Part shown: positions 1-64,000 of the stretch, one piece after another | Numbering within the stretch: the stretch's first letter is position 1 | Layout: every line of letters starts with the position of its first letter | Origin: Halichondria panicea | Lineage: Eukaryota; Porifera; Demospongiae; Suberitida; Halichondriidae | DNA: 64,000 bases | Direction: 5' to 3' | NCBI RefSeq assembly: GCF_963675165.1 | Contig: NC_087389.1 | Location: 902,001-966,000, forward strand | Position numbers and translations under genes: made by a program | The notes under the pieces: generated by a model | Seen by the model: only the letters and a program-made list of their open reading frames with translations | Database searches by the model: none | What the model was told of the DNA's origin: nothing

Positions 1-743
1 TGTGCATTACTCATAAAAATTTAAATAGATATGATTTTTTTATTAGCACACAATTCCCTGCCCAGTGACACAAGTGCATCCTAACCATCTATTGCCATCA
101 AGTCTTAATAATAGTTTATGCAAACATAGCAGACAGACTGACAGCATACAGAGGAAGCACACGCCCACACACTGCACATACACACCAACGCATAACATGT
201 TATGTGAGAGCATATCAAGTTCACTCTAGCTACCGGTTCACTCTAGCTACCGGTGACAGTTAAACTTTCCATCATAAATAACAGCAACACGATTAAGATG
301 AATTATAGCACATTTCCCTGACACTACCTCAGTATCAATCATTTCTATGGAAACACTCTCTATTAAGACGACACATGTTACCATGACTATTGTCTTGTTG
401 CTCATCTAGATGATGAGTATCCAGTCGCAGCCTCGCCAGCACTTGTCTGGCCCTACTTAGAATTAATCAATGGAAACCTTGTGCATATGACCAATTCCTT
501 TTATGTGGCTCGTCGGTAATTTGCCTACTAATAATATTTGTCAACAAAAAGTTAGAACAATTCATTAGAGCTCTTATAGAAACCTACAAGATAAATTCCT
601 ATGGATCCATACGAGTGCATGTACGGAGGTTTAAAAGTAGATCTCCAGCAGCAGTACGATAACTGCATAGCTACAAGACAACCAAACAGAAGACCTCCTG
701 CATAGATACAACAGCCAACCAGAGGATCCCCCACATAGCCACA
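1..743. other. 5' flank of homeobox gene
   Basis: No coding exon is supported here. The only structure I see is a tandem direct repeat of about 18 bp (gttcactctagctaccg) at 219-254. The last 70 bases before position 744 probably hold the 5' UTR and promoter of the homeobox gene, but I see no clear TATA box. Confidence 0.5.
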
Positions 744-1463
744 ATGTTCACCATAGACCACCTGCTAGGAAAGGACAAGATGACACCAGTTGCAAGGAGA
801 GATGCATCAGTGTCGTCAGTCAGGGGCAGGAAGCGCAGCTGCTGTGATGAGAGAGACAGTGGCATTGAGTGTGACTGGTCAGAGGAGCCAGCATCTCCTG
901 CCAAGAGCTGCAAGAGTGATGATGATCTATCCTTGGATACTAGTGACTTAAAGGAAGGAAGAAGCAAGAGAACCAGAACTACTTTCACACAGTTCCAGTT
1001 GGATGAATTAGAGCTGATATTCCGACAGACACACTATCCAGACGTCCTCCTCCGAGAGAAGCTGGCTATGAGAATTGGACTACCTGAGTCAAGAGTGCAA
1101 GTGTGGTTCCAGAACAGACGTGCCAAATGGAGAAAGAGGGAGAAAATCATGGCTACATCAGACACCAAAACACCACTCAGAAACTACCCTATTTCATCGC
1201 CACAAGAGTTTCTCCAGTTGTTCCCCCCTCTGACACCATGGAGACTCCCGCACATGGCAGGACCTCCATACAGCTTCCTACCAGCCCATGCAGGAGGACT
1301 AACCATACCCACTCCAGCTACCTACAATGCAGCTGCAGCATGGCTACAGCCTCAGGCCGCCCTCACGCTGGGGCAGCTGCAGTTACTAGGCAGTAGAATC
1401 TCAACGGCAGAAACTTTTATCACCGGACAGTCGGTAGTCAAAATTAAACCCCAACAATCTTAA
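744..1463 (+). CDS. PRD-class (paired-like, Q50) homeodomain transcription factor
   Basis: Single-exon ORF of 239 aa. The homeodomain spans about residues 74-133 and contains the diagnostic recognition helix [18 protein letters not shown] with Gln at homeodomain position 50, as in Arx/Alx/Otp-type paired-like factors; there is no paired box. The N-terminus [12 protein letters not shown] resembles the eh1 motif of goosecoid-type and engrailed repressors that recruits Groucho/TLE. An acidic Ser-rich stretch (about 36-70) lies between the eh1-like motif and the homeodomain. The C-terminal tail is Pro/Ala/Leu rich and has no OAR motif that I can see. The first Met was chosen because it starts the eh1-like motif and no upstream in-frame Met is needed. 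The usual PRD-class intron at homeodomain residue 46/47 is absent. Orthology to one named family is not clear. It is convergent with USB1, 128 bp away. Confidence 0.95.
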
Positions 1464-1591
1464 CTAGTGTGTTATTTCATATACCCAGATCATTAGTGCA
1501 AGAGATGGCTGGTCTGTCTCATTCATCATAACATTCATTTTTTATCACATTTTTTTCTACTGTACGATAATGTATAATGAAAATTAAAATG

Positions 1592-3243
1592 CTAATTTGA
1601 TAATGGAAATGAATATAGTTTATTACCTGTTTTACATCTAGCTTCCTCAACACAGAGTTCAAAGGTTAGCTTGTCTGAGCCCTCGACTTGACTGTCCTCC
1701 AACATCATTGTCCACTCGTCCTGCATGCATGCATGGTACAGTATACAGTAAGAGTTGTACAGGGTTTCATTTATACAGCATTTTCAAGTGGGTGAACATG
1801 TGAGTTTCAAACATAAAGGGGATGATTGCAAGTATTTGCTCCAAGCAGGTGAACATTTCAAGAGGGTAAACATTCCCTGGCTAACCCCACCTGTCCCCAC
1901 CTGCACTAGTGCTGTGCCTCTACTGTGTACCGATCCCCTGCTAGTGATATCCCCCAGACACCAGTACAGGGACACATGGAACGAGGGATCCTGCAGAGGA
2001 AGAGGAGGCGGAGTATACACACAAGTACATGCACATACAACACAGCTCTTTGTGCTTGATTAGTGATTACATACACTCATGCAGGCCCAATTAAATCTTC
2101 TGTGTTCAAATCATGGGCTGTATAATAGCCTTAGCCTTAGTGATTCCTCTAAACAGTAGTTATTTGAGTAGCTACCTTTGATGGTTCAATTAGAACTGCC
2201 ATGCAATTACGTGATCCAGTCAGACAGACAGGCGGGAGAATGCTTTAGAGATAGCACGCTTCCAAATCAGGCCACAAGATAAGTATGTAATTATAAGACT
2301 AGATACTATAACTAGCAAAACGTGAGAGACATGACAGCCACAATTAATTTCAGAGCACAACTAAAGCCAAACATAGAATGTACAGATACGAAGTGTGCTC
2401 AGATAATTGAGTAAGTGCATATCTCCTTACACCAGCTACTAGCTCACAAGGTGTCCTATTACACACCAGCACTGAACTCATTACCGTGTAGTATTCCTGC
2501 AGCTTGTATGCTGCCAAGCACTGGTCCACATCATCCACCAGGGACTGCATCTGTACCAATCAATAGCAGGCAATTCAACTACTGCATGTGTGCAACAGAG
2601 CTACCAAGCCAAGTCTCTATGGCTATCAACCACCCTTTAATTGGCTCTCAACAAAATAATTATTGATCAACATTATCAACATGTCATGTGCAGTGAATAA
2701 TCGACTGTTAAGCTGGTAACTGGATATTATTATGTTGATGCTAGAACATTATTAACCGCCACTGTCACTGATCTAACCTGATTGGAAGCCATCTGCCTCA
2801 AAGCCTAGCAAATACCCCTGAGCAAAATAAGCACTCAGAGCATAACAACAGGCCTGGAGCTCAACACGCTCACATCATCATACCAAATCAAGAGGCAGTC
2901 GTTGCAGAAATTCCCATTTTTATAAGGTAATTGAATACTGATATCTTGGTAAACACGGTTACTCAACACAACACATACAAGAATCCACGAATGAGCTATG
3001 ACTGTCACAGAACAAGAATTGAGACATTAAAAGCCACAGTAGTGCAATACTTTCATCTAACAGGATTCAAATCTAATTTTAACAGTAATTTGTTAAATTT
3101 CAACGCAAAATTTGACTTTGTTTGTCCACTGTACAGTGTGTAACAAACTGGTTGTTTGTCAACATGGACATTGCTGGTTAAGGAGGGGCTGCTATAAACT
3201 GACTACCAACCATTGACTGGATATTGAAGCAATGACAACAGAA

Positions 3244-3290
<47 letters not shown>

Positions 3291-4772
3291 ACTAGCTAGC
3301 GGTTGGCAGGCGTTACACTATCACCAACCAATTTAAGTAAGCAAACCAACAAAATGAATGGATTTTGGTGTAATGTTGTTGAGAGAGAAGCACATACCTG
3401 ATCTTGCCCATACACCAGATCCAAGCCAATGAACGATCTGAGGAGAATTAAATAATTCAGGGGTTGGGATAATCCGACAGTTGAACTCTGACCTTGTTTT
3501 CTCCTCATTCACATAGAATGCAAGGTTTTTAAACCCTACACTAAAAGGTCGTCTTTGTTTGAACTTTTCCCTGAGAGAGTGTGTGAGTGGGTCCATCCAG
3601 TGATGCTGTATTGGGACTGTCCGGGAGAGACTCACATGACGGTCTGCTAGAGGGAACCACTCAACCGTGCTACATGTGTGATAGTTGGGACTCACAAAGC
3701 TTTTTTACAATAATCACGGGACTGGCTGAACAAGGGCAACACTCAAGGTATTCATTTCTAGCTACTATTTAAATTTAGCCTTAGCTAAATTACGGGACCT
3801 TTTCATAGGGGAAATTTGAACATGATGATATTCTCACAGCCTACCTCAAATGTTTCTGCAAGCTCTGCTGTAGACAGTTGACACAGGCCATCTCTTGTTG
3901 AGTCATCTCCATGGCAATGAAGACATGAGTGGACCAGTTGCCTCGTACATGAGGGAATGATCGCACTCTCCCCTCATGGTATCCATCACTCCTCTCCTCT
4001 TCTGTGTAGCGGGGAATACAGCAGTTATGAGCAAATGGCTTCATCAAAGTTTGGCCATACCATGGTTAAAATGACAAATTAGGGCCCCAACTAAAAAAGG
4101 TCTCTTTCCAAGCTTTCCGAAAATCCTAATATTTTTGACATCGGGTCAATGATACTAAAGTTACGGCTGTTGAAAGATGTTCAACTACAACCTCCGTTTA
4201 AAATACGATTTTGGTTTAATCAATAGTTTCAGCTGCCATAACTTGAATTCCGTGGATCCAAGTTCAACGATTTTACGATTTTCTGAAAGCTTAGAAAGAG
4301 ACCTTTCAAACGGTGTCATCAAAGTTTATTATTGAGCGATAAATTTATTTGCCAATATGGTCACACCATGAATAATAGCCCATGGTCCAAGGCCGAAAAA
4401 TGACAAATTAGGGCCCCAACTAAATTTTGGATTGAAACACATCATTTGAAAGGTCTCTTTCTAAGCTTTCCAAAAATCCTAACATTTTTGACATCGGATC
4501 AACGATACTAAAGTTACGGCTGTTGAAAAGGTTCAACTACAACCCCCTCCCTCCGTTTAATCTCACAATTTTATACAGGTACCTTCATTGCTGAACATGG
4601 TCAGTATTGCGGATGGTAATGAGAGGGCAGGTAACTCTTCTCTCCTAGGTCTCTTGACTGGAGGAGGTGAGCTGCTCTCTCTGGAGGGGGGCTTCCTGGA
4701 CGATGAGGCAGCTTCCTCATCGCTTAAGGCTGCTGCAGAGTCTGAGTCAGAGTAGTTGACAAGGCTAGCCAT
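1592..4772 (-). CDS. USB1: USB1, U6 snRNA 3' phosphodiesterase
   Basis: Seven exons, complement(1592-1720, 1931-1990, 2485-2550, 3398-3437, 3493-3669, 3845-4001, 4583-4772), all with GT-AG ends and consistent phase, give 272 aa, close to the usual length of about 265. The family trims and ends the oligo(U) tail of U6 snRNA in the nucleus, as a 2H phosphoesterase with two HxS motifs. Both are present: HVSLS near residue 135 and FHVSLYW near residue 210. Other family marks are RSFPHVRGNWSTHVF, NEEKTRSFIGL and the C-terminal ARCKTGNKLYSFPL. The N-terminus is a typical low-complexity acidic/Ser-rich leader beginning MASLVNYSDSDS. The 40-bp exon 4 is too short to be found by ORF scanning. The gene is divergent from the AP-2 alpha gene (667 bp between start codons), so the two may share a promoter region. 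Confidence 0.96.
3249..3289. repeat. (GT)n microsatellite
   Basis: About 20 uninterrupted GT units inside the USB1 intron between exons 3398-3437 and 2485-2550. Confidence 0.95.
4055..4545. repeat. Pair of diverged direct repeats in USB1 intron 1
   Basis: Positions about 4070-4180 and 4400-4535 share the string tgacaaattagggccccaac, followed by matching stretches (aaggtctctttc, aagctttcc, atttttgacatcgg, actaaagttacggctgttg). A related fragment (atcatctgaaaagtctctct to atggctgtt) occurs at about 60353-60428 in TTC17. This looks like a dispersed short repeat family of unknown class. Confidence 0.7.
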
Positions 4773-5439
4773 GCCACATGGTAACAAAGAGAGGCGTGAC
4801 CTCCAGGGGAATTCCAAACATATAGGGGGAATTCTAAGCATGTAATGAATGGGGCGTGGCACTAAGGGGGAATTCCCAAACATGTAGTGGTCAACCACTA
4901 TTCAAGAAGTGTCACGTGAACTTTGTCATGGGGCTTGTAAAATGGCGTTCTGCTCGTAAATAAACCCTTAACCTTAGGAGTTGAGTATAGAGTTGTGTAC
5001 GTGTACGTGTGTGTCTGCGCTCGGTTACCACAGATCTGAACTTTGTACAAGCTTAAGATTGGCCATTTTAAAGCATTCTGGTGAGTTTATTCTGTGTACG
5101 TGTGTCAGCAAACAGCTAGTGTCAACATGTACCAGCCCTAGCCTCCATACCTGTAGAATATGAGTCACCCAGTGGTATATATATATGAGACAAGTGCATG
5201 TTACTAAGTGTTTGGTATCCTAGCACACTGTATGTAATTATTGTACGAGACCTTGGTCCTCAAGAAGTGGGTGTGGTCCTACATACAACAGTGCTCAATA
5301 TCATCTGTACGTCTATACGTGTGTGTTTATATTACCATCCCTAGTGTGTGTGCACACACCCAATGCTAGTAGACATCACAGCAAGGGAGACTAATTATCC
5401 TCCTCTGTGTATATAGATCGAGAGTCATACTAACCAATT
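4773..5439. promoter_or_regulatory. Bidirectional intergenic region USB1 / AP-2 alpha
   Basis: 667 bp separate the divergent start codons of USB1 and the AP-2 alpha gene. Three copies of a short motif, aggggaattc followed by a run ending in aaacat or aagcat, lie at 4805-4885. No strong TATA box is close to either start. A shared promoter is inferred from spacing only. Confidence 0.45.
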
Positions 5440-7884
5440 ATGTCGAGCAAGTTTGGAGAGAATATTCGCGGGCTGACTGTGTTCATCTCAGACATCAGAA
5501 ACTGTGAGCCCTCCCCCCCACACACCACACACCACACACACTTATCACACACACTAGTGGTAGTAGGTACATGTATAATGACTCACCTCCTCACTGCTCA
5601 GGCAAGTCGAAGGAGGCAGAGAGAAAGAGGATCAACAAAGAGTTGGCCAACATCAGATCAAAGTTTAAGAGTAAGTGCCACCTTGGTCACTGGCTATTCT
5701 AGCCCTGAGGCAATATCTAACTATCTCTCTCTGTTCCTCAGATGATAGACTGGATGGATACCAGAAGAAGAAGTATGTGTGTAAACTGGTATTCATCTTT
5801 CTTCTTGGTAATGACATTGACTTTGGCTATCAAGAGGCGGTCAACCTTCTCTCCAGCACACGATTCTCAGAGAAACAGATTGTGAGTGCAAGTGAAGGGA
5901 GGGTGGGGGTCCAGTGCCAGCAGTGTGCAAGTGAAGGGAGGGTGGTGGTCCAGTGCAAGCAGTGTGCAAGTGAAGGGAGGGTGGTGGTCCAGTGCAAGCA
6001 GTGTGCAAGTGAAGGGAGGGTGGTGGTCCAGTGCAAGCAGTGTGCAAGTGAAGGGAGGGTGGTGGTCCAGTGCAAGCAGTGTGCAAGTGAAGGGAGGGTG
6101 GTGGTCCAGTGCAAGCAGTGTGCAAGTGAAGGGAGGGTGGTGGTCCAGTGCCAGCAGTGTGCAAGTGAAGGGAGGGTGGTGGTCCAGTGCAAGCAGTGTG
6201 CAAGTGAAGGGAGGGCGGTGGTCCAGTGCAAGCAGTGTGCCTGCTGTTGATGATCGTGTATGTGTATTGAAAGTATAACTGCTACTAGATGATTGTTAGT
6301 GATGTGTGTGTCCTCCCCTCCCCTCCAGGGCTATCTGTTTGTTAGTGTGATGATCGGGGGCAATCATGAACTGAGTCAGCTCATCAACCAGTCCATCCGC
6401 CATGACCTCGAGTCTAGTATCCCTGTGTTCAACACTCTAGCCATGCAGTGTATCGCTAACGTGGCCAATAAAGACATGGCAGAACAACTGGCCAAGGATG
6501 TACCACCTCTTCTTGTCAGGTAACTTCTCTCTCTTTCCCTCCCCTCATCAACCCCCCCCCCCCTTCAGTGATCGTACTAATGCTGTAAAGCAGACTGCTG
6601 CTCTGTGCCTCCTTCGTCTCCTGAGGGTCAACCCACAAGCTGTGTCCATAGACCAGTATGCTGTCAAGATTGTACAGCTAATCAACGAGAAACACATGGT
6701 AAGAGCACCCCCCCCCCAATGTGTGTGTGTGTGTGTGTGTGTTACTGCCCCCCCCCCCCCAACACACACAGGGTGTAGTGACTGCTGCCTGTAGTCTACT
6801 GGAGGAGCTGGCCCATATCAACTCCCTGGGCTTCAGTGAGTGTGTACCACTGGCTGTCACTAAGCTCTTCAAGGTCAGCACACACACACTCAAGTACTTA
6901 AGAGCAGCCACTTAGCAATAAAGATGTTCGTGTAGGAGTCATGCAACATTCCTGATTTTTGTTGGTAGTTATTAATACTCGTTATCTATATCCTGCCTGT
7001 AGATTGTGACCTCATCCTCGAGTGACTGGCAGGACTATACCTACTACTTTGTGGCAGCTCCCTGGGTTAGTGTCAAGCTCATGAGACTGCTGCAATGCTT
7101 CGATAGCCCTAGTAAGCCACTTGTACAGTCATGTATATACATGTAGTTGGGTCAATCGAGTAGTGTTAAAACCTTTTCACCTCACTTGAAATGCAAACCT
7201 TTCTAGAGAAAGCCTAAGCAACTACTAAGCTACAGTGTACAAACAATTACCTAAAAATCGATTGAGGTGAATGGGTTGTATAGATCTCTCCTTCCCTCAG
7301 CTGACCCAGTGGTGAGGGCCAGACTGTGTGAGGCACTGGACTCCATTGTCAACAAGGCACAAGAACCCAACAAGTCTAAGAAGGTCCAATACACGAATGC
7401 CAAGCACTGTGTTCTCTTTGAGGCCATCAACCTCATCCTGCATTTCCAAGGGTGGGTGTCTGTGTGCGTGCGTGGGGGTGGGTGGGTGCGTGTGGTGTTG
7501 GCTTTCTAGCTTCATAACTTGTAAAGGTGGCCGTAACTTGAGCTGAGATTCATTGTCCAGTTTCTGAAATAGGTTTTGTTTCTAGCTGTGTATTGTACGT
7601 ATGTACTCTATCCTGTATGATATGTGCTTAGATACTCACACTCCTCCCCTACCCACAGTGACCCCAGCCTCCAAGTGAGAGCTGCCAACCTCTTAGGTGG
7701 GTTCCTCACACACAAGGATGTGAACATGCGCTACCTTTCTCTGGAAAGCCTCAGCCATCTTGCCATCTCTGATCTCACTAGAGAAGCCATTAAGAAACAT
7801 CAGTCTGTTGTCCTGGAAACTCTAATGGTGTGCACACACACACACCACCACCACCACCCCTCCCCACACACACACCACACCACC

Positions 7885-7917
<33 letters not shown>

Positions 7918-10900
7918 GTACTAACACTATTCTCCCACACACACAGACTGAGAAGGACATCAGTGTACGTCAGCGTGCCATTGACCTCCTCTACGCCATG
8001 TGTGATCAGTCCAATGCTGTGGATATTGTGGGACAACTCATGCCTTATCTGGAGAAGGCAGATTACTCCATCAGGGAAACCTTGGTACAGTAGTACATGT
8101 GTGTACTGTACATCGTGTAGCGGGTTATTTTCGTATGGTGGATATTTTCGTATTTTTCGTATTGTAAAATTATTCTACTGCAATTGGTTCAACGTCACTA
8201 TCCTGAGCTGTACGAATAATTTAATTGGGCAGTTCATACGAACATTTGCACCAACGAACTTTACATGACCTGCATTCCTATTTATCCAGGTTTTGAAGAT
8301 AGCTATTTTGGCTGAGAAGTTTGCCACTGATTTCAAATGGTATGTGGATATCATCCTGAACCTCATCCGATTGGCCGGTGACTACGTGGGTGAAGAGGTG
8401 TGGTATAGAATCATTCAGATCATCATCAACAAACAAGATGTCCAGGGCTATGCTGCAAAGACTTGCTTCGAGGTACTAGCAAACACATAGCTACAATGCT
8501 AAAATTGTAATAATTATTAATGTTGCGTGTACTGTACAGGCACTGCAAGCTCCAGCCTGTCATGAGAATATGGTGAAAGTGGGAGGCTATATCCTGGGAG
8601 AGTTTGGCAACCTCATAGCTGGTGATGCTAGATCCAGGTAACCTCCTTATAGTATGTGGCTCATGACTGTGTGTCACTGCATGGTGTCTCCCATTCCCAG
8701 TCCACTGGTCCAGTTTCAGTTACTCCATTCCAAGTACCACTTGTGTTCAGCCAGCACGCGAGGTATACTGCTCTCCTCATACGTCAAGTTCATCAATCTC
8801 TTCCCTGAGATAAAGCCACAGATACAGGAGGTAATGAAGCTTGTGCTGTATTTAGAGCACCAGTGTATCATCATGCTTGTCTCTGTTAGGTTCTCAACTC
8901 TGACAACCAGTCACGTAATTCAAACCAGGAGCTTCAACAAAGAGCAATCGAGTACAACAAGCTAGCCACCATCGGCACCTCAGACCTTCTGGTGAGTCAT
9001 GCCAAAGTCTATTAGGCCCTCACAATGTTCTCATAACTTTGTCATAGTTTCCTCAATTTCAAAATGTCATACCATTGGATTCCTTGTTAAAAAGCGCTTC
9101 TATCTATAACTAAAAGTTAGCATTTTCCATGTAGAATTCCCTGGTGTACTAGTCAACCTGTGAAGCCATAATTGCCCACATAACTTCCAGGGCCCCACAG
9201 ACATTATGAGTGTGCATTGACTTGTCTGTGTGTGTATAGGCGACGGTTCTGGAGGAGATGCCAGCCTTCCCTGAGCGTGAGTCCTCACTCCTCTCCAAGC
9301 TGCATGAGAGTGCTCCCTGGACTGCAAAGCTGCATAAAGATGTCACCTCACCAGCGAGTCAGCCATCACCAGAGAGAGAACCCAGCAGCACAGTCTCCAA
9401 TGGACCCACACAATCACCAGCTGTTAACATTGGGATGCCTATAGAGCCACTCATCAACACAGGTACTGTGTACTGTGTGTGTGTGTGCCATTTCAATGTG
9501 GCATCCCAGGGTCATTAGATTGGACAATCCTAACCCAAGTATCACCATCATATATCCATGTCCCCAGATCTCATCACCCCCTCCACCACCACCAATAGTG
9601 GAGGCAACCTGTTGGTGGATGTGTTTGCTGTTGAACCCGTGGCCACACCCCCTGCCCCTCCCACTGGTGACATTGTCTCCCCTGGTGCAGAGGAAGGGTT
9701 CAATAGATTCCTCACTAAGAGCAATGGTGTACTCTTTGAGAATGACATGCTGCAGATTGGTGTCAAGTCAGACTTTAAGAAGAACCTGGGTAATGAATCA
9801 AGCTTCTTGTAGGTACACTCTTCACCATGTGTCTATTGTTCCCATACACAGGACGGATAGGGGTGTTCTTTGGTAACAAGTCTACCAGTCCTCTCAAGAA
9901 CTTTTCCTCAGCTCTGACTCTCCCAGGAGATCTAGCCTCCTCTCTTGGTGTGGTTGCTAAACCTATTGCCACTTCCATAGAGGGTGGAGCACAAGTACAG
10001 CAAGTCATTGATGCTACAGCCCTCAACATCTACACTGAGGCACCTCGTCTGGCCATCACCTTCAAGTAAGTCAATAGTTTATAGCTAGTCTAGTACTTAG
10101 CTTACTTTGTTAAACTGTTGTCCTCCTCACACAGTTTGGGTGGGACTCCTCATAGCTTTGTCCTTAAGTTACCCGTCCCCATCTCCAAGTACTTGGAGGC
10201 TACCACTCTCTCTTCAGCTGACTTCTTTCAGAGATGGAAGGCACTTGCCAGGTAGGAAGAAGCATTCTCATTATCAGTGTGTTGTGACATGTGTTGTGTG
10301 TGTTTGTAGCCCCCAACAAGAAGCTCAGAGTGTTTTCCCAGCTAAGTACCCCATAGAGTATGCGTCTGCAAAAACAAAAGTAAGTGGCCAACTAACTCTC
10401 ACTTATGTTGTTGAGTATATTCTTCTCACAGTTGTTGGGATTTGGACTGTCAGTGATCAGTGACATTGATCCTAACCCTGACAACTTTGTCTCAGCTGGC
10501 ATTGTCAACACCACTTCAGTCCTAGTGGGCTGTCTAGTACGTCTGGAGCCTAACAAACAGACAAAGGTACGTATTGTGTGTGTGTGTGTGGGTTTAGATC
10601 CATCTTCTGTGAAAAGTCAGTATAGGCAGGAAATTTTGTGGATGCAAATTTTTGGCTCCAGAGCCCTCAGTAGAAATGTTTGTGGGTTCTAATAATTAAT
10701 TCGTGGTTCAATGCCAGGAAACCACACCCACCAATAGCTTTGTATGTGAAATACCGGTGCGTAGGAGTTTATTGTTTTGTGTTAACTATAATTACCTCAC
10801 GAAAATTTCTCGCTAATAATTATGGTATTTTAAGTGACTGCTGCTGTTCTCACATGCACTAATGGCTGTGTGTTCTGCTGCAGATGTATCGACTGACAAT

Positions 10901-10961
10901 TAGGACATCCAACGAAACCATTTCCAAGGAATTCTGTGACATTCTATCCAAGCAATTTTAG
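5440..10961 (+). CDS. AP2A1: AP-2 clathrin adaptor complex, alpha subunit (alpha-adaptin)
   Basis: Twenty-one exons: 5440-5503, 5602-5670, 5742-5881, 6329-6519, 6569-6698, 6772-6873, 7003-7111, 7301-7451, 7659-7827, 7947-8084, 8290-8472, 8540-8637, 8701-8830, 8890-8991, 9240-9462, 9568-9789, 9852-10065, 10135-10251, 10310-10379, 10432-10566, 10884-10961. They join in frame to about 944 aa; vertebrate alpha subunits have about 940. The protein is the large subunit of AP-2 at the plasma membrane, binding PIP2 and cargo and recruiting endocytic partners. Visible marks are the N-terminal [13 protein letters not shown] and [15 protein letters not shown] (basic PIP2-contact region), the trunk HEAT solenoid ([10 protein letters not shown]-like [28 protein letters not shown]), a Pro/Ser-rich hinge coded by 9240-9660, and an appendage with GVLFEND and [11 protein letters not shown]. 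The hinge is short with no obvious clathrin box. The first Met fits the family start. Confidence 0.97.
5885..6241. repeat. 39-bp minisatellite, 9 units, in AP-2 alpha intron 3
   Basis: Nine tandem units of 39 bp (core gcaagtgaagggagggtgg) fill most of the intron between 5881 and 6329. Units differ at only a few positions (for example gtgggg in the first, gggcgg in the last). Because 39 is a multiple of 3, the array stays open in several frames on both strands and creates spurious ORFs. Confidence 0.97.
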
Positions 10962-12803
10962 CATTGTAACTGTGTTTGTCTTAGCTAGGTATCAAATAGA
11001 TTATGACTGCATATACTGATTGCTTTGACCATGTGTTGTATATTATTATTATAATAGAGATTATTCACTTTCTGTTGTATATAATTATTATTATGAATTG
11101 TTGGCAGTAGTATGCATGCATATGCTTGTTGTGAGTGTCGCTTCTTGTTTTTATTTGTGTCCTTATAGATTATTAAAAAGTTATACTGATCAACACAGAT
11201 CAATGCTGCATGTATATAATTATTAGGGCAGGAGTGTATTCACTAGCTCCTGTAATTACCTAATCAGATGGATAGATCTAGAACTTTCCATGTAAGTAAT
11301 CAGGAGTGTATGAAGTATCTATAGTTATCTTAGTCAGTAATTTTTGTCACCACATGTGATAACTGTGAAGCTGATATTGAAAGACCAGATTACAACAAAA
11401 ACACCCCAGCAGGAGGAGATGTGGGGCAAGGGGATGGTGGGATTGGGAAGGACCCATTAAGAAGGCCATTAAGAAGGTCATGGAGAGGACAGGCCTCCCC
11501 ATGGCCAAGGTTGAAGTGAGTTACTTTAATTTTGTTATGCCATGTATTTAATATAATTATTTGTACAGAGATGGATTGACAACTAAGTGGAAACCTGGGT
11601 GAAGTACTAATTAGGTAAGAAATAGTTATAAGAAATTTGGCTTGGAAATAAGCCATAACACTATTTTAACATTAATGGTACATTTAACGCTGTGGTACAC
11701 GTACAATAATTAGATCCCACTTGTGTGTGTTTAGCAGGGAATTATGAGCCATAATCTCATAGTTTCCCAGGGAATTATAAGCTTGAGGGTATAAAGTACA
11801 AGTATAATTTTTTGAATGTACAGAAATGATAATGTATAGCTGCATGATAATTAATTAGCTATGGCTGTTCAGTTTTTTCACTATACCAGTTTCTATAGCG
11901 TTTGCTGGGTTGATGGTAGAGTTCCCCAGGATCTTTTCTTGTCGAGGAACACTAAGAGCCAATGATTTTAACAGTTCTGGGTCCATTGTCACAAGCATGA
12001 AAGCATGTCTTCAACTTGTAGCATTTGTCAACTTTGTCCTCCTGACTTCTGTTTCTATCCTGCAGCCAATGTTTCAAATTGCAGTAGACTCCTGTGTCTT
12101 TTTGGGAACGATAGTGCACTGTAGCATGGAGTCACTAGTTTGTCCATTCCAATGTTGAAGCAAGGCCAATGCAAAGGTTTTTTTAGCAGAAATCATCTAG
12201 ACTAGCTTGTCAGAACAGGACATTTTCAAAAATAAAGCTGTTGCTAAGGCTTGCTGCTTTTATAGATACACTTCTTGCCTGAGGCAGCCAATGAAAAGTG
12301 GGATCTAAATCAGTTAGCACATGTACATTCGGTATCTATGGTTATAGTGTCCCTCATCCCTCGGGCAAAGCCCTCGTGATATGGGACACTATAACACATA
12401 GATACCTCATGCCCATGTACTATCTATAACTTAGTAAGCTTATAACAAACTCTAGCTGAGCTCTGTAAGTGTGAGCCATAGTCTACCAAGATCTAGTAAT
12501 AATGTGAACGCCATTTTATTTCCTATTTGTAATAATGTGAACGCCATTTTATTTCCTATTTGATCTGCAGATGCAATAACATACTGTACGTCCGAGGCAT
12601 TGACGAGGAGGAAAAAGGAGAAATGAAAGAATGATTATAGACTGTGTAAAACTACTGGCCATTATGTTTAATAGTTTTCCCGTCACATGCATCACATTTC
12701 TGTTCTATTTTCTCTTTGCTTCATCTATCCCTTGTGCATTATATACAAAAATTGAGTAGCCATTAATACAAAAATGAGTTAATGTTGACAAATTTGAGCT
12801 CAG
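10962..12803. other. Intergenic, no supported gene
   Basis: 1.84 kb between the AP-2 alpha stop and the HEAT-repeat gene. It is AT-rich. A direct repeat (taataatgtgaacgccattttatttcctattt) is cut here into pieces: taatgtgaacgccatttta occurs twice, at about 12499 and 12531. A strong inverted repeat lies at 12331-12406. An open frame at 11910-12158 has no recognisable domain and I do not call it a gene. Confidence 0.6.
12331..12406. repeat. Inverted repeat / hairpin, MITE-like
   Basis: Left arm ggtatctatggttatagtg with following tccc, right arm gggacactataaca with following catagatacc, about 30 bases of loop containing tcgggcaaagccctcg. The near-perfect arms of about 23 bp suggest a short foldback element. 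Confidence 0.75.
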
Positions 12804-13387
12804 CTATAAAATGTTCCACTTCCCATTCTTCCTATACGAGTTCATCATTCTTCGTGCTTTTTTCTTGACATCAGGGAATGGGTCATTGTAGAGTTGTTCA
12901 ACAGCTTCCACAATCCTCTCCTCTAAGTGTCTTGGTGATCCATCACCTAGAGCATGCAATGCTTGATCCCTCACAATACCTGCATGTGGAAGAAATAGAG
13001 AGTAGAGGATCATTGGTTGATAATGAAAAGGCATCTTTTAGTATTGCTCGAAGCAAAAGTTCATTCCGAATGAACTCTTACACAAAATATATAATACCCT
13101 TTAAAACAAAAAATTTGGGCCCCTGATATCTAATTATTGTAAATACTTTACATACATGTATAATTATTATATGCATCTAAATAATTATGTGGTCATAATT
13201 ATGCAGCATGGTTTCGTTATGGTAACGTACCTTCTTCATCTGAGAGCATTTCGAAGATCCTCTCCCATACTTGAGGAATGTCTTGTCTCACATGACATGG
13301 GCAGAGATCCTTCAAAGCTTGCTTTCTCTTTCTGGGGTTCGGATCATAGGTCCTCTTGATGTACTCGGAAATGATTTCGTCACACAT
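12804..13387 (-). CDS. Small HEAT-repeat protein
   Basis: Two exons, complement(12804-12979, 13231-13387), join in frame to 110 aa: start MCDEIISEYIKRTYDPNPRK, splice at DEE/GIVRDQALHALGDG, end SYRKNGKWNIL. The sequence is two to three helical hairpins of HEAT type: IPQVWERIFEMLSDEEGIV then RDQALHALGDG, and VEQLYNDPFPDVKKKARRMM, where the Asp-Val and Lys/Arg positions of the HEAT consensus are present. Such short HEAT proteins act as scaffolds; no partner can be named. The first exon is not preceded by an upstream in-frame Met. It sits tail-to-tail with the AP-2 alpha gene and head-to-tail behind the TBC gene, 430 bp from its stop. Whether it is a complete gene or the end of a longer one with more 5' exons cannot be excluded. 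Confidence 0.78.
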
Positions 13388-13817
13388 TTTTTCTTTTCAC
13401 ATTTTTAGAATAGATATTGTACAGTTGCTTCACCCTATATACATGCATATGTGCTATTGCTCGCTGTTCTTTTATGTTTTAAATGTACATGTACTTTGTA
13501 TAGCCTTGCATTCTGTTGTGCAATCATGAATGCTATTTTTACACTGTACGTAATGCATTTTCAAGTAAAGAGGGGTGGGGCTGCTCTGCAGAAATGTAGG
13601 TGGGGGAGGGGCTTATTTGATGACGTAATCACTCCCGTAAATAAAATAATTTTCAAGAATTGTGGTTCTCAATGGAATGATGTTCTGATTAGCAGGTCAT
13701 GAATGCATTCAAAAGTTTTTCAATGTTATTCACTATCAATCAACAGCTATTGCTGGTGTTGTCAGGACCAACAGAGAGCCCCATACAAGCCTATGGAGAT
13801 CGATATAGATATAATCA
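13388..13817. other. Spacer between HEAT gene and TBC gene
   Basis: 430 bp holding the 3' UTR of the TBC gene and presumably the promoter of the HEAT gene. I see no further feature. Confidence 0.5.
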
Positions 13818-15142
13818 TCACAAAACCTGCAGATATAAAGCAATTATAATAACTGTATAATAACTGTACAGTAATTTGTAGGATTCCATTACCTGTGAAT
13901 GTGTTCTTGCTGGGGTGGGTGTGGTGAATATCCTGAAGGCATGATGGTCTCCATGGTGATTGCTGGTCAATAAGTGATCCTGTAGCGGACGCACAGACAG
14001 CTGGAAAAGAAAGTGCAAAAATGTTTAGGGATGTTCTGTTATAATTATTAAGCTATAAGCACCCACCGGTGAGAGAACAGCTGCTGATGGCAGGTGTCTG
14101 GGAGAGGCCACCTGCTGACAAATGGACCGCCTCTTGGCTATTCTAATACTTCTCCTCGGGCTCTGACAGAGGGGGGACTGTAACCGTGGGCTACCGTTGT
14201 TCTCAATCAGGGGAGTGAGTCTCTCTAGTGGAAACATAGTGCTCCTTGGGGAATCGACAAATAGTTTGTTGGGAGGTGTGTCCATACTAACGATGAAGTC
14301 AGTCAGCTCGATGTCCCCAGACCCTTGAATACAGGGAGTGTGTAAAGAGAGATCAAAGCTTTCATCACCATGACATTTGCGCTTTCTCTTCCTAGAGGAA
14401 CGGTAGCTTGGAGTGGAGAGGTCGTTCAGAGCAGGTGTCTGCATGTGTGGAGCTTGTCGGCCAGTGAGGGGTGTCTTGGCTGGAGTGAAAGCATTCTTGA
14501 AACGAGTCAGTAGTGATGGCTTGGACACAACTGGCGTCTCAACACCTATATATAAGAGTGGAATAATTATAGTACATAGATCAAATTGAGCAATACAAAT
14601 TCAAAATTAGCAGTGTACACCAAACACATCTGAGCTCAGATAAAGCATGAACCTACAGTAAAACTTTACCTTTTCTCCTCTTTGTTGCCCGTGGTGTCTC
14701 TGCCTCCATTGTGTCAGTCGGGGCCGACCTCTTGCGTGAACTCCTCCCCTCAGAGCTTCTCTGGGTGTGTGCCTTGGCCAGGTACTGCACCATATCTGAT
14801 TCATCCAGAGAAGTGCGCCAGAGGACAGGCAGTAAGTGTCCCTGGGATACCCTGCAGGCAATATCAGGTAACACAAGTACATGAGATTGTGTAGTATACG
14901 ATTTAAACCCCACAGTTGTAACGTCAATGTACAGTATGATAAAATTGACAAAAATTAAGACTGTAGAGAGTCAAATAGAAGGTTATGCATACGTACCTAT
15001 AGGCAAGCCACTTGTTCAGATAATTATGTGTACTAGAGTTTTAGTATGATAGTTTCTTTGGATACTTACAGTCTGCTTGGAAGGTGCTGAAGGAAAGGCA
15101 GTGCTTGTTCTATCCGGTACATGGCCACCAGTTCAGCTGAAC

Positions 15143-15178
<36 letters not shown>

Positions 15179-16646
15179 ATACTGATCAAGTTATTCTTCG
15201 TAACTTACGGGCACAAACTTTCATGATGGCTAGTGCAACTCTGAAGATTGTGTTGATACCTGGAGAGGAATGATGGTATCAATGAAGGCTTTGAGACAGT
15301 TGCCACAAATAGTGTACCTTCAAAGAACAGTAGATCACAGACGGCTAGTACAGTGTCCCAACAAGGTAGAGAGGTGAGCAAACACATAAACCATGAAGTC
15401 ATGTACAGTAGAGGATGGATACCAAGCTCCTCCTGAAAAAATAGAGACAACTATATAATGACACAGAGAGTTACAGCATGTAATAGCTCAACCAATGCTT
15501 GTTAAATACTAATAGGCTTGTAAGAATTAGCTCAGCAAATGGTATAAGGTACAACTCACCAAGTGCTTGGCAACGTTAGGGAGCTTTTCCTGCAGTACCA
15601 GTGCAAACGCAGCAGCGTGAGTCTGCAATCTAAAGAGGAGGTTATTCACTTACCTGATAATTATAATAAATTTGACCCTCGAGGGTGAGAGTATTACATA
15701 GCCTAATACCTCACCTGCTCATAGAAGCGTCGTAATAACCTGCCAGATACTTTGGACTCTCACACAATGACAGGAGTGCCCAGAACGCATCCTCCTCATC
15801 CATATTCATGAGCAGCAGTCCACCAATATAAGCCATACCTGCACAGATAGTGTCTCACATACAGTACGGACATGATAATATTAGTATTCCACCTTGACAG
15901 TACCCCACTGCGGGGTTGTATGCAGCGTACACTGCTAGCATGTGGAGGAGGGACAGTCTGCCAGGGGCCTCTATAACCCGAAACAGTCGGTGGCATGGAA
16001 ACGATCGACCTACAGTATGTAAAAAGTTCAAAATTTGTAACAACTGTATAAGGGAGTTCACACATGCATGTACCTATGTCCATCATGATTTGCCTGATAG
16101 TTTTGAGGTCCACCCCCTGACATGCTATCTCAACGGATGGTTGCTCCAGGTAACCGTTGAGTGTTCGAATGTCCTGTTCACTGGAGTACTCAGACACACC
16201 AAGAGCTCTCAGCTGAGCTTGTAACTCCATCAGCTTAGCCTGAAGAACAAATAGTGTAAGAGTGCATGGGGTTTGTAATATGGCAAAGGGTCATTAAAAT
16301 AATGGATGAAATAAGGACTGCACATAATATATGGTAAAGGGTCACTAGAGTAATAATGAAATATTAATGGCTAAAAGTACATGGCAAAGGGTCACCAAGG
16401 TAATGGGTGGTGAAATATTGACGACTATAATTATGACAGTCATTATTACTTCATCACACAATAAATATCACCCTAACACTATACAGATTGCGCTTACCTG
16501 ATAACTGAAGTCAGACTGTGCCCTGAGGGTGTGAGTGTCGAGGAACAGTTGCCATGCTCTGGAGCGCAGTGACCGAGGGAGACCTTTACGAAGCAACTGC
16601 CTCACCTAAGCGTAGAAAACAATCAATGGATTTTCTAGCTACACAA

Positions 16647-16733
<87 letters not shown>

Positions 16734-16769
16734 ACACACACACACACACACACACAACACACACACATG

Positions 16770-16802
<33 letters not shown>

Positions 16803-16806
16803 ACAC

Positions 16807-16879
<73 letters not shown>

Positions 16880-17346
16880 CACACACGCACACACACACAT
16901 AATAGGTCTAACAACATGTGATGTACCTTGTGTGGGGAGTCCTGGTCCCACGAGTCCAGTGTCTCCGTCCACTGTCTCGCTACCTCTTCACTCGGCTGGG
17001 GGCTAGAAAACACAACTAATTATACAAACGGATGGCATGAAAATTATGTTAAAATTTATACATCAATGGAAAACTTTTTCTCATATGCAAACAATCACAT
17101 TCTAATGTAAGAGGGCAATATATTTTTGTGTGAATGTTGGTCCATCAATATAAAGCAAGCATAATTACAGCATCCAAGTAGATAGTTGGCTCTATGATCT
17201 ATAACTACATGTACGCTATGTTAACATAATTATGTACCGGTATGTATCTACCTGTAGCCATGACATCTCTCATCTGAGAGGTCTCCATCATTTTCATCAC
17301 TTGCAACCAAGAAACCATACTCATCAAACTCTTGATTACCATTCAT
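13818..17346 (-). CDS. TBC-domain Rab GTPase-activating protein, TBC1D10-like
   Basis: Fourteen exons, complement(13818-13826, 13893-14000, 14067-14545, 14670-14851, 15070-15136, 15209-15259, 15318-15432, 15560-15629, 15715-15838, 15893-16009, 16074-16239, 16498-16605, 16927-17002, 17252-17346), join in frame to about 588 aa. The N-terminus has FDEYGFL and a [23 protein letters not shown] stretch as in TBC1D10 proteins. The TBC domain carries the arginine finger in [13 protein letters not shown] (IxxDxxR) and the glutamine finger in NPAVGYCQG (YxQ), so it should be catalytically active in Rab-GTP hydrolysis. [17 protein letters not shown] and [12 protein letters not shown] mark its C-terminal half. 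The tail (about 150 residues, mostly one exon) is Ser/Pro/basic with [11 protein letters not shown] and SIRIAKRRS, which could act as nuclear localisation or phosphorylation sites. The last exon adds only two codons and the stop. The Rab target is not predictable. Confidence 0.93.
15150..15176. repeat. (GA)n microsatellite
   Basis: About 13 GA units directly upstream, on the coding strand, of the TBC exon 15070-15136, forming its polypyrimidine tract on the minus strand. Confidence 0.95.
16263..16420. repeat. Imperfect tandem repeat in TBC intron
   Basis: Three diverged units of about 55-60 bp, each with atggyaaagggtca followed by taatgg or taatga and gaaata, between TBC exons 16074-16239 and 16498-16605. 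Confidence 0.75.
16649..16900. repeat. Long (CA)n microsatellite, about 250 bp
   Basis: Nearly pure CA with a few interruptions (tca, aacaca, atgcac, acgcgcgcgc). It sits in the TBC intron between 16605 and 16927 and produces spurious Thr-His and Val-Cys ORFs on both strands. Confidence 0.97.
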
Positions 17347-18120
17347 GACTCAATGCAGTAATCCCTAACAGCTCTATGTGGCAATGTTTCTTATGTTCAG
17401 CTTTTGAAAGTAGTGTAGTGGTTGGTAAAGGTCAAAGTCCACTAGGAGTGTGTTTCGAATAGTGACTGCAGGGCAACGTGTGTAATTAGGTACATTATAG
17501 AAATTCCATTAAAGTATTAATTAATGACACCCACTGCACTAAAACAAAAAGTACTGAGTTTTGTAAGAGCCATATGAATCTATCCATATAGCCTTAGGAA
17601 TATCAGTTATTGAGGCAGGCTCTCTGGCCAGTTACATTTTGTACTCATCATATAATTTACTATAGTTAGCTACAGGTCAAATTAAATTCTTTGGACTTAC
17701 TTTATTTATAAAGTGCCATGTTGTGATTTATATACTACTAGCTGCATGAGGCACTGCTCATTCAATTACACCTCAGGAGAATCATATGCAAACGCAAAAC
17801 AAGTGTTTATATCATGTACACAATAGACAAAAACATCATTGACTGCATAAGGCGAAAAGAACATATCTATAATTATAACTAAATTGTTTATGACTAACAG
17901 TGCGTGGCTGGCTACATTTCACAATAGCCGCTATATAATTCCCTGGGAAATTCCCAGGGAAAGTCCCGGGGACGAACCTACATGAATAAAAAACATATGA
18001 CGTTATGAGAACCTAATGTATTCATAAACGCACATTTCCATACATGGAAGAAACCCGATAAGAAGCACACACACTAGAAGATGGGGCACTCATAATGACA
18101 ACTAAGAACAGTTTGTGGTG
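17347..18120. other. Intergenic, no supported gene
   Basis: 5' flank of the TBC gene. AT-rich. A short palindrome ttccctgggaaattcccagggaa at 17938-17961 (here named by its arms ccctggga / tcccaggg) is followed by gtcccggggacgaacc, a string with a relative at 20117-20178 upstream of the next promoter. Confidence 0.5.
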
Positions 18121-18530
18121 TGGTGAGCATAGTAGTTCCACTCCAGAGCTGCTCAGACTAATGAGTCTGCCGCCAGAGGCTGGCCCATGTTTGTTCACCA
18201 GTGTACACTACTACAACCTCTGACACTCATAGCAACCAGTACTACCTGTATGTCAATACACTTAACATTATGGTACAAAATGTGCATCAAAGCAACCCAC
18301 TTTTCAAATTGGCCATTGCCGCAATCTCATTAGCCCACTATCCACTATCGGGCTGCTGCTATCGGTGCTCCATCACCTAGTGAGTAGCACAGTGAGTAGC
18401 ACGAGGTGCTGCCGTAGCAATGCCACGTCACCACACACACTACGTCATCCAATAACTGATGGACACTATAAAGCGGCCATGGCCGTGGGAGACTGGGTCA
18501 GGCAGAGTGTGAGAGAATAGCTACCTGTGA
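18121..18530 (+). promoter_or_regulatory. Promoter P1: upstream module copy 1 plus TATA box
   Basis: Positions 18121-18370 are copy 1 of a module found six times in this window (shared strings: tgagcatagtagttccactc, aatgagtctgccgccag, gtgtacactactacaacctc, actcatagcaaccagtact, cacttaacattatggtac). A TATA box (ctataaag) lies at 18470, followed by a probable first exon that ends at a GT donor near 18570. In copies 1 and 2 the module continues with tgtgcatcaaagcaaccc and ttggccattgccgcaatctc; copies 3-6 continue differently. Confidence 0.65.
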
Positions 18531-18673
18531 GAAACCTACGGACAAAGAAAACATTTCCACAACACGAAGGTGAAAAAAACTTTTACAATACTACTTTAGA
18601 AGCTAGGCAATTTAACGAATTGTTTTCCTAATATGTACCTTTTAATTGCAGGATTACATACTCCCAAGGAAAT

Positions 18674-18921
18674 ATGGACGGCGTAACAGCGAATGCAACA
18701 GGCAATACAAAAATTAACCCGGTAGGAGAGCACGCTCAGTTCCCTGTAATACCACAATCACTATTTCTAGGATGGCATAATTATAATTTTGCGAAAAACT
18801 TTTGTAATTTTGCACCAGTACTACTCTAGCGTTATACATGCTCCACTCTATTTCACAGATTTCCCTGCCCAAGATGAACTGCGATGATCATAAAGGCTGC
18901 CCGCCATGTGTTATTCTCTAA
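18674..18921 (+). CDS. Short two-exon protein ending in a CaaX box (CVIL)
   Basis: Coding exons 18674-18721 (MDGVTANATGNTKINP, phase 0) and 18859-18921 (ISLPKMNCDDHKGCPPCVIL, stop) give 36 aa. A 5' UTR intron runs from about 18571 to 18651. The last four residues CVIL form a CaaX box with terminal Leu, the class recognised by geranylgeranyltransferase I, and two Cys precede it (CPPC). An AATAAA polyadenylation signal starts at 18932, eleven bases after the stop, supporting a real terminal exon. The product would be a small membrane-anchored peptide. It resembles the terminal exons at 25815 and 28519 (ending CTIL). No known family is recognised; heterotrimeric G gamma subunits share such CaaX ends but are about 70 aa long and helical, which this is not. 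Confidence 0.6.
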
Positions 18922-18937
18922 GCATGCATTCAATAAA

Positions 18938-20284
18938 CATCACTGACAGCTGTAAAAGATCAATGAAACTACAAAACTGAGAGCTCAGAATGTCTAAAAT
19001 AGCAGGATATATTAATTGTAAATCATAAGACAGTACTGTTAGGTAGCAATTAATACAGCTCATTATTATTATTTTTCTAAACTCCTTTTTTTTAATCTGT
19101 TTCTTAATTTGTAATGGTAGTTGTGTTTGTCTATATAAATTATGGTTTGTTGCTCTCTTAAGTCAAGTGCTGGTGTAAGGTAACTAAGGACTGGGTGGTT
19201 CTAACAAGAGCCTAACTAGATAAATGCAAAGTGTCAGAGACAACAGAGCCAGCCCTACACACTTGGGTCAAGTGGATGCTCCTCTAACAAAAACAACAGC
19301 AGACAATAAAGGCTCTTTGATGGTCAGGTTATCAGGAGAACTACAAGCTGTTAAAGAGATAGTTGATCTTAGAACTAGAGCTGTGGGTGATTGTGTTGAG
19401 AGGAACATTTCCTAGCAGACAGAATTGAATTTAGCTGAAGTGATTATGGTTTGAGCTGGAAATTCCTCTCCTACTCACAACCCTCCCAACCACAAGGGTA
19501 GTACCACAATCACATAATGAATGAATACTCATAATGCCAGGTCACAAGTGGGAGTACTAAGAAACATGCATATCAGTAAACACAGAGCACTGACTGTACT
19601 AGGAAAACTCACACTGTTTGCTTATTCTACTTCCAGGTAGCTATGACAACAGCTATGACAACAAGCCTTGACATTCCCAACACTGCATGGAACAAAATGA
19701 ACAGACACATGATATAGCATTGCCATACATGTATATAGTACTTTTTATAAATGGTGTGAATAATACAATTATCCTACACACAACAAGACAGGTATAAGCC
19801 ACACAAATATGAATGAACCTGGGACAGAAAAACAGAGACACCCTCTAGTTGCTCATCTCACAAGATGATTTGTGTATAGTCACACCTATATTGCATCCAT
19901 TTCATGATAAAACACCCATGAACATAAGTATAGGTATAGGACCTACTGGACACCAATAATGATAGGACTGTGAAATCCTAATTGTCAAACAAGCTTCACA
20001 ATTCTTATACACACTTGTAGCTCAATGTTCACAATATGGCTATAGCTGATCACACACACAATTATGGGATTGATGATACTGAATGCATGACTGAATGCAG
20101 ACCACTTATATACATTGCCGGGGCGAACCCAGGGGGTGACCCATCGATAAGAGAAGCTGACATAGGGACTGTCCCGGGGAAAGGCCACGGCAGAAAGAAA
20201 AAACACAATAACTTCCGGAGAGGTCACAAAGGTGACGATCTGTTAAGGGGAATGACATACACACACCATACTCACTGGAAAACA
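18938..20284. other. Spacer between P1 and P2 genes
   Basis: No firm gene. A phase-0 open stretch after actag at 19214-19303 could be a further terminal exon (29 codons, INAKCQRQQSQ... ending SRQ), but the polypyrimidine tract is poor. A 63-codon ORF at 19224-19415 in another frame has no recognisable domain. Both are unassigned. Confidence 0.4.
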
Positions 20285-20760
20285 GCTTGTGGTGGTGAGC
20301 ATAGTAGTGCTCTGCTCACTAATGAGTCTGCCGCCAGACTCTGGCTCATGGTTTGTTCATAAGTGTACACTACTACAACCTCTGACACTCATAGCAACCA
20401 GTACTAACCTGTATGTCAATCCACTTAACATTATGGTACAAAATGTGCATCAAAGCAACCCACTGTTCAGATTGGCCATTGCCGCAATCTCATTAGCCCA
20501 CTATACCACTATCGGGCTGCTGCTATCGTGCTCCATCACCTGGTGAGTAGCACGAGGTGCTGCCATGGCAAGTAGTACCCAATCATGCCCACATCATATG
20601 ATCAGCCAGGCTTCGGGAAGGTTCTGAAGCAATTACGTCAGACAATTATCAATAATACATTGGCAAAAGGTCCAATCATATCACTACACGTTATGGGAAA
20701 ATGACTAGGATATTTCTACGAGCCCGGTGCTTTCCTGGAGCCCACCGTCCCTATATAACA
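20285..20760 (+). promoter_or_regulatory. Promoter P2: upstream module copy 2 plus TATA box
   Basis: Module copy 2 spans about 20285-20545 and matches copy 1 over nearly its whole length, including the ttggccattgccgcaatctc extension. A TATA box (ctatataaca) lies at 20751-20760. Upstream, 20117-20178 repeats a gacc/cccggg-rich string seen at 17945. Confidence 0.65.
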
Positions 20761-21042
20761 GCCAGCAAATTTGAGAGCTACATATCAAAGGATAGAAGGA
20801 CCAAAAGACCAAAAGATCAAAGACTCTGCAATACGTGTACCAAGAGATTTATTTGGAAAAGTACGTTCGCTGTAAATTGGTTATTTGCAGTAGTATAGTA
20901 CCTGTAATTAAGTGTACTTTCAGAGAGTACAGTAGCTGCATGGCTTACCATTGAACTCTCTGTTTTATTTTCACATTTCTCCTACAGTCCTGAGAGCTGT
21001 GCCTTCTGTTGTTGACCTGAAAAACTCAAACAAGCAATAAAA

Positions 21043-21045
21043 ATG
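21043..21045 (+). CDS. Start exon of P2 locus: a lone ATG before a donor
   Basis: The exon that follows a good acceptor (tcctacag, ends 20986) carries an ATG at 21043-21045 immediately followed by the donor gtaagt. The start exon therefore contributes one residue, Met, and leaves phase 0. Ten terminal exons that all open in phase 0 follow within 4.9 kb (21304 to 25907). Each could be joined to this ATG to give a different short protein. Transcript data are needed to show which joins are used. Confidence 0.6.
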
Positions 21046-21303
21046 GTAAGTGAAAAATATGGGGAACTTTTTTTTTGTTATGTGCAAGATTATGGAGTGT
21101 CGCAAATATTACGTTGCACCTGCATGTAACAGCAAGATTTTTACAACCCACAAAAACTGAAAAACCAGTTAGCAAAATTAATACATAATCTGATTCAATT
21201 AAGCAATTTTCTTAGACTTTACTTTCTCAACACACTGTGCAAAAAGTGCAAAACAAATCAGCTAAAACAGAGAGAATTCTGAAACACAACATTTCTTACT
21301 TAG

Positions 21304-21534
21304 AGTGGTCCCAAAAGGCGCTGTGACGAAGATGAGGTCGAGGAGCTTGTTAACGAGGCAGACAAACTAGGTGACCAAGTGGGACAGATACTAGAGCACC
21401 CCCAGAACCAACCAGATCTACCACGAGAGCGGAAACTGGAGAGGCTGTTGGTTAAAGAGGAGAAAAAAGTCGAGGAATTAGTTAAAAAACTTGATAACCC
21501 TCACCCACAAAATGAACCTGATTGTTCACGATAA
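21304..21534 (+). CDS. P2 terminal exon 1: coiled-coil tail
   Basis: Phase-0 exon after acttag, 76 residues then stop: SGPKRRCDEDEVEELVNEAD at the start, ending PDCSR. It is highly charged with heptad-like Leu/Val (ERKLERLLVKEEKKVEELVK). It follows the ATG exon directly. It shares with the exons at 22028, 24057 and 24450 the plan helix - Pro-rich short loop (HPQNQPD) - helix, and a C-terminus rich in Pro, Cys and Arg. Confidence 0.65.
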   Translation, partial: SGPKRRCDEDEVEELVNEADKLGDQVGQILEHPQNQPDLPRERKLERLLVKEEKKVEELVKKLDNPHPQNEPDCSR

Positions 21535-21752
21535 AAAAAAAACTCTAACTGAAGCACTTGTATTATTATAATTATTATATTATTTTTAAACCTTGCATGT
21601 GAACACGTTTGCTATATATAGGGGGTCACAAAGTGCATACAGGTATTTGATTATTTAACGCTATTTTAAGTTATGGCTAGTTTGACTTACAGTAAAGGCT
21701 GTTGCAGTCTCTTCAAAATCTTTCATAGCATCTGTTTGCACTATTATCGTAG

Positions 21753-21875
21753 GATCCTCTTACAGTGGGAGCTGTTGTAGTCATTTGTGGAGTGGGTTGT
21801 TGGATTTGTTGCTGCTGCAAGGGCAAAAATGGTGGCAACTCCCACGATCAGAACAAGAAGGATAACTCGCGATGA
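21753..21875 (+). CDS. P2 terminal exon 2: hydrophobic plus CCCC membrane tail
   Basis: Phase-0 exon after atcgtag, 40 residues then TGA. The sequence begins DPLTVGAVVVICGVGCWICC and continues CCKGKNGG, ending DNSR. A stretch of about 14 hydrophobic residues runs into four consecutive Cys and then a Lys/Asn-rich hydrophilic tail. This is the pattern of a short membrane segment with a palmitoylated cytosolic boundary. Joined to the lone Met exon it would be a 41-residue membrane peptide. No homologue is recognised. Confidence 0.6.
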   Translation, partial: DPLTVGAVVVICGVGCWICCCCKGKNGGNSHDQNKKDNSR

Positions 21876-22027
21876 ACCAGCAAATAGAGACAATAGCTGC
21901 AGTATACCTGCAGAAAATAGATATTTAGAATGTGTATCTGACAAAACAAAACGCGATGTGTTTCAAATGCGAGCCAATAATTAAGGGGGGTAGTAAATAC
22001 AGTTATAATAATACACTTACTACACAG

Positions 22028-22348
22028 AGTCTGAGTTACAATGACAGAAAACTAAATGAGTTGGAGGGGAAGTTGAAGCAGCTGCAAGTCCAGCTGAACC
22101 AACAGAACACAGAACTGATCAACTATCCGAGGAACAAAGATACAGTGCGTCCACACTTTCAAATGACCAGGAGTACAGTAGGACAAACAAACCAGAGTAT
22201 CGAGGCCATACGACTAAACCCAGTTGGTGTTCAGCGTCCGCAACAACGTTTTCAACAAATACAACTATTACAAGGGAGCATAGCGCAGCTCATTGCTGAA
22301 ATAAACGGGCGTCTTCTACCTCAGAGTCACCCACCCTGTCCCCGTTAG
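22028..22348 (+). CDS. P2 terminal exon 3: coiled-coil tail
   Basis: Phase-0 exon after ctacacag, 106 residues then TAG, beginning SLSYNDRKLNELEGKLKQLQ and ending PPCPR. It is a predicted two-helix coiled coil: a Leu/Gln heptad region, a NYPRNKDTVRP turn, then a second helix (QQRFQQIQLLQGSIAQLI) and the conserved RLLPQSHPPCPR end. An AATAAA lies at about 22466, 115 bases after the stop. Paralogous to 24057 and 24450. Confidence 0.7.
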   Translation, partial: SLSYNDRKLNELEGKLKQLQVQLNQQNTELINYPRNKDTVRPHFQMTRSTVGQTNQSIEAIRLNPVGVQRPQQRFQQIQLLQGSIAQLIAEINGRLLPQSHPPCPR

Positions 22349-22484
22349 AGAAAGAGAGAGAGGACTTGTGCAAACTCGTTAGCTAACAATAGTTATGTAC
22401 TTGAATTATTTTAGGTATTATTAACATTAACCTTTTAACTGACTGAAAACACTACACACTGCAAATAAACTTGCATCAGAATGA

Positions 22485-22765
22485 CCCAAAAGAGAGACGG
22501 ACAGACGGCTGTAGTATCTGCAGAAAGTAGAGAACGTGTGTGATGTTTCATTGGTTACCAATTAATTAAAGGGTGATGCAGTTGTATTAATAATACGCTT
22601 AAGTTAAAGGCATAAAAAATGTAGCACAATCCTTACTATAGACAATTCTTATTCATCACTAGTAAAATTTGCTTGGTAATGGGGGCAATGGCAGCGAAAT
22701 GGTGGAAGTGTGCACCTGACAACCCCCCCCCCCAGATACACCTCGCTAGGAAAAGACTAGTATTA
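22485..22765 (+). pseudogene. Worn copies of neighbouring P2 exons
   Basis: 22500-22620 resembles the flank of the exons at 21875 and 24057 (gcagttgtattaataatacgctt is shared, written here as two parts gcagttgtatt and aataatacgctt). 22660-22765 resembles the poly-Gly exon region at 23230-23410 (aaatttgctt, cctgacaacc, gatacacct) but lacks a usable acceptor and frame. These are remnants of local exon duplication. Confidence 0.5.
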
Positions 22766-22884
22766 AAGTGATACAGTTTAACTAGGGCAAGGAGCTTTAG
22801 CATGCTTCTGACTTGCGCAATAGTAATTTTGTTTCGAAGGAGTATAATGACATGTATTTCAATAATTATTTACTGCGTATGTAG

Positions 22885-23058
22885 GGAGGGGGAAAAAAAG
22901 AAAAAACTACTTCAGCTTCTTCAACTACCACAAAAAAGCCAAAAGATGTGGCTACAAAAGAATCAACTACCTGCACCACAACCCCTACTGTCCCCCAGCA
23001 GACCAAAACAAGGCCTCATGATCACAATCCTAAACCCAAGCCTCGTTCAAAGAACTAA
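22885..23058 (+). CDS. P2 terminal exon 4: Lys/Thr-rich tail
   Basis: Phase-0 exon after gcgtatgtag, 57 residues then TAA, beginning GGGKKEKTTSASSTTTKKPK and ending KPKPRSKN. Low complexity, basic, Thr-rich, probably disordered. The acceptor context (actgcgtatgtag) matches that of the exon at 23562 (actgcgtataatag), so the two are paralogous. Confidence 0.55.
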   Translation, partial: GGGKKEKTTSASSTTTKKPKDVATKESTTCTTTPTVPQQTKTRPHDHNPKPKPRSKN

Positions 23059-23248
23059 CTGCTACTAACAGATTGTAGAATTATAGCTGTCTTCAATGAA
23101 CTTTTGATGTGAAATTAGACTTGCTAAACTGCAAACCAACAGACAAATACAAGAACTTATAGGCGTAACTTATAAGCGTAAAAAATGGAGTATAATCCTT
23201 ACTGTAGACAATATCTTATTCACCACTAGTAAAATTTGCTTTTGTTAG

Positions 23249-23434
23249 GGTAATAGAGGTGGAGGTGGGTGCCATGGTGGTGGTGGTGGCGGTGGTGGTG
23301 GTGGTGGTGGTGGTGGTGGTGGCAGTGAAAATAGTGAAAGTGATGTATATGGTGAAAGCGGGCATCCTGACAACCTCCTGGATACACCTTGCTCGAAAGA
23401 ACTAGTTAAGAACAGAAAGACACGTAGTATTTAA
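23249..23434 (+). CDS. P2 terminal exon 5: poly-glycine tail
   Basis: Phase-0 exon after ttttgttag, 61 residues then TAA. It begins GNRGGGGCHG, continues as about 14 consecutive Gly coded by a (GGT)n tract at 23276-23322, then an acidic Ser-rich part (SENSESDVYGESGHPDNLLD) and a basic end (KNRKTRSI). The Gly run is a trinucleotide repeat and likely varies in length among individuals. Confidence 0.55.
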   Translation, partial: GNRGGGGCHGGGGGGGGGGGGGGGGSENSESDVYGESGHPDNLLDTPCSKELVKNRKTRSI

Positions 23435-23561
23435 AGTGATACGGTTTGGTTTAACTAAGGCAAAGAGCTTTAGCATGCTTCTGACAAATTATTAATTTTG
23501 TGCACATAGTAATTTTGTTTCGAGGAAGTATATTTCAATGATTATTCACTGCGTATAATAG

Positions 23562-23660
23562 GAAGAAGAAAAACAAAAAGCTGAAAAGAAAGAGACGACC
23601 GAGAAAGAGACGACCACGACAAGAGACCATCCGCAGAGTAAGCCAGATATAGCTCGCTGA
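23562..23660 (+). CDS. P2 terminal exon 6: Glu/Lys/Thr-rich tail
   Basis: Phase-0 exon after gtataatag, 32 residues then TGA: EEEKQKAEKKETTEKETTTT at the start, ending PDIAR. A short charged helix followed by a Thr run. Closely related in flank to the exon at 22885. Confidence 0.5.
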   Translation, partial: EEEKQKAEKKETTEKETTTTRDHPQSKPDIAR

Positions 23661-23804
23661 TGAAAAGAAGAAAAAGTAACTGCTGCTAACATTACAAATC
23701 AGATTGTATATAATTATAGTTGCCTATCAAAATAACAATGATGTGAACTTAGACTTGATCCAAATCTAAACTGCAAACCAACAGATACTATTCATCACGC
23801 ACAA

Positions 23805-23911
23805 CAACGTTTTCAATAAATACAGTGATTGCATGAAAGCGTAAAAGAGCTCATGGATGACATAGAATGCCGTCTTTTACCTCAGAACTACCCACCCTGT
23901 CCCAGACACTA
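23805..23911 (+). pseudogene. Degenerate copy of the coiled-coil terminal exon
   Basis: The region aligns with the 3' half of the exons at 24057 and 24450 (caacaacgttttcaa, gaatgccgtctt, ctcagaactaccca) but begins without an acceptor and carries in-frame stops in the first helix. Only the C-terminal motif (ECRLLPQNYPPCP) is preserved. Confidence 0.65.
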
Positions 23912-24056
23912 GTCGCTAGAGAGAGAGAAGACTTGTACAAACTTGTTAGCTAACTATGTATTGTCATTATAACTGTTTATAGTTAACGTGCATGACGTTT
24001 CAATGGCAAACCAATCCAAAGGGTAATGCAGTTGTATTAATAATACGCTTACACAG

Positions 24057-24290
24057 GATGCCAAGGTAAAGCAGTTGGAGCAACTGCAAGGAGAACTGAC
24101 TCAACAGCAGACAGAACTGATTAACCAGCCGTGGAACAAAGAGGCAGTGCGTCCACGCTTTGAAGCGACAAAGAAGAAAGTGGAACAGACCTATGGGATG
24201 TCGATACAAATGCAAGATAGTATCAAAAAGCTCATCAATGACATAGAATGCCGTCTTCTACCTCAGAGTCACCCACCCCGTCCCCGCTAG
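24057..24290 (+). CDS. P2 terminal exon 7: coiled-coil tail
   Basis: Phase-0 exon after gcttacacag, 77 residues then TAG, beginning DAKVKQLEQLQGELTQQQTE and ending SHPPRPR. Same plan as 22028: heptad helix, NQPWNKEAVRPRF turn, second helix, ECRLLPQSHPPRPR end. Confidence 0.7.
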   Translation, partial: DAKVKQLEQLQGELTQQQTELINQPWNKEAVRPRFEATKKKVEQTYGMSIQMQDSIKKLINDIECRLLPQSHPPRPR

Positions 24291-24449
24291 AGAAAGAGAG
24301 GATTGTACAAATTCGTTAGCTTAGACTTAAATTACTGACTGAAAACATAACACTACAAAAAAAACTTGCATCAGAATGAATGTTTCAATTGCTAATTAAG
24401 GCAATAATTAATAGCCTAAGGGTATTGTATTTATACATTTAATACACAG

Positions 24450-24764
24450 AGTTACAATGAGATAAGACTTGATGAGTTGGAGGGGACGTTGAATCAGCTG
24501 AAAGAGGTGCTGCTTCAACAGAAATATGAACTGACCAGCTTTCCGGAGAACCAAGAGGACGTGCGTCCACAGTTTGAACAGACAAGCGAGGAAGTGGAAG
24601 AAGCAAATGATGGAATCACAGAGATATGGCAAAACCCGGCCGATATTAATGATGTGCAACAACGTTTTCAACAAATACAGCAATTGCAAGATAGCATAAA
24701 AGAGCTCATGGATGACATAGAATGCCGTCTTCTACCTCAGAACTACCCAGACCCTAGTCGCTAG
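24450..24764 (+). CDS. P2 terminal exon 8: coiled-coil tail
   Basis: Phase-0 exon after aatacacag, 104 residues then TAG, beginning SYNEIRLDELEGTLNQLKEV and ending YPDPSR. It is the longest intact copy with the insert NPADINDVQQRFQQ shared with 22028 (NPVGVQRPQQRFQQ). More acidic than its paralogues. Confidence 0.7.
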   Translation, partial: SYNEIRLDELEGTLNQLKEVLLQQKYELTSFPENQEDVRPQFEQTSEEVEEANDGITEIWQNPADINDVQQRFQQIQQLQDSIKELMDDIECRLLPQNYPDPSR

Positions 24765-25279
24765 AGAGAGAGAAGACTTGTACAAACTTGTTAGCTAATA
24801 ATAAAAAATTGTGTATTGTAGCTGCATTATAAATTACTTTTTAACTGTTTTAACTGACTGAAAACACTGTAGATTGAGGTCAGGTGTGAATTGCATTTGT
24901 CACTAATAAATTAAAAAGACAAGAGATTACCAGAGGGCAGTAATAGATAAACAAGGGGAAAATGACAATAAATTTGGGCTCAAAGACCATAATTTTACTC
25001 ATTAAGAGCTAGAAAGACTGAAATTTATGGCACATAATTAGAGTACAATATAAAATTATCATTACAAACACTGATTGCTTCCTCCTATACGACCCAGTCA
25101 CTATATACTTACGGGGGTGATCTTGATCCCTACGACAGCAATCCTCATCCATTGATTGTTGTATGCCAGCTAGTTAAGCACAATCAAACGTGCACTATAA
25201 TTATGCCCTAGCATGAAGAAGCATGTACGTAACTTTATGCCATGTACCACCCACTGCATTGACTGCATTGCCACCGTAG

Positions 25280-25618
25280 GCAAGCCGATATGTCTGTAAA
25301 AGAACGCAAGGTCAAAAGACACTTCAACAACTGACGCTTAAAGAACTGAAGGCCGAGATGGAAGCAATGAGGGATGAGCATAATGATCAGAAGAGGGCAT
25401 TACTTCGTCGGCCGACTTCAATAGAGAGAGGTGTAGTGCTGGCACAGTATCAAAAGACAAGGCAAGGAGTAGTGGAATTGCAGGACGCGATAAAAGAGAT
25501 ACTAAAGTTTCCACAGAACACGGAGAGCTTGCCACGAAATGGCGGAGATGTGAAGCAGGCAATACGACAACTGGAGAGAGAGATAAATCTGCTTCAACAA
25601 GAGATTGATCAACTTTAA
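25280..25618 (+). CDS. P2 terminal exon 9: coiled-coil tail
   Basis: Phase-0 exon after gccaccgtag, 112 residues then TAA, beginning ASRYVCKRTQGQKTLQQLTL and ending LLQQEIDQL. Strong heptads (LKELKAEMEAM, IRQLEREINLLQQEIDQL) with a Pro/Arg turn (RRPTSIERG). It lacks the Pro/Cys/Arg end of the other coiled-coil exons. Confidence 0.6.
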   Translation, partial: ASRYVCKRTQGQKTLQQLTLKELKAEMEAMRDEHNDQKRALLRRPTSIERGVVLAQYQKTRQGVVELQDAIKEILKFPQNTESLPRNGGDVKQAIRQLEREINLLQQEIDQL

Positions 25619-25814
25619 ACACAACCATAGCAAGGACATGGACATTTAGAGACTTAATTATAGAGAAATATGTATACGTAATCTGCAACATTTATTTTTG
25701 TTGACATACTATAAATAATTATCAATAATACAACCTTTCAACTAACTTTAAACATAATAATTATACCGTTAGTGCTTAGAATTTGTGTGTAATTATGACT
25801 CCTTCCTCCCATAG

Positions 25815-25907
25815 GACCCAGTCACCACCTACGCTGACCATGACCATAATTGCCCCGAGCCATCAAGGCCTAAACCTACTGAGGGGTGGAGTTGTACCAT
25901 TCTCTAA
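25815..25907 (+). CDS. P2 terminal exon 10: CaaX tail (CTIL)
   Basis: Phase-0 exon after tcccatag, 30 residues then TAA: DPVTTYADHDHNCPEPSRPK at the start, ending TEGWSCTIL. CTIL is a CaaX box with terminal Leu (geranylgeranyl class). The same exon with a basic upstream segment occurs at 28519. A worn third copy (gacccagtcactata) without acceptor is at about 25090. Confidence 0.6.
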   Translation, partial: DPVTTYADHDHNCPEPSRPKPTEGWSCTIL

Positions 25908-26140
25908 TTCAAGCTGCCTCAGAAGAAGGAACGCTTTTATTAGCTGATCTAGCTTAGATACATATCATAGTTCAAATGCGAATTGTGTTTGTCAAAAATG
26001 TAATGTAAGCCAGAAGACTATTAATTTTACACAATTATCTGGTAATTAAAGCTCATTAACAGCTATTATTCAGCTTTGAAATTAGCAACTCTAGGTCAAG
26101 TTGTTATGGGCACACATAAGCTCTTAATAGTACCACTGTT

Positions 26141-26211
26141 AGCCTCGATCCCAGGCCCTTGGAAAAGAGGGCCTGGTTCTCTCCTTTCCTGGTGGCCTGG
26201 GATCGAGGCTA
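26141..26211. repeat. Palindromic repeat, copy 1
   Basis: Arms agcctcgatcccaggcc and ggcctgggatcgaggct flank a short loop. The same hairpin recurs at 26676, 28846 and 29377. It looks like a short foldback (MITE-like) family. Confidence 0.85.
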
Positions 26212-26277
26212 CTACACCACTGTATGAGCTAGTAGCTTACTGACCATCACTTTGCATTCTCCATACAATATACGTAG

Positions 26278-26322
26278 GTCATGGCCATTCCAAGTAGATC
26301 TGACAGACAGCAATCTGGAGAG
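26278..26322 (+). CDS. Possible 45-nt cassette exon, copy 1
   Basis: AG acceptor (atacgtag) and GTAAGG donor flank 45 bases open in phase 0 (VMAIPSRSDRQQSGE, contains an ATG). The duplicate at 28969-29013 keeps both splice sites and the frame. It could be an alternative start exon or an inserted cassette. Evidence is only site conservation between recent duplicates, so weak. Confidence 0.3.
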
Positions 26323-26675
26323 GTAAGGTAAAATAGTTGACAATGTATAGCTAAAAAAGATGTGGTGTTCTACGCATGGGACTGTAGATATGTGCCTCTC
26401 ACCCCTTTACAGTATATTCATGCAATGCCAGGAACAATGCCAGCACAGCACAGAGATGCTGCCTATATACAGAGAGAGAACAAACAATGGCACTGAATGT
26501 TCTGTAAACATTGTGTGGTCCCTACCACCCCAAACTGAACTCATACAACCAACTGTGCAGGCTGCTGCACAACTGTGCACAAATTTCTTGCACAAAATTC
26601 CTTGCACAAAAAATGCACAAGTAGGGTTTCACTCAATATAGAACACAATGAAGTGCTAGCTCAGCACAAACCATG

Positions 26676-26721
26676 TAGCCTCGATCCCAGGCCCTTTGAG
26701 AGCGGCCTGGGATCGAGGCTA
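26676..26721. repeat. Palindromic repeat, copy 2
   Basis: Compact version of the hairpin: tagcctcgatcccaggccc and gcggcctgggatcgaggcta with a loop of a few bases. Confidence 0.85.
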
Positions 26722-26929
26722 ACCTACATGTAGCTATGCCATTACAGTAATAAGGACATTATACAGTGAATCATCCACCCACATCCTAACAATAAGAACA
26801 CTAAAACATGTACTCCCTAGCTGTTACTAGAGCACATAATACTTTAGCCTACAAAATGATGGAAACACCTATTGTATGCAATGGGACTGTAGATATGTGC
26901 TCAATTGAACTATCTCTCACCTATTTGCA

Positions 26930-27020
26930 GTATATCCAGTGAGGAACAAAGCCAGCCCAGCACAGGAGATGATTCCTACAGAGAGAAAATGAACAGTGAA
27001 CAATGAATGTCACTGAATGT
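26930..27020. repeat. Dispersed repeat of the cluster (copy 1 of 5)
   Basis: A block containing gaactatctctcacc, cagtatatccagtgagg, aacaaagccagcccagcaca and gagagaaaatgaacagtg. Further copies lie at about 29635-29730, 37135-37245, 43900-43990 (shortened) and 51225-51335, each 0.5-0.7 kb upstream of an upstream module or replacing it. It is part of the duplicated promoter-side unit. Confidence 0.75.
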
Positions 27021-27509
27021 ACATGTAGTGATTTTCTGTGAAAATTGTGGTTGTGCTATATACATGTGCCCCAAACTGAATCCTTACACCTTACAGTGTG
27101 CAATGAGCCCCTGCAGTTTTGCACAGTTGTGCACAAAATTCCTTGCACAAAGAAATTGCTACTTAAAAATAATTATGCACAAGTAGGGTTTCATTTAATA
27201 GAATACAATGAAGCTAGCTCAGCACAAACCAATGTTACCTACTGGTAGCTATGCCATTACAGTAATTAGGACATTATATACAGTGAACTATCCACCCACA
27301 TCCTAACAATAAGAACACCATAACATGTAGTCCATCTTTTCCCTAAGAGCCTGTTACTAGGACACATACCTACACTAGCCATAATTATTCTACAAAAATT
27401 AATGAGGGTACTATGGAAATGAACACCTATTCACACAAAAAGCATGAAAAGCATGGAAAGAAATGAAGTTAGTAACAGGGCAAATGTCAGCTAGATTGCA
27501 CCTAGGGAA

Positions 27510-27980
27510 TTCTGTGGTGTGGTGAGCATAGTAGTTCCACTCCAGAGCTGCTTAGGCTAATGAGTCTGCCGCCAGACCCTGGCTCATGGTTTGTTCATCA
27601 GTGTACACTACTACAACCTCACACTCATAGCAACCAGTACTATCTGTATGTCAATGCACTTAACATTATGGTACAAAACTTAATGAGACAAACAACATCC
27701 CAGAAATACTGCCGCAGGTAGTGAGAATCACATGAACTGTACGATAAGCAGGCCACCTGATAAGGGGACACTACTGCTATCGATGAATAGGTCATTCTTT
27801 GCTATCGATGAATAGCGAAAAGACCTCTATTAAGGTTCGGTAGCTCCCCGAAATACTAGTTCTTGCTTAGTCAGGCTATACGTAATTAGAGAAAGTAGCT
27901 ATTTTTGGAGAAAGTGACGTTAGCAAGTTAGCAAGATCGTAGATAGGTGCCTAGGATTTGAGAGAGTATAAAAAAAAATC
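27510..27980 (+). promoter_or_regulatory. Promoter P3: upstream module copy 3 plus TATA box
   Basis: Module copy 3 runs from 27510 and, unlike copies 1-2, continues with cttaatgagacaaacaacat, agaaatactgccgcagg and a direct repeat gctatcgatgaatag at 27776-27790 and 27801-27815. Then come gagaaagtgacgttagc (CRE-like half site TGACGTTA next to GAAAGT) and the TATA box gagtataaaa at 27965-27974. Confidence 0.65.
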
Positions 27981-28079
27981 AGACTCTATAAGCGGAAGAT
28001 ACAAACTACGATTGGACTCATTATTCTTGAGTTAATTTCGACCCCATTGATTCAAAGTAAAAGACTTCAATTACACAAC

Positions 28080-28413
28080 ATGGATAGCCCAGTGAGTTGA
28101 GATTTGTGTGTATTTAATTAATATTGTAAACATGTTGATATCTACGTACGTAAGTACCTACCAATTCAATTCGATGTCTAAACGAAACCAGTGCAGAAAG
28201 ATTAGTGGGCTTATACTGATCCGATACAAAAATTATGTTCAATAGGGTCTACCTGTGGAAATTGATTGCAAAGAATGGGAATGTAACCACTACATTCAGT
28301 ATGTGAATGACTACCAATGTGGGCATAAATTTCGGTTGTGCACAAATTGTGCATATAGTCCAGCTTACCGAACGTGCATGTTTGATGGAGCAAACAGGGC
28401 TCTATATATATAA
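28080..28413 (+). CDS. P3 gene, zinc-module isoform (WxCNH type)
   Basis: Start exon 28080-28091 (MDSP, phase 0) joined to terminal exon 28246-28413 (55 residues then TAA) gives 59 aa. The exon begins GLPVEIDCKEWECNHYIQYV and carries the spaced ligands C-x4-C-x-H ... YQCGH ... LCTNC ... CMFDG, a RING-like or treble-clef-like Cys/His array that should bind zinc. It is the shortest member of the family and lacks the FSP/LSP tail of its paralogues. Its tandem paralogue is 31122-31349. Confidence 0.65.
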
Positions 28414-28518
28414 AATATCAGTAATACAACCTTTCAACTAACTTTAAACATAATGATTATACGTAGTGCTTAATTAGAAGTTATTATTGTATGTAATTAT
28501 GACTCCTTCCTCCCATAG

Positions 28519-28605
28519 GACCCAGTCACCACCTACGCTGGCCATGACCAAAATCCCTCCGAGCCAAAGCGTAAATCTTCTCGGTGTAATTGTACCATTC
28601 TCTAA
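28519..28605 (+). CDS. P3 terminal exon: polybasic CaaX tail (CTIL)
   Basis: Phase-0 exon after tcccatag, 28 residues then TAA: DPVTTYAGHDQNPSEPKRKS at the start, ending SRCNCTIL. A Lys/Arg cluster (KRKSSR), a spare Cys and the CaaX box CTIL resemble the dual membrane signals of small GTPases such as K-Ras4B and Rho proteins. It would join the MDSP start exon in phase 0. It is the duplicate of 25815-25907, from which it differs mainly by the gain of basic residues. Confidence 0.6.
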   Translation, partial: DPVTTYAGHDQNPSEPKRKSSRCNCTIL

Positions 28606-28845
28606 TTCAAGCTGCCTCAGAAGAAGGAACGCTTTTATTAGCTGATCTAGCTTAGATACATATCATAGTTCAAATGCGAATTGTGTTTGTCAAAAATGTA
28701 CTGTAAGCCAAAAGACTATTAATTTGACACAATTATCTGGTAATTAAAGCTCATTAACAGCTATTATTAATTATCTCAGCTTTGAAATTAGCAACTCTAG
28801 GTCAAGTTGTTATGGGCACACATAAGCTCTTAATAGTACCACTGT

Positions 28846-28902
28846 TAGCCTCGATCCCAGGCCCTTGGAAAAGAGGGCCTGGTTTCTCTGGGATTGAGGC
28901 TA
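28846..28902. repeat. Palindromic repeat, copy 3
   Basis: Duplicate of the hairpin at 26141 with a shorter, slightly mismatched right arm (gggattgaggcta). Confidence 0.8.
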
Positions 28903-28968
28903 CTACACCACTGTATGAGCTAGTAGCTTACTGACCATCACTTTGCATTCTCCATACAATATACGTAG

Positions 28969-29013
28969 GTCATGGCCATTCCAAGTAGATCTGACAGACA
29001 GCAATCTGGAGAA
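28969..29013 (+). CDS. Possible 45-nt cassette exon, copy 2
   Basis: Duplicate of 26278-26322 with acceptor atacgtag, donor gtaagg and open phase-0 frame kept. The last codon changed from GAG to GAA. Confidence 0.3.
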
Positions 29014-29376
29014 GTAAGGTAAAATAGTTGACAATGTATAGCTAAAAAAGATGTGGTGTTCTATGCATGGGACTGTAGATATGTGCCTCTCACCCCTTTA
29101 CAATATATTCATGCAATGCCAGGAACAATGCCAGCACAGCACAGAGATGCTGCCTATATACAGAGAGAGAACAAACAATGGCACTGAATGTTCTGTAAAC
29201 ATTGTGTGGTCCCTACCACCCCAAACTGAACTCATACAACCAACTGTGCAGGCTGCTGCACAACTGTGCACAAATTTCTTGCACAAAATTCCTTGCACAA
29301 AAAATGCACAAGTAGGGTTTCACTCAATATAGAACACAATGAAGTGCTAGCTCAGCACAAACCATGTACCTACATG

Positions 29377-29422
29377 TAGCCTCGATCCCAGGCCCTTTGA
29401 GAGCGGCCTGGGATCGAGGCTA
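29377..29422. repeat. Palindromic repeat, copy 4
   Basis: As copy 2, but with longer arms: ctacatgtagcctcgatcc and ggatcgaggctaacctacat. The extension of the arms suggests the palindrome includes flanking target sequence. Confidence 0.8.
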
Positions 29423-30237
29423 ACCTACATGTAGCTATGCCATTACAGTAATAAGGACATTATACAGTGAATCATCCACCCACATCCTAACAATAAGAAC
29501 ACCAAAACATGTACTCCCTAGCTGTTACTAGAGCACATAATACTTTAGCCTACAAAATGATGGAAGCACCTATTGTATGCAATGGGACTGTAGATATGTG
29601 CTCAATTGAACTATCTCTCACCTATTTGCAGTATATCCAGTGAGGAACAAAGCCAGCCCAGCACAGGAGATGATTCCTACAGAGAGAAAATGAACAGTGA
29701 ACAATGATTCTGAACAATGTCACTGAATGTACACATAGTAATTTTCTGTGAAAATTGTGGTTGTGCTATATACATGTGTCCCAAACTGAATCCTTACACC
29801 TTACAGTGTGCAATGAGCCCCTGCAGTTTTGCACAGTTGTGCAGAGTTGTGCACAAAATTCCTTGCACAAAAAAATTGCATGCTTAAAAATAATTATGCA
29901 CAAGTAGGGTTTCACTTAATAGAATACAATGAAGTGCTAGCTCAGCACAAACCAATGTACCTACTGGTAGCTATGCCATTACAGTAATTAGGGCATTATA
30001 TACAGTGAACTATCCACCCACATCCTAACAATAAGAACACCATAACATGTAGTCCATCTTTTCCCTAAAAGCCTGTTACTAGAACACATAATACCTACAC
30101 TAGCCATAATTATTCTACAAAAATTAATGAGGGTACTATGGAAATGAACACCTATTCACACAAAAAGCATGAAAAGCATGGAAAGAAATGAAGTTAGTAA
30201 CAGGGAAAAATGTCAGCTAGATTGCACCTAGGGAATT

Positions 30238-30700
30238 CTGTGGTGTGGTGAGCATAGTAGTTCCACTCCAGAGCTGCTTAGACTAATGAGTCTGCCGCCA
30301 GACTCTGGGCCATGTTCATCAGTGTACACTACTACAACCTCTGACACTCATAGCAACCAGTACTACCTGTATGTCAATGCACTTAACATTATGGTACAAA
30401 ACTTAATGAGACAAACAACATCCCAGAAATACTGCCGCAGGTAGTGAGAATCACATGAACTGCACGATAAGCAGGCCACCTGATAAGGGGACACTACTGC
30501 TATCGATGAATAGGTCATTCTTTGCTATCGATGAATAGCGAAAAGACCTCCTTTAAGGTTCGGTAGCTCCCCGAAATCCTAGTTCTTGCTTAGTCAGGCT
30601 GTACGTAATTCGAGAAAGTAGCTATTTTCGGAGAAAGTGACGTTAGCAAGTTAGCAAGATCGTAGATAGGTGCCTAGGATTTCCGAGAGTATAAAAGAAT
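30238..30700 (+). promoter_or_regulatory. Promoter P4: upstream module copy 4 plus TATA box
   Basis: Near copy of P3 including the gctatcgatgaatag direct repeat and gagaaagtgacgttagc, with a consensus TATA box tataaaag at 30690-30697. A 5' UTR intron follows (donor near 30800, acceptor tgttgcag at 30865). Confidence 0.7.
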
Positions 30701-30895
30701 TGGGCTCTACAAGCCGAAGATAGGAGCAAATTATTGGACACCACATTCAAGATTGGAAATCTCATAAACAAAGGCGAAACAGACACACCAAGGAAAATTG
30801 GTGAGAGGGAATGATTCTTCTTCAAAATACAGTAATGTGACTGTATAAAAATAATTTTGTTGCAGACCCCAGTTGTTTTGGATCAACAAAAAGAG

Positions 30896-31632
30896 ATGGC
30901 ATCACAAGTAAGTAGTAACTTGCATTTACTGTACATGTACATGTAGGCAACATTTAAAATTAAATACCAGTACTCACCATATTGAAGAATAGCTTCTGAC
31001 TCAGCTACCGCCTCCTGCAAATCAAAAACACAAGAGATTAAAACGTAACTAGCTACATATAGTATAATTATATACGTAACATAATATCATAATCCCCTCC
31101 CCCCCCAAATATTGCACTCAGTCTACTTTACCTGTAACGATCGAGCCGAAGGACTGGGAATGCAATCATACCTATTATCAACAAGTAGATTATCAATGCG
31201 GCCACCGTTACTGGTTATGCAAAGAATGTGCAAATAGTACTGAGTTCAAATATTGCTTGTTCGATCGCACTGAAAAGCGACCAAGTGTTGGTAGTCCCCA
31301 AACACGAACAAAGCTTCCTAAGGGCACCAAATTTTCTCCTGTTGCATTTGTAAGTTATAAACCAAAAAATGGTCAAAAATTTAAATTACCACAATCATAT
31401 ACAGATGGCTTGTAACCATGATGACGAGCATGAGCACGACGAGGTTCCTTACAGCTGTAAACATAGGATTACCATGTGTGATCACTGTTACAACTCTTTT
31501 CCGCAATGTCCTTTTGATGATGGAGGTGTGTGGGCTTCGAGCGAGGACTGTCCTTGGAATGAAGATCCGAGCATTGCTAGGGGACGCACACCAAAGAAAG
31601 ACACTTCTTTCTCCCGGGCTTCTAGTTCCTAG
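30896..31632 (+). CDS. P4 gene, start exon MASQ and zinc exons A1 / A2
   Basis: Start exon 30896-30907 codes MASQ in phase 0. Exon A1 (31122-31349) begins STLPVTIEPKDWECNHTYYQ and contains YQCGHRYWLCKECANS...YCLFDR, then FSPVAF before a gtaagt donor; if that donor is not used, the frame reads on to a stop at 31415. Exon A2 (31405-31632, phase 0) begins MACNHDDEHEHDEVPYSCKH and contains MCDHCYNSFPQCPFDDGG, ending in a stop. A1 and A2 could therefore be spliced together, giving a two-module protein of about 155 aa, or used singly. Each module has the ligand order C-N-H, C-x-H, C-x2-C, C. A zinc-binding function is inferred from spacing; the family is not one I can name. Confidence 0.65.
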
Positions 31633-31752
31633 ATAAAACAAACAGTATATATAAAATATATATCTATATAATTATGCAAATGTAGAGAGATTAGAACAGC
31701 ATTATTGTACAATAGTGATAATTATAACTGTTGTAATTACTGTGTAAAATAG

Positions 31753-32061
31753 AAGAGGCAATTGGAAAGAGAGCGTAAGAAATGGACGGACGACGTCTGG
31801 AAAGATTGGGCATGTAATCACTCCCATACATATGGACGTATACGCTATCAGTGTGGGCATACCCTCGATATGTGTCATGCATGTCATGAGGCATTTACTC
31901 GATGTCCATTTGATGGCACATGTCGAAACCCATTGCCAGGGGAGATACAGCTTCAGGCAACTACTTGGGGGTATCAACCACCAACACCACCAACACCACC
32001 CGCTCCCAAGCCTCCAAAGGGGACGACTCTCTCTCCAGTGTGGTATGCTCCTTCTGAGTGA
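31753..32061 (+). CDS. P4 terminal exon A3: zinc module with Pro-rich tail
   Basis: Phase-0 exon after aaaatag, 102 residues then TGA, beginning KRQLERERKKWTDDVWKDWA. It has a basic helix, then WACNHSHTYGRIRYQCGHTL with MCHACHEAFTRCPFDG, then a Pro/Thr tail (PPTPPTPPAPKPP) and the shared end motif GTTLSPVWYAPSE. It is alternative to A1/A2, A4 and the CPGC exon. Its 3' half is duplicated at 46187-46332. Confidence 0.65.
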   Translation, partial: KRQLERERKKWTDDVWKDWACNHSHTYGRIRYQCGHTLDMCHACHEAFTRCPFDGTCRNPLPGEIQLQATTWGYQPPTPPTPPAPKPPKGTTLSPVWYAPSE

Positions 32062-32221
32062 GGAAGAGAAAACAGAGAACTTGAACTGACTTTAGATTCT
32101 TTAGCTGTATCTATAAGTCCTTATAAAACAATGAATGCTGTGTTTTTAGTCTCTAGCTATAGCTATGTATAATACACATAGAATTGGTGTTTTAGATTAT
32201 TGGCATCTTGTATATACGTAG

Positions 32222-32470
32222 ACAAACCTGAAAAAATGGACTCACTGGGCTTGCAACCACAGTAACGACTATCACTACACAGGAGTCAGCTATACGTGTG
32301 GGCATTCCTTCACACTATGTGAGACTTGCTATCATGCCTTTTCAAGAAACTGTCCCCTCGGTGACGGAGGGGAAAGTAGGCCTACTCCTGGATTGGGTCG
32401 CAGAAGACGTGACGTAGAAGCCAAATGGGGCACAACCTTCTTCCCAGCAATGCCTGCCGGAGGGCTGTAG
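32222..32470 (+). CDS. P4 terminal exon A4: zinc module
   Basis: Phase-0 exon after tatacgtag, 82 residues then TAG, beginning TNLKKWTHWACNHSNDYHYT, with YTCGHSFTLCETCYHAF, NCPLGDGG and an end GTTFFPAMPAGGL. The tail motif (T-T-F/L-F/S-P) is shared by A1, A3 and the P5 exons. Confidence 0.65.
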   Translation, partial: TNLKKWTHWACNHSNDYHYTGVSYTCGHSFTLCETCYHAFSRNCPLGDGGESRPTPGLGRRRRDVEAKWGTTFFPAMPAGGL

Positions 32471-32874
32471 ATAACTGAACTGAAAGAAAACATTAATAAT
32501 GTAGATATTATTATATTATACTTTGTAAAGTGCATATTTAATGAATCAACAAATGAATGACATGTACAAATAGACTTAGGTACTGTAGTACTAGAAGGTT
32601 TTGCGAGTATCAAACATATGTGAGCGTTGATCAATTCGCAACAATAAATCGCAAAACCTAAATTAGTACTGGTAAATACACATGATCCTTGACAGAACGC
32701 AGATCGCAAAGGGCCAATTTTGCTGATTTGGCTCATTCGCAAAGGTTTTTCACCAGCAAAATATTCTACAATGTAGTAATACGGTACCATGATCATAATT
32801 ATGTGAGTATAATTATTGATAAACCTACATAAGGTATAATCATAATCATTAGAATGTTGTTGTTCACCTCACAG

Positions 32875-33063
32875 GCGCAAGGGGGTGCTCCAGCATCACA
32901 TGATTTACCACCGCCACCTCCAGTCTGCCCGGGGTGCGACATGAAGGTTCCACTGAAGTGGCGTACTGAGTTCCAGTGTCCCGACCACTATCTGTGTGAT
33001 GACTGTGCTAACAGAACACAGTGTCCAGAACATCCAGGATCAAAGAGAAGATTCATACAATAA
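32875..33063 (+). CDS. P4 terminal exon B: CPGC zinc module
   Basis: Phase-0 exon after cacctcacag, 62 residues then TAA, beginning AQGGAPASHDLPPPPPVCPG. The ligands are CPGC ... FQCPDH ... LCDDC ... QCPEH, an eight-ligand (C2-CH-C2-CH) pattern of cross-brace type, distinct from the WxCNH modules, followed by a basic end GSKRRFIQ. Joined to MASQ it gives 66 aa. It is the last exon before the convergent channel gene, whose stop is 256 bp away. Confidence 0.7.
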   Translation, partial: AQGGAPASHDLPPPPPVCPGCDMKVPLKWRTEFQCPDHYLCDDCANRTQCPEHPGSKRRFIQ

Positions 33064-33318
33064 CAGACACATAATTTATTTATAAGAGCTAATCCCAAAT
33101 TCCCAATCTATTCAATTCACATGTTATTTTACGTTTGGTCATAACAAGAATTGGAAAATACAAAAAGTATAAGTTGTACATGTATTGCCAAACCAATTTC
33201 TGTGTACTGTGGCTATATGGTAAATCTCTGTGGTCTATTGAATTATGGGCATAAATCTACTTAAAAAAAAAAAAAAATCACACAGGAGTTGTCATAATTA
33301 TGACACTAAAAACCTGAG

Positions 33319-36300
33319 TCAGTTCTCTGGAGTAGCTTCTTCCTCTTGATCAGACACTCTTGACACCCTGTTATTGTCATGTGAGCTGGGTGGGGCTGGG
33401 GCTGGGGGGTAAAACTCATGTGGATCCAAACTCATCTGACTGGACATTCGCCTCCTAGCAGCGGATGGAGCCTGCTGCTCTGTGCCCAGAGGTGGAAAGA
33501 CTGAGTTGGTAGGGCTGAACGTCCCAGAGTCAAAGGAGGTACGAGTGTCTGTGCTGTCGGCTTGACTGTTCTCAATGGGGGGGGGCTGCTCGGGTGAGGG
33601 GTTAGGCTCAGCTGAATTATGACCCCGGGGAGCTACAGAAATGAATAAGTTCGATGGCTAGTCGAGGTGAAAAGCAGGCTATCCCCAAAAAACCTCAAAC
33701 AAATAGGAATGAGGTCGATGAACAAGCATTTATTTACCTGTACGGATCTGAGGAACTCGGCTGATGGTCACTTCTGGCATGAGGATAATCTTTCCCACAT
33801 ACTTGTAGGCAATCATCTCAAAGATGCAGGGGGTGCTCCCACAATCAACCTTGATACCGGGGAACCCGTCCACAACATGTGTAATTTTATACGGTGCAAT
33901 CTTTGTATTCACTTCACGATTGTGAAATTTATGGTCAAACAACCTGCAAAAAATGATTAGGATCGATACTGTACATAACCAAATGGCCTACTGACAGTTT
34001 AGAAGGCTCATATTTGAAGAAACGTTGCTGGACTTTAGTAGCTCCTATCTTCAGTGGACGGATGGCTAGCAAGATGGCATTTTCGCCAATGCGGCCAGCC
34101 CCATAGAGTGCATTAAGAAAGAGGTTAACTGTGTATGTAAAAACAAAGCAAGTGCAGCAATGGAAATTGATATGTAGTCGACTACATACCACTGACAAGT
34201 TTTGATTCCTCAGTGATCGGGGCTATCACAATAAAGTCCAGTCTTGGGTACGGTATTCCTGGTCCTGATGGTAAATTCTTTAGAAATTTGAGCACTAGCG
34301 ACTGAGCCTAAGATGAACAAAATTACCGATCAATTAACTTTTTTAGGATTCTCACAGTGTTAGTCTAGAGTTATTGAGTAGATCAACAATCACACCAATG
34401 TTTTCCTTGAAAATGAATGTACCCAAGATAAAGATAATCAATCACACACTCACCCCAGTGATGCTTTCCGTGGACTGAGAGTAGAGATTGTCAGGGAACT
34501 TAAATGTGACATAATTGGTATAAAATTCATCCTTAAGTGTGGGATTTTCACTGGTGTTCTGGTAGTGAGGTTGAAAGTTGACAGACAGAACCTGAGCATT
34601 CAGTTCGAGGAAAGATAAGGCCAACCAACACAATAGATGTAGCTACATTTTGTACCTTAACAAAGGGCCTAGCCATAATTAGTGAGTAACCAATGGAGCC
34701 AAATGAGATGTCTAAGGCAAGGTCATTCTTTAGTTGTGGCTCCAATGCAGTTTCATCGTAGTGAGGGCCAAAGTTGGTCACAAACCAAAATATAACGTCA
34801 CGAATACCTTTCATGTACTCCTGCAGATCAGAATGATAATAGACGAGAGAGTGTGGGTATTTGTAATGTACATGCATGACATACCTCCTGATACTCGATT
34901 CTTCCAAGATGGGGTTTGAAACGCTCATAAGCAATTTTCTCTGCATTTCCATTGAATCCTGCCGTGTGGAAAAGTCTATGAAAATCATCAGTTGCTCGCT
35001 GCTCATGAGTGGCCTGTTCAGGTTGTTGTTGACCATCTGTTTGATCTAAGTAACGAAAACATATTTTGTTCAGTTATAGGCTGTATGAATAATTATAATC
35101 ATACCTGTTATGGGATTGGGTACACCAGAATCAGAACGGTTCTGATTTCCGCAAAACAGACTGGTTAACCAACTGCAGCAACCTACAAAGGAGAGTGGAG
35201 AATGATGCCTTTCACCACAAATGTGGCATTGGGAAGAAACTAATGCAAGCTATGGAGGACAAATGCACACCTATATCTTCCTCCTCCTCCTCTGCGGTAT
35301 TTTCCGGTTGTAGGTCATTAGACGGGACGATATCTGGCAGATCCTGTTGGATACTAATGTACAGGTGAAGAAGCTGATGATCTCTTCCAAGCAGTCTCTT
35401 CAGCTCCTTGCTCGTCTGTACATTACAACATTGTCATTTATGTGTATACACACACACAGGGACCTCACTTGGATATCTTTGAAGACTTGTCCATGGCTTG
35501 TGTCAGCTCTGAACAGCATCAACAGGAGGAAGTCAAGGTCATGAAGGATTCCGGGGTAGATAATGTATCTTGGGTGAAACTTGAGGTAATGGGTAAGGGG
35601 CCATAAACGATTTATCCAACGACGAGCACATTTAGATTTATTTTTCTCAGTGGTAAAACAAGGGTAGGTGGGCCAGGATACCACGGGTGGGAACACGAAA
35701 TGATCAGGCTTTAGACAACTTTGAAAAGAGAATTTTGCAAGTTCAAAATAACCTAGCTGTTCAGTATGCCGTACTGCGCACCACCCGAGGGCGTACAGAA
35801 CCAGTCCAGCTGCAATCGTTAGGAGGAAGAAATCAGCATAGCGTACCAGATTCAACACCCGTAGACTTGTGTAGACACAGGGAACAGTAACGTTCAAGGG
35901 CCAACCACAAGGAGTGCCTAAGTGCTCCTCAGGGCATGTGAAGTCATCAACACTGTCACCAGGACAGAAGAAAACAAACGAAAAGTTTTTGAAGTAAAGT
36001 GCACTGAGTATCACTGACCCACAGACTATTATCAGCTGTAATACCAGTTTAAGGATATAAGTGTAGTAAATTTTCCGTCCGCTATATTCTTGCTCCAGCT
36101 TTGTCACACGATCAAAGTTATTGGTGTCATATTCCCCAGTGGTGCTATCTCGTAGACGGTCCAGTTTATCCACAATCAAGAAGAAGCTGTCAAAATCTCC
36201 ATTGTGAAGAGCATTCCATATGTAGTGTGGAACGATAAGGAGAAGGCCATGAATGAGAATGTATATCGGGAAATATTCTGTATTTGGAACGTTCCTTGCA

Positions 36301-36584
36301 CAGTAGTTGTTGATGTAGCTGGTCTGTCCTTGGCCGAACTCATAGAGCATCCTCCCCTCCAGGTCCTGAGCTGTGATGCCCACATTATCAGAGGGTGGGA
36401 AGCAGGACACACCCCCTCCCCTCAGAAACTCCACAGTCACATTGAGCACAGACAGTGCAAGAATAGCTGAGGCAATGTACTTGATGAATTGGTCCCAAAA
36501 AAACTCCTTTGGTTCAATGGAAGAGCTTTCCTTCTTCTTCTCACTGTTAACAAGGTCATACACTCCTTTCACTGCATCAGCCAT
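33319..36584 (-). CDS. Channel gene A: LRRC8/pannexin-like pore domain with novel C-terminal domain
   Basis: Ten exons, complement(33319-33632, 33738-33943, 33996-34128, 34190-34307, 34454-34591, 34656-34820, 34885-35045, 35105-35182, 35271-35415, 35469-36584), join in frame to about 857 aa. The first exon (372 aa) has four hydrophobic segments at about 33-54, 104-124, 175-197 and 249-269, with paired Cys in the two outer loops (61, 95; 207, 217, 226, 236), and after TM4 the motif LHDLDFLLLMLFRADTSHGQ, like the DLAFLLHLIDQYDP stretch of LRRC8. The fold is thus probably the large-pore LRRC8/pannexin/innexin type at the plasma membrane. Then come a linker with GCCSWLTSLFCGN (possible palmitoylation) and a domain of about 300 residues, conserved in all four copies (DISFGSIGYSLIMARPFVK, LDFIVIAPITEESKLVS, ILLAIRPLKIG, GSTPCIFEMIAYKY), then a disordered Ser/Pro tail. 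No leucine-rich repeats. Confidence 0.88.
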
Positions 36585-37589
36585 CTTTGTTTGGGGGGTT
36601 TCATTGTGGTTTTTGGGTCACTATTATGTAGCCAGGTGAAAGTCTGCGCATGCGCATTTCACTATCGGCCCTAATCATTATACCACAAAACTAATGTGTT
36701 TAACACAATGGACAACATGACACATGAAACAAGTTAACAAGGTAGTAGTCACTAGTCTGTAAGTGTTTTCGCAGCTGATGACTCCAACTCTTTCCTCGTG
36801 CCTCTTTCTGGCTATAGAATCAGACATATCCGGTCCCTGAGTGTAGTATAGAAGTGAGGCTGGTGGGTGGACTCATAGAAGCCCTGCACACAAACAAAAC
36901 ACACTGGTAGCTGAGAAGCATCATGTAACATGTAAAATAAACTGTAAGATCAGTACAAAGGTCTAGCTCTCTGGTCAAAGCATATAAGTTGTAGGAGATG
37001 TATAGAAACATGGTATATTGGATTTCCTAAATAATTATAGACAAATAATTATATTCTGCATAAGTAACTCCCCAATGACAGCAAGGAACCTGAGTTGTGT
37101 ATATGTATGTACTTGTTTACTGTATGTGCTCAATTGAACTATCTCTCACCTATTTGCAGTATATCCAGTGAGGAACAAAGCCAGCCCAGCACAGGAGAAG
37201 ATTCCTACAGAGAGAAAATGAACAGTGAACAATGATTTGAACAATGTCACTTAATAGTATAATTATAATGTGGTTGCTATAGCAAACTGAACCCATACTA
37301 TATAAATGAGCCTGAAAATCATTTTTATTGTGCACAAATCACAAAAATTGTAGGTTTCACTATTTTTAGGGAACTGAATAAAGTACTAGCTCAGCATAAT
37401 TACCCTGTACAAATGCCATTACAAGACAAAGCATCATGCACCCACATCTTAACAACAATATGACTGTGCAGTTACAACTGTATATATATATTTAAGCCCA
37501 TTGCTAGAAAGAACATAGAGATGAGGATATTATTGAAACACCTATTTTCACAAACAATGACTAACAACAAGACATAATAATTATTGAAC
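36585..37589. other. Channel A 5' flank and duplicated-unit spacer
   Basis: Contains a worn TTC17 last-exon copy (36753-36886) and the dispersed repeat at 37135-37245. The first 110 bp upstream of the channel ATG are conserved in genes A-C (aagtctgcgcatgcgcattt) and hold an NRF1-like palindrome gcgcatgcgc at about 36645, which is a likely core promoter element. Confidence 0.6.
36753..36886 (-). pseudogene. Worn copy of TTC17 last exon (1)
   Basis: Aligns with 56970-57137 on the same strand (shared pieces: actccaactctttcctc, atagaatcagacat / ataggatcagacat, gtggactcatagaa, gaagccctgcac), with several small deletions. A fossil left by tandem duplication of the channel unit together with the TTC17 3' end. 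Confidence 0.75.
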
Positions 37590-38066
37590 CTAAAGTATTT
37601 CTGTGTTGTGGGAATATAATTACAGTAGTAACCTCCACTCCAGAGCTGCTCAGACTAATGAGCTCTGCCGCCAGAGGCTGGCCCATGGTTTGTTCATCAG
37701 TGTACACTACTACAACCTCTGGGACTCATAGCAACCAGTACTACCTGTATGTCAATGCACTTAACATTATGGTACAAAACTTAATGAGACAAACAACATC
37801 CCAGAAATACTGCCGCAGGTAGTGGGAATCACATGAACTGCACGATAAGCAGGCCACCTGATAAGGGGACACTACTGCTATCGATGAATAGGTCATTTTT
37901 TGCTATCGATGAATAGCTCCTTTAAGGTTCGGTAGCTCCCCGAAATACTAGTTCTTGCTTAGTCAGGCTGTACGTAATTCGAGAAAGTAGCTATTTTCGG
38001 AGAAAGTGACGTTAGCAAGTTAGCAAGATCGTAGATAGGTGCCTAGGATTTGAGAGTATAAAAGAA
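37590..38066 (+). promoter_or_regulatory. Promoter P5: upstream module copy 5 plus TATA box
   Basis: Nearly identical to P4, including the two gctatcgatgaatag repeats and gagaaagtgacgttagc. TATA box tataaaag at 38057-38064. A 5' UTR intron is conserved (acceptor ttgttgcag near 38229). Confidence 0.7.
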
Positions 38067-38258
38067 TCAAGCTCTACAAGCCGAAGATAGGAGCAAATTA
38101 TTGGATACCACATTCAAGATTGGAAATCTCATAAACAAGACGAAACAGACACACCAAGGAAAATTGGTGAGAGGGAATGACTCTTCATTAAAATACAGTA
38201 ATGTGTACATTAAAATAATTTTGTTGCAGACCCCTTTGTTTTGGATAAACAAAAAGAG

Positions 38259-38962
38259 ATGGCATCACAAGTAAGTAATTATAGTAACTTGCATGCAAAT
38301 GTACATGTACACGTTCAACCTAATTTAAAATAGATACAGATACTCACCATTATCGAAGAATAGTTACTGACTCAGTTACTTTCTCCTGCAAAGCAAAATG
38401 TAATTTAGTGCAAAAAAGTAACAGCTACGAGTCGTAATATATTTATGTATCATAATCCTCTCCCAAAATAGTGCATTCAGTCTGAATGATCTAGCCGAAG
38501 GACTGGGAATGCAATCATGCCTATTATCATCAGCAAAAGAATTTTTTGTAGATTATCTATATTATAGAGAGGGGTAGTTGTACTGGAATGCATATAACAC
38601 TGTGGCTATGAGTGCAAACAGAAGTGCATGTGCAAAAAAATACACATTTAGGCTCACTATAGTTAATATTTACAAGGTAAGAAAATTGTAGAGCACACTT
38701 ACAATGAATTTGCATACAGGGTCTCAACGAATGGAAGTACTGGGAGTGTAACCATACTTGTTACACTGAAGTAACGTACCGGTGTAATAAACATCACATC
38801 AAGCTTTGCTTTGTCTGTGCACATAGTACGAAGTTTAGAGCATGCCCTTTTCCACATTGTCGGGAGGCTCGTATCCATCCAAACCCTAATGTTGACCAAG
38901 ACAACGTAACAAGGCTCCACGATGGCACAACTCTTTCTCCAATCTTTAAAGTTATAGTTTGA
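38259..38962 (+). CDS. P5 gene, start exon MASQ and zinc exon 1
   Basis: Start exon 38259-38270 codes MASQ in phase 0, identical to P4. Terminal exon 38720-38962 (80 residues then TGA) begins GLNEWKYWECNHTCYTEVTY and contains YRCNKHHIKLCFVCAHS and ACPFPHC, ending DGTTLSPIFKVIV. A His pair (NKHH) replaces the usual CGH, so the third ligand pair is slightly altered. Between the two lies a worn remnant of exon A1 (38485-38535, ccgaaggactgggaatgcaa) with no intact frame. Confidence 0.65.
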
Positions 38963-39133
38963 AGTTTTTCTAAACGGAGAAAAAAACATTGGTGATAGAT
39001 GAACCGATACGAAGTAGATCGAGCTCTGATTTGTAGCTTGTAGATCGATATGCATGCATGTGTTTGTAATACTTAATTGTTTCTGTAGATAATTATGTAT
39101 ATTAATTTTGTGATAAATTAAATTAACATACAG

Positions 39134-39394
39134 ATAAAGTCAACATACTGGGCTTGCAACCATACTGGGGAGTACGAACATGAAGATGTTTCATACAGCT
39201 GTAAACATAGCTTTACCATGTGTGATCACTGCTATCACTCGTATCCGCGATGTCCCCTTGGAGACAGTGGTGTCAGGGCAAGCCATCAAAGTCCATGGCA
39301 TGAAGGACCAAATAAGGCAAACGGTGCATGCGCCAAGAAGTTCACCACCTTCTTTCCTGCTTCCAAGGATTGTGTTACTGGTCCTAGATCATAA
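39134..39394 (+). CDS. P5 terminal exon 2: zinc module
   Basis: Phase-0 exon after aacatacag, 86 residues then TAA, beginning IKSTYWACNHTGEYEHEDVS, with YSCKHSFTMCDHCYHSYPRC and PLGDSG, ending KKFTTFFPASKDCVTGPRS. Closest to exon A2 of P4 (shared CKH and MCDHCY), but like A4 in its tail. Confidence 0.65.
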   Translation: MKSTYWACNHTGEYEHEDVSYSCKHSFTMCDHCYHSYPRCPLGDSGVRASHQSPWHEGPNKANGACAKKFTTFFPASKDCVTGPRS

Positions 39395-39621
39395 AGAACA
39401 AAACACAAAAGACATTGTAGCAACTGAAAGTGTGTGTGTAGCAAAACTATGAACATTTTTAACTTTTTTAGTGATAGTTTTTTTTTTAACTTGAGAACAA
39501 TTGACTATAGCTACTAGTGAACACAATTAAACAATCGGGTTTGGTCATACAAATATGAGATCTCAGGGATGCGTATAATCACGAAAAATAATTCGCATAT
39601 CTATATTTCCCTTACATGCAG

Positions 39622-39825
39622 GCTTCACCAAGTGGTACCGCTCCGCATCAAGCAGCTGGAGGCTCACAGTCAGCAATACCACCCGTTTGTCCAGGCTGCA
39701 AGAAGCAAGTCCCCACACAGATGTACACGGCATTCCAGTGTCCAAAACACCACCTGTGTGAGGATTGTATCAACAAAGCCGAGTGCCCCGCTCACCCCGG
39801 GTGCAGACGGAAGTTCATTGAGTAG
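39622..39825 (+). CDS. P5 terminal exon 3: CPGC zinc module
   Basis: Phase-0 exon after cttacatgcag, 67 residues then TAG, beginning ASPSGTAPHQAAGGSQSAIP, with VCPGCKKQVP, FQCPKHHLCEDC and CPAHPG, ending RRKFIE. Orthologous in position to 32875-33063 and 53074-53256: in each unit it is the last plus-strand exon, 70-260 bp from the stop of the convergent channel gene. Confidence 0.7.
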   Translation, partial: ASPSGTAPHQAAGGSQSAIPPVCPGCKKQVPTQMYTAFQCPKHHLCEDCINKAECPAHPGCRRKFIE

Positions 39826-40011
39826 AAACTGTTAGCTCCTACAAGAACAAATTAATTATTTTTCTGATCATCAATCTTCAAATCACATGACCACCTATGG
39901 TATTTCTTGTAAAAGTTTTACACACAAAAATTATTATGAAGCCAAACTGTATAATTATGTACAAATGTAGAAATGTATGGCATGGCTGTGAACTAAAGGA
40001 GTTAATTAGTT

Positions 40012-43000
40012 TTATACAGCAGTGCTTTTTGCCTTCTTATTCTTATCATTATCAACTCTAGGCCTCGACTCGGTGACTGGGAAAATGGATCTAGGACTTG
40101 TTGGGACCCCAGAATCAGGAGTCATAACAGTAATTTGCTCGCTTTCCTCAACAATTGCTTGCTGAGTATCACCAGAAGCTGCAACAAAGAGTTTAATGCT
40201 TTAGTTGAATGTGTCTAACTCAATACCTTGATCAGTTGCATGAGATCTTTGCACAGGGCTAAACAGTATGCTCTTGTCGTCTTCTTGATCTTCCTTGTTA
40301 CTGATATACTGGTAGGCAATCATCTCAAATACACAAGGAGTTGAACCACAGGGCACTTTGATGCCAGGGAGCCCGTCCACAGTGTGCTTGAATGATGCAT
40401 CTTTAAGTTCCTTGTAATATTCAAGCAGCTTAAACATTCTGCAAAATAGAAGCACAATATAAAAATGTGCTACGATACCAATCGCTCTCTTCATGTACTC
40501 ACGACTGAGAAGGTTCGTATTTGAAAAATCGCCGATGAACTTTCTTCATTCCAATCTTGAGAGGTCGGATGGCCAATAGAATACCCTCTTTCGTAATGTG
40601 TTTTCGGTTACTGAGCATATTGAGCAGCAAATGGACTGCGTGAGTGCAAAAAAGAGGATCAGGATCAATATCTGATTATGGTATAATTATGTGTGGGCGG
40701 ATGTATAGCACTTACCACTGACTAGTTTTGACTCTTCTGTAATGGGGCCCACCACAATAAAATCTAGCGTGTGTATTGGAGTTTTGGGTCCCTTTGGCAA
40801 TTCATCAATCCACTGTAGTAACATTGTTTGAGCCTGTATCAGAGGAACAGACAACATAACACAACCGTGAGACTGGCATAGCTGAGCGCACTCACTCCAG
40901 TCACACTTTCCGAGGACTGAGAATATAGGCTGCTCGGGAACTTGAACGTCGCATAGTTTGTGTGAAACTGGCTGAATATTCCCGGCATATCACTTGTGTT
41001 TTGATAGTGGGGCTGAAGGTTGACTGACATAACCTGGAAAAAATATCCGAGTATTAATTATGTCATGCAAAATGAAGCTATTACCTTAACAAAGGGTCTG
41101 GCCAAAATCAATGAATACCCGATGGAGCCAAATGAGATATCCATGGCAAAATAATTTCTTTTTTCTGTCTTTTCTGAACCAGGAAACTGATACTCTGGCA
41201 CAAAATTGGCAGCAAACCAAAACAGAACATCTCGAATGCCTTTCATGTACTCCTAAAATTATTAAAACCAGTAATTTTACAATTAGCATAAGAATAAGAA
41301 TTGTGTTACAACTGTGAGGTTCAAACCTTACCCCCAAGTACTCTATGCACCCAAGGTGAGGCTTGTAGTGCTGGTAAGCCATCCATTCAGCACCGACATT
41401 AAAATCAGACTGAAGGAAGATTTTGTGGAGAGATTTTCTTTCCTTTACGGCCTGAAGTTCGAATTGAGGTTGTTTATTTTTCCCATTGGTTGCCGTTTGC
41501 TCCTCGTCTTGCTGACTGCTCCCTGGAAGAGTTTGTTGTGAGGAATGATTGCTCTGACCAGACGTACTGCCAGGTTCTTCTTCCAATGTGCTCGTGGTTC
41601 CATCTACATGTACATAAAAACAAAGACTGGGACACAGTGCTCTCGTAGAACAGTCTATACCTCTGTTTCTGTTTCTCCCGCGGAACAATCTTGTAAAACA
41701 GCTACAGCAGCCAGGCGAATCTATGAAAAAGATAGAGGTCACAGTGTGGAACATTCAATGACTCAAAACACCTTCTTGGGGCTTGCTTTTTTTAAATTTG
41801 TTATAGAAATCATTTGATGGGCTAGACTTTGACAAATCTTGCTGAGTGTTGATGAAAAGATGGAGAAGCTGATGATCTCTTCCAACAATTCCCTTCAGCT
41901 CTTTAATAGTCTATGGCAAGGAATATCATTCAATAGTTTAAAATGTACAATGTAGCATTACCTGTAAGTCTTTGAAGACTTGTCCATGGCTTGTATCGGC
42001 TCTAAACAGCATCAGTAGTAGGAAGTCAAGGTCATGAAGGATTCCCGGTGAGAAGATTTGCTTCACATGGAATTGAGGGTAATGTGTGACTGGCCACAAG
42101 CGTTCTATCCAAAGAGCCCACTCGGGGTCATTTTTCTTAGTGGTAAAACAAGGGTAGGTGGGCCATGATACCACGGGTGGGAACACGAAATGATCAGGCT
42201 TTAGGCAACTTTGAAAAGAGAATTTTGCAAGTTCAAAAAATCCTAGCTGTTCGGTATGCCGTACTACGCACCATCCGAGGCCGTACAGAACCAGTCCAGC
42301 TGCAATCGCAAGGAGGAAGAAATCAGCATAGCGTACCAGATTCAACACCCGTAGACTTGTGTAGACACAGGGAACAGTGACGTTCAAGGGCCAACCACAA
42401 GGAGTGCCTATATTAGAGTGCTCCTCAGGGCATGTGAAATCATCAACACTGTCTCCAGGACAGAAGAATATAAAGGAAAAGTTTTTGAAGTAAAGTGCAC
42501 TGAGCATCACTGACCCACAGACTATTAACAGTTGTAATACCAGTTTAAGGATATAACTGTAGTAAATGTTCCGTCCACTATATTCTTGCTCCAGCTTTGT
42601 CACTCGATCAAAGTTATTGGTGTCATATTCCCCAGTGGTGCTATCTCGTAGACGGTCCAGTTTATCTACAATCAAGAAGAAGCTGTCAAAATCTCCATTG
42701 TGAAGAGCATTCCATATGTAGTGTGGAACGATGAGGAGAAGGCCATGAATGAGAATGTATATCGGGAAATATTCTGTATTTGGAACGTTCCTTGCACAGT
42801 AGTTGTTGATGTAGCTGGTCTGCCCTCGGCCAAACTCATAGAGCATCCTCCCCTCCAAGTCCTGAGCTGTGATGCCCACATTATCAGAGGGTGGGAAGCA
42901 GGACACACCCCCTCCCCTCAGAAACTCCACAGTCACATTGAGCACAGACAGTGCAAGAATAGCTGAGGCAATGTACTTGATGAATTGGTCCCAAAAAAAC

Positions 43001-43080
43001 TCCTTTGGTTCAATGGAAGAGCTTTCCTTCTTCTTCTCACTGTTAACAAGGTCATACACTCCTTTCACTGCATCAGCCAT
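40012..43080 (-). CDS. Channel gene B: LRRC8/pannexin-like pore domain with novel C-terminal domain
   Basis: Same exon plan as channel A. The first exon (about 41945-43080) codes the pore region and is almost identical to A over its first 270 residues; it carries one extra insert (SNIGT) and a changed segment near residue 310. The linker has GCCSCFTRLFRGR, Cys- and Arg-rich. The C-terminal domain keeps DISFGSIGYSLILARPFVK, SVNLQPHYQNTS, LDFIVVGPITEESKLVS, GILLAIRPLKIG and GSTPCVFEMIAYQY but otherwise differs clearly from A. The tail is shorter and ends NKKAKSTAV. The stop is at 40012-40014, 187 bp from the convergent zinc exon. Function as for A. Confidence 0.86.
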
Positions 43081-43254
43081 CTTTGTTTTGGGGGGTTTCT
43101 TTGTGGTCTTTGCTACTAGTAGCCCGGTATAAGTCTGCGCATGCGCATTTCCCTATAATCGTTATTATAATACCACAAAACCAGGAGTGCATGAATATGC
43201 GCACTCCTGGGACAACACATGACACATGAAACAAGTTAACAAGGTAGTAGTCAC

Positions 43255-43382
43255 TAGTCTGTAAGTGTTCTTGCAGCTAACTCCAACTCTTTCCTCGTGT
43301 CAGCCTCTTACTGTCTATAGAATCCCTGAGGTGCAGTAGAGGAACCGAGGCTGGTAGTGCGGACTCATAGAAGCTGTGCACA
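43255..43382 (-). pseudogene. Worn copy of TTC17 last exon (2)
   Basis: Aligns with 56970-57137 and with the copies at 36753 and 50712 (actccaactctttcctcgtg, gaggctggtagtgc, ggactcatagaagc), with deletions. Confidence 0.75.
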
Positions 43383-44116
43383 CAAACAAACACACTGGTA
43401 GCTGAGAAGCATCATGCGACATGTAATAATTGTTGTAGTTCAGTACAAAGGTCTAGCTCTCTGGCCGAAGCATAATTATATATATAGATTGTAGCCATAG
43501 GCCTTGGTAAATATTATTTATATGCTAGCGTAATTTTGAGCATAATACATGTATAGGCATAATAATTATGCTGGCATAATGGGTACATTTGTAATAATAA
43601 CAAGTAGGCTTTGTCAGTACCCATCAGTAAACATAGATAGGCATTTTTAGTAGTATAACATCTAAAATAGCATTTTCAGTATAAACATAATTATGTCGGT
43701 GTTTTCAGTAGCATAAATATCTAGTAGGTAGGCATTACGAGCATGCTCGTGGTTTACTTTACACTGAGGGGAATAATAGGCTGTTTTAAAATTCACAGCA
43801 AACTGATAGAAACATGGTATTGGAATCTAATGATACACGAACAGTAAAAACATGTGCATATCATAATTATGCATGACTACGTGTTTACTGTTCAACTGAA
43901 CTATCTCTCACCCCTTTGCAGTATATTCAGATGATTCCTACAGAGAGAAATTGAACAGTGAACAATGATTCTGAACAATGTCACTGAATGTATGATTTGG
44001 TTGTTACAATTACCAAAGTGAACCCACACTAGTACAATATGACATTTTTTTTTCAGTTATGCACAATGTACAAAAACTGTACAAGTTGGATTTCAGAAAA
44101 TGCTCCAACGTCCAAC

Positions 44117-44221
44117 GGTCACTATGGGATTATGAGACCCTCAGGCCCTTAGTAGCGCCCTCGCTGCGCTCAGGGGCGCTACAGCCTCAGGCCCTCGGGG
44201 TCTCATAATCCCATAGTGACC
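44117..44221. repeat. Long palindrome, MITE-like
   Basis: Arms ggtcactatgggattatgag(accc) and (ggggt)ctcataatcccatagtgacc are near-perfect, and the loop is itself palindromic (gtagcgccctcg / gaggggcgctac-like). A hairpin of about 100 bases. Its sequence is unrelated to the cctcgatcccaggc palindromes. Confidence 0.85.
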
Positions 44222-44504
44222 TTGGACTCAGTCTATAACTATTATATAGTGGCACTAAAAATGATATTAGCTCAGCAATTTGCCATTACAAGACAAGGCA
44301 CCTGCACCCACACCTAACAACAACCGGCCACCTGTGCAGTTACAACAATTTATATTTATATTTATATTTTGTTGCTAGATAGACCTGTGGATATGGGGTG
44401 CCGTTTGTGTCAAAATGCTAATTTTATCCACTTATGCAGAAGTACACTGACTTACACACAAGTGCACAGACTTATACACAAGTGCACAGACTTATAGATC
44501 TTGC

Positions 44505-46182
44505 AGGAGCTTGCAATATTATTATTAGCACCAGGAGTTTCATGGCCCATGTAACTTGTGGTTCTTCAACTGGCAACATTGTATATACATACATTAAACT
44601 ACAGAAATCAAACACACAACATAAAAAAACAGTAGCTAATATAGAATGGTCACTATAAATTATAGTCTAAGTGTTCTCGGCTGACTCCAACTCTTTCCTC
44701 TTGTCGTCTTCAATCCTCTTCCTGGATAGTAGGATCAGACATCTCCCTGAGCGCAGTCTCTCAGCAGCTGGCTGGAACTGAGGCTGGTAGTGCAGGGTGG
44801 ACTCATAGAACCCTGATGCATCAACATAGAAGCCCTGCACAAAAACAACAACAACACACACTGTTAGCTGAGAGGCATATTACACTATACGTGTAGTAGC
44901 TTTGGTTGAAAATGTGGCAAGGTTTATATACACAGTGATGACTAAACTACAATATTTCTGCAATATACAGAGGATCTAATTTATATAAGAATCATTATTT
45001 TGTGATACCAAGAGTTCTTGGTGATACCAACAGATATCTCATAATACCTGAGCGGCCAGAATGTTAGCCATGGTGAAGTGGGTCACTACCAGAGTAGGAG
45101 ATGCCTGAATTCATAGGAAGGAACATGGGTTATTGGAATTCAATGATTATCCTTTTTTTTTATCCAGAAGTAATCCTGTCAACAAGTTGTGAATATCATC
45201 AAACTGGAATATTGCACCAGCTCTAAGAATTGTAGTGAGTTTAAGGCTTCAAACAATGGGGTGGGTTTTATACATTATGGGCGGAATTGCACCTGCTAGC
45301 CCATGCATACATACAGAGGGTTTACTCACCTCTAAGGACATGTGTATTACTGCCAGGGCATCCATGTCAAAGCCAGAGCGATACAGAACATTAGAGAGAC
45401 TCACCAGAGCAACATCCTGGGGAGGTGGGGGTCACAAATTACACTCCATAATAAATATGAAAGCAACCAAACTAGTATCACATAAGACTAAGAGGATAAT
45501 TTTGATACACTAAGTTGCAATTTAGGGGTGATTCAATAGAATTGTTGCTCACCCTGGCATTGTCATCAGAGAAGTAGAGAGCATGCTTGAGGCACTTGAT
45601 GGCCAACTGTCCCTGACCAACTATCCTCCAGTAGAGGGCAGCCAGGTTGGACACCACCCCAGGAGTCTGGAAACTATAAGGGTGAGAGAAAAGGTCAGTC
45701 TTGTGTGTGTTTGCCACAAACCCAAAATAATTATCCGCAATAATTTGAGGGAACACATGCTAACACAGCTGCATACACAATTTCAGTCATGCATATGAAT
45801 TGATGGTGAAACTGATTAGATAACAAAACCACCCACTGTACACAGCGGTTTACCTTGGCCAGAGAGGTCTTTATTCTGGTGGCCATCTCTTCAAGGCTTC
45901 TTCTGTTAGTCTTACCATCCATATTGCAGAGCACCTCTTGTAGTACGTCCCTTCTCTGGCTTGTACTGAACCAGTGGATGAGCTGACATGCCCTGCACAA
46001 ATCATTCAACTCAACCTACAAACCTCTCTACCATTGTACAAATACAGCCTAATTATTGTGCTAGTAACAAGCAGCCAAATTTTTAAAAAAAAGTTGAATT
46101 AAGAGGAGAGGGATTCTTACAGTAAGGTGACTAAGAGTCTTCCTGGACTGCTTAAAGTTGGTGTGGCAGTAGGGCAGGAGAA
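44505..46182 (-). pseudogene. TTC17: Duplicated 3' end of TTC17, broken
   Basis: Copies the last exons of TTC17 (56800-58460) with high identity and at the same spacing: last exon 44667-44834, then the exons near 45047-45103, 45329-45417, 45553-45673 and 45856-45993. The TPR exon near 45640 has one extra G, and the exon near 45937 has a 4-bp insertion, each shifting the frame, so it cannot give the normal product. There is no 5' part. It ends abruptly inside the exon that matches 58401-58503, at about 46182, where zinc-exon sequence begins. It marks the junction of a large tandem duplication. Confidence 0.88.
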
Positions 46183-46186
46183 CTTA

Positions 46187-47087
46187 CATTTGATGGCATA
46201 TGTCGAGACCCATTGCCAGGGGAGATACAGTTTCAGGCAACTCCTTGGGGGTATCCACCACCAACACCACACGCTCCCAAGCCTCCAAAGGGGACGACTC
46301 TCTCTCCAGTGTGGTATGCTCCTTCTGAGTGAGGAGAAAACAGAGAACTTGAACTGACTTTGCTGTATATATATAACATCCTTGTTTTTAGTCTCTAACT
46401 ATAGAGTAGCATTACTAGTATGTGCTATGTATAGAAATAGATTATATTGGCATCTTGCATATACGTACACGAATCTGATCGAAAACATGGACGTTCTGGG
46501 CTTCAGCCACAGTAACGACTATCACTACACAGGAGTCAGCTATACGTGTCGGCATTCCTTCACACTATGTGAGACTTGCTATCATGCCTTTTCAATTAAT
46601 AGTTAGCTCTATATAAGGCACATCAAGAATGGTAAGCGAAGACTAGCAGCTAAACTGGACTAGCCAGTACTTGTAGAATGTAAAGCAGTGGTCGGAAAGG
46701 CTAAGTGGTGGTCGAAAAATATCTAGTGGTGGTCGCAGCTTACCTAAACGACCACTGTAGGCAGAACCCTGTACATGTACATATGCATGCGTGTATATTA
46801 AAACACAAATAGACTTATAGGTACCATGATCATGTGAGTATAATTATTGATAATTATGATATTATAATCATTAGAATGTTGTTGTTCACCTCACAGGCGC
46901 AAGGGGGTGCTCCAGCATCACATATGATTTACCACCGCCACCTCCAGTCTGCCCGGGGTGCGACATGAAGGTTCCACTGAAGTGGCGTACTGAGTTCCAG
47001 TGTCCCGACCACTATCTGTGTGATGACTGTGCTAACAGACCACAGTGTCCAGAACATCCAGGAGCAAAGAGAAGATTCATACAATAA
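46187..47087 (+). pseudogene. Promoterless, broken zinc exons of unit C
   Basis: Copies of P4 exons: 3' half of A3 (46187-46332), A4 (46461-46605, acceptor lost and first Cys codon changed, ends early) and the CPGC exon (46899-47087, acceptor kept but a 2-bp insertion shifts the frame before the module). There is no upstream module, TATA box or start exon in this unit, because the duplication joint cut the array inside A3. The unit therefore retains a channel gene without a working zinc gene. Confidence 0.85.
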
Positions 47088-47323
47088 CAGACACATAATT
47101 TAATCCTAATTCCCCATCTACTCAATTCACGTTTTATTTTACGTTTGGTTGTTATCTCATAACAAGAATTGGAAAATACAAAAAGTATAAGTTGTACATG
47201 TATTGCCAAACCAATTTTGTGTACTGTGGCTATATGTGGTAAATCTCTGTGGTAATTATGGGCATAAATCTACTTAAAAAATTCACACAGGAGTTGTCAT
47301 AATTATGACACTAAAAACCTGGG

Positions 47324-50300
47324 TCAGTTCTCTGGAGTAGCTTCTTCCTCTTCATCAGACACTCTTGACACCCTGTTCTTGTCATGTGAGCTGGGTGGGG
47401 CTTGGGCTTGGGGGTACAACTCATGTGGATCCAAACTCATCTGACTGGACATTCGCCTCCTAGCAGTGGATGGAGCCTGCTGCTCTGTGCCCAGAGGTGG
47501 AAAGACTGAGTTGGTTGGGCTGAACGTCCCAGAGTCAAAGGAGGTACGAGTGTCTGTGCTGTCGGCTTGACTGTCCTCAATGAGGGGCTGCTCGAGTGAG
47601 GGGTTAGGCTCAGCCGAATTATGACCCCGGGGAGCTACAGAAATGAATAAGTTCGATGGCTAGTCGAGGTGAAAAGCAGGCTATCCCCAAAACCTCAAAC
47701 AAATAGGAATGAGGTCAATGAACAAGCCTTTATTTACCTGTACGGATCTGAGGAAATCGGCTGATGGTCACTTCTGGCATGAGGATAATCTTTCCCACGT
47801 ACTTGTAGGCAATCATCTCAAAGATGCAGGGGGTGCTCCCACAATCAACCTTGATACCGGGGAACCCGTCCACAACATGTGTAATTTTATACGGTGCAAT
47901 CTTTGTATTCACTTCACGATTGTGGAATTTATGGTCAAACAACCTGCAAAAAAATGGTTAGGATCGATACTGTACATAACCAAATGGCCTACTGACAGTT
48001 TAGAAGGCTCATATTTGAAGAAACGTTGCTGGACTTTCTTAGCTCCTATCTTCAGTGGACGGATGGCTAGCAAGATGGCATTTTCGCCAATGCGGCCAGC
48101 CCCATAGAGTGCATTAAGAAAGAGGTTAACTTTGTATGTAAAAGAAAGTAATAATTTCAAGTGCAGCAATGGAAATTGATATGTACATACCACTGACAAG
48201 TTTTGATTCCTCAGTGATCGGGGCTATCACAATAAAGTCCAGTCTTGGGTACGGTATTCCTGGTCCTGATGGTAAATTCTTCAGAAATTTGAGCACTAGT
48301 GACTGAGCCTAAGATGACCAAAATTACCCATCAATTAGGATTCTCACAGTGAAGACTTAGTCTAAGTAGATCAACAATCACAACAATGTTAATGAATGTA
48401 CCCAAGATAATGAATCACACACTCACCCCAGTGATGCTTTCCGTGGACTGAGAGTAGAGATTGTCAGGGAACTTAAATGTGACATAATTAGTATAGAATT
48501 CATCCTTAAGTATGGGATTTTCACTGGTGTTCTGGTAGTGAGGTTGAAAGTTGACAGACAGAACCTGAGCATTCAGTTTGAGGAAAGATAAGGCCAACCA
48601 ACACAATAGATGTAGCTACATTTTTGTACCTTAACAAAGGGCCTAGCCATAATTAGTGAGTAACCAATGGAGCCAAATGAGATGTCTAAGGCAAGGTCAT
48701 TCTTTAGCTGTAGCTCCGATGCAGTTTCATCGTAGTGGGGGCCAAAGTTGGTCACAAACCAAAATATAACGTCACGAATACCTTTCATGTACTCCTGCAG
48801 ATCATAATGATAATAGACGAGAGAGTGTGGGTATTTGTAATGTACATGCATGACATACCTCCTGATACTCGATTCTTCCAAGATGGGGTTTGAAACGCTC
48901 ATAAGCAATTTTCTCTGCATTTCCATTGAATCCTGCCGTGTGGAAAAGTCTATGAAAATCATCAGTTGCTCGCTGCTCATGAGTGGCCTGTTCAGGTTGT
49001 TGTTGACCATCTGTTTGATCTAAGTAACGAAAACATATCTTGTTCAGTTATAGGCTGTATGAATAATTATACTCATACCTGTTATGGGATTGGGTACACC
49101 AGAATCAGAACGGTTCTGATTTCCGCAAAACAGACTGGTTAACCAACTGCAGCAACCTACAAAGGAGAGTGGAGAATGATGCCTTTCATCACAAATGTGG
49201 CATTGGGAAGAAACTAATGCAAGCTATGGAGGACAAATGCACACCTATATCTTCCTCCTCCTCCTCTGCGGTATTTTCCGGTTGTAGGTCATTAGACGGG
49301 ACGATATCTGGCAGATCCTGTTGGATACTAATGTACAGGTGAAGAAGCTGATGATCTCTTCCAAGCAGTCTCTTCAGCTCCTTGCTCGTCTGTACATTAC
49401 AACATTGTCATTTATGTATATACACACACACAGGGACCTCACTTGGATGTCTTTGAAGACTTGTCCATGGCTTGTGTCAGCTCTGAACAGCATCAACAGG
49501 AGGAAGTCAAGGTCATGAAGGATTCCGGGGTAGATAATGTATCTTGGGTGAAACTTGAGGTAATGGGTAAGGGGCCATAAACGATTTATCCAACGACGAG
49601 CACATTTAGATTTATTTTTCTCAGTGGTAAAACAAGGGTAGGTGGGCCAGGATACCACGGGTGGGAACACGAAATGATCAGGCTTTAGACAACTTTGAAA
49701 AGAGAATTTTGCAAGTTCAAAATAACCTAGCTGTTCAGTATGCCGTACTGCGCACCACCCGAGGGCGTACAGAACCAGTCCAGCTGCAATCGTTAGGAGG
49801 AAGAAATCAGCATAGCGTACCAGATTCAACACCCGTAGACTTGTGTAGACACAGGGAACAGTAACGTTCAAGGGCCAACCACAAGGAGTGCCTAAGTGCT
49901 CCTCAGGGCATGTGAAGTCATCAACACTGTCACCAGGACAGAAGAAAACAAACGAAAAGTTTTTGAAGTAAAGTGCACTGAGTATCACTGACCCACAGAC
50001 TATTATCAGCTGTAATACCAGTTTAAGGATATAAGTGTAGTAAATTTTCCGTCCGCTATATTCTTGCTCCAGCTTTGTCACACGATCAAAGTTATTGGTG
50101 TCATAATCCCCAGTGGTGCTATCTCGTAGACGGTCCAGTTTATCCACAATCAAGAAGAAGCTGTCAAAATCTCCATTGTGAAGAGCATTCCATATGTAGT
50201 GTGGAACGATGAGGAGAAGGCCATGAATGAGAATGTATATCGGGAAATATTCTGTATTTGGAACGTTCCTTGCACAGTAGTTGTTGATGTAGCTGGTCTG

Positions 50301-50558
50301 CCCTCGGCCAAACTCATAGAGCATCCTCCCCTCCAAGTCCTGAGCTGTGATGCCCACATTATCAGAGGGTGGGAAGCAGGACACACCCCCTCCCCTCAGA
50401 AACTCCACAGTCACATTGAGCACAGACAGTGCAAGAATAGCTGAGGCAATATACTTGATGAATTGGTCCCAGAAGAACTCCTTTGGTTCAATGGAAGAGC
50501 TTTCCTTCTTCTTCTCACTGTTAACAAGGTCATACACTCCTTTCACTGCATCAGCCAT
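47324..50558 (-). CDS. Channel gene C: recent copy of channel A
   Basis: Near-identical to channel A at an offset of about 13.97 kb, with the same ten exons and all splice sites. The frame is intact in the parts I read, including the tail, where a shortened Pro run (EQPLIEDS for EQPPPIENS) keeps the frame. Pore exon about 49443-50558. Differences are a handful of conservative changes (for example GRGQ for GQGQ, GDYD for GEYD). Both copies seem able to code; the low divergence of introns as well as exons points to recent duplication rather than selection alone. Confidence 0.87.
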
Positions 50559-51714
50559 CTTTGTTTGGGGGGTTTCTTTGCGGTCTTTGCATGAGCGTTA
50601 CTGTGTAGCCCGGTATAAGTACGTATGCGCATGCGCATTTCGCTATAATCATACCACAAAACTAATGTGTTTAATGACACATGACACATGACACATGAAG
50701 GTAGTAGTCACTAGTCTGTAAGTGTTCTTGCAGCTAACTCAAACTCTTTCCTCATGTCAGCCTCTTACTGGCTATAGAATCAGACATCTCCCTGAGGTGC
50801 AGTGGAAGAACTGAGGCTGGTAGTGCAGGGTGGACTCATAGAAGCTCTGCACACAAACAAAACACACTGGTAGCTGAGAAGCATCATGCGACATGTAAAA
50901 TAATTTGTTGTAGTTCAGTACAAAGGTCTAGCTCTCTGGCCAAAGCATATATAGATTGTAGCCATAGGCCTGGGTAAATTTATATGCTAGCGTAATTTTG
51001 AGCATAATAGGCATACTAATTATGCTGGCATAATGGGTACCTTTATAATAATAACAAGTAGGCTTTGTCAGTACCCATCAGTAAACATAGATAGGCATTT
51101 TTTAGTAGTATAAACATCTAAAATAGCATTTTCAGTATAAACATATGTAGGTGTTTCAGTAGCATAATACACCAAGCTGATCAACAGTAAGCATATGTAT
51201 GTACTTGTTTACTGTATGTGCTCAACTGAACTATCTCTCACCCCTTTGAAGTATATCCAGTGAGGAACAAAGCCAGCCCAGCACAGGAGATGATTCCTAC
51301 AGAGAGAAAATGAACAATAAACAATGAACAATGTCACTGAATGTAGTATAATTATAATGTGGTTGCTACCCACACTAGTACAATATTAATGAGCTTTATA
51401 ATTAAATCATTTTTTTGCACAATTGTGCACAATGCACACAAATTGTACAAGTTGGATTTCAGTATTAGTGGCACTAAAAATTATATTAGCTTAGCAATTT
51501 GCCATTACAAGACAAGGCACCTGCACCACACACCTAACAACAACCTGTGCAGTTACAACAATATTTGTATTTTACTAAGCCTGTTGCTAGATAGACCACT
51601 TAACTTTACTTCACATAGATGAGGGTAAAAAACACCTATTCACAATGACTGACAATTAACAAAATGGCTAACAATACTAACAACAAGGCATAATATTTAT
51701 TGGACCTAAGAATT
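50559..51714. other. Channel C 5' flank and spacer
   Basis: Has a gcgcatgcgcattt element near 50625, a worn TTC17 exon at 50712-50852, the taggcattt-type short repeats at 51060-51170 and the dispersed repeat at 51225-51335. No gene. Confidence 0.55.
50712..50852 (-). pseudogene. Worn copy of TTC17 last exon (3)
   Basis: Aligns with 56970-57137 and most closely with the copy at 43255 (gtaagtgttcttgcagctaa, aaactctttcctcatg, gggtggactcatagaagc). Confidence 0.75.
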
Positions 51715-52140
51715 AGAATCTGTGTTGTGGTGAATATAATTATAGTAGTCCACTCCATCAGACTAATGAGTCTGCCGCCAGAGGCTGGCTCATGGTTTGT
51801 TCATCAGTGTACACTACTACAACCTCTGGCACTCATAGCAACCAGTACTACCTGTATGTCAATGCACTTAACATTATGGTACAAAACTTAATGAGACAAA
51901 CAACATCCCAGAAATACTGCCGCAGGTAGTAGGAATCACATGAACTGCACGATAAGCAGGTCACCTGATGTGCGGATAACAGTGTTTTGATGAATATGAG
52001 ACACGGTAGTGTCCCGAAAACAGTTCTTGCTTAGTCAGTATGTACGTAATTCCAAGTAGAGTTGTTGAGTAGCTAGAATCGATTAGATCTAGTTAGGCCT
52101 ACGTAGGGTTACGTAGTTCAGGCTACTTTGATATAAAGGT
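51715..52140 (+). promoter_or_regulatory. Promoter P6: upstream module copy 6 plus TATA box
   Basis: The module (51755-51970) matches copies 3-5 up to cacgataagcagg and then diverges: only remnants of the gatgaata repeat remain. A TATA box (gatataaagg) lies at 52130-52139. It is the most diverged promoter of the six. Confidence 0.6.
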
Positions 52141-52222
52141 AAAGAAGAACGCCCTATTTCTAAAGCACCATTCCACAAATTCGCTTGATCTGCCCGACAA
52201 AACTTTAATCTAGGAGCGAAAG

Positions 52223-52760
52223 ATGTCACAGGTTTGTAACTAAAAAATTGCATAGTATAGTAATTGTACATAGAGTGTGTGATGGAGCAAATCAGTATCA
52301 ATTTCTAATAGCAAACTAGAAGTAACTCTGAGAATAACTATTTGCTGTTGCAAGCATTGTACATGCTGATTAGTTTGATACTGTACCAGAACTAGTTTAA
52401 ATAGGCAAGAAATATATTAATGTATGAGAAATAACTGCAAATATAATTATTTGACTCTGCAATCACTTCATGCTAAGCGCATGATAATTATTACTCTGAA
52501 AAAAATCACTGCAATAGACTTACCGTGGTCAAGCTCGTCCAAGGAGAGACCCTCCACAAGATGGTAATGTAAGCAATGATGGGAGGATTAAACGTATCTT
52601 CCAGAATACTTGTGGTTGCATCCACAAAGATGTGTGGAAGTATACTCAGGAATACCAATGTGGTGACAGGATATTTCTTTGTAAGGAGTGCAGCCGCATC
52701 CATGGAGAGAGATGCCCTTTTCATAAGATGGCACGTAGAGACCGTGTGGGCGATATCTGA
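52223..52760 (+). CDS. P6 gene, start exon MSQ and zinc exon 1
   Basis: Start exon 52223-52231 (MSQ, phase 0, donor gtttgt) joined to 52605-52760 gives 54 aa. The exon begins NTCGCIHKDVWKYTQEYQCG and contains DRIFLCKECSRIHGERCPF. The usual CNH is CIH and CGH is CGD, so two ligand positions differ from the paralogues, but the LCKEC and CPF elements remain. It ends RRDRVGDI. Confidence 0.55.
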
Positions 52761-53031
52761 GGAGAGTAAATAGATCTAGATAAAGAACATGCATGGAAAG
52801 ATAGATAAGCTGATTATAATAATGTATCATCATGTACATGTAGTTATTTGAAATAAAGTAAATTTGGCAAAATAATGTGAAACTCAAAACATTAGCAATG
52901 AAGAGGGTGACAGTCCAATGAGACCACAAAAATGCATTGCTAGCAAAAAATTGATTATGACTATTGTAGCAAAATAAACATCACTTACTCCTTGACTGCA
53001 TAAACCATACATGAATACTATTACACAGTTG

Positions 53032-53033
<2 letters not shown>

Positions 53034-53067
<34 letters not shown>
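53034..53067. repeat. (TC)n microsatellite forming a polypyrimidine tract
   Basis: About 17 TC units immediately before the acceptor catacag of the exon at 53074. Confidence 0.95.
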
Positions 53068-53070
<3 letters not shown>

Positions 53071-53073
53071 CAG

Positions 53074-53256
53074 CCCTCGTCCAGTCAAGCTCCATCAGAG
53101 CCCAAGCCTCAGCAGTGCCCTGGCTGCAAGGAAAATGTCCCCACAAAGATATATGATGAGTTCCAGTGTGGCACACATGAGCTGTGTGACGATTGTACAA
53201 ACAAAGGAACCTGTTCTCAACATCCATGGGCAAAGAGAAGAACTGTTGGACAGTGA
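53074..53256 (+). CDS. P6 terminal exon 2: CPGC zinc module
   Basis: Phase-0 exon after catacag, 60 residues then TGA, beginning PSSSQAPSEPKPQQCPGCKE, with FQCGTHELCDDC and TCSQHP, ending KRRTVGQ. All eight Cys/His ligand positions of the family are kept. With MSQ it would be 63 aa. The convergent channel D stop is 73 bp away. Confidence 0.68.
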   Translation, partial: PSSSQAPSEPKPQQCPGCKENVPTKIYDEFQCGTHELCDDCTNKGTCSQHPWAKRRTVGQ

Positions 53257-53328
53257 AAATAACTGTAAATATAAAGGGTTCAATTCAACAAATGTATCTT
53301 TTGGATGGTTATAATTATAAGTCCTATG

Positions 53329-56082
53329 TTATCGATGTGGAGGGGGTGGAAGATTTGTGAAATTCTCTAACAATTGTTGCAAATCGGAGACAGAGCTATT
53401 GCTTGGTTGTGACTCAAATGGGTTGTTCTTATCGGATTGCCTTGTTGCATCACCACCATCAGTTTCATCGGCTGGTTTTACTGCATGCTCGTACTTGTAC
53501 TTGTAGACTTTGAACTCAAACACGCAGGGGATTTGTCCCAGTACAACCTTTACCCCATCACAATTGTCAACTTTACGCATTTTTTTCTTTCTAACTGGAC
53601 TCTCTTCTAATTTTTTTTGCACCAACACAGCCTCAAACAGCCTAGAAACAAGAGGTTGGTCATTTAAATGCTAGAATTGTTGTATAGACTCACTGTTTAG
53701 GAGGCTCATAACTGTAAAACTGGGTAGTTAGCTTCTTTGATCCAACTTTGAGAGGTCTAACAGCTAGTAAAGTGGCTTCTTTCCCTATAAACTCAGCAGT
53801 GAACAGGAGATTGATGAGAAGGTTCACTGTCAGAGATATAGAGTGTATAATACATTTTGGACATAAGGAGGGACTTACCTACTGCCTTTTTGGGCTCTTC
53901 TGTCAAAGGTCCGATAACAATGAAGTCAATAAGGTGGCGTTTTGCATTAATGAACTTTTCTAATGTATCAGTCATCTGTACATAGGTTAACTTTAGGATA
54001 GGTTAATTTATAGTGACGTCACTTACTTTGCTAATGTTGTTGCTGTTTTGAACAAATATATCAAAAGGAACCTTCACTGATTTATAGTTAGTATAGAACT
54101 CTTTCGACTCAACAACTTGCTCGGGGTTGCAGAAAAATGGGTGGAAATCCAAGGACACAACCTAGGTAATACAATTATTACAGTGGCAACATAAGCAATC
54201 GAAATACCTTCTTAAATGGTCTAGCTAAAACTCGAACAAATCCCACCGATCCAAATGAAACATCAAGAGCCAAGGTATTTCTCAAAAGCGTCTTTCCATC
54301 AACTAGTTGATCGCGTTTTGGTCCAAATGTACGCACAAAATAGTATATCCAATCTCGCATTCCTGAGAACAACTCCTACAGAGAAGACATAAAAAATATC
54401 AATATCACTATTTCTTTAGCTCACCTCATCATAATTTAAATTACCAAGATAGTCTTTAAAGTGGTCAAACACCGCCTCTTCTGGAGTGGTGTTTTTCGGA
54501 GTAGTAGATTTGTTGCCATCATTGGGATTGTCATAATCAGCCAAAAACATCATGTGGAAATCAGTGGGAACTTTGTCCTCAACTAGAAACAATTGTCACA
54601 TAAAACGTAGTGACAAAACGTAACTGACTTAGCCACCTGTTACTCTGGAAGGACTTGTAACAACAAGTTCCACAGGCACGTCACCATCTGCTTCTCTCTC
54701 ATCAGTACTAGGGTGTGCAGGTTCACTCCTTGGCTGAAGAGCTATAAGAGCAGGTACTATACTAACATACAGTTATTCATCACTGTCCTTACCTCTTGTT
54801 TGAGCATCTTTATCGTAGTCTTGCTGAACATTGATGTAGAGGTGTAACAGCTGATGATCTCTTCCAATGAAAACCTTCAAATCTTTGCTAATCTAGACAA
54901 CAATACACCAATAAATGCAACATTGAGATGAGTATTGCAATTCACCTGTATGTCTTTGAACACTTGACCATGACTCGTGTCAGCACGGAACAACATCAAT
55001 AGTAGAAAGTCCAGATCATTCAAGATTCGTGGTAAAAACAAATTGGTTAGATGAAGCTGAGGATAGTGTGTAAATAACCAAAAGTACTTTATCAATTTTT
55101 GTCGTTTTTTAGGGTCCACTGACTGCTGATAAAATTTGTAGACTGGCCAGAATATAGGTGAAGGAAAGCTGTGGAGGTTGGCATTTAAACAGCTATGATA
55201 TGAAAACTTAGCAATGGCTTCATGTCCCAACTGTTCAGTGTGTCTAACAAAGCACCAGATCAAACCAAACAGCACCAACAGCACGGCTATACCCAGAAGG
55301 AAAAAATCAGCATAGCGGACTAAATTGAGAACTCGCAAACTTGAGTAGACACAAGGAACATTGAGGATCAGTGGCCAGCCTTTCGGGATTCTCCCTGTAA
55401 TATTTACAGGGCAAGTGATGTTTGCTTCTTCGGAAACAGTGCAACTGTTGTCATTAGGGCAGCAGAAACTGAACGAAAAGTCACAATCGAGAAAGTACCA
55501 TGAGCTAAAGGATAATGATCCAACGCACACTGCAAGCTGTAGTAACAACTTGAGGATGTATGTATAGTAGATTGTTCGTCCACTATATTCAAGCTCAAGC
55601 TTGGTGACAAGATTAAAGTTTTTGGAATCGTATTCTCCAGATTTGTCTCGCAAACGATCTAATTTATCTACAATCGAGAAAAAGCTGTCGAAGTTTCCAT
55701 TGTGAAGAGCATTCCATATGTAGTGTGGAACGATGAGGAGAAGGCCATGAATGAGAATGTATATCGGGAAATATTCTGTCTTCGGGATGCTTCTTGCACA
55801 GTAGTTGTTGATGTAGCTGGTCTGCCCTCGGCCGAACTCATAGAGCATCCTTCCCTCCAAGTCCCGAGCTGTGATGCCCACATTATCAGAGGGTGGGAAG
55901 CAGGACACACCCCCTCCCCTCAGAAACTCCACAGTCACATTGAGCACAGTGAGTGCAAGAATAGCTGAAGCAATGTACTTGATGAATTGGTCCCAGAAGA
56001 ACTCCTTTGGTTCAATGGAAGAGCTTTCCTTCTTCTTCTCACTGTTTATAAGGTCATACGCTCCTTTCACTGCTTCAGCCAT
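53329..56082 (-). CDS. Channel gene D: LRRC8/pannexin-like pore domain with novel C-terminal domain
   Basis: Same plan as A-C but the most diverged. The first 145 residues (MAEAVKGAYDLINSEKKK onward, TM1, TM2) are almost identical to A-C even at DNA level, while the rest of the pore exon (TM3, outer loop 2 with C-rich CCPNDNSCTVS, TM4) and the C-terminal half differ widely. The post-TM4 motif LNDLDFLLLMLFRADTSHGQ is kept. The C-terminal domain keeps DVSFGSVGFVRVLARPFKK, DFIVIGPLTEEPKKAV, TLLAVRPLKVG and GQIPCVFEFKVYKY. The tail is short and ends NLPPPPHR. Introns are at matching places. It gives the best view of which positions of the novel domain are constrained. Confidence 0.86.
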
Positions 56083-56969
56083 CTTATTTGGTTCCTACTG
56101 AGCTGCTTATACATAAAATTATTATAGCCTTCTTGTGGCTTTTTCACTGGAACCACGCATGCGCTATAAATATTATTGCCCTTACCACACTTGATTTGCC
56201 AAAGATCAAAGACTTTGGACACACCCTTTAATTATTCCTGTGGCGCTTGCGTGTGAGAGCAGATCTAGATCCTCCTGGCAGAATCATCTTTTTCTGGAGG
56301 GCCTGGTAAGCCACAAAACACTACCATATACAATAGAATAACAATATGGATGTACACCACAAGTTTTTTCTTCTCAATTAGATATCCTGGAAGAATTAAT
56401 TTTCTTAATAAAATAATACAATAGATAACAACAATAGATGCATGTAAAATTAATAAGTCTTTTCTTCTCAGTAAGTTTATATAGATAAGTTAACTTTAAT
56501 GTAAATAGAAACTACTATAACACTAACACTCTTGAGCGAAAGCATAACATGGCGAGAGGCATTAGCACAGCGCAGCTTGCAACACTTGTTATAAATTATA
56601 GATCTTCATTAGACTCCTGTTTCATTAATTAAGCTTATCTTCCACAACACTGCTCTTGTTCATTGTCAACAATAAAATGACTAGATCTATTTAATACCGG
56701 TATTGCAAACATTTATTTTGTACATATTATACAGCATCTTCTATATATTCTGGAGCAAAGCAAAACATGCAGCACAGAGAGGCATTAGCACATGCAGTGG
56801 GAGCTTGCAATATTATTTATTACGTATAGCACCAAGAGTTCATGCACATGTAACTTGTGGTTCTTCAACTGGCAACATTGTATATACATTAAACTACAAA
56901 AGTTCAAGAAATCAAACACACAACATAAAAAACAGTAGCTAATATAGAATGGTCACTATAAATTATAGT
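56083..56969. other. Spacer between channel D and TTC17
   Basis: AT-rich. No worn TTC17 exon upstream of channel D, unlike A-C. 56800-56960 is the template of the duplicated sequence at 44505-44660 (gagcttgcaatatta, cttgtggttcttcaactggc). Confidence 0.5.
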
Positions 56970-59900
56970 CTAAGTGTTCTCGGCTGACTCCAACTCTTTC
57001 CTCTTGTCGTCTTCAATCCTCTTCCTGGATAGTAGGATCAGACATCTCCCTGAGCGCAGTCTCTCAGCAGCTGGCTGGAACTGAGGCTGGTAGTGCAGGG
57101 TGGACTCATAGAACCCTGATGCATCAACATAGAAGCCCTGCACAAAAACAACAACACACACACTGTTAGCTGAGAGCTATATACACTAGTCTATACGTGT
57201 AGTTAGCTTTGTTGAAAATGTGGCAAGGTTTATATACACAGTGATGACTGAACTACAATATTTCTGCAATACAGAGGATCTAAGAATCATTATTTTGTGA
57301 TTTTGTGATACCAACAGATATCTCATATACCTGAGCGGCCAGAATGTTAGCCATGGTGAAGTGGGTCACTACCAGAGTAGGAGATGCCTGAATTCATAGC
57401 AAGGAACATGAGGTTACTGGAATTCAATGAATAGCTGGGGTTTTTTTCCAGAAAGCTGGCATGTTATGCTGTCAACAAGTTGTGAATATCATCAAACTGG
57501 AATATTGCACCAGCTCTAAGAATTGTAGTGAGTTTGAGGTTTCAAACAATGGGGTAGGTTTTATACATTATGGGCGGAATTGCACCTGCTAGCCCATGCA
57601 TGCATACAGAGGGTTTACTCACCTCTAAGGACATGTGTATTACTGCCAGGGCATCCATGTCAAAGCCAGAGCGATACAGAACATTAGAGAGACTCACCAG
57701 AGCAACATCCTGGGGAAGGGGAGGTGGGGGTCACAAATTACACTTTATAATAAATATGAAAGCAAGAAAACTAGTATCACATAGAGGGTAATTTTGATAC
57801 TTGCAATTTAGGGGTGATTCAATAGAATTGTTGCTCACCCTGGCATTGTCATCAGAGAAGTAGAGAGCATGCTTGAGGCACTTGATGGCCAACTGTCCCT
57901 GACCAACTATCCTCCAGTAGAGGGCAGCCAGATTGGACACCACCCAGGAGTCTGGAAACTATATAATTATAAGGGTGAGAGAAAAGGTCAGTCTTGTGTG
58001 TGTTAGCCGCAAACCCAAAATAATTATCCCCAATAATTTGAGGGAACACAATGCTAACACAGCTGCATACATAGTTTCAGTCATGCATATGAATTGATGA
58101 TTAGATAACAAAACCACCCACTGTACACCTACACAGCGGTTTACCTTGGCCAGAGAGGTCTTTATTCTGGTGGCCATCTCTTCAAGGCTTCTTCTGTTAC
58201 CATCCATATTGCAGAGCACCTCTTGTAGTCCCTTCTCTGGCTTGTACTGAACCAGTGGATGAGCTGACATTCCCTGCACAAATCATTCAACTCAACCTAC
58301 AAACCTCCCTACCATAATTATACAAAATACAGCCTAATTATTGTGCTTGTAACAAGCAGCCACATTTTTTAACAAAGTAGAATTAAGAGTTCTTACAGTA
58401 AGGTGACTAAGAGTCTTCCTGGACTGCTCAAAGTTGTTGTGGCAGTAGGGCAGGAGAGGGTAGTGCTCCAGAGGAGGCTTGAAGTCAATATACTCTTTTA
58501 TCCTGAAACAAGACAAAAGTAATTCTTAAATGACATATTAAAATGCCTCATTGTACTTGTAAATACAATCAGAAATAAAAATACAAACAAATGAATGCAA
58601 GTTCTAATAGAAAATTTATTCTGCATAAGCAAGCCAGACATCACTCACTTTGCTCCCTTGGCAGTTACAGATAGCCATGTACTGGTGAACACCAGTTTCC
58701 TAGGGGGTGGTTGATCAAGACACTCCTCCACAGTCGGCCATGGTCGGGTACCGGGAAACCGTTTCTTTATCTCTTCCTCTCGAATCTCCTCGTGAGTCTT
58801 GCCCTTGCGCTTCGGAGGAGGTGATGATGTTTGGGTGGCTTGCTCTTTCCTTTTAGCAGCCTCAGCAGCTTTGTCAGTTTGTTTGGCTACTTCTGGCTTC
58901 TTAGTGTCAGGTTTAGCGGATGGTTTTTCAGGAGCTGTTTCATTGGTTGCGTTTGCCTCGGCAGTGTTTAGATTTACTTTTGGTGGTGTCTTTGTGTCCT
59001 CTTCTTTACTAGCAGGTGTCTTTTGTTTTGTTGATTGAGTATTGGCAGGTGGTTCTTGCTTTGTTTCTTTGTTAGGTGGTGTACTTTCAGCAATGGGTTT
59101 CTTCTGTACAGGAATTTTCCTAATAGGAATACTCACTTTAGTTGCTGAGTCACTATACTCGTCACCAACTTTAATCACCTCCTGAGGCTGCTTCATTTGT
59201 TCTTCGAGTGCTAGACGGTCTTTTTCGGACAGTTTTTTCAGCCGGGCTTTTCGCATCAGTGAGAGGCTGGTCAGATACCGGATAGCATTCTTCCCCGTAA
59301 ACTCGGCTGGCTTTAATTCCTGCACCCTCATCTCAGGGATCTCTGGGGGTTCAATATCTTCTAGAATAAGAGGGGGTTCGTTTCGTCGAGTCGCCAATGG
59401 CTTCCCATGCAATACAGCATCAGACATTTCTTTTATCAGCTTGTCTTGTTCCCCCTTCAGCGCTTGACGTTCCTTCTCTCGCATCTTTTTGCGTAGGTAG
59501 AGCTGCTCTTCTTTGAACTTGAGTGAGCATCGGATGAGTTTGAGAGACATGATGGCCTCCTCGAAGACACTGATGTGTAGGGCTGCTCTCAGATGAAGGC
59601 TGGCAGCGACGTAGTCTGCCTGAGTAGAGTACACACTGGCAAGCGTGTAGTGACCCACAGGCTGCACAGGGGAAACATGTGAGTACGTTAATGGCTTGTA
59701 CAATATACAATTACGAAATTTTACATTTGGTAAAGGTTGCCGATACAGAAGTGAAATACTGTATATAATTACATTTGGTAAAGATCGCCAATACAGAAGT
59801 GAAATACTGTATATAATTACATTTGGTAAAGGTCGCCAATACAGAAGTGAAATATGGGTGTTAATTAACAATTCAACACCCACCGACTCAGTTTTGATAT

Positions 59901-62900
59901 CCAGTGCTGCCCTGGCTGCAATGACAGCTTCCTCCAAAGCCCCCAATCCATGGAGAACGTTGGCCATTCCAATAAGTCCCACATCTCTGGCTGGGTCGGG
60001 AGCATAGTACAGGGCACGTCGAAGACACTCTATAGCATTGGTAGCGTCCCCTACCACACGCCAGTACAGGGAGGCTATGTTGAACAGTGCCCAGTTAGGA
60101 CCAACCTGTAGTAATACGTACATTCAAAATGCAACAATTTCAGAGATAAATGTACCACCATCTTATTATACGTACATGTAGCTGCACATGCTACATTGGA
60201 CACTTCCAAACTGAAGAAGTTACATGTATGACAAATAGAACGTCCACTACATGTATGTGTACAGGCATACACATGATAGGCCTTTCAAAGGGCAACAAAA
60301 TGCATTCAGAGTTATGATCACTTAAATGTCAAAAATAGGCCAAAGATTGAACACATCATCTGAAAAGTCTCTCTCTAAGCATTCAGAATTAACATTATTG
60401 TACCAACGGAACTCAAGTTATGGCTGTTAAAGATGCTCTATTTAACACTACATCATGTACATGTACATTCAACATTGACATTATTGTAAGCTTACCTGTA
60501 ACATTGCAGCGTAGGTTCTGAAGGCACTCTCCTCAAACGAAAATCTCTTCTCTCGATCGCCAGTCACAGCATCAATGAGCACCTATGAGCAAGGACAGAA
60601 CCCAACCAACTATTAACCACTGGAAAGCAATCATTCTGGCAAAACAACTACACAAAGTTTAACAGTACAGTTTAATTTTTTAATTATGTGTTCGAGAACT
60701 CACCCTCTTCAATGCAGTCTCCTGTTTAGACTCGTTTAGTTTCCTCCTATCAGCAATGGTGGAGAGGTGGTCCAGTGAGGACATGCTGTAGGGCAGCTCC
60801 AATATGTCAGTACAGTAAGGGAGCTGTTTCATTGTAGAGGGCAGCTGCTCTGGGACCATGGAGTACATCCGCTTGATGCTGTATGGACAAATGTACACAC
60901 GTATGAGCAATAGTAAACCACACAGAGAAGCTCTTCTGTAGAGCCTGTACCAACACAGAGTACGCAATAAAATATACAGTTGATCGGCAGACATGTCTCC
61001 CTGTGCAAACAGGATAATAAACAATTAAATGACAAATAGTCAGCTCAATTATAATAACAATGGAGAAGCAAATTACTCAACAAATATGACACATTACAGA
61101 GGATAATCGCGAGCAGCTATTATATAACTCACTCCGCTCCTCTTGCTGCTGGTGGTAGGAAGGTTCCTGGGAAGTTGGCCAGTTGAGGGTTCTGTCTGAC
61201 CTCCTGCACTAGTTGAAGACACACAGTCTTGGTGGGCCAGTACGGGTCATCATAGTCTGCCAGTGGTTTGCTACGATGTGGGAAGATGACCTTCTCCAGT
61301 TGCTCAGGTAGAGGGTTATAGGGAAAGAACTCCAACGAGTGATAGGCTCGAGGGTAGTCATCTGTCTTTTTCGGAGGTGAGGGTTCGTCTGGGGCGAGTT
61401 TGTTGTCAACTTGCTCAACCATTAAAGTATCTTTTGGCTCTTGTTCTTCCTCCTCTTCGTGGAGTGGCTTCATCTTGAGACGGATGCTCGGACGTTTTTT
61501 CTCAGTTCTACGAGTCTCTGGGAAACCATGAACCCAACAGACCTCTGAAGAGTTCCTTGAGGCAAAGCTGACACTGCACCATTCCTTCAATACAGTCGAG
61601 TAGAAACGCTGTAGACACACACTCACAGAGGGGACCTTAGGAGCTTCAAACGTTTTATTCTTAGCTATTGCTCTCTCAAACGTAGCTTCTTCATTGGGAA
61701 TCAACACAATCTTGAGACTGTTGCTGCGGATTTTTTCACCGGAAGTGTTGACATTAGATGAATTTTGGCTCCTCTGTGTGTCCCCTCTCGTGACGTTAAT
61801 AGGCAGAGAGGCTGGCACTGCGTTCATAGCAGGGAGATCTGAGCCACCCTGGTCCACACGGCCACGTCGTTTGGAGGTGGGATTAACACCTACATTGGAG
61901 ATAACAGTTATAAGGGGGGAGGGGGATACCGTTATTTTGCTGGTGAAACCCTTTGCAAATGAGCCAAATCAGCTGACCCTTTGCGATCTAGCTATTGCGT
62001 TCTGGCAAGGATTGTGTGTAGTTACCAGTTTAGGTTTTGTGATTCTCAAAACTAGTAATACGGTATACACAGGACTCTAGGCAGAACAAGAATCTGCTAT
62101 TACTATAGTTTTATGATAATTACTGCTGATTTACTAAGCTTGTACAATGCTTGCAGAGCCAGTTAAAAGGCCACTTCTTAGAAAACCATTATCGTACAGT
62201 CAACTCACTTGATTGTGAACCAGGTTGTTGCAATCGCTGCAGCATCTCCATGTTCTCATAGAATTGATCCAGTTTCTTCTGAGTGCTGTCCAGCTTCCTG
62301 CTCCTCTCCACTGAGGCTTGCTCCCTCTGGAGTTCACACAGTGACCCCAGGTACATGGACAGACTCCTCTCATCACTGGGGTCAAGGTCTATACAACGCT
62401 GGAACGCGCTCACTGACTCGTTTAGCTGACCCAGGCTCTGTACAGCAGAGAAATAAAATTATTGTCAGGTCCTATAAACAGCTAAAGCCCACATACAAAA
62501 TATACTCACTTACGATTCTACTAGCGTGCAGAGAGTAACAGAAACGTAGAGTATGATTTACACATACACTCACAGCATAGACATTTCCCAGACTGTAGTA
62601 CAGTACATTGACTTGAGGGGCTATGCTCGTGGCCACTAGGAGTGGTACCAGGGCATCAGTGGAGTGCTGACTGCGGTGGAGAATGTTGGCCAGATTGAGT
62701 AGGGCAATGTCCATACTGTGTCTGTGAGGGGGAGAGCAAAGTGAGCAGACATTATCAATTAACTACAACCTGACTCTATAAATATAAATATGAACAATAG
62801 ATTTGAGTGTGTATTTGAGAGCATACCAGACTTGATTGAACGGGTGAGAACGAAATCAATTTGTTCTCTACAAATAAATGTACACACACGTACACATACG

Positions 62901-64000
62901 TACGTTGGTGAGTAATGCAGTGCTCTTCTGATGCAGTCCACAGCATGATGAAGGTGACCTCTGGCCCTCCAGTACAGAGTGGCCAGGTCGAGCAGCACCC
63001 AAGAGGTAGAGTTCTGTAAGGGAACAACATTCGCACAGTATAGTACAAGTACATGTACTGAGACATACACTGTACATGTTGCATAGCACCCTAATTAAAT
63101 TACTTGTATATCAATTTACAGTGATGCAACTCTATATACCAACAGAATAATTTGTATACAAAGCGGAAAAATGAATTTTATAGCTCTAACTATCAATAGC
63201 TACATGTCACACCATACATGCCATGTACACAGCTCACCTTGCTGAGTGCATGATGCACCAAGCTACCAAACACCTCCATCCTCATGCCCACACTAGCTAG
63301 CACACTCCTCTCCGGGGGGGCCACCAGCGAGCGTCTATTCTGAACCCCCTCCAAGTGCTCCAGGGCGTACATACTGAACGGCAGTGGAGAGAGAGAGCAG
63401 AATGGCTCACCAGGGATGCTACTGGAGGAGGTGTCCAGGTGATCCTCAATCCTGTGAGGGGGAGGGACGAGTGTAATGTCAGGGATATCAGAGGAGGTAC
63501 GACAGGCACAGTGCAGCTCAAGCAATTAGCCTCTGAGCAGTAACACAACATGTGGGTGGATAATTAGTGTTCAACCAGAGACTAATTGCTAGAGCCAGTC
63601 ATACATATTTCCTACTTCCTCTGCACAGGGTATTGACCTTGTTACAACGGCTACACAATTCCTATAGAAATTTATATGCGAGCCCAGCACTTGAAATGGA
63701 ATGTTTGCTAATACACAATATATCTCTGTGTTTGAATTGCGATCTACTAAGCAAACTATACCTCTAACTGTGATAATAAAGGAAGCCATTTGCTGTGTAT
63801 ATATTATACTGTACACACCTAATTCCTTTGTGCTCCAGTGGTAGCACTGTGCTAATGGAGAGGTCCTGAGATGTTATGAACTTCACTTCTCTACATTTTG
63901 GCTCACTCGCAAAAAAACTCTCGTCAAAAGAATCAAATTCTTTCAACAGTTCAAACTCGTTCTTGTACTCGATGAGTTCGTCTTTGAGCTCCTTCAAGAT
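56970..64000 (-). CDS. TTC17: TTC17 (tetratricopeptide repeat protein 17), 5' end beyond window
   Basis: Multi-exon gene with its stop at 56970; exons recognised include 56970-57137, about 57331-57388, 57622-57711, 57839-57950, 58142-58276, 58401-58503, 58651-59662, 59890-60107, 60493-60583, 61140-61889, 62209-62437, 62574-62721, 62904-63013, 63238-63451 and 63819-64000. Family marks are three groups of TPRs (SWVLLDLATLYWRARG, NWALFNIASLYWRVVG, SWVVSNLAALYWRIVGQGQ), the motif ILELPYSMSSLDHL, and the conserved PWPTVEECLDQP / STWLSVTAKG / EYIDFKPPLEHYPLLPYCH block. TTC17 is linked to actin polymerisation and ciliogenesis in vertebrates. The middle holds a long charged, Lys/Pro/Thr-rich insert (residues coded by 58700-59350). 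I could not join the exons near 60.7-61.1 kb in frame with confidence. The partial 5' end reads ELKDELIEYKNEFELLKEFD. Confidence 0.94.
59700..59860. repeat. Triplicated 54-bp repeat in a TTC17 intron
   Basis: Three tandem copies of a unit with acatttggtaaag, atacagaagtgaaata and ctgtatataatt, in the intron 59663-59889. The intron is open in frame with both flanking exons, so an unspliced form would still code. Confidence 0.85.

Follow-up and report, generated by a model that had tools for sequence, protein, structure and literature searches.

A candidate animal locus in which a lone start codon may be joined to alternative phase-0 terminal exons, and five tandem neighbours of similar plan

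Within the window, i.e. the whole stretch of 64,000 nt that was analysed (C13:902001-966000 of the genome of 131 Mb and 39 contigs used in our genome searches), one locus is best read as a gene with one donor and many acceptors, and as a member of a family of such genes. According to this reading, which we consider probable, a TATA promoter and an exon with a lone ATG would serve a set of alternative terminal exons, all in phase 0 (Table 1). The TATA box at 20752 would direct a single pre-mRNA. Its leader of about 134 nt would contain no upstream ATG and would close with the initiator ATG, which abuts the one strong donor that the locus has in phase 0. From this donor at 21046 splicing would lead to a single acceptor out of some eight (ten at the most) that lie downstream and, since these acceptors are all in phase 0, each junction would yield Met, a complete short protein and a stop. 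Transcription, splicing, the choice of the 3' end and any function are what we infer from the DNA. That this is animal DNA follows from the homeodomain protein and the pannexin/innexin-like proteins encoded in the window; our guess is that the animal is a sponge.

Table 1. Positions of the elements discussed in the text (aa, amino acids; exons, leaders and products are predicted)
Feature	Position	Strand	Basis or remark
Upstream repeat, one of six copies	20281..20553	+	genome search
TATA box TATATAA	20752..20758	+	sequence
Predicted leader exon 1	20782..20860	+	start assumed 30 nt past the TATA box; start and donor GTACGT at 20861 inferred
Predicted leader exon 2, ATG 21043-21045 at its end	20988..21045	+	donor gtaagt at 21046
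Candidate terminal segment 1, 76 aa, charged/coiled-coil-like, without Met	21304..21534	+	genome search: single copy
Candidate terminal segment 2, 40 aa, hydrophobic with Cys cluster; unproven	21753..21875	+	length within chance
Candidate terminal segment 3, 106 aa, coiled-coil paralog	22028..22348	+	sequence comparison
Candidate terminal segment 4, 57 aa, rich in K/T/P, paired with 23562	22885..23058	+	duplicated unit
Candidate terminal segment 5, 61 aa, poly-Gly across GGT repeat; doubtful	23249..23434	+	sequence comparison
Candidate terminal segment 6, 32 aa, E/K/T-rich	23562..23660	+	duplicated unit
Candidate terminal segment 7, 77 aa, coiled-coil paralog	24057..24290	+	sequence comparison
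Candidate terminal segment 8, 104 aa, coiled-coil paralog, to which P0002-P0004 are related	24450..24764	+	protein search
Candidate terminal segment 9, 112 aa, coiled-coil-like, with P0005 and P0006 as relatives	25280..25618	+	protein search
Candidate terminal segment 10, 30 aa, CTIL end (CaaX-like)	25815..25907	+	open copy at 28519
Decayed coiled-coil segment that lacks an acceptor and has two in-frame stops	23789..23953	+	sequence comparison
Decayed CaaX-segment copy, acceptor AG changed to AC, early stop	25089..25200	+	sequence comparison
Gene 1: 16-codon start exon from 18674, followed by a single terminal exon (18859-18921) with CVIL at its end	18674..18921	+	read by eye
Gene 3: start exon MDSP at 28080; exons 28246-28413 (zinc-finger-like), 28519-28605 (CTIL)	28080..28605	+	
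Gene 4: start exon MASQ at 30896; exons from 31122, 31405, 31753, 32222, 32875, all zinc-finger-like	30896..33063	+	
Gene 5: start exon at 38259 coding for MASQ; three terminal exons, from 38720, 39134, 39622	38259..39825	+	
Gene 6: start exon at 52223 coding for MSQ; two terminal exons, from 52605, 53074 (or 53029)	52223..53256	+	

An earlier note on this DNA had pointed to an exon with ATG as its only codon directly before gtaagt at 21046. This is correct: the ATG abuts the donor GTAAGTG on the + strand, and it is the sole ATG within 20700-26000 that has a phase-0 path of at most 40 codons to a GTRAG donor. The leader intron probably extends from 20861 to 20987. Downstream on the + strand (21052-25910) the donor pattern GTRAG occurs once, versus 11.3 expected occurrences, and none of 500 shuffles was as low; the opposite strand of the same interval has nine. 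In a scan of four donor patterns in nine regions clearly low numbers appeared only for GTRAG and GTRAGK at the ten-segment locus. The form GTRNGT is not scarce there (9 versus 7.1 expected), and genes 3-6 show no scarcity in the same scan.

All ten segments named in the earlier note start after an AG and are open to the stop. Their lengths from acceptor to stop are indeed multiples of three; this had been presented as a separate observation, yet it holds for any open segment by definition, and we rejected it as a tautology. The chance expectation was estimated from 300 shuffles per scan. When any YAG within 21046-25950 was accepted, 20 segments of at least 30 aa were found versus 14.9 in the shuffles, and 24 of the 300 reached 20. 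Such raw counts are near chance and were also rejected as evidence. For longer segments the numbers were 9 versus 2.0 (at least 57 aa) and 3 versus 0.08 (at least 100 aa), which no shuffle reached in either case; on the reverse strand this unfiltered scan found 6 and 2, respectively. In the filtered scan an acceptor had to comply with AG-exclusion (no AG in the preceding stretch) and to have some pyrimidine. It returned 14 segments of at least 28 aa versus 4.2, and seven of at least 57 aa versus 0.45, again with no shuffle reaching the observed numbers. The corresponding figures for the reverse strand are 16 versus 11.3 (reached by 19 of 300) and 3 versus 2.35 (114 of 300). All ten named segments are among the 14, together with four more at 21133, 22171, 23983 and 25098. 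Thus, as a set the ten segments are beyond chance, and about four short ones could be chance.

The phases agree as well. One 5' exon set with its donor stands, as judged from sequence only, upstream of several terminal coding exons, and these are in the phase of the shared donor. Over the six genes introduced below, 23 acceptors had been picked before the AG-exclusion test; among the 20 acceptable ones 18 are in phase 0, and 16 of 17 if the best one per exon is taken, counts that are not independent because many of the exons are paralogs.

The earlier note had also described the products as unrelated in type, which is partly wrong. The segments at 22028, 24057 and 24450 are paralogs, 25815 has its copy at 28519, and 22885 and 23562 belong to one duplicated unit, where they hold the same place; both are open, with only 8 of 32 aligned residues identical. 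Altogether, eight of the ten segments have some support. Unproven are 21753, which has its acceptor as sole support, and the poly-Gly segment 23249, whose counterpart near 22675 is without the AG and has an early stop. The locus is predicted to code for coiled-coil-like proteins, K/E/T-rich peptides and one product ending in CTIL, which we take to be CaaX-like, and possibly for a hydrophobic Cys-rich protein. The CaaX-ending exon is carried, together with the next promoter, by a direct duplication (25710-28001 / 28405-30722, 93.7% identical) in which the divergence is highest at both ends. Exon 25815 differs from its copy at 12 of 87 positions versus 53 of 2174 elsewhere; we rejected this as evidence for accelerated change since the sequence that immediately precedes the exon is also 11% different and lies where the duplication ends. 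A short inverted-repeat element, tagcctcgatcccaggccc, lies at 26140-26211, with copies near 26676 and 29377.

For the 3' ends the picture is less simple than ten full last exons. An AATAAA or ATTAAA before the next acceptor follows only four of the ten segments (22028, 23562, 24450 and 25815), which counts against that part of the earlier proposal; these four are also the ones with the four longest gaps. The simplest refinement would be four 3'-end groups in which some of the choices are alternative acceptors. 3' ends would probably form at about four places, such that some alternative acceptors precede a shared poly(A) site and others belong to alternative last exons.

The ten-segment locus does not stand alone. 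It is one of six tandem genes on the + strand between 18 and 53 kb, neighbours that the earlier note had not recorded. The upstream repeat gave six matches in the genome search, all within the window, one per gene, each 360-471 nt before the TATA box. In every gene a TATA box is followed by a predicted leader free of ATG and by a start exon of 1-16 codons that closes at a phase-0 donor. The five sister genes, whose start exons code for 3-16 residues, have one to five terminal exons each, and the same plan would apply to them, mostly with small zinc-finger-like domains as terminal exons. Gene 1 is the weakest of the six and was missed by the filtered scan at the threshold of at least 28 aa. Eleven sister terminal exons are zinc-finger-like and carry signals of purifying selection. 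Their best match to a RING profile, zf-C3HC4_3, has 17.5 bits, under the curated cut-off of 27, and an identity as RING finger is unjustified. Exon type one (A2) found no PDB match at E<=1, the best PDB match of type two (A3) is a weak one to Sequestosome-1 (E 0.034), and the structure model reached a mean pLDDT of 78.9. These exons look like divergent zinc fingers. In gene 4 the first terminal exon (31122) has a phase-0 gtaagt at 31350 and may double as an internal exon before 31405. A relic of the 3' half of this gene, without promoter or start exon, is found at 46187-47090; in its copy of exon 32875 two additional bases shift the reading frame.

Could each segment instead be a small tandem gene with its own promoter and start codon? 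There are further TATA-like sites at 21615, 23707 and 25049, an ATG in the frame of the segment 22028 lies 72 nt before it, and 25280 has a Met at residue 27. However, Met is missing from six of the ten segments and in seven the acceptor itself provides an in-frame TAG; such segments are out of reach for an unspliced reading from an upstream in-frame ATG. The segment 22028 is alone in having such an ATG, its paralogs 24057 and 24450 do not, and no second ATG has a phase-0 path to GTRAG. The gaps between the segments measure 127-536 nt, and six of ten, with 127-218 nt, are too short for a 3' end, a promoter, a leader and an intron. Separate genes are therefore very improbable. Quite improbable, too, is a reading in trans, with the ATG exon as a trans-spliced leader or with terminal exons that are transcribed separately and joined as in mod(mdg4). 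Genes for spliced leaders usually occur in many copies, and the leader region (20560-21060) has one match in the genome search. Moreover, it has a TATA box and probably a leader intron of its own, and it heads its array. In favour of trans-splicing, the flatworm spliced leader likewise has AUG at its end, directly before GU, and can serve as the source of the start codon, according to the excerpt of PMC12582326, but it acts in trans on many genes, whereas the leader region here has one copy, at the head of an array of its own. The common phase of all start and terminal exons would also keep the frame upon exchange between genes.

Decay is the other rival: the locus would mostly be an array of duplications in decay, of which only one or two segments are used with the ATG exon, the rest being relics or chance open stretches. 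We hold this to be unlikely, although several observations fit it, such as the decayed pieces at 23789-23953 and 25089, the poly-Gly counterpart without acceptor and the approximately four segments that chance should give in the filtered scan. In the main coiled-coil pair, 22028/24450, pN is 0.31 and pS 0.30, which gives no signal of purifying selection, and for 25815/28519 the values are 0.26 and 0.16, again counted as about equal. Compared with P0001-P0006, the substitutions were in six of six comparisons no more conservative than under a neutral model. Against decay stand the seven filtered segments of at least 57 aa mentioned above, a frame that stays open without gaps at 30% divergence, and the fact that both relics with a lost acceptor have also lost the frame. 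Open relatives (P0002-P0006) exist in other assemblies. The protein-database searches included the segments 24450 and 25280; among the viral contigs and genome contigs searched, no relatives beyond this genome were found. The best-supported reading is thus still one promoter and one ATG start exon with a choice of phase-0 terminal exons, as the earlier note had proposed, given the missing Met, the TAG acceptors, the spacing of the segments and the same plan in five neighbours; ten separate last exons, unrelated products and the segments 21753 and 23249 do not belong to the part that stands.

Drosophila lola and mod(mdg4) are alike in that a common 5' part serves many alternative last exons, and in lola this part codes for a BTB domain. 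They differ in what is shared: there it is BTB, here Met only or 3-16 residues, so that the isoforms would share no domain. With start exons coding for only 1-16 residues, the six genes have no shared N-terminal BTB domain, and a derivation from lola or mod(mdg4) by descent is not supported. In the adenovirus late unit each reading frame has a start codon of its own; this viral unit thus differs from the present locus, where the start codon would lie in the leader. Excerpts of the respective papers give 20 last exons for lola, 17 of them with zinc fingers (PMC10551640), resembling the several zinc-finger-like last exons of sister genes 4-6, and a BTB-coding shared 5' part with trans-splicing for mod(mdg4) (PMC4667647). 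The adenovirus major late unit produces about 20 mRNAs in five poly(A) families from one promoter and a common leader by alternative splicing (excerpt of PMC4346872), similar to the roughly ten acceptors and four poly(A) groups here; no relationship is claimed. A cellular locus with a shared first exon is the cholinergic ChAT/VAChT locus of the tick, where this exon is spliced to two unrelated proteins (excerpt of PMC7524744), compared with up to ten here. Compared with known alternative-last-exon systems, a shared part that consists of Met alone is the new element. For sponges, no description of such arrays was found among the titles and abstract beginnings of the literature consulted.

If transcripts confirm the arrangement, many different proteins of an animal would depend on the same promoter and the same start codon, with exon choice setting the whole protein. 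This would take the principle of alternative last exons, as in lola, to an extreme. The six paralogous loci, of 2-10 choices, would allow a test of how one donor picks among acceptors. Such genes would escape gene finders and Met-first rules or be broken into pieces by them; the relatives in the protein database are annotated from internal starts and lack the shared one. More tentatively, and as something possible rather than likely, the promoter with its start-codon leader may be a duplicated plug-in module and the phase-0 terminal exons interchangeable cassettes, acquired, lost or passed from one neighbouring gene to another with the frame intact. One locus would then yield fast-changing proteins sharing only Met and would be the cellular equivalent of the adenovirus late unit; splicing in cis or in trans might also bring about exchange between the genes. 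Our guess for a function is a fast-evolving role in signalling or recognition, which would fit the tandem turnover beside pannexin-like genes.

Tandem copies of such a pannexin/LRRC8-like gene lie on the - strand at 35400-36584, 41938-43080, 49374-50558 and 54877-56082 (Pfam for the first, similarity for the other three), convergent with sister gene 4, gene 5, a relic and gene 6, respectively. Beside a TPR-repeat gene there is a 90% identical duplication (44506-46181 / 56800-58457). Finally, a minisatellite at 5886-6231 is open in more than one frame on both strands and codes for repeats of 13 residues.
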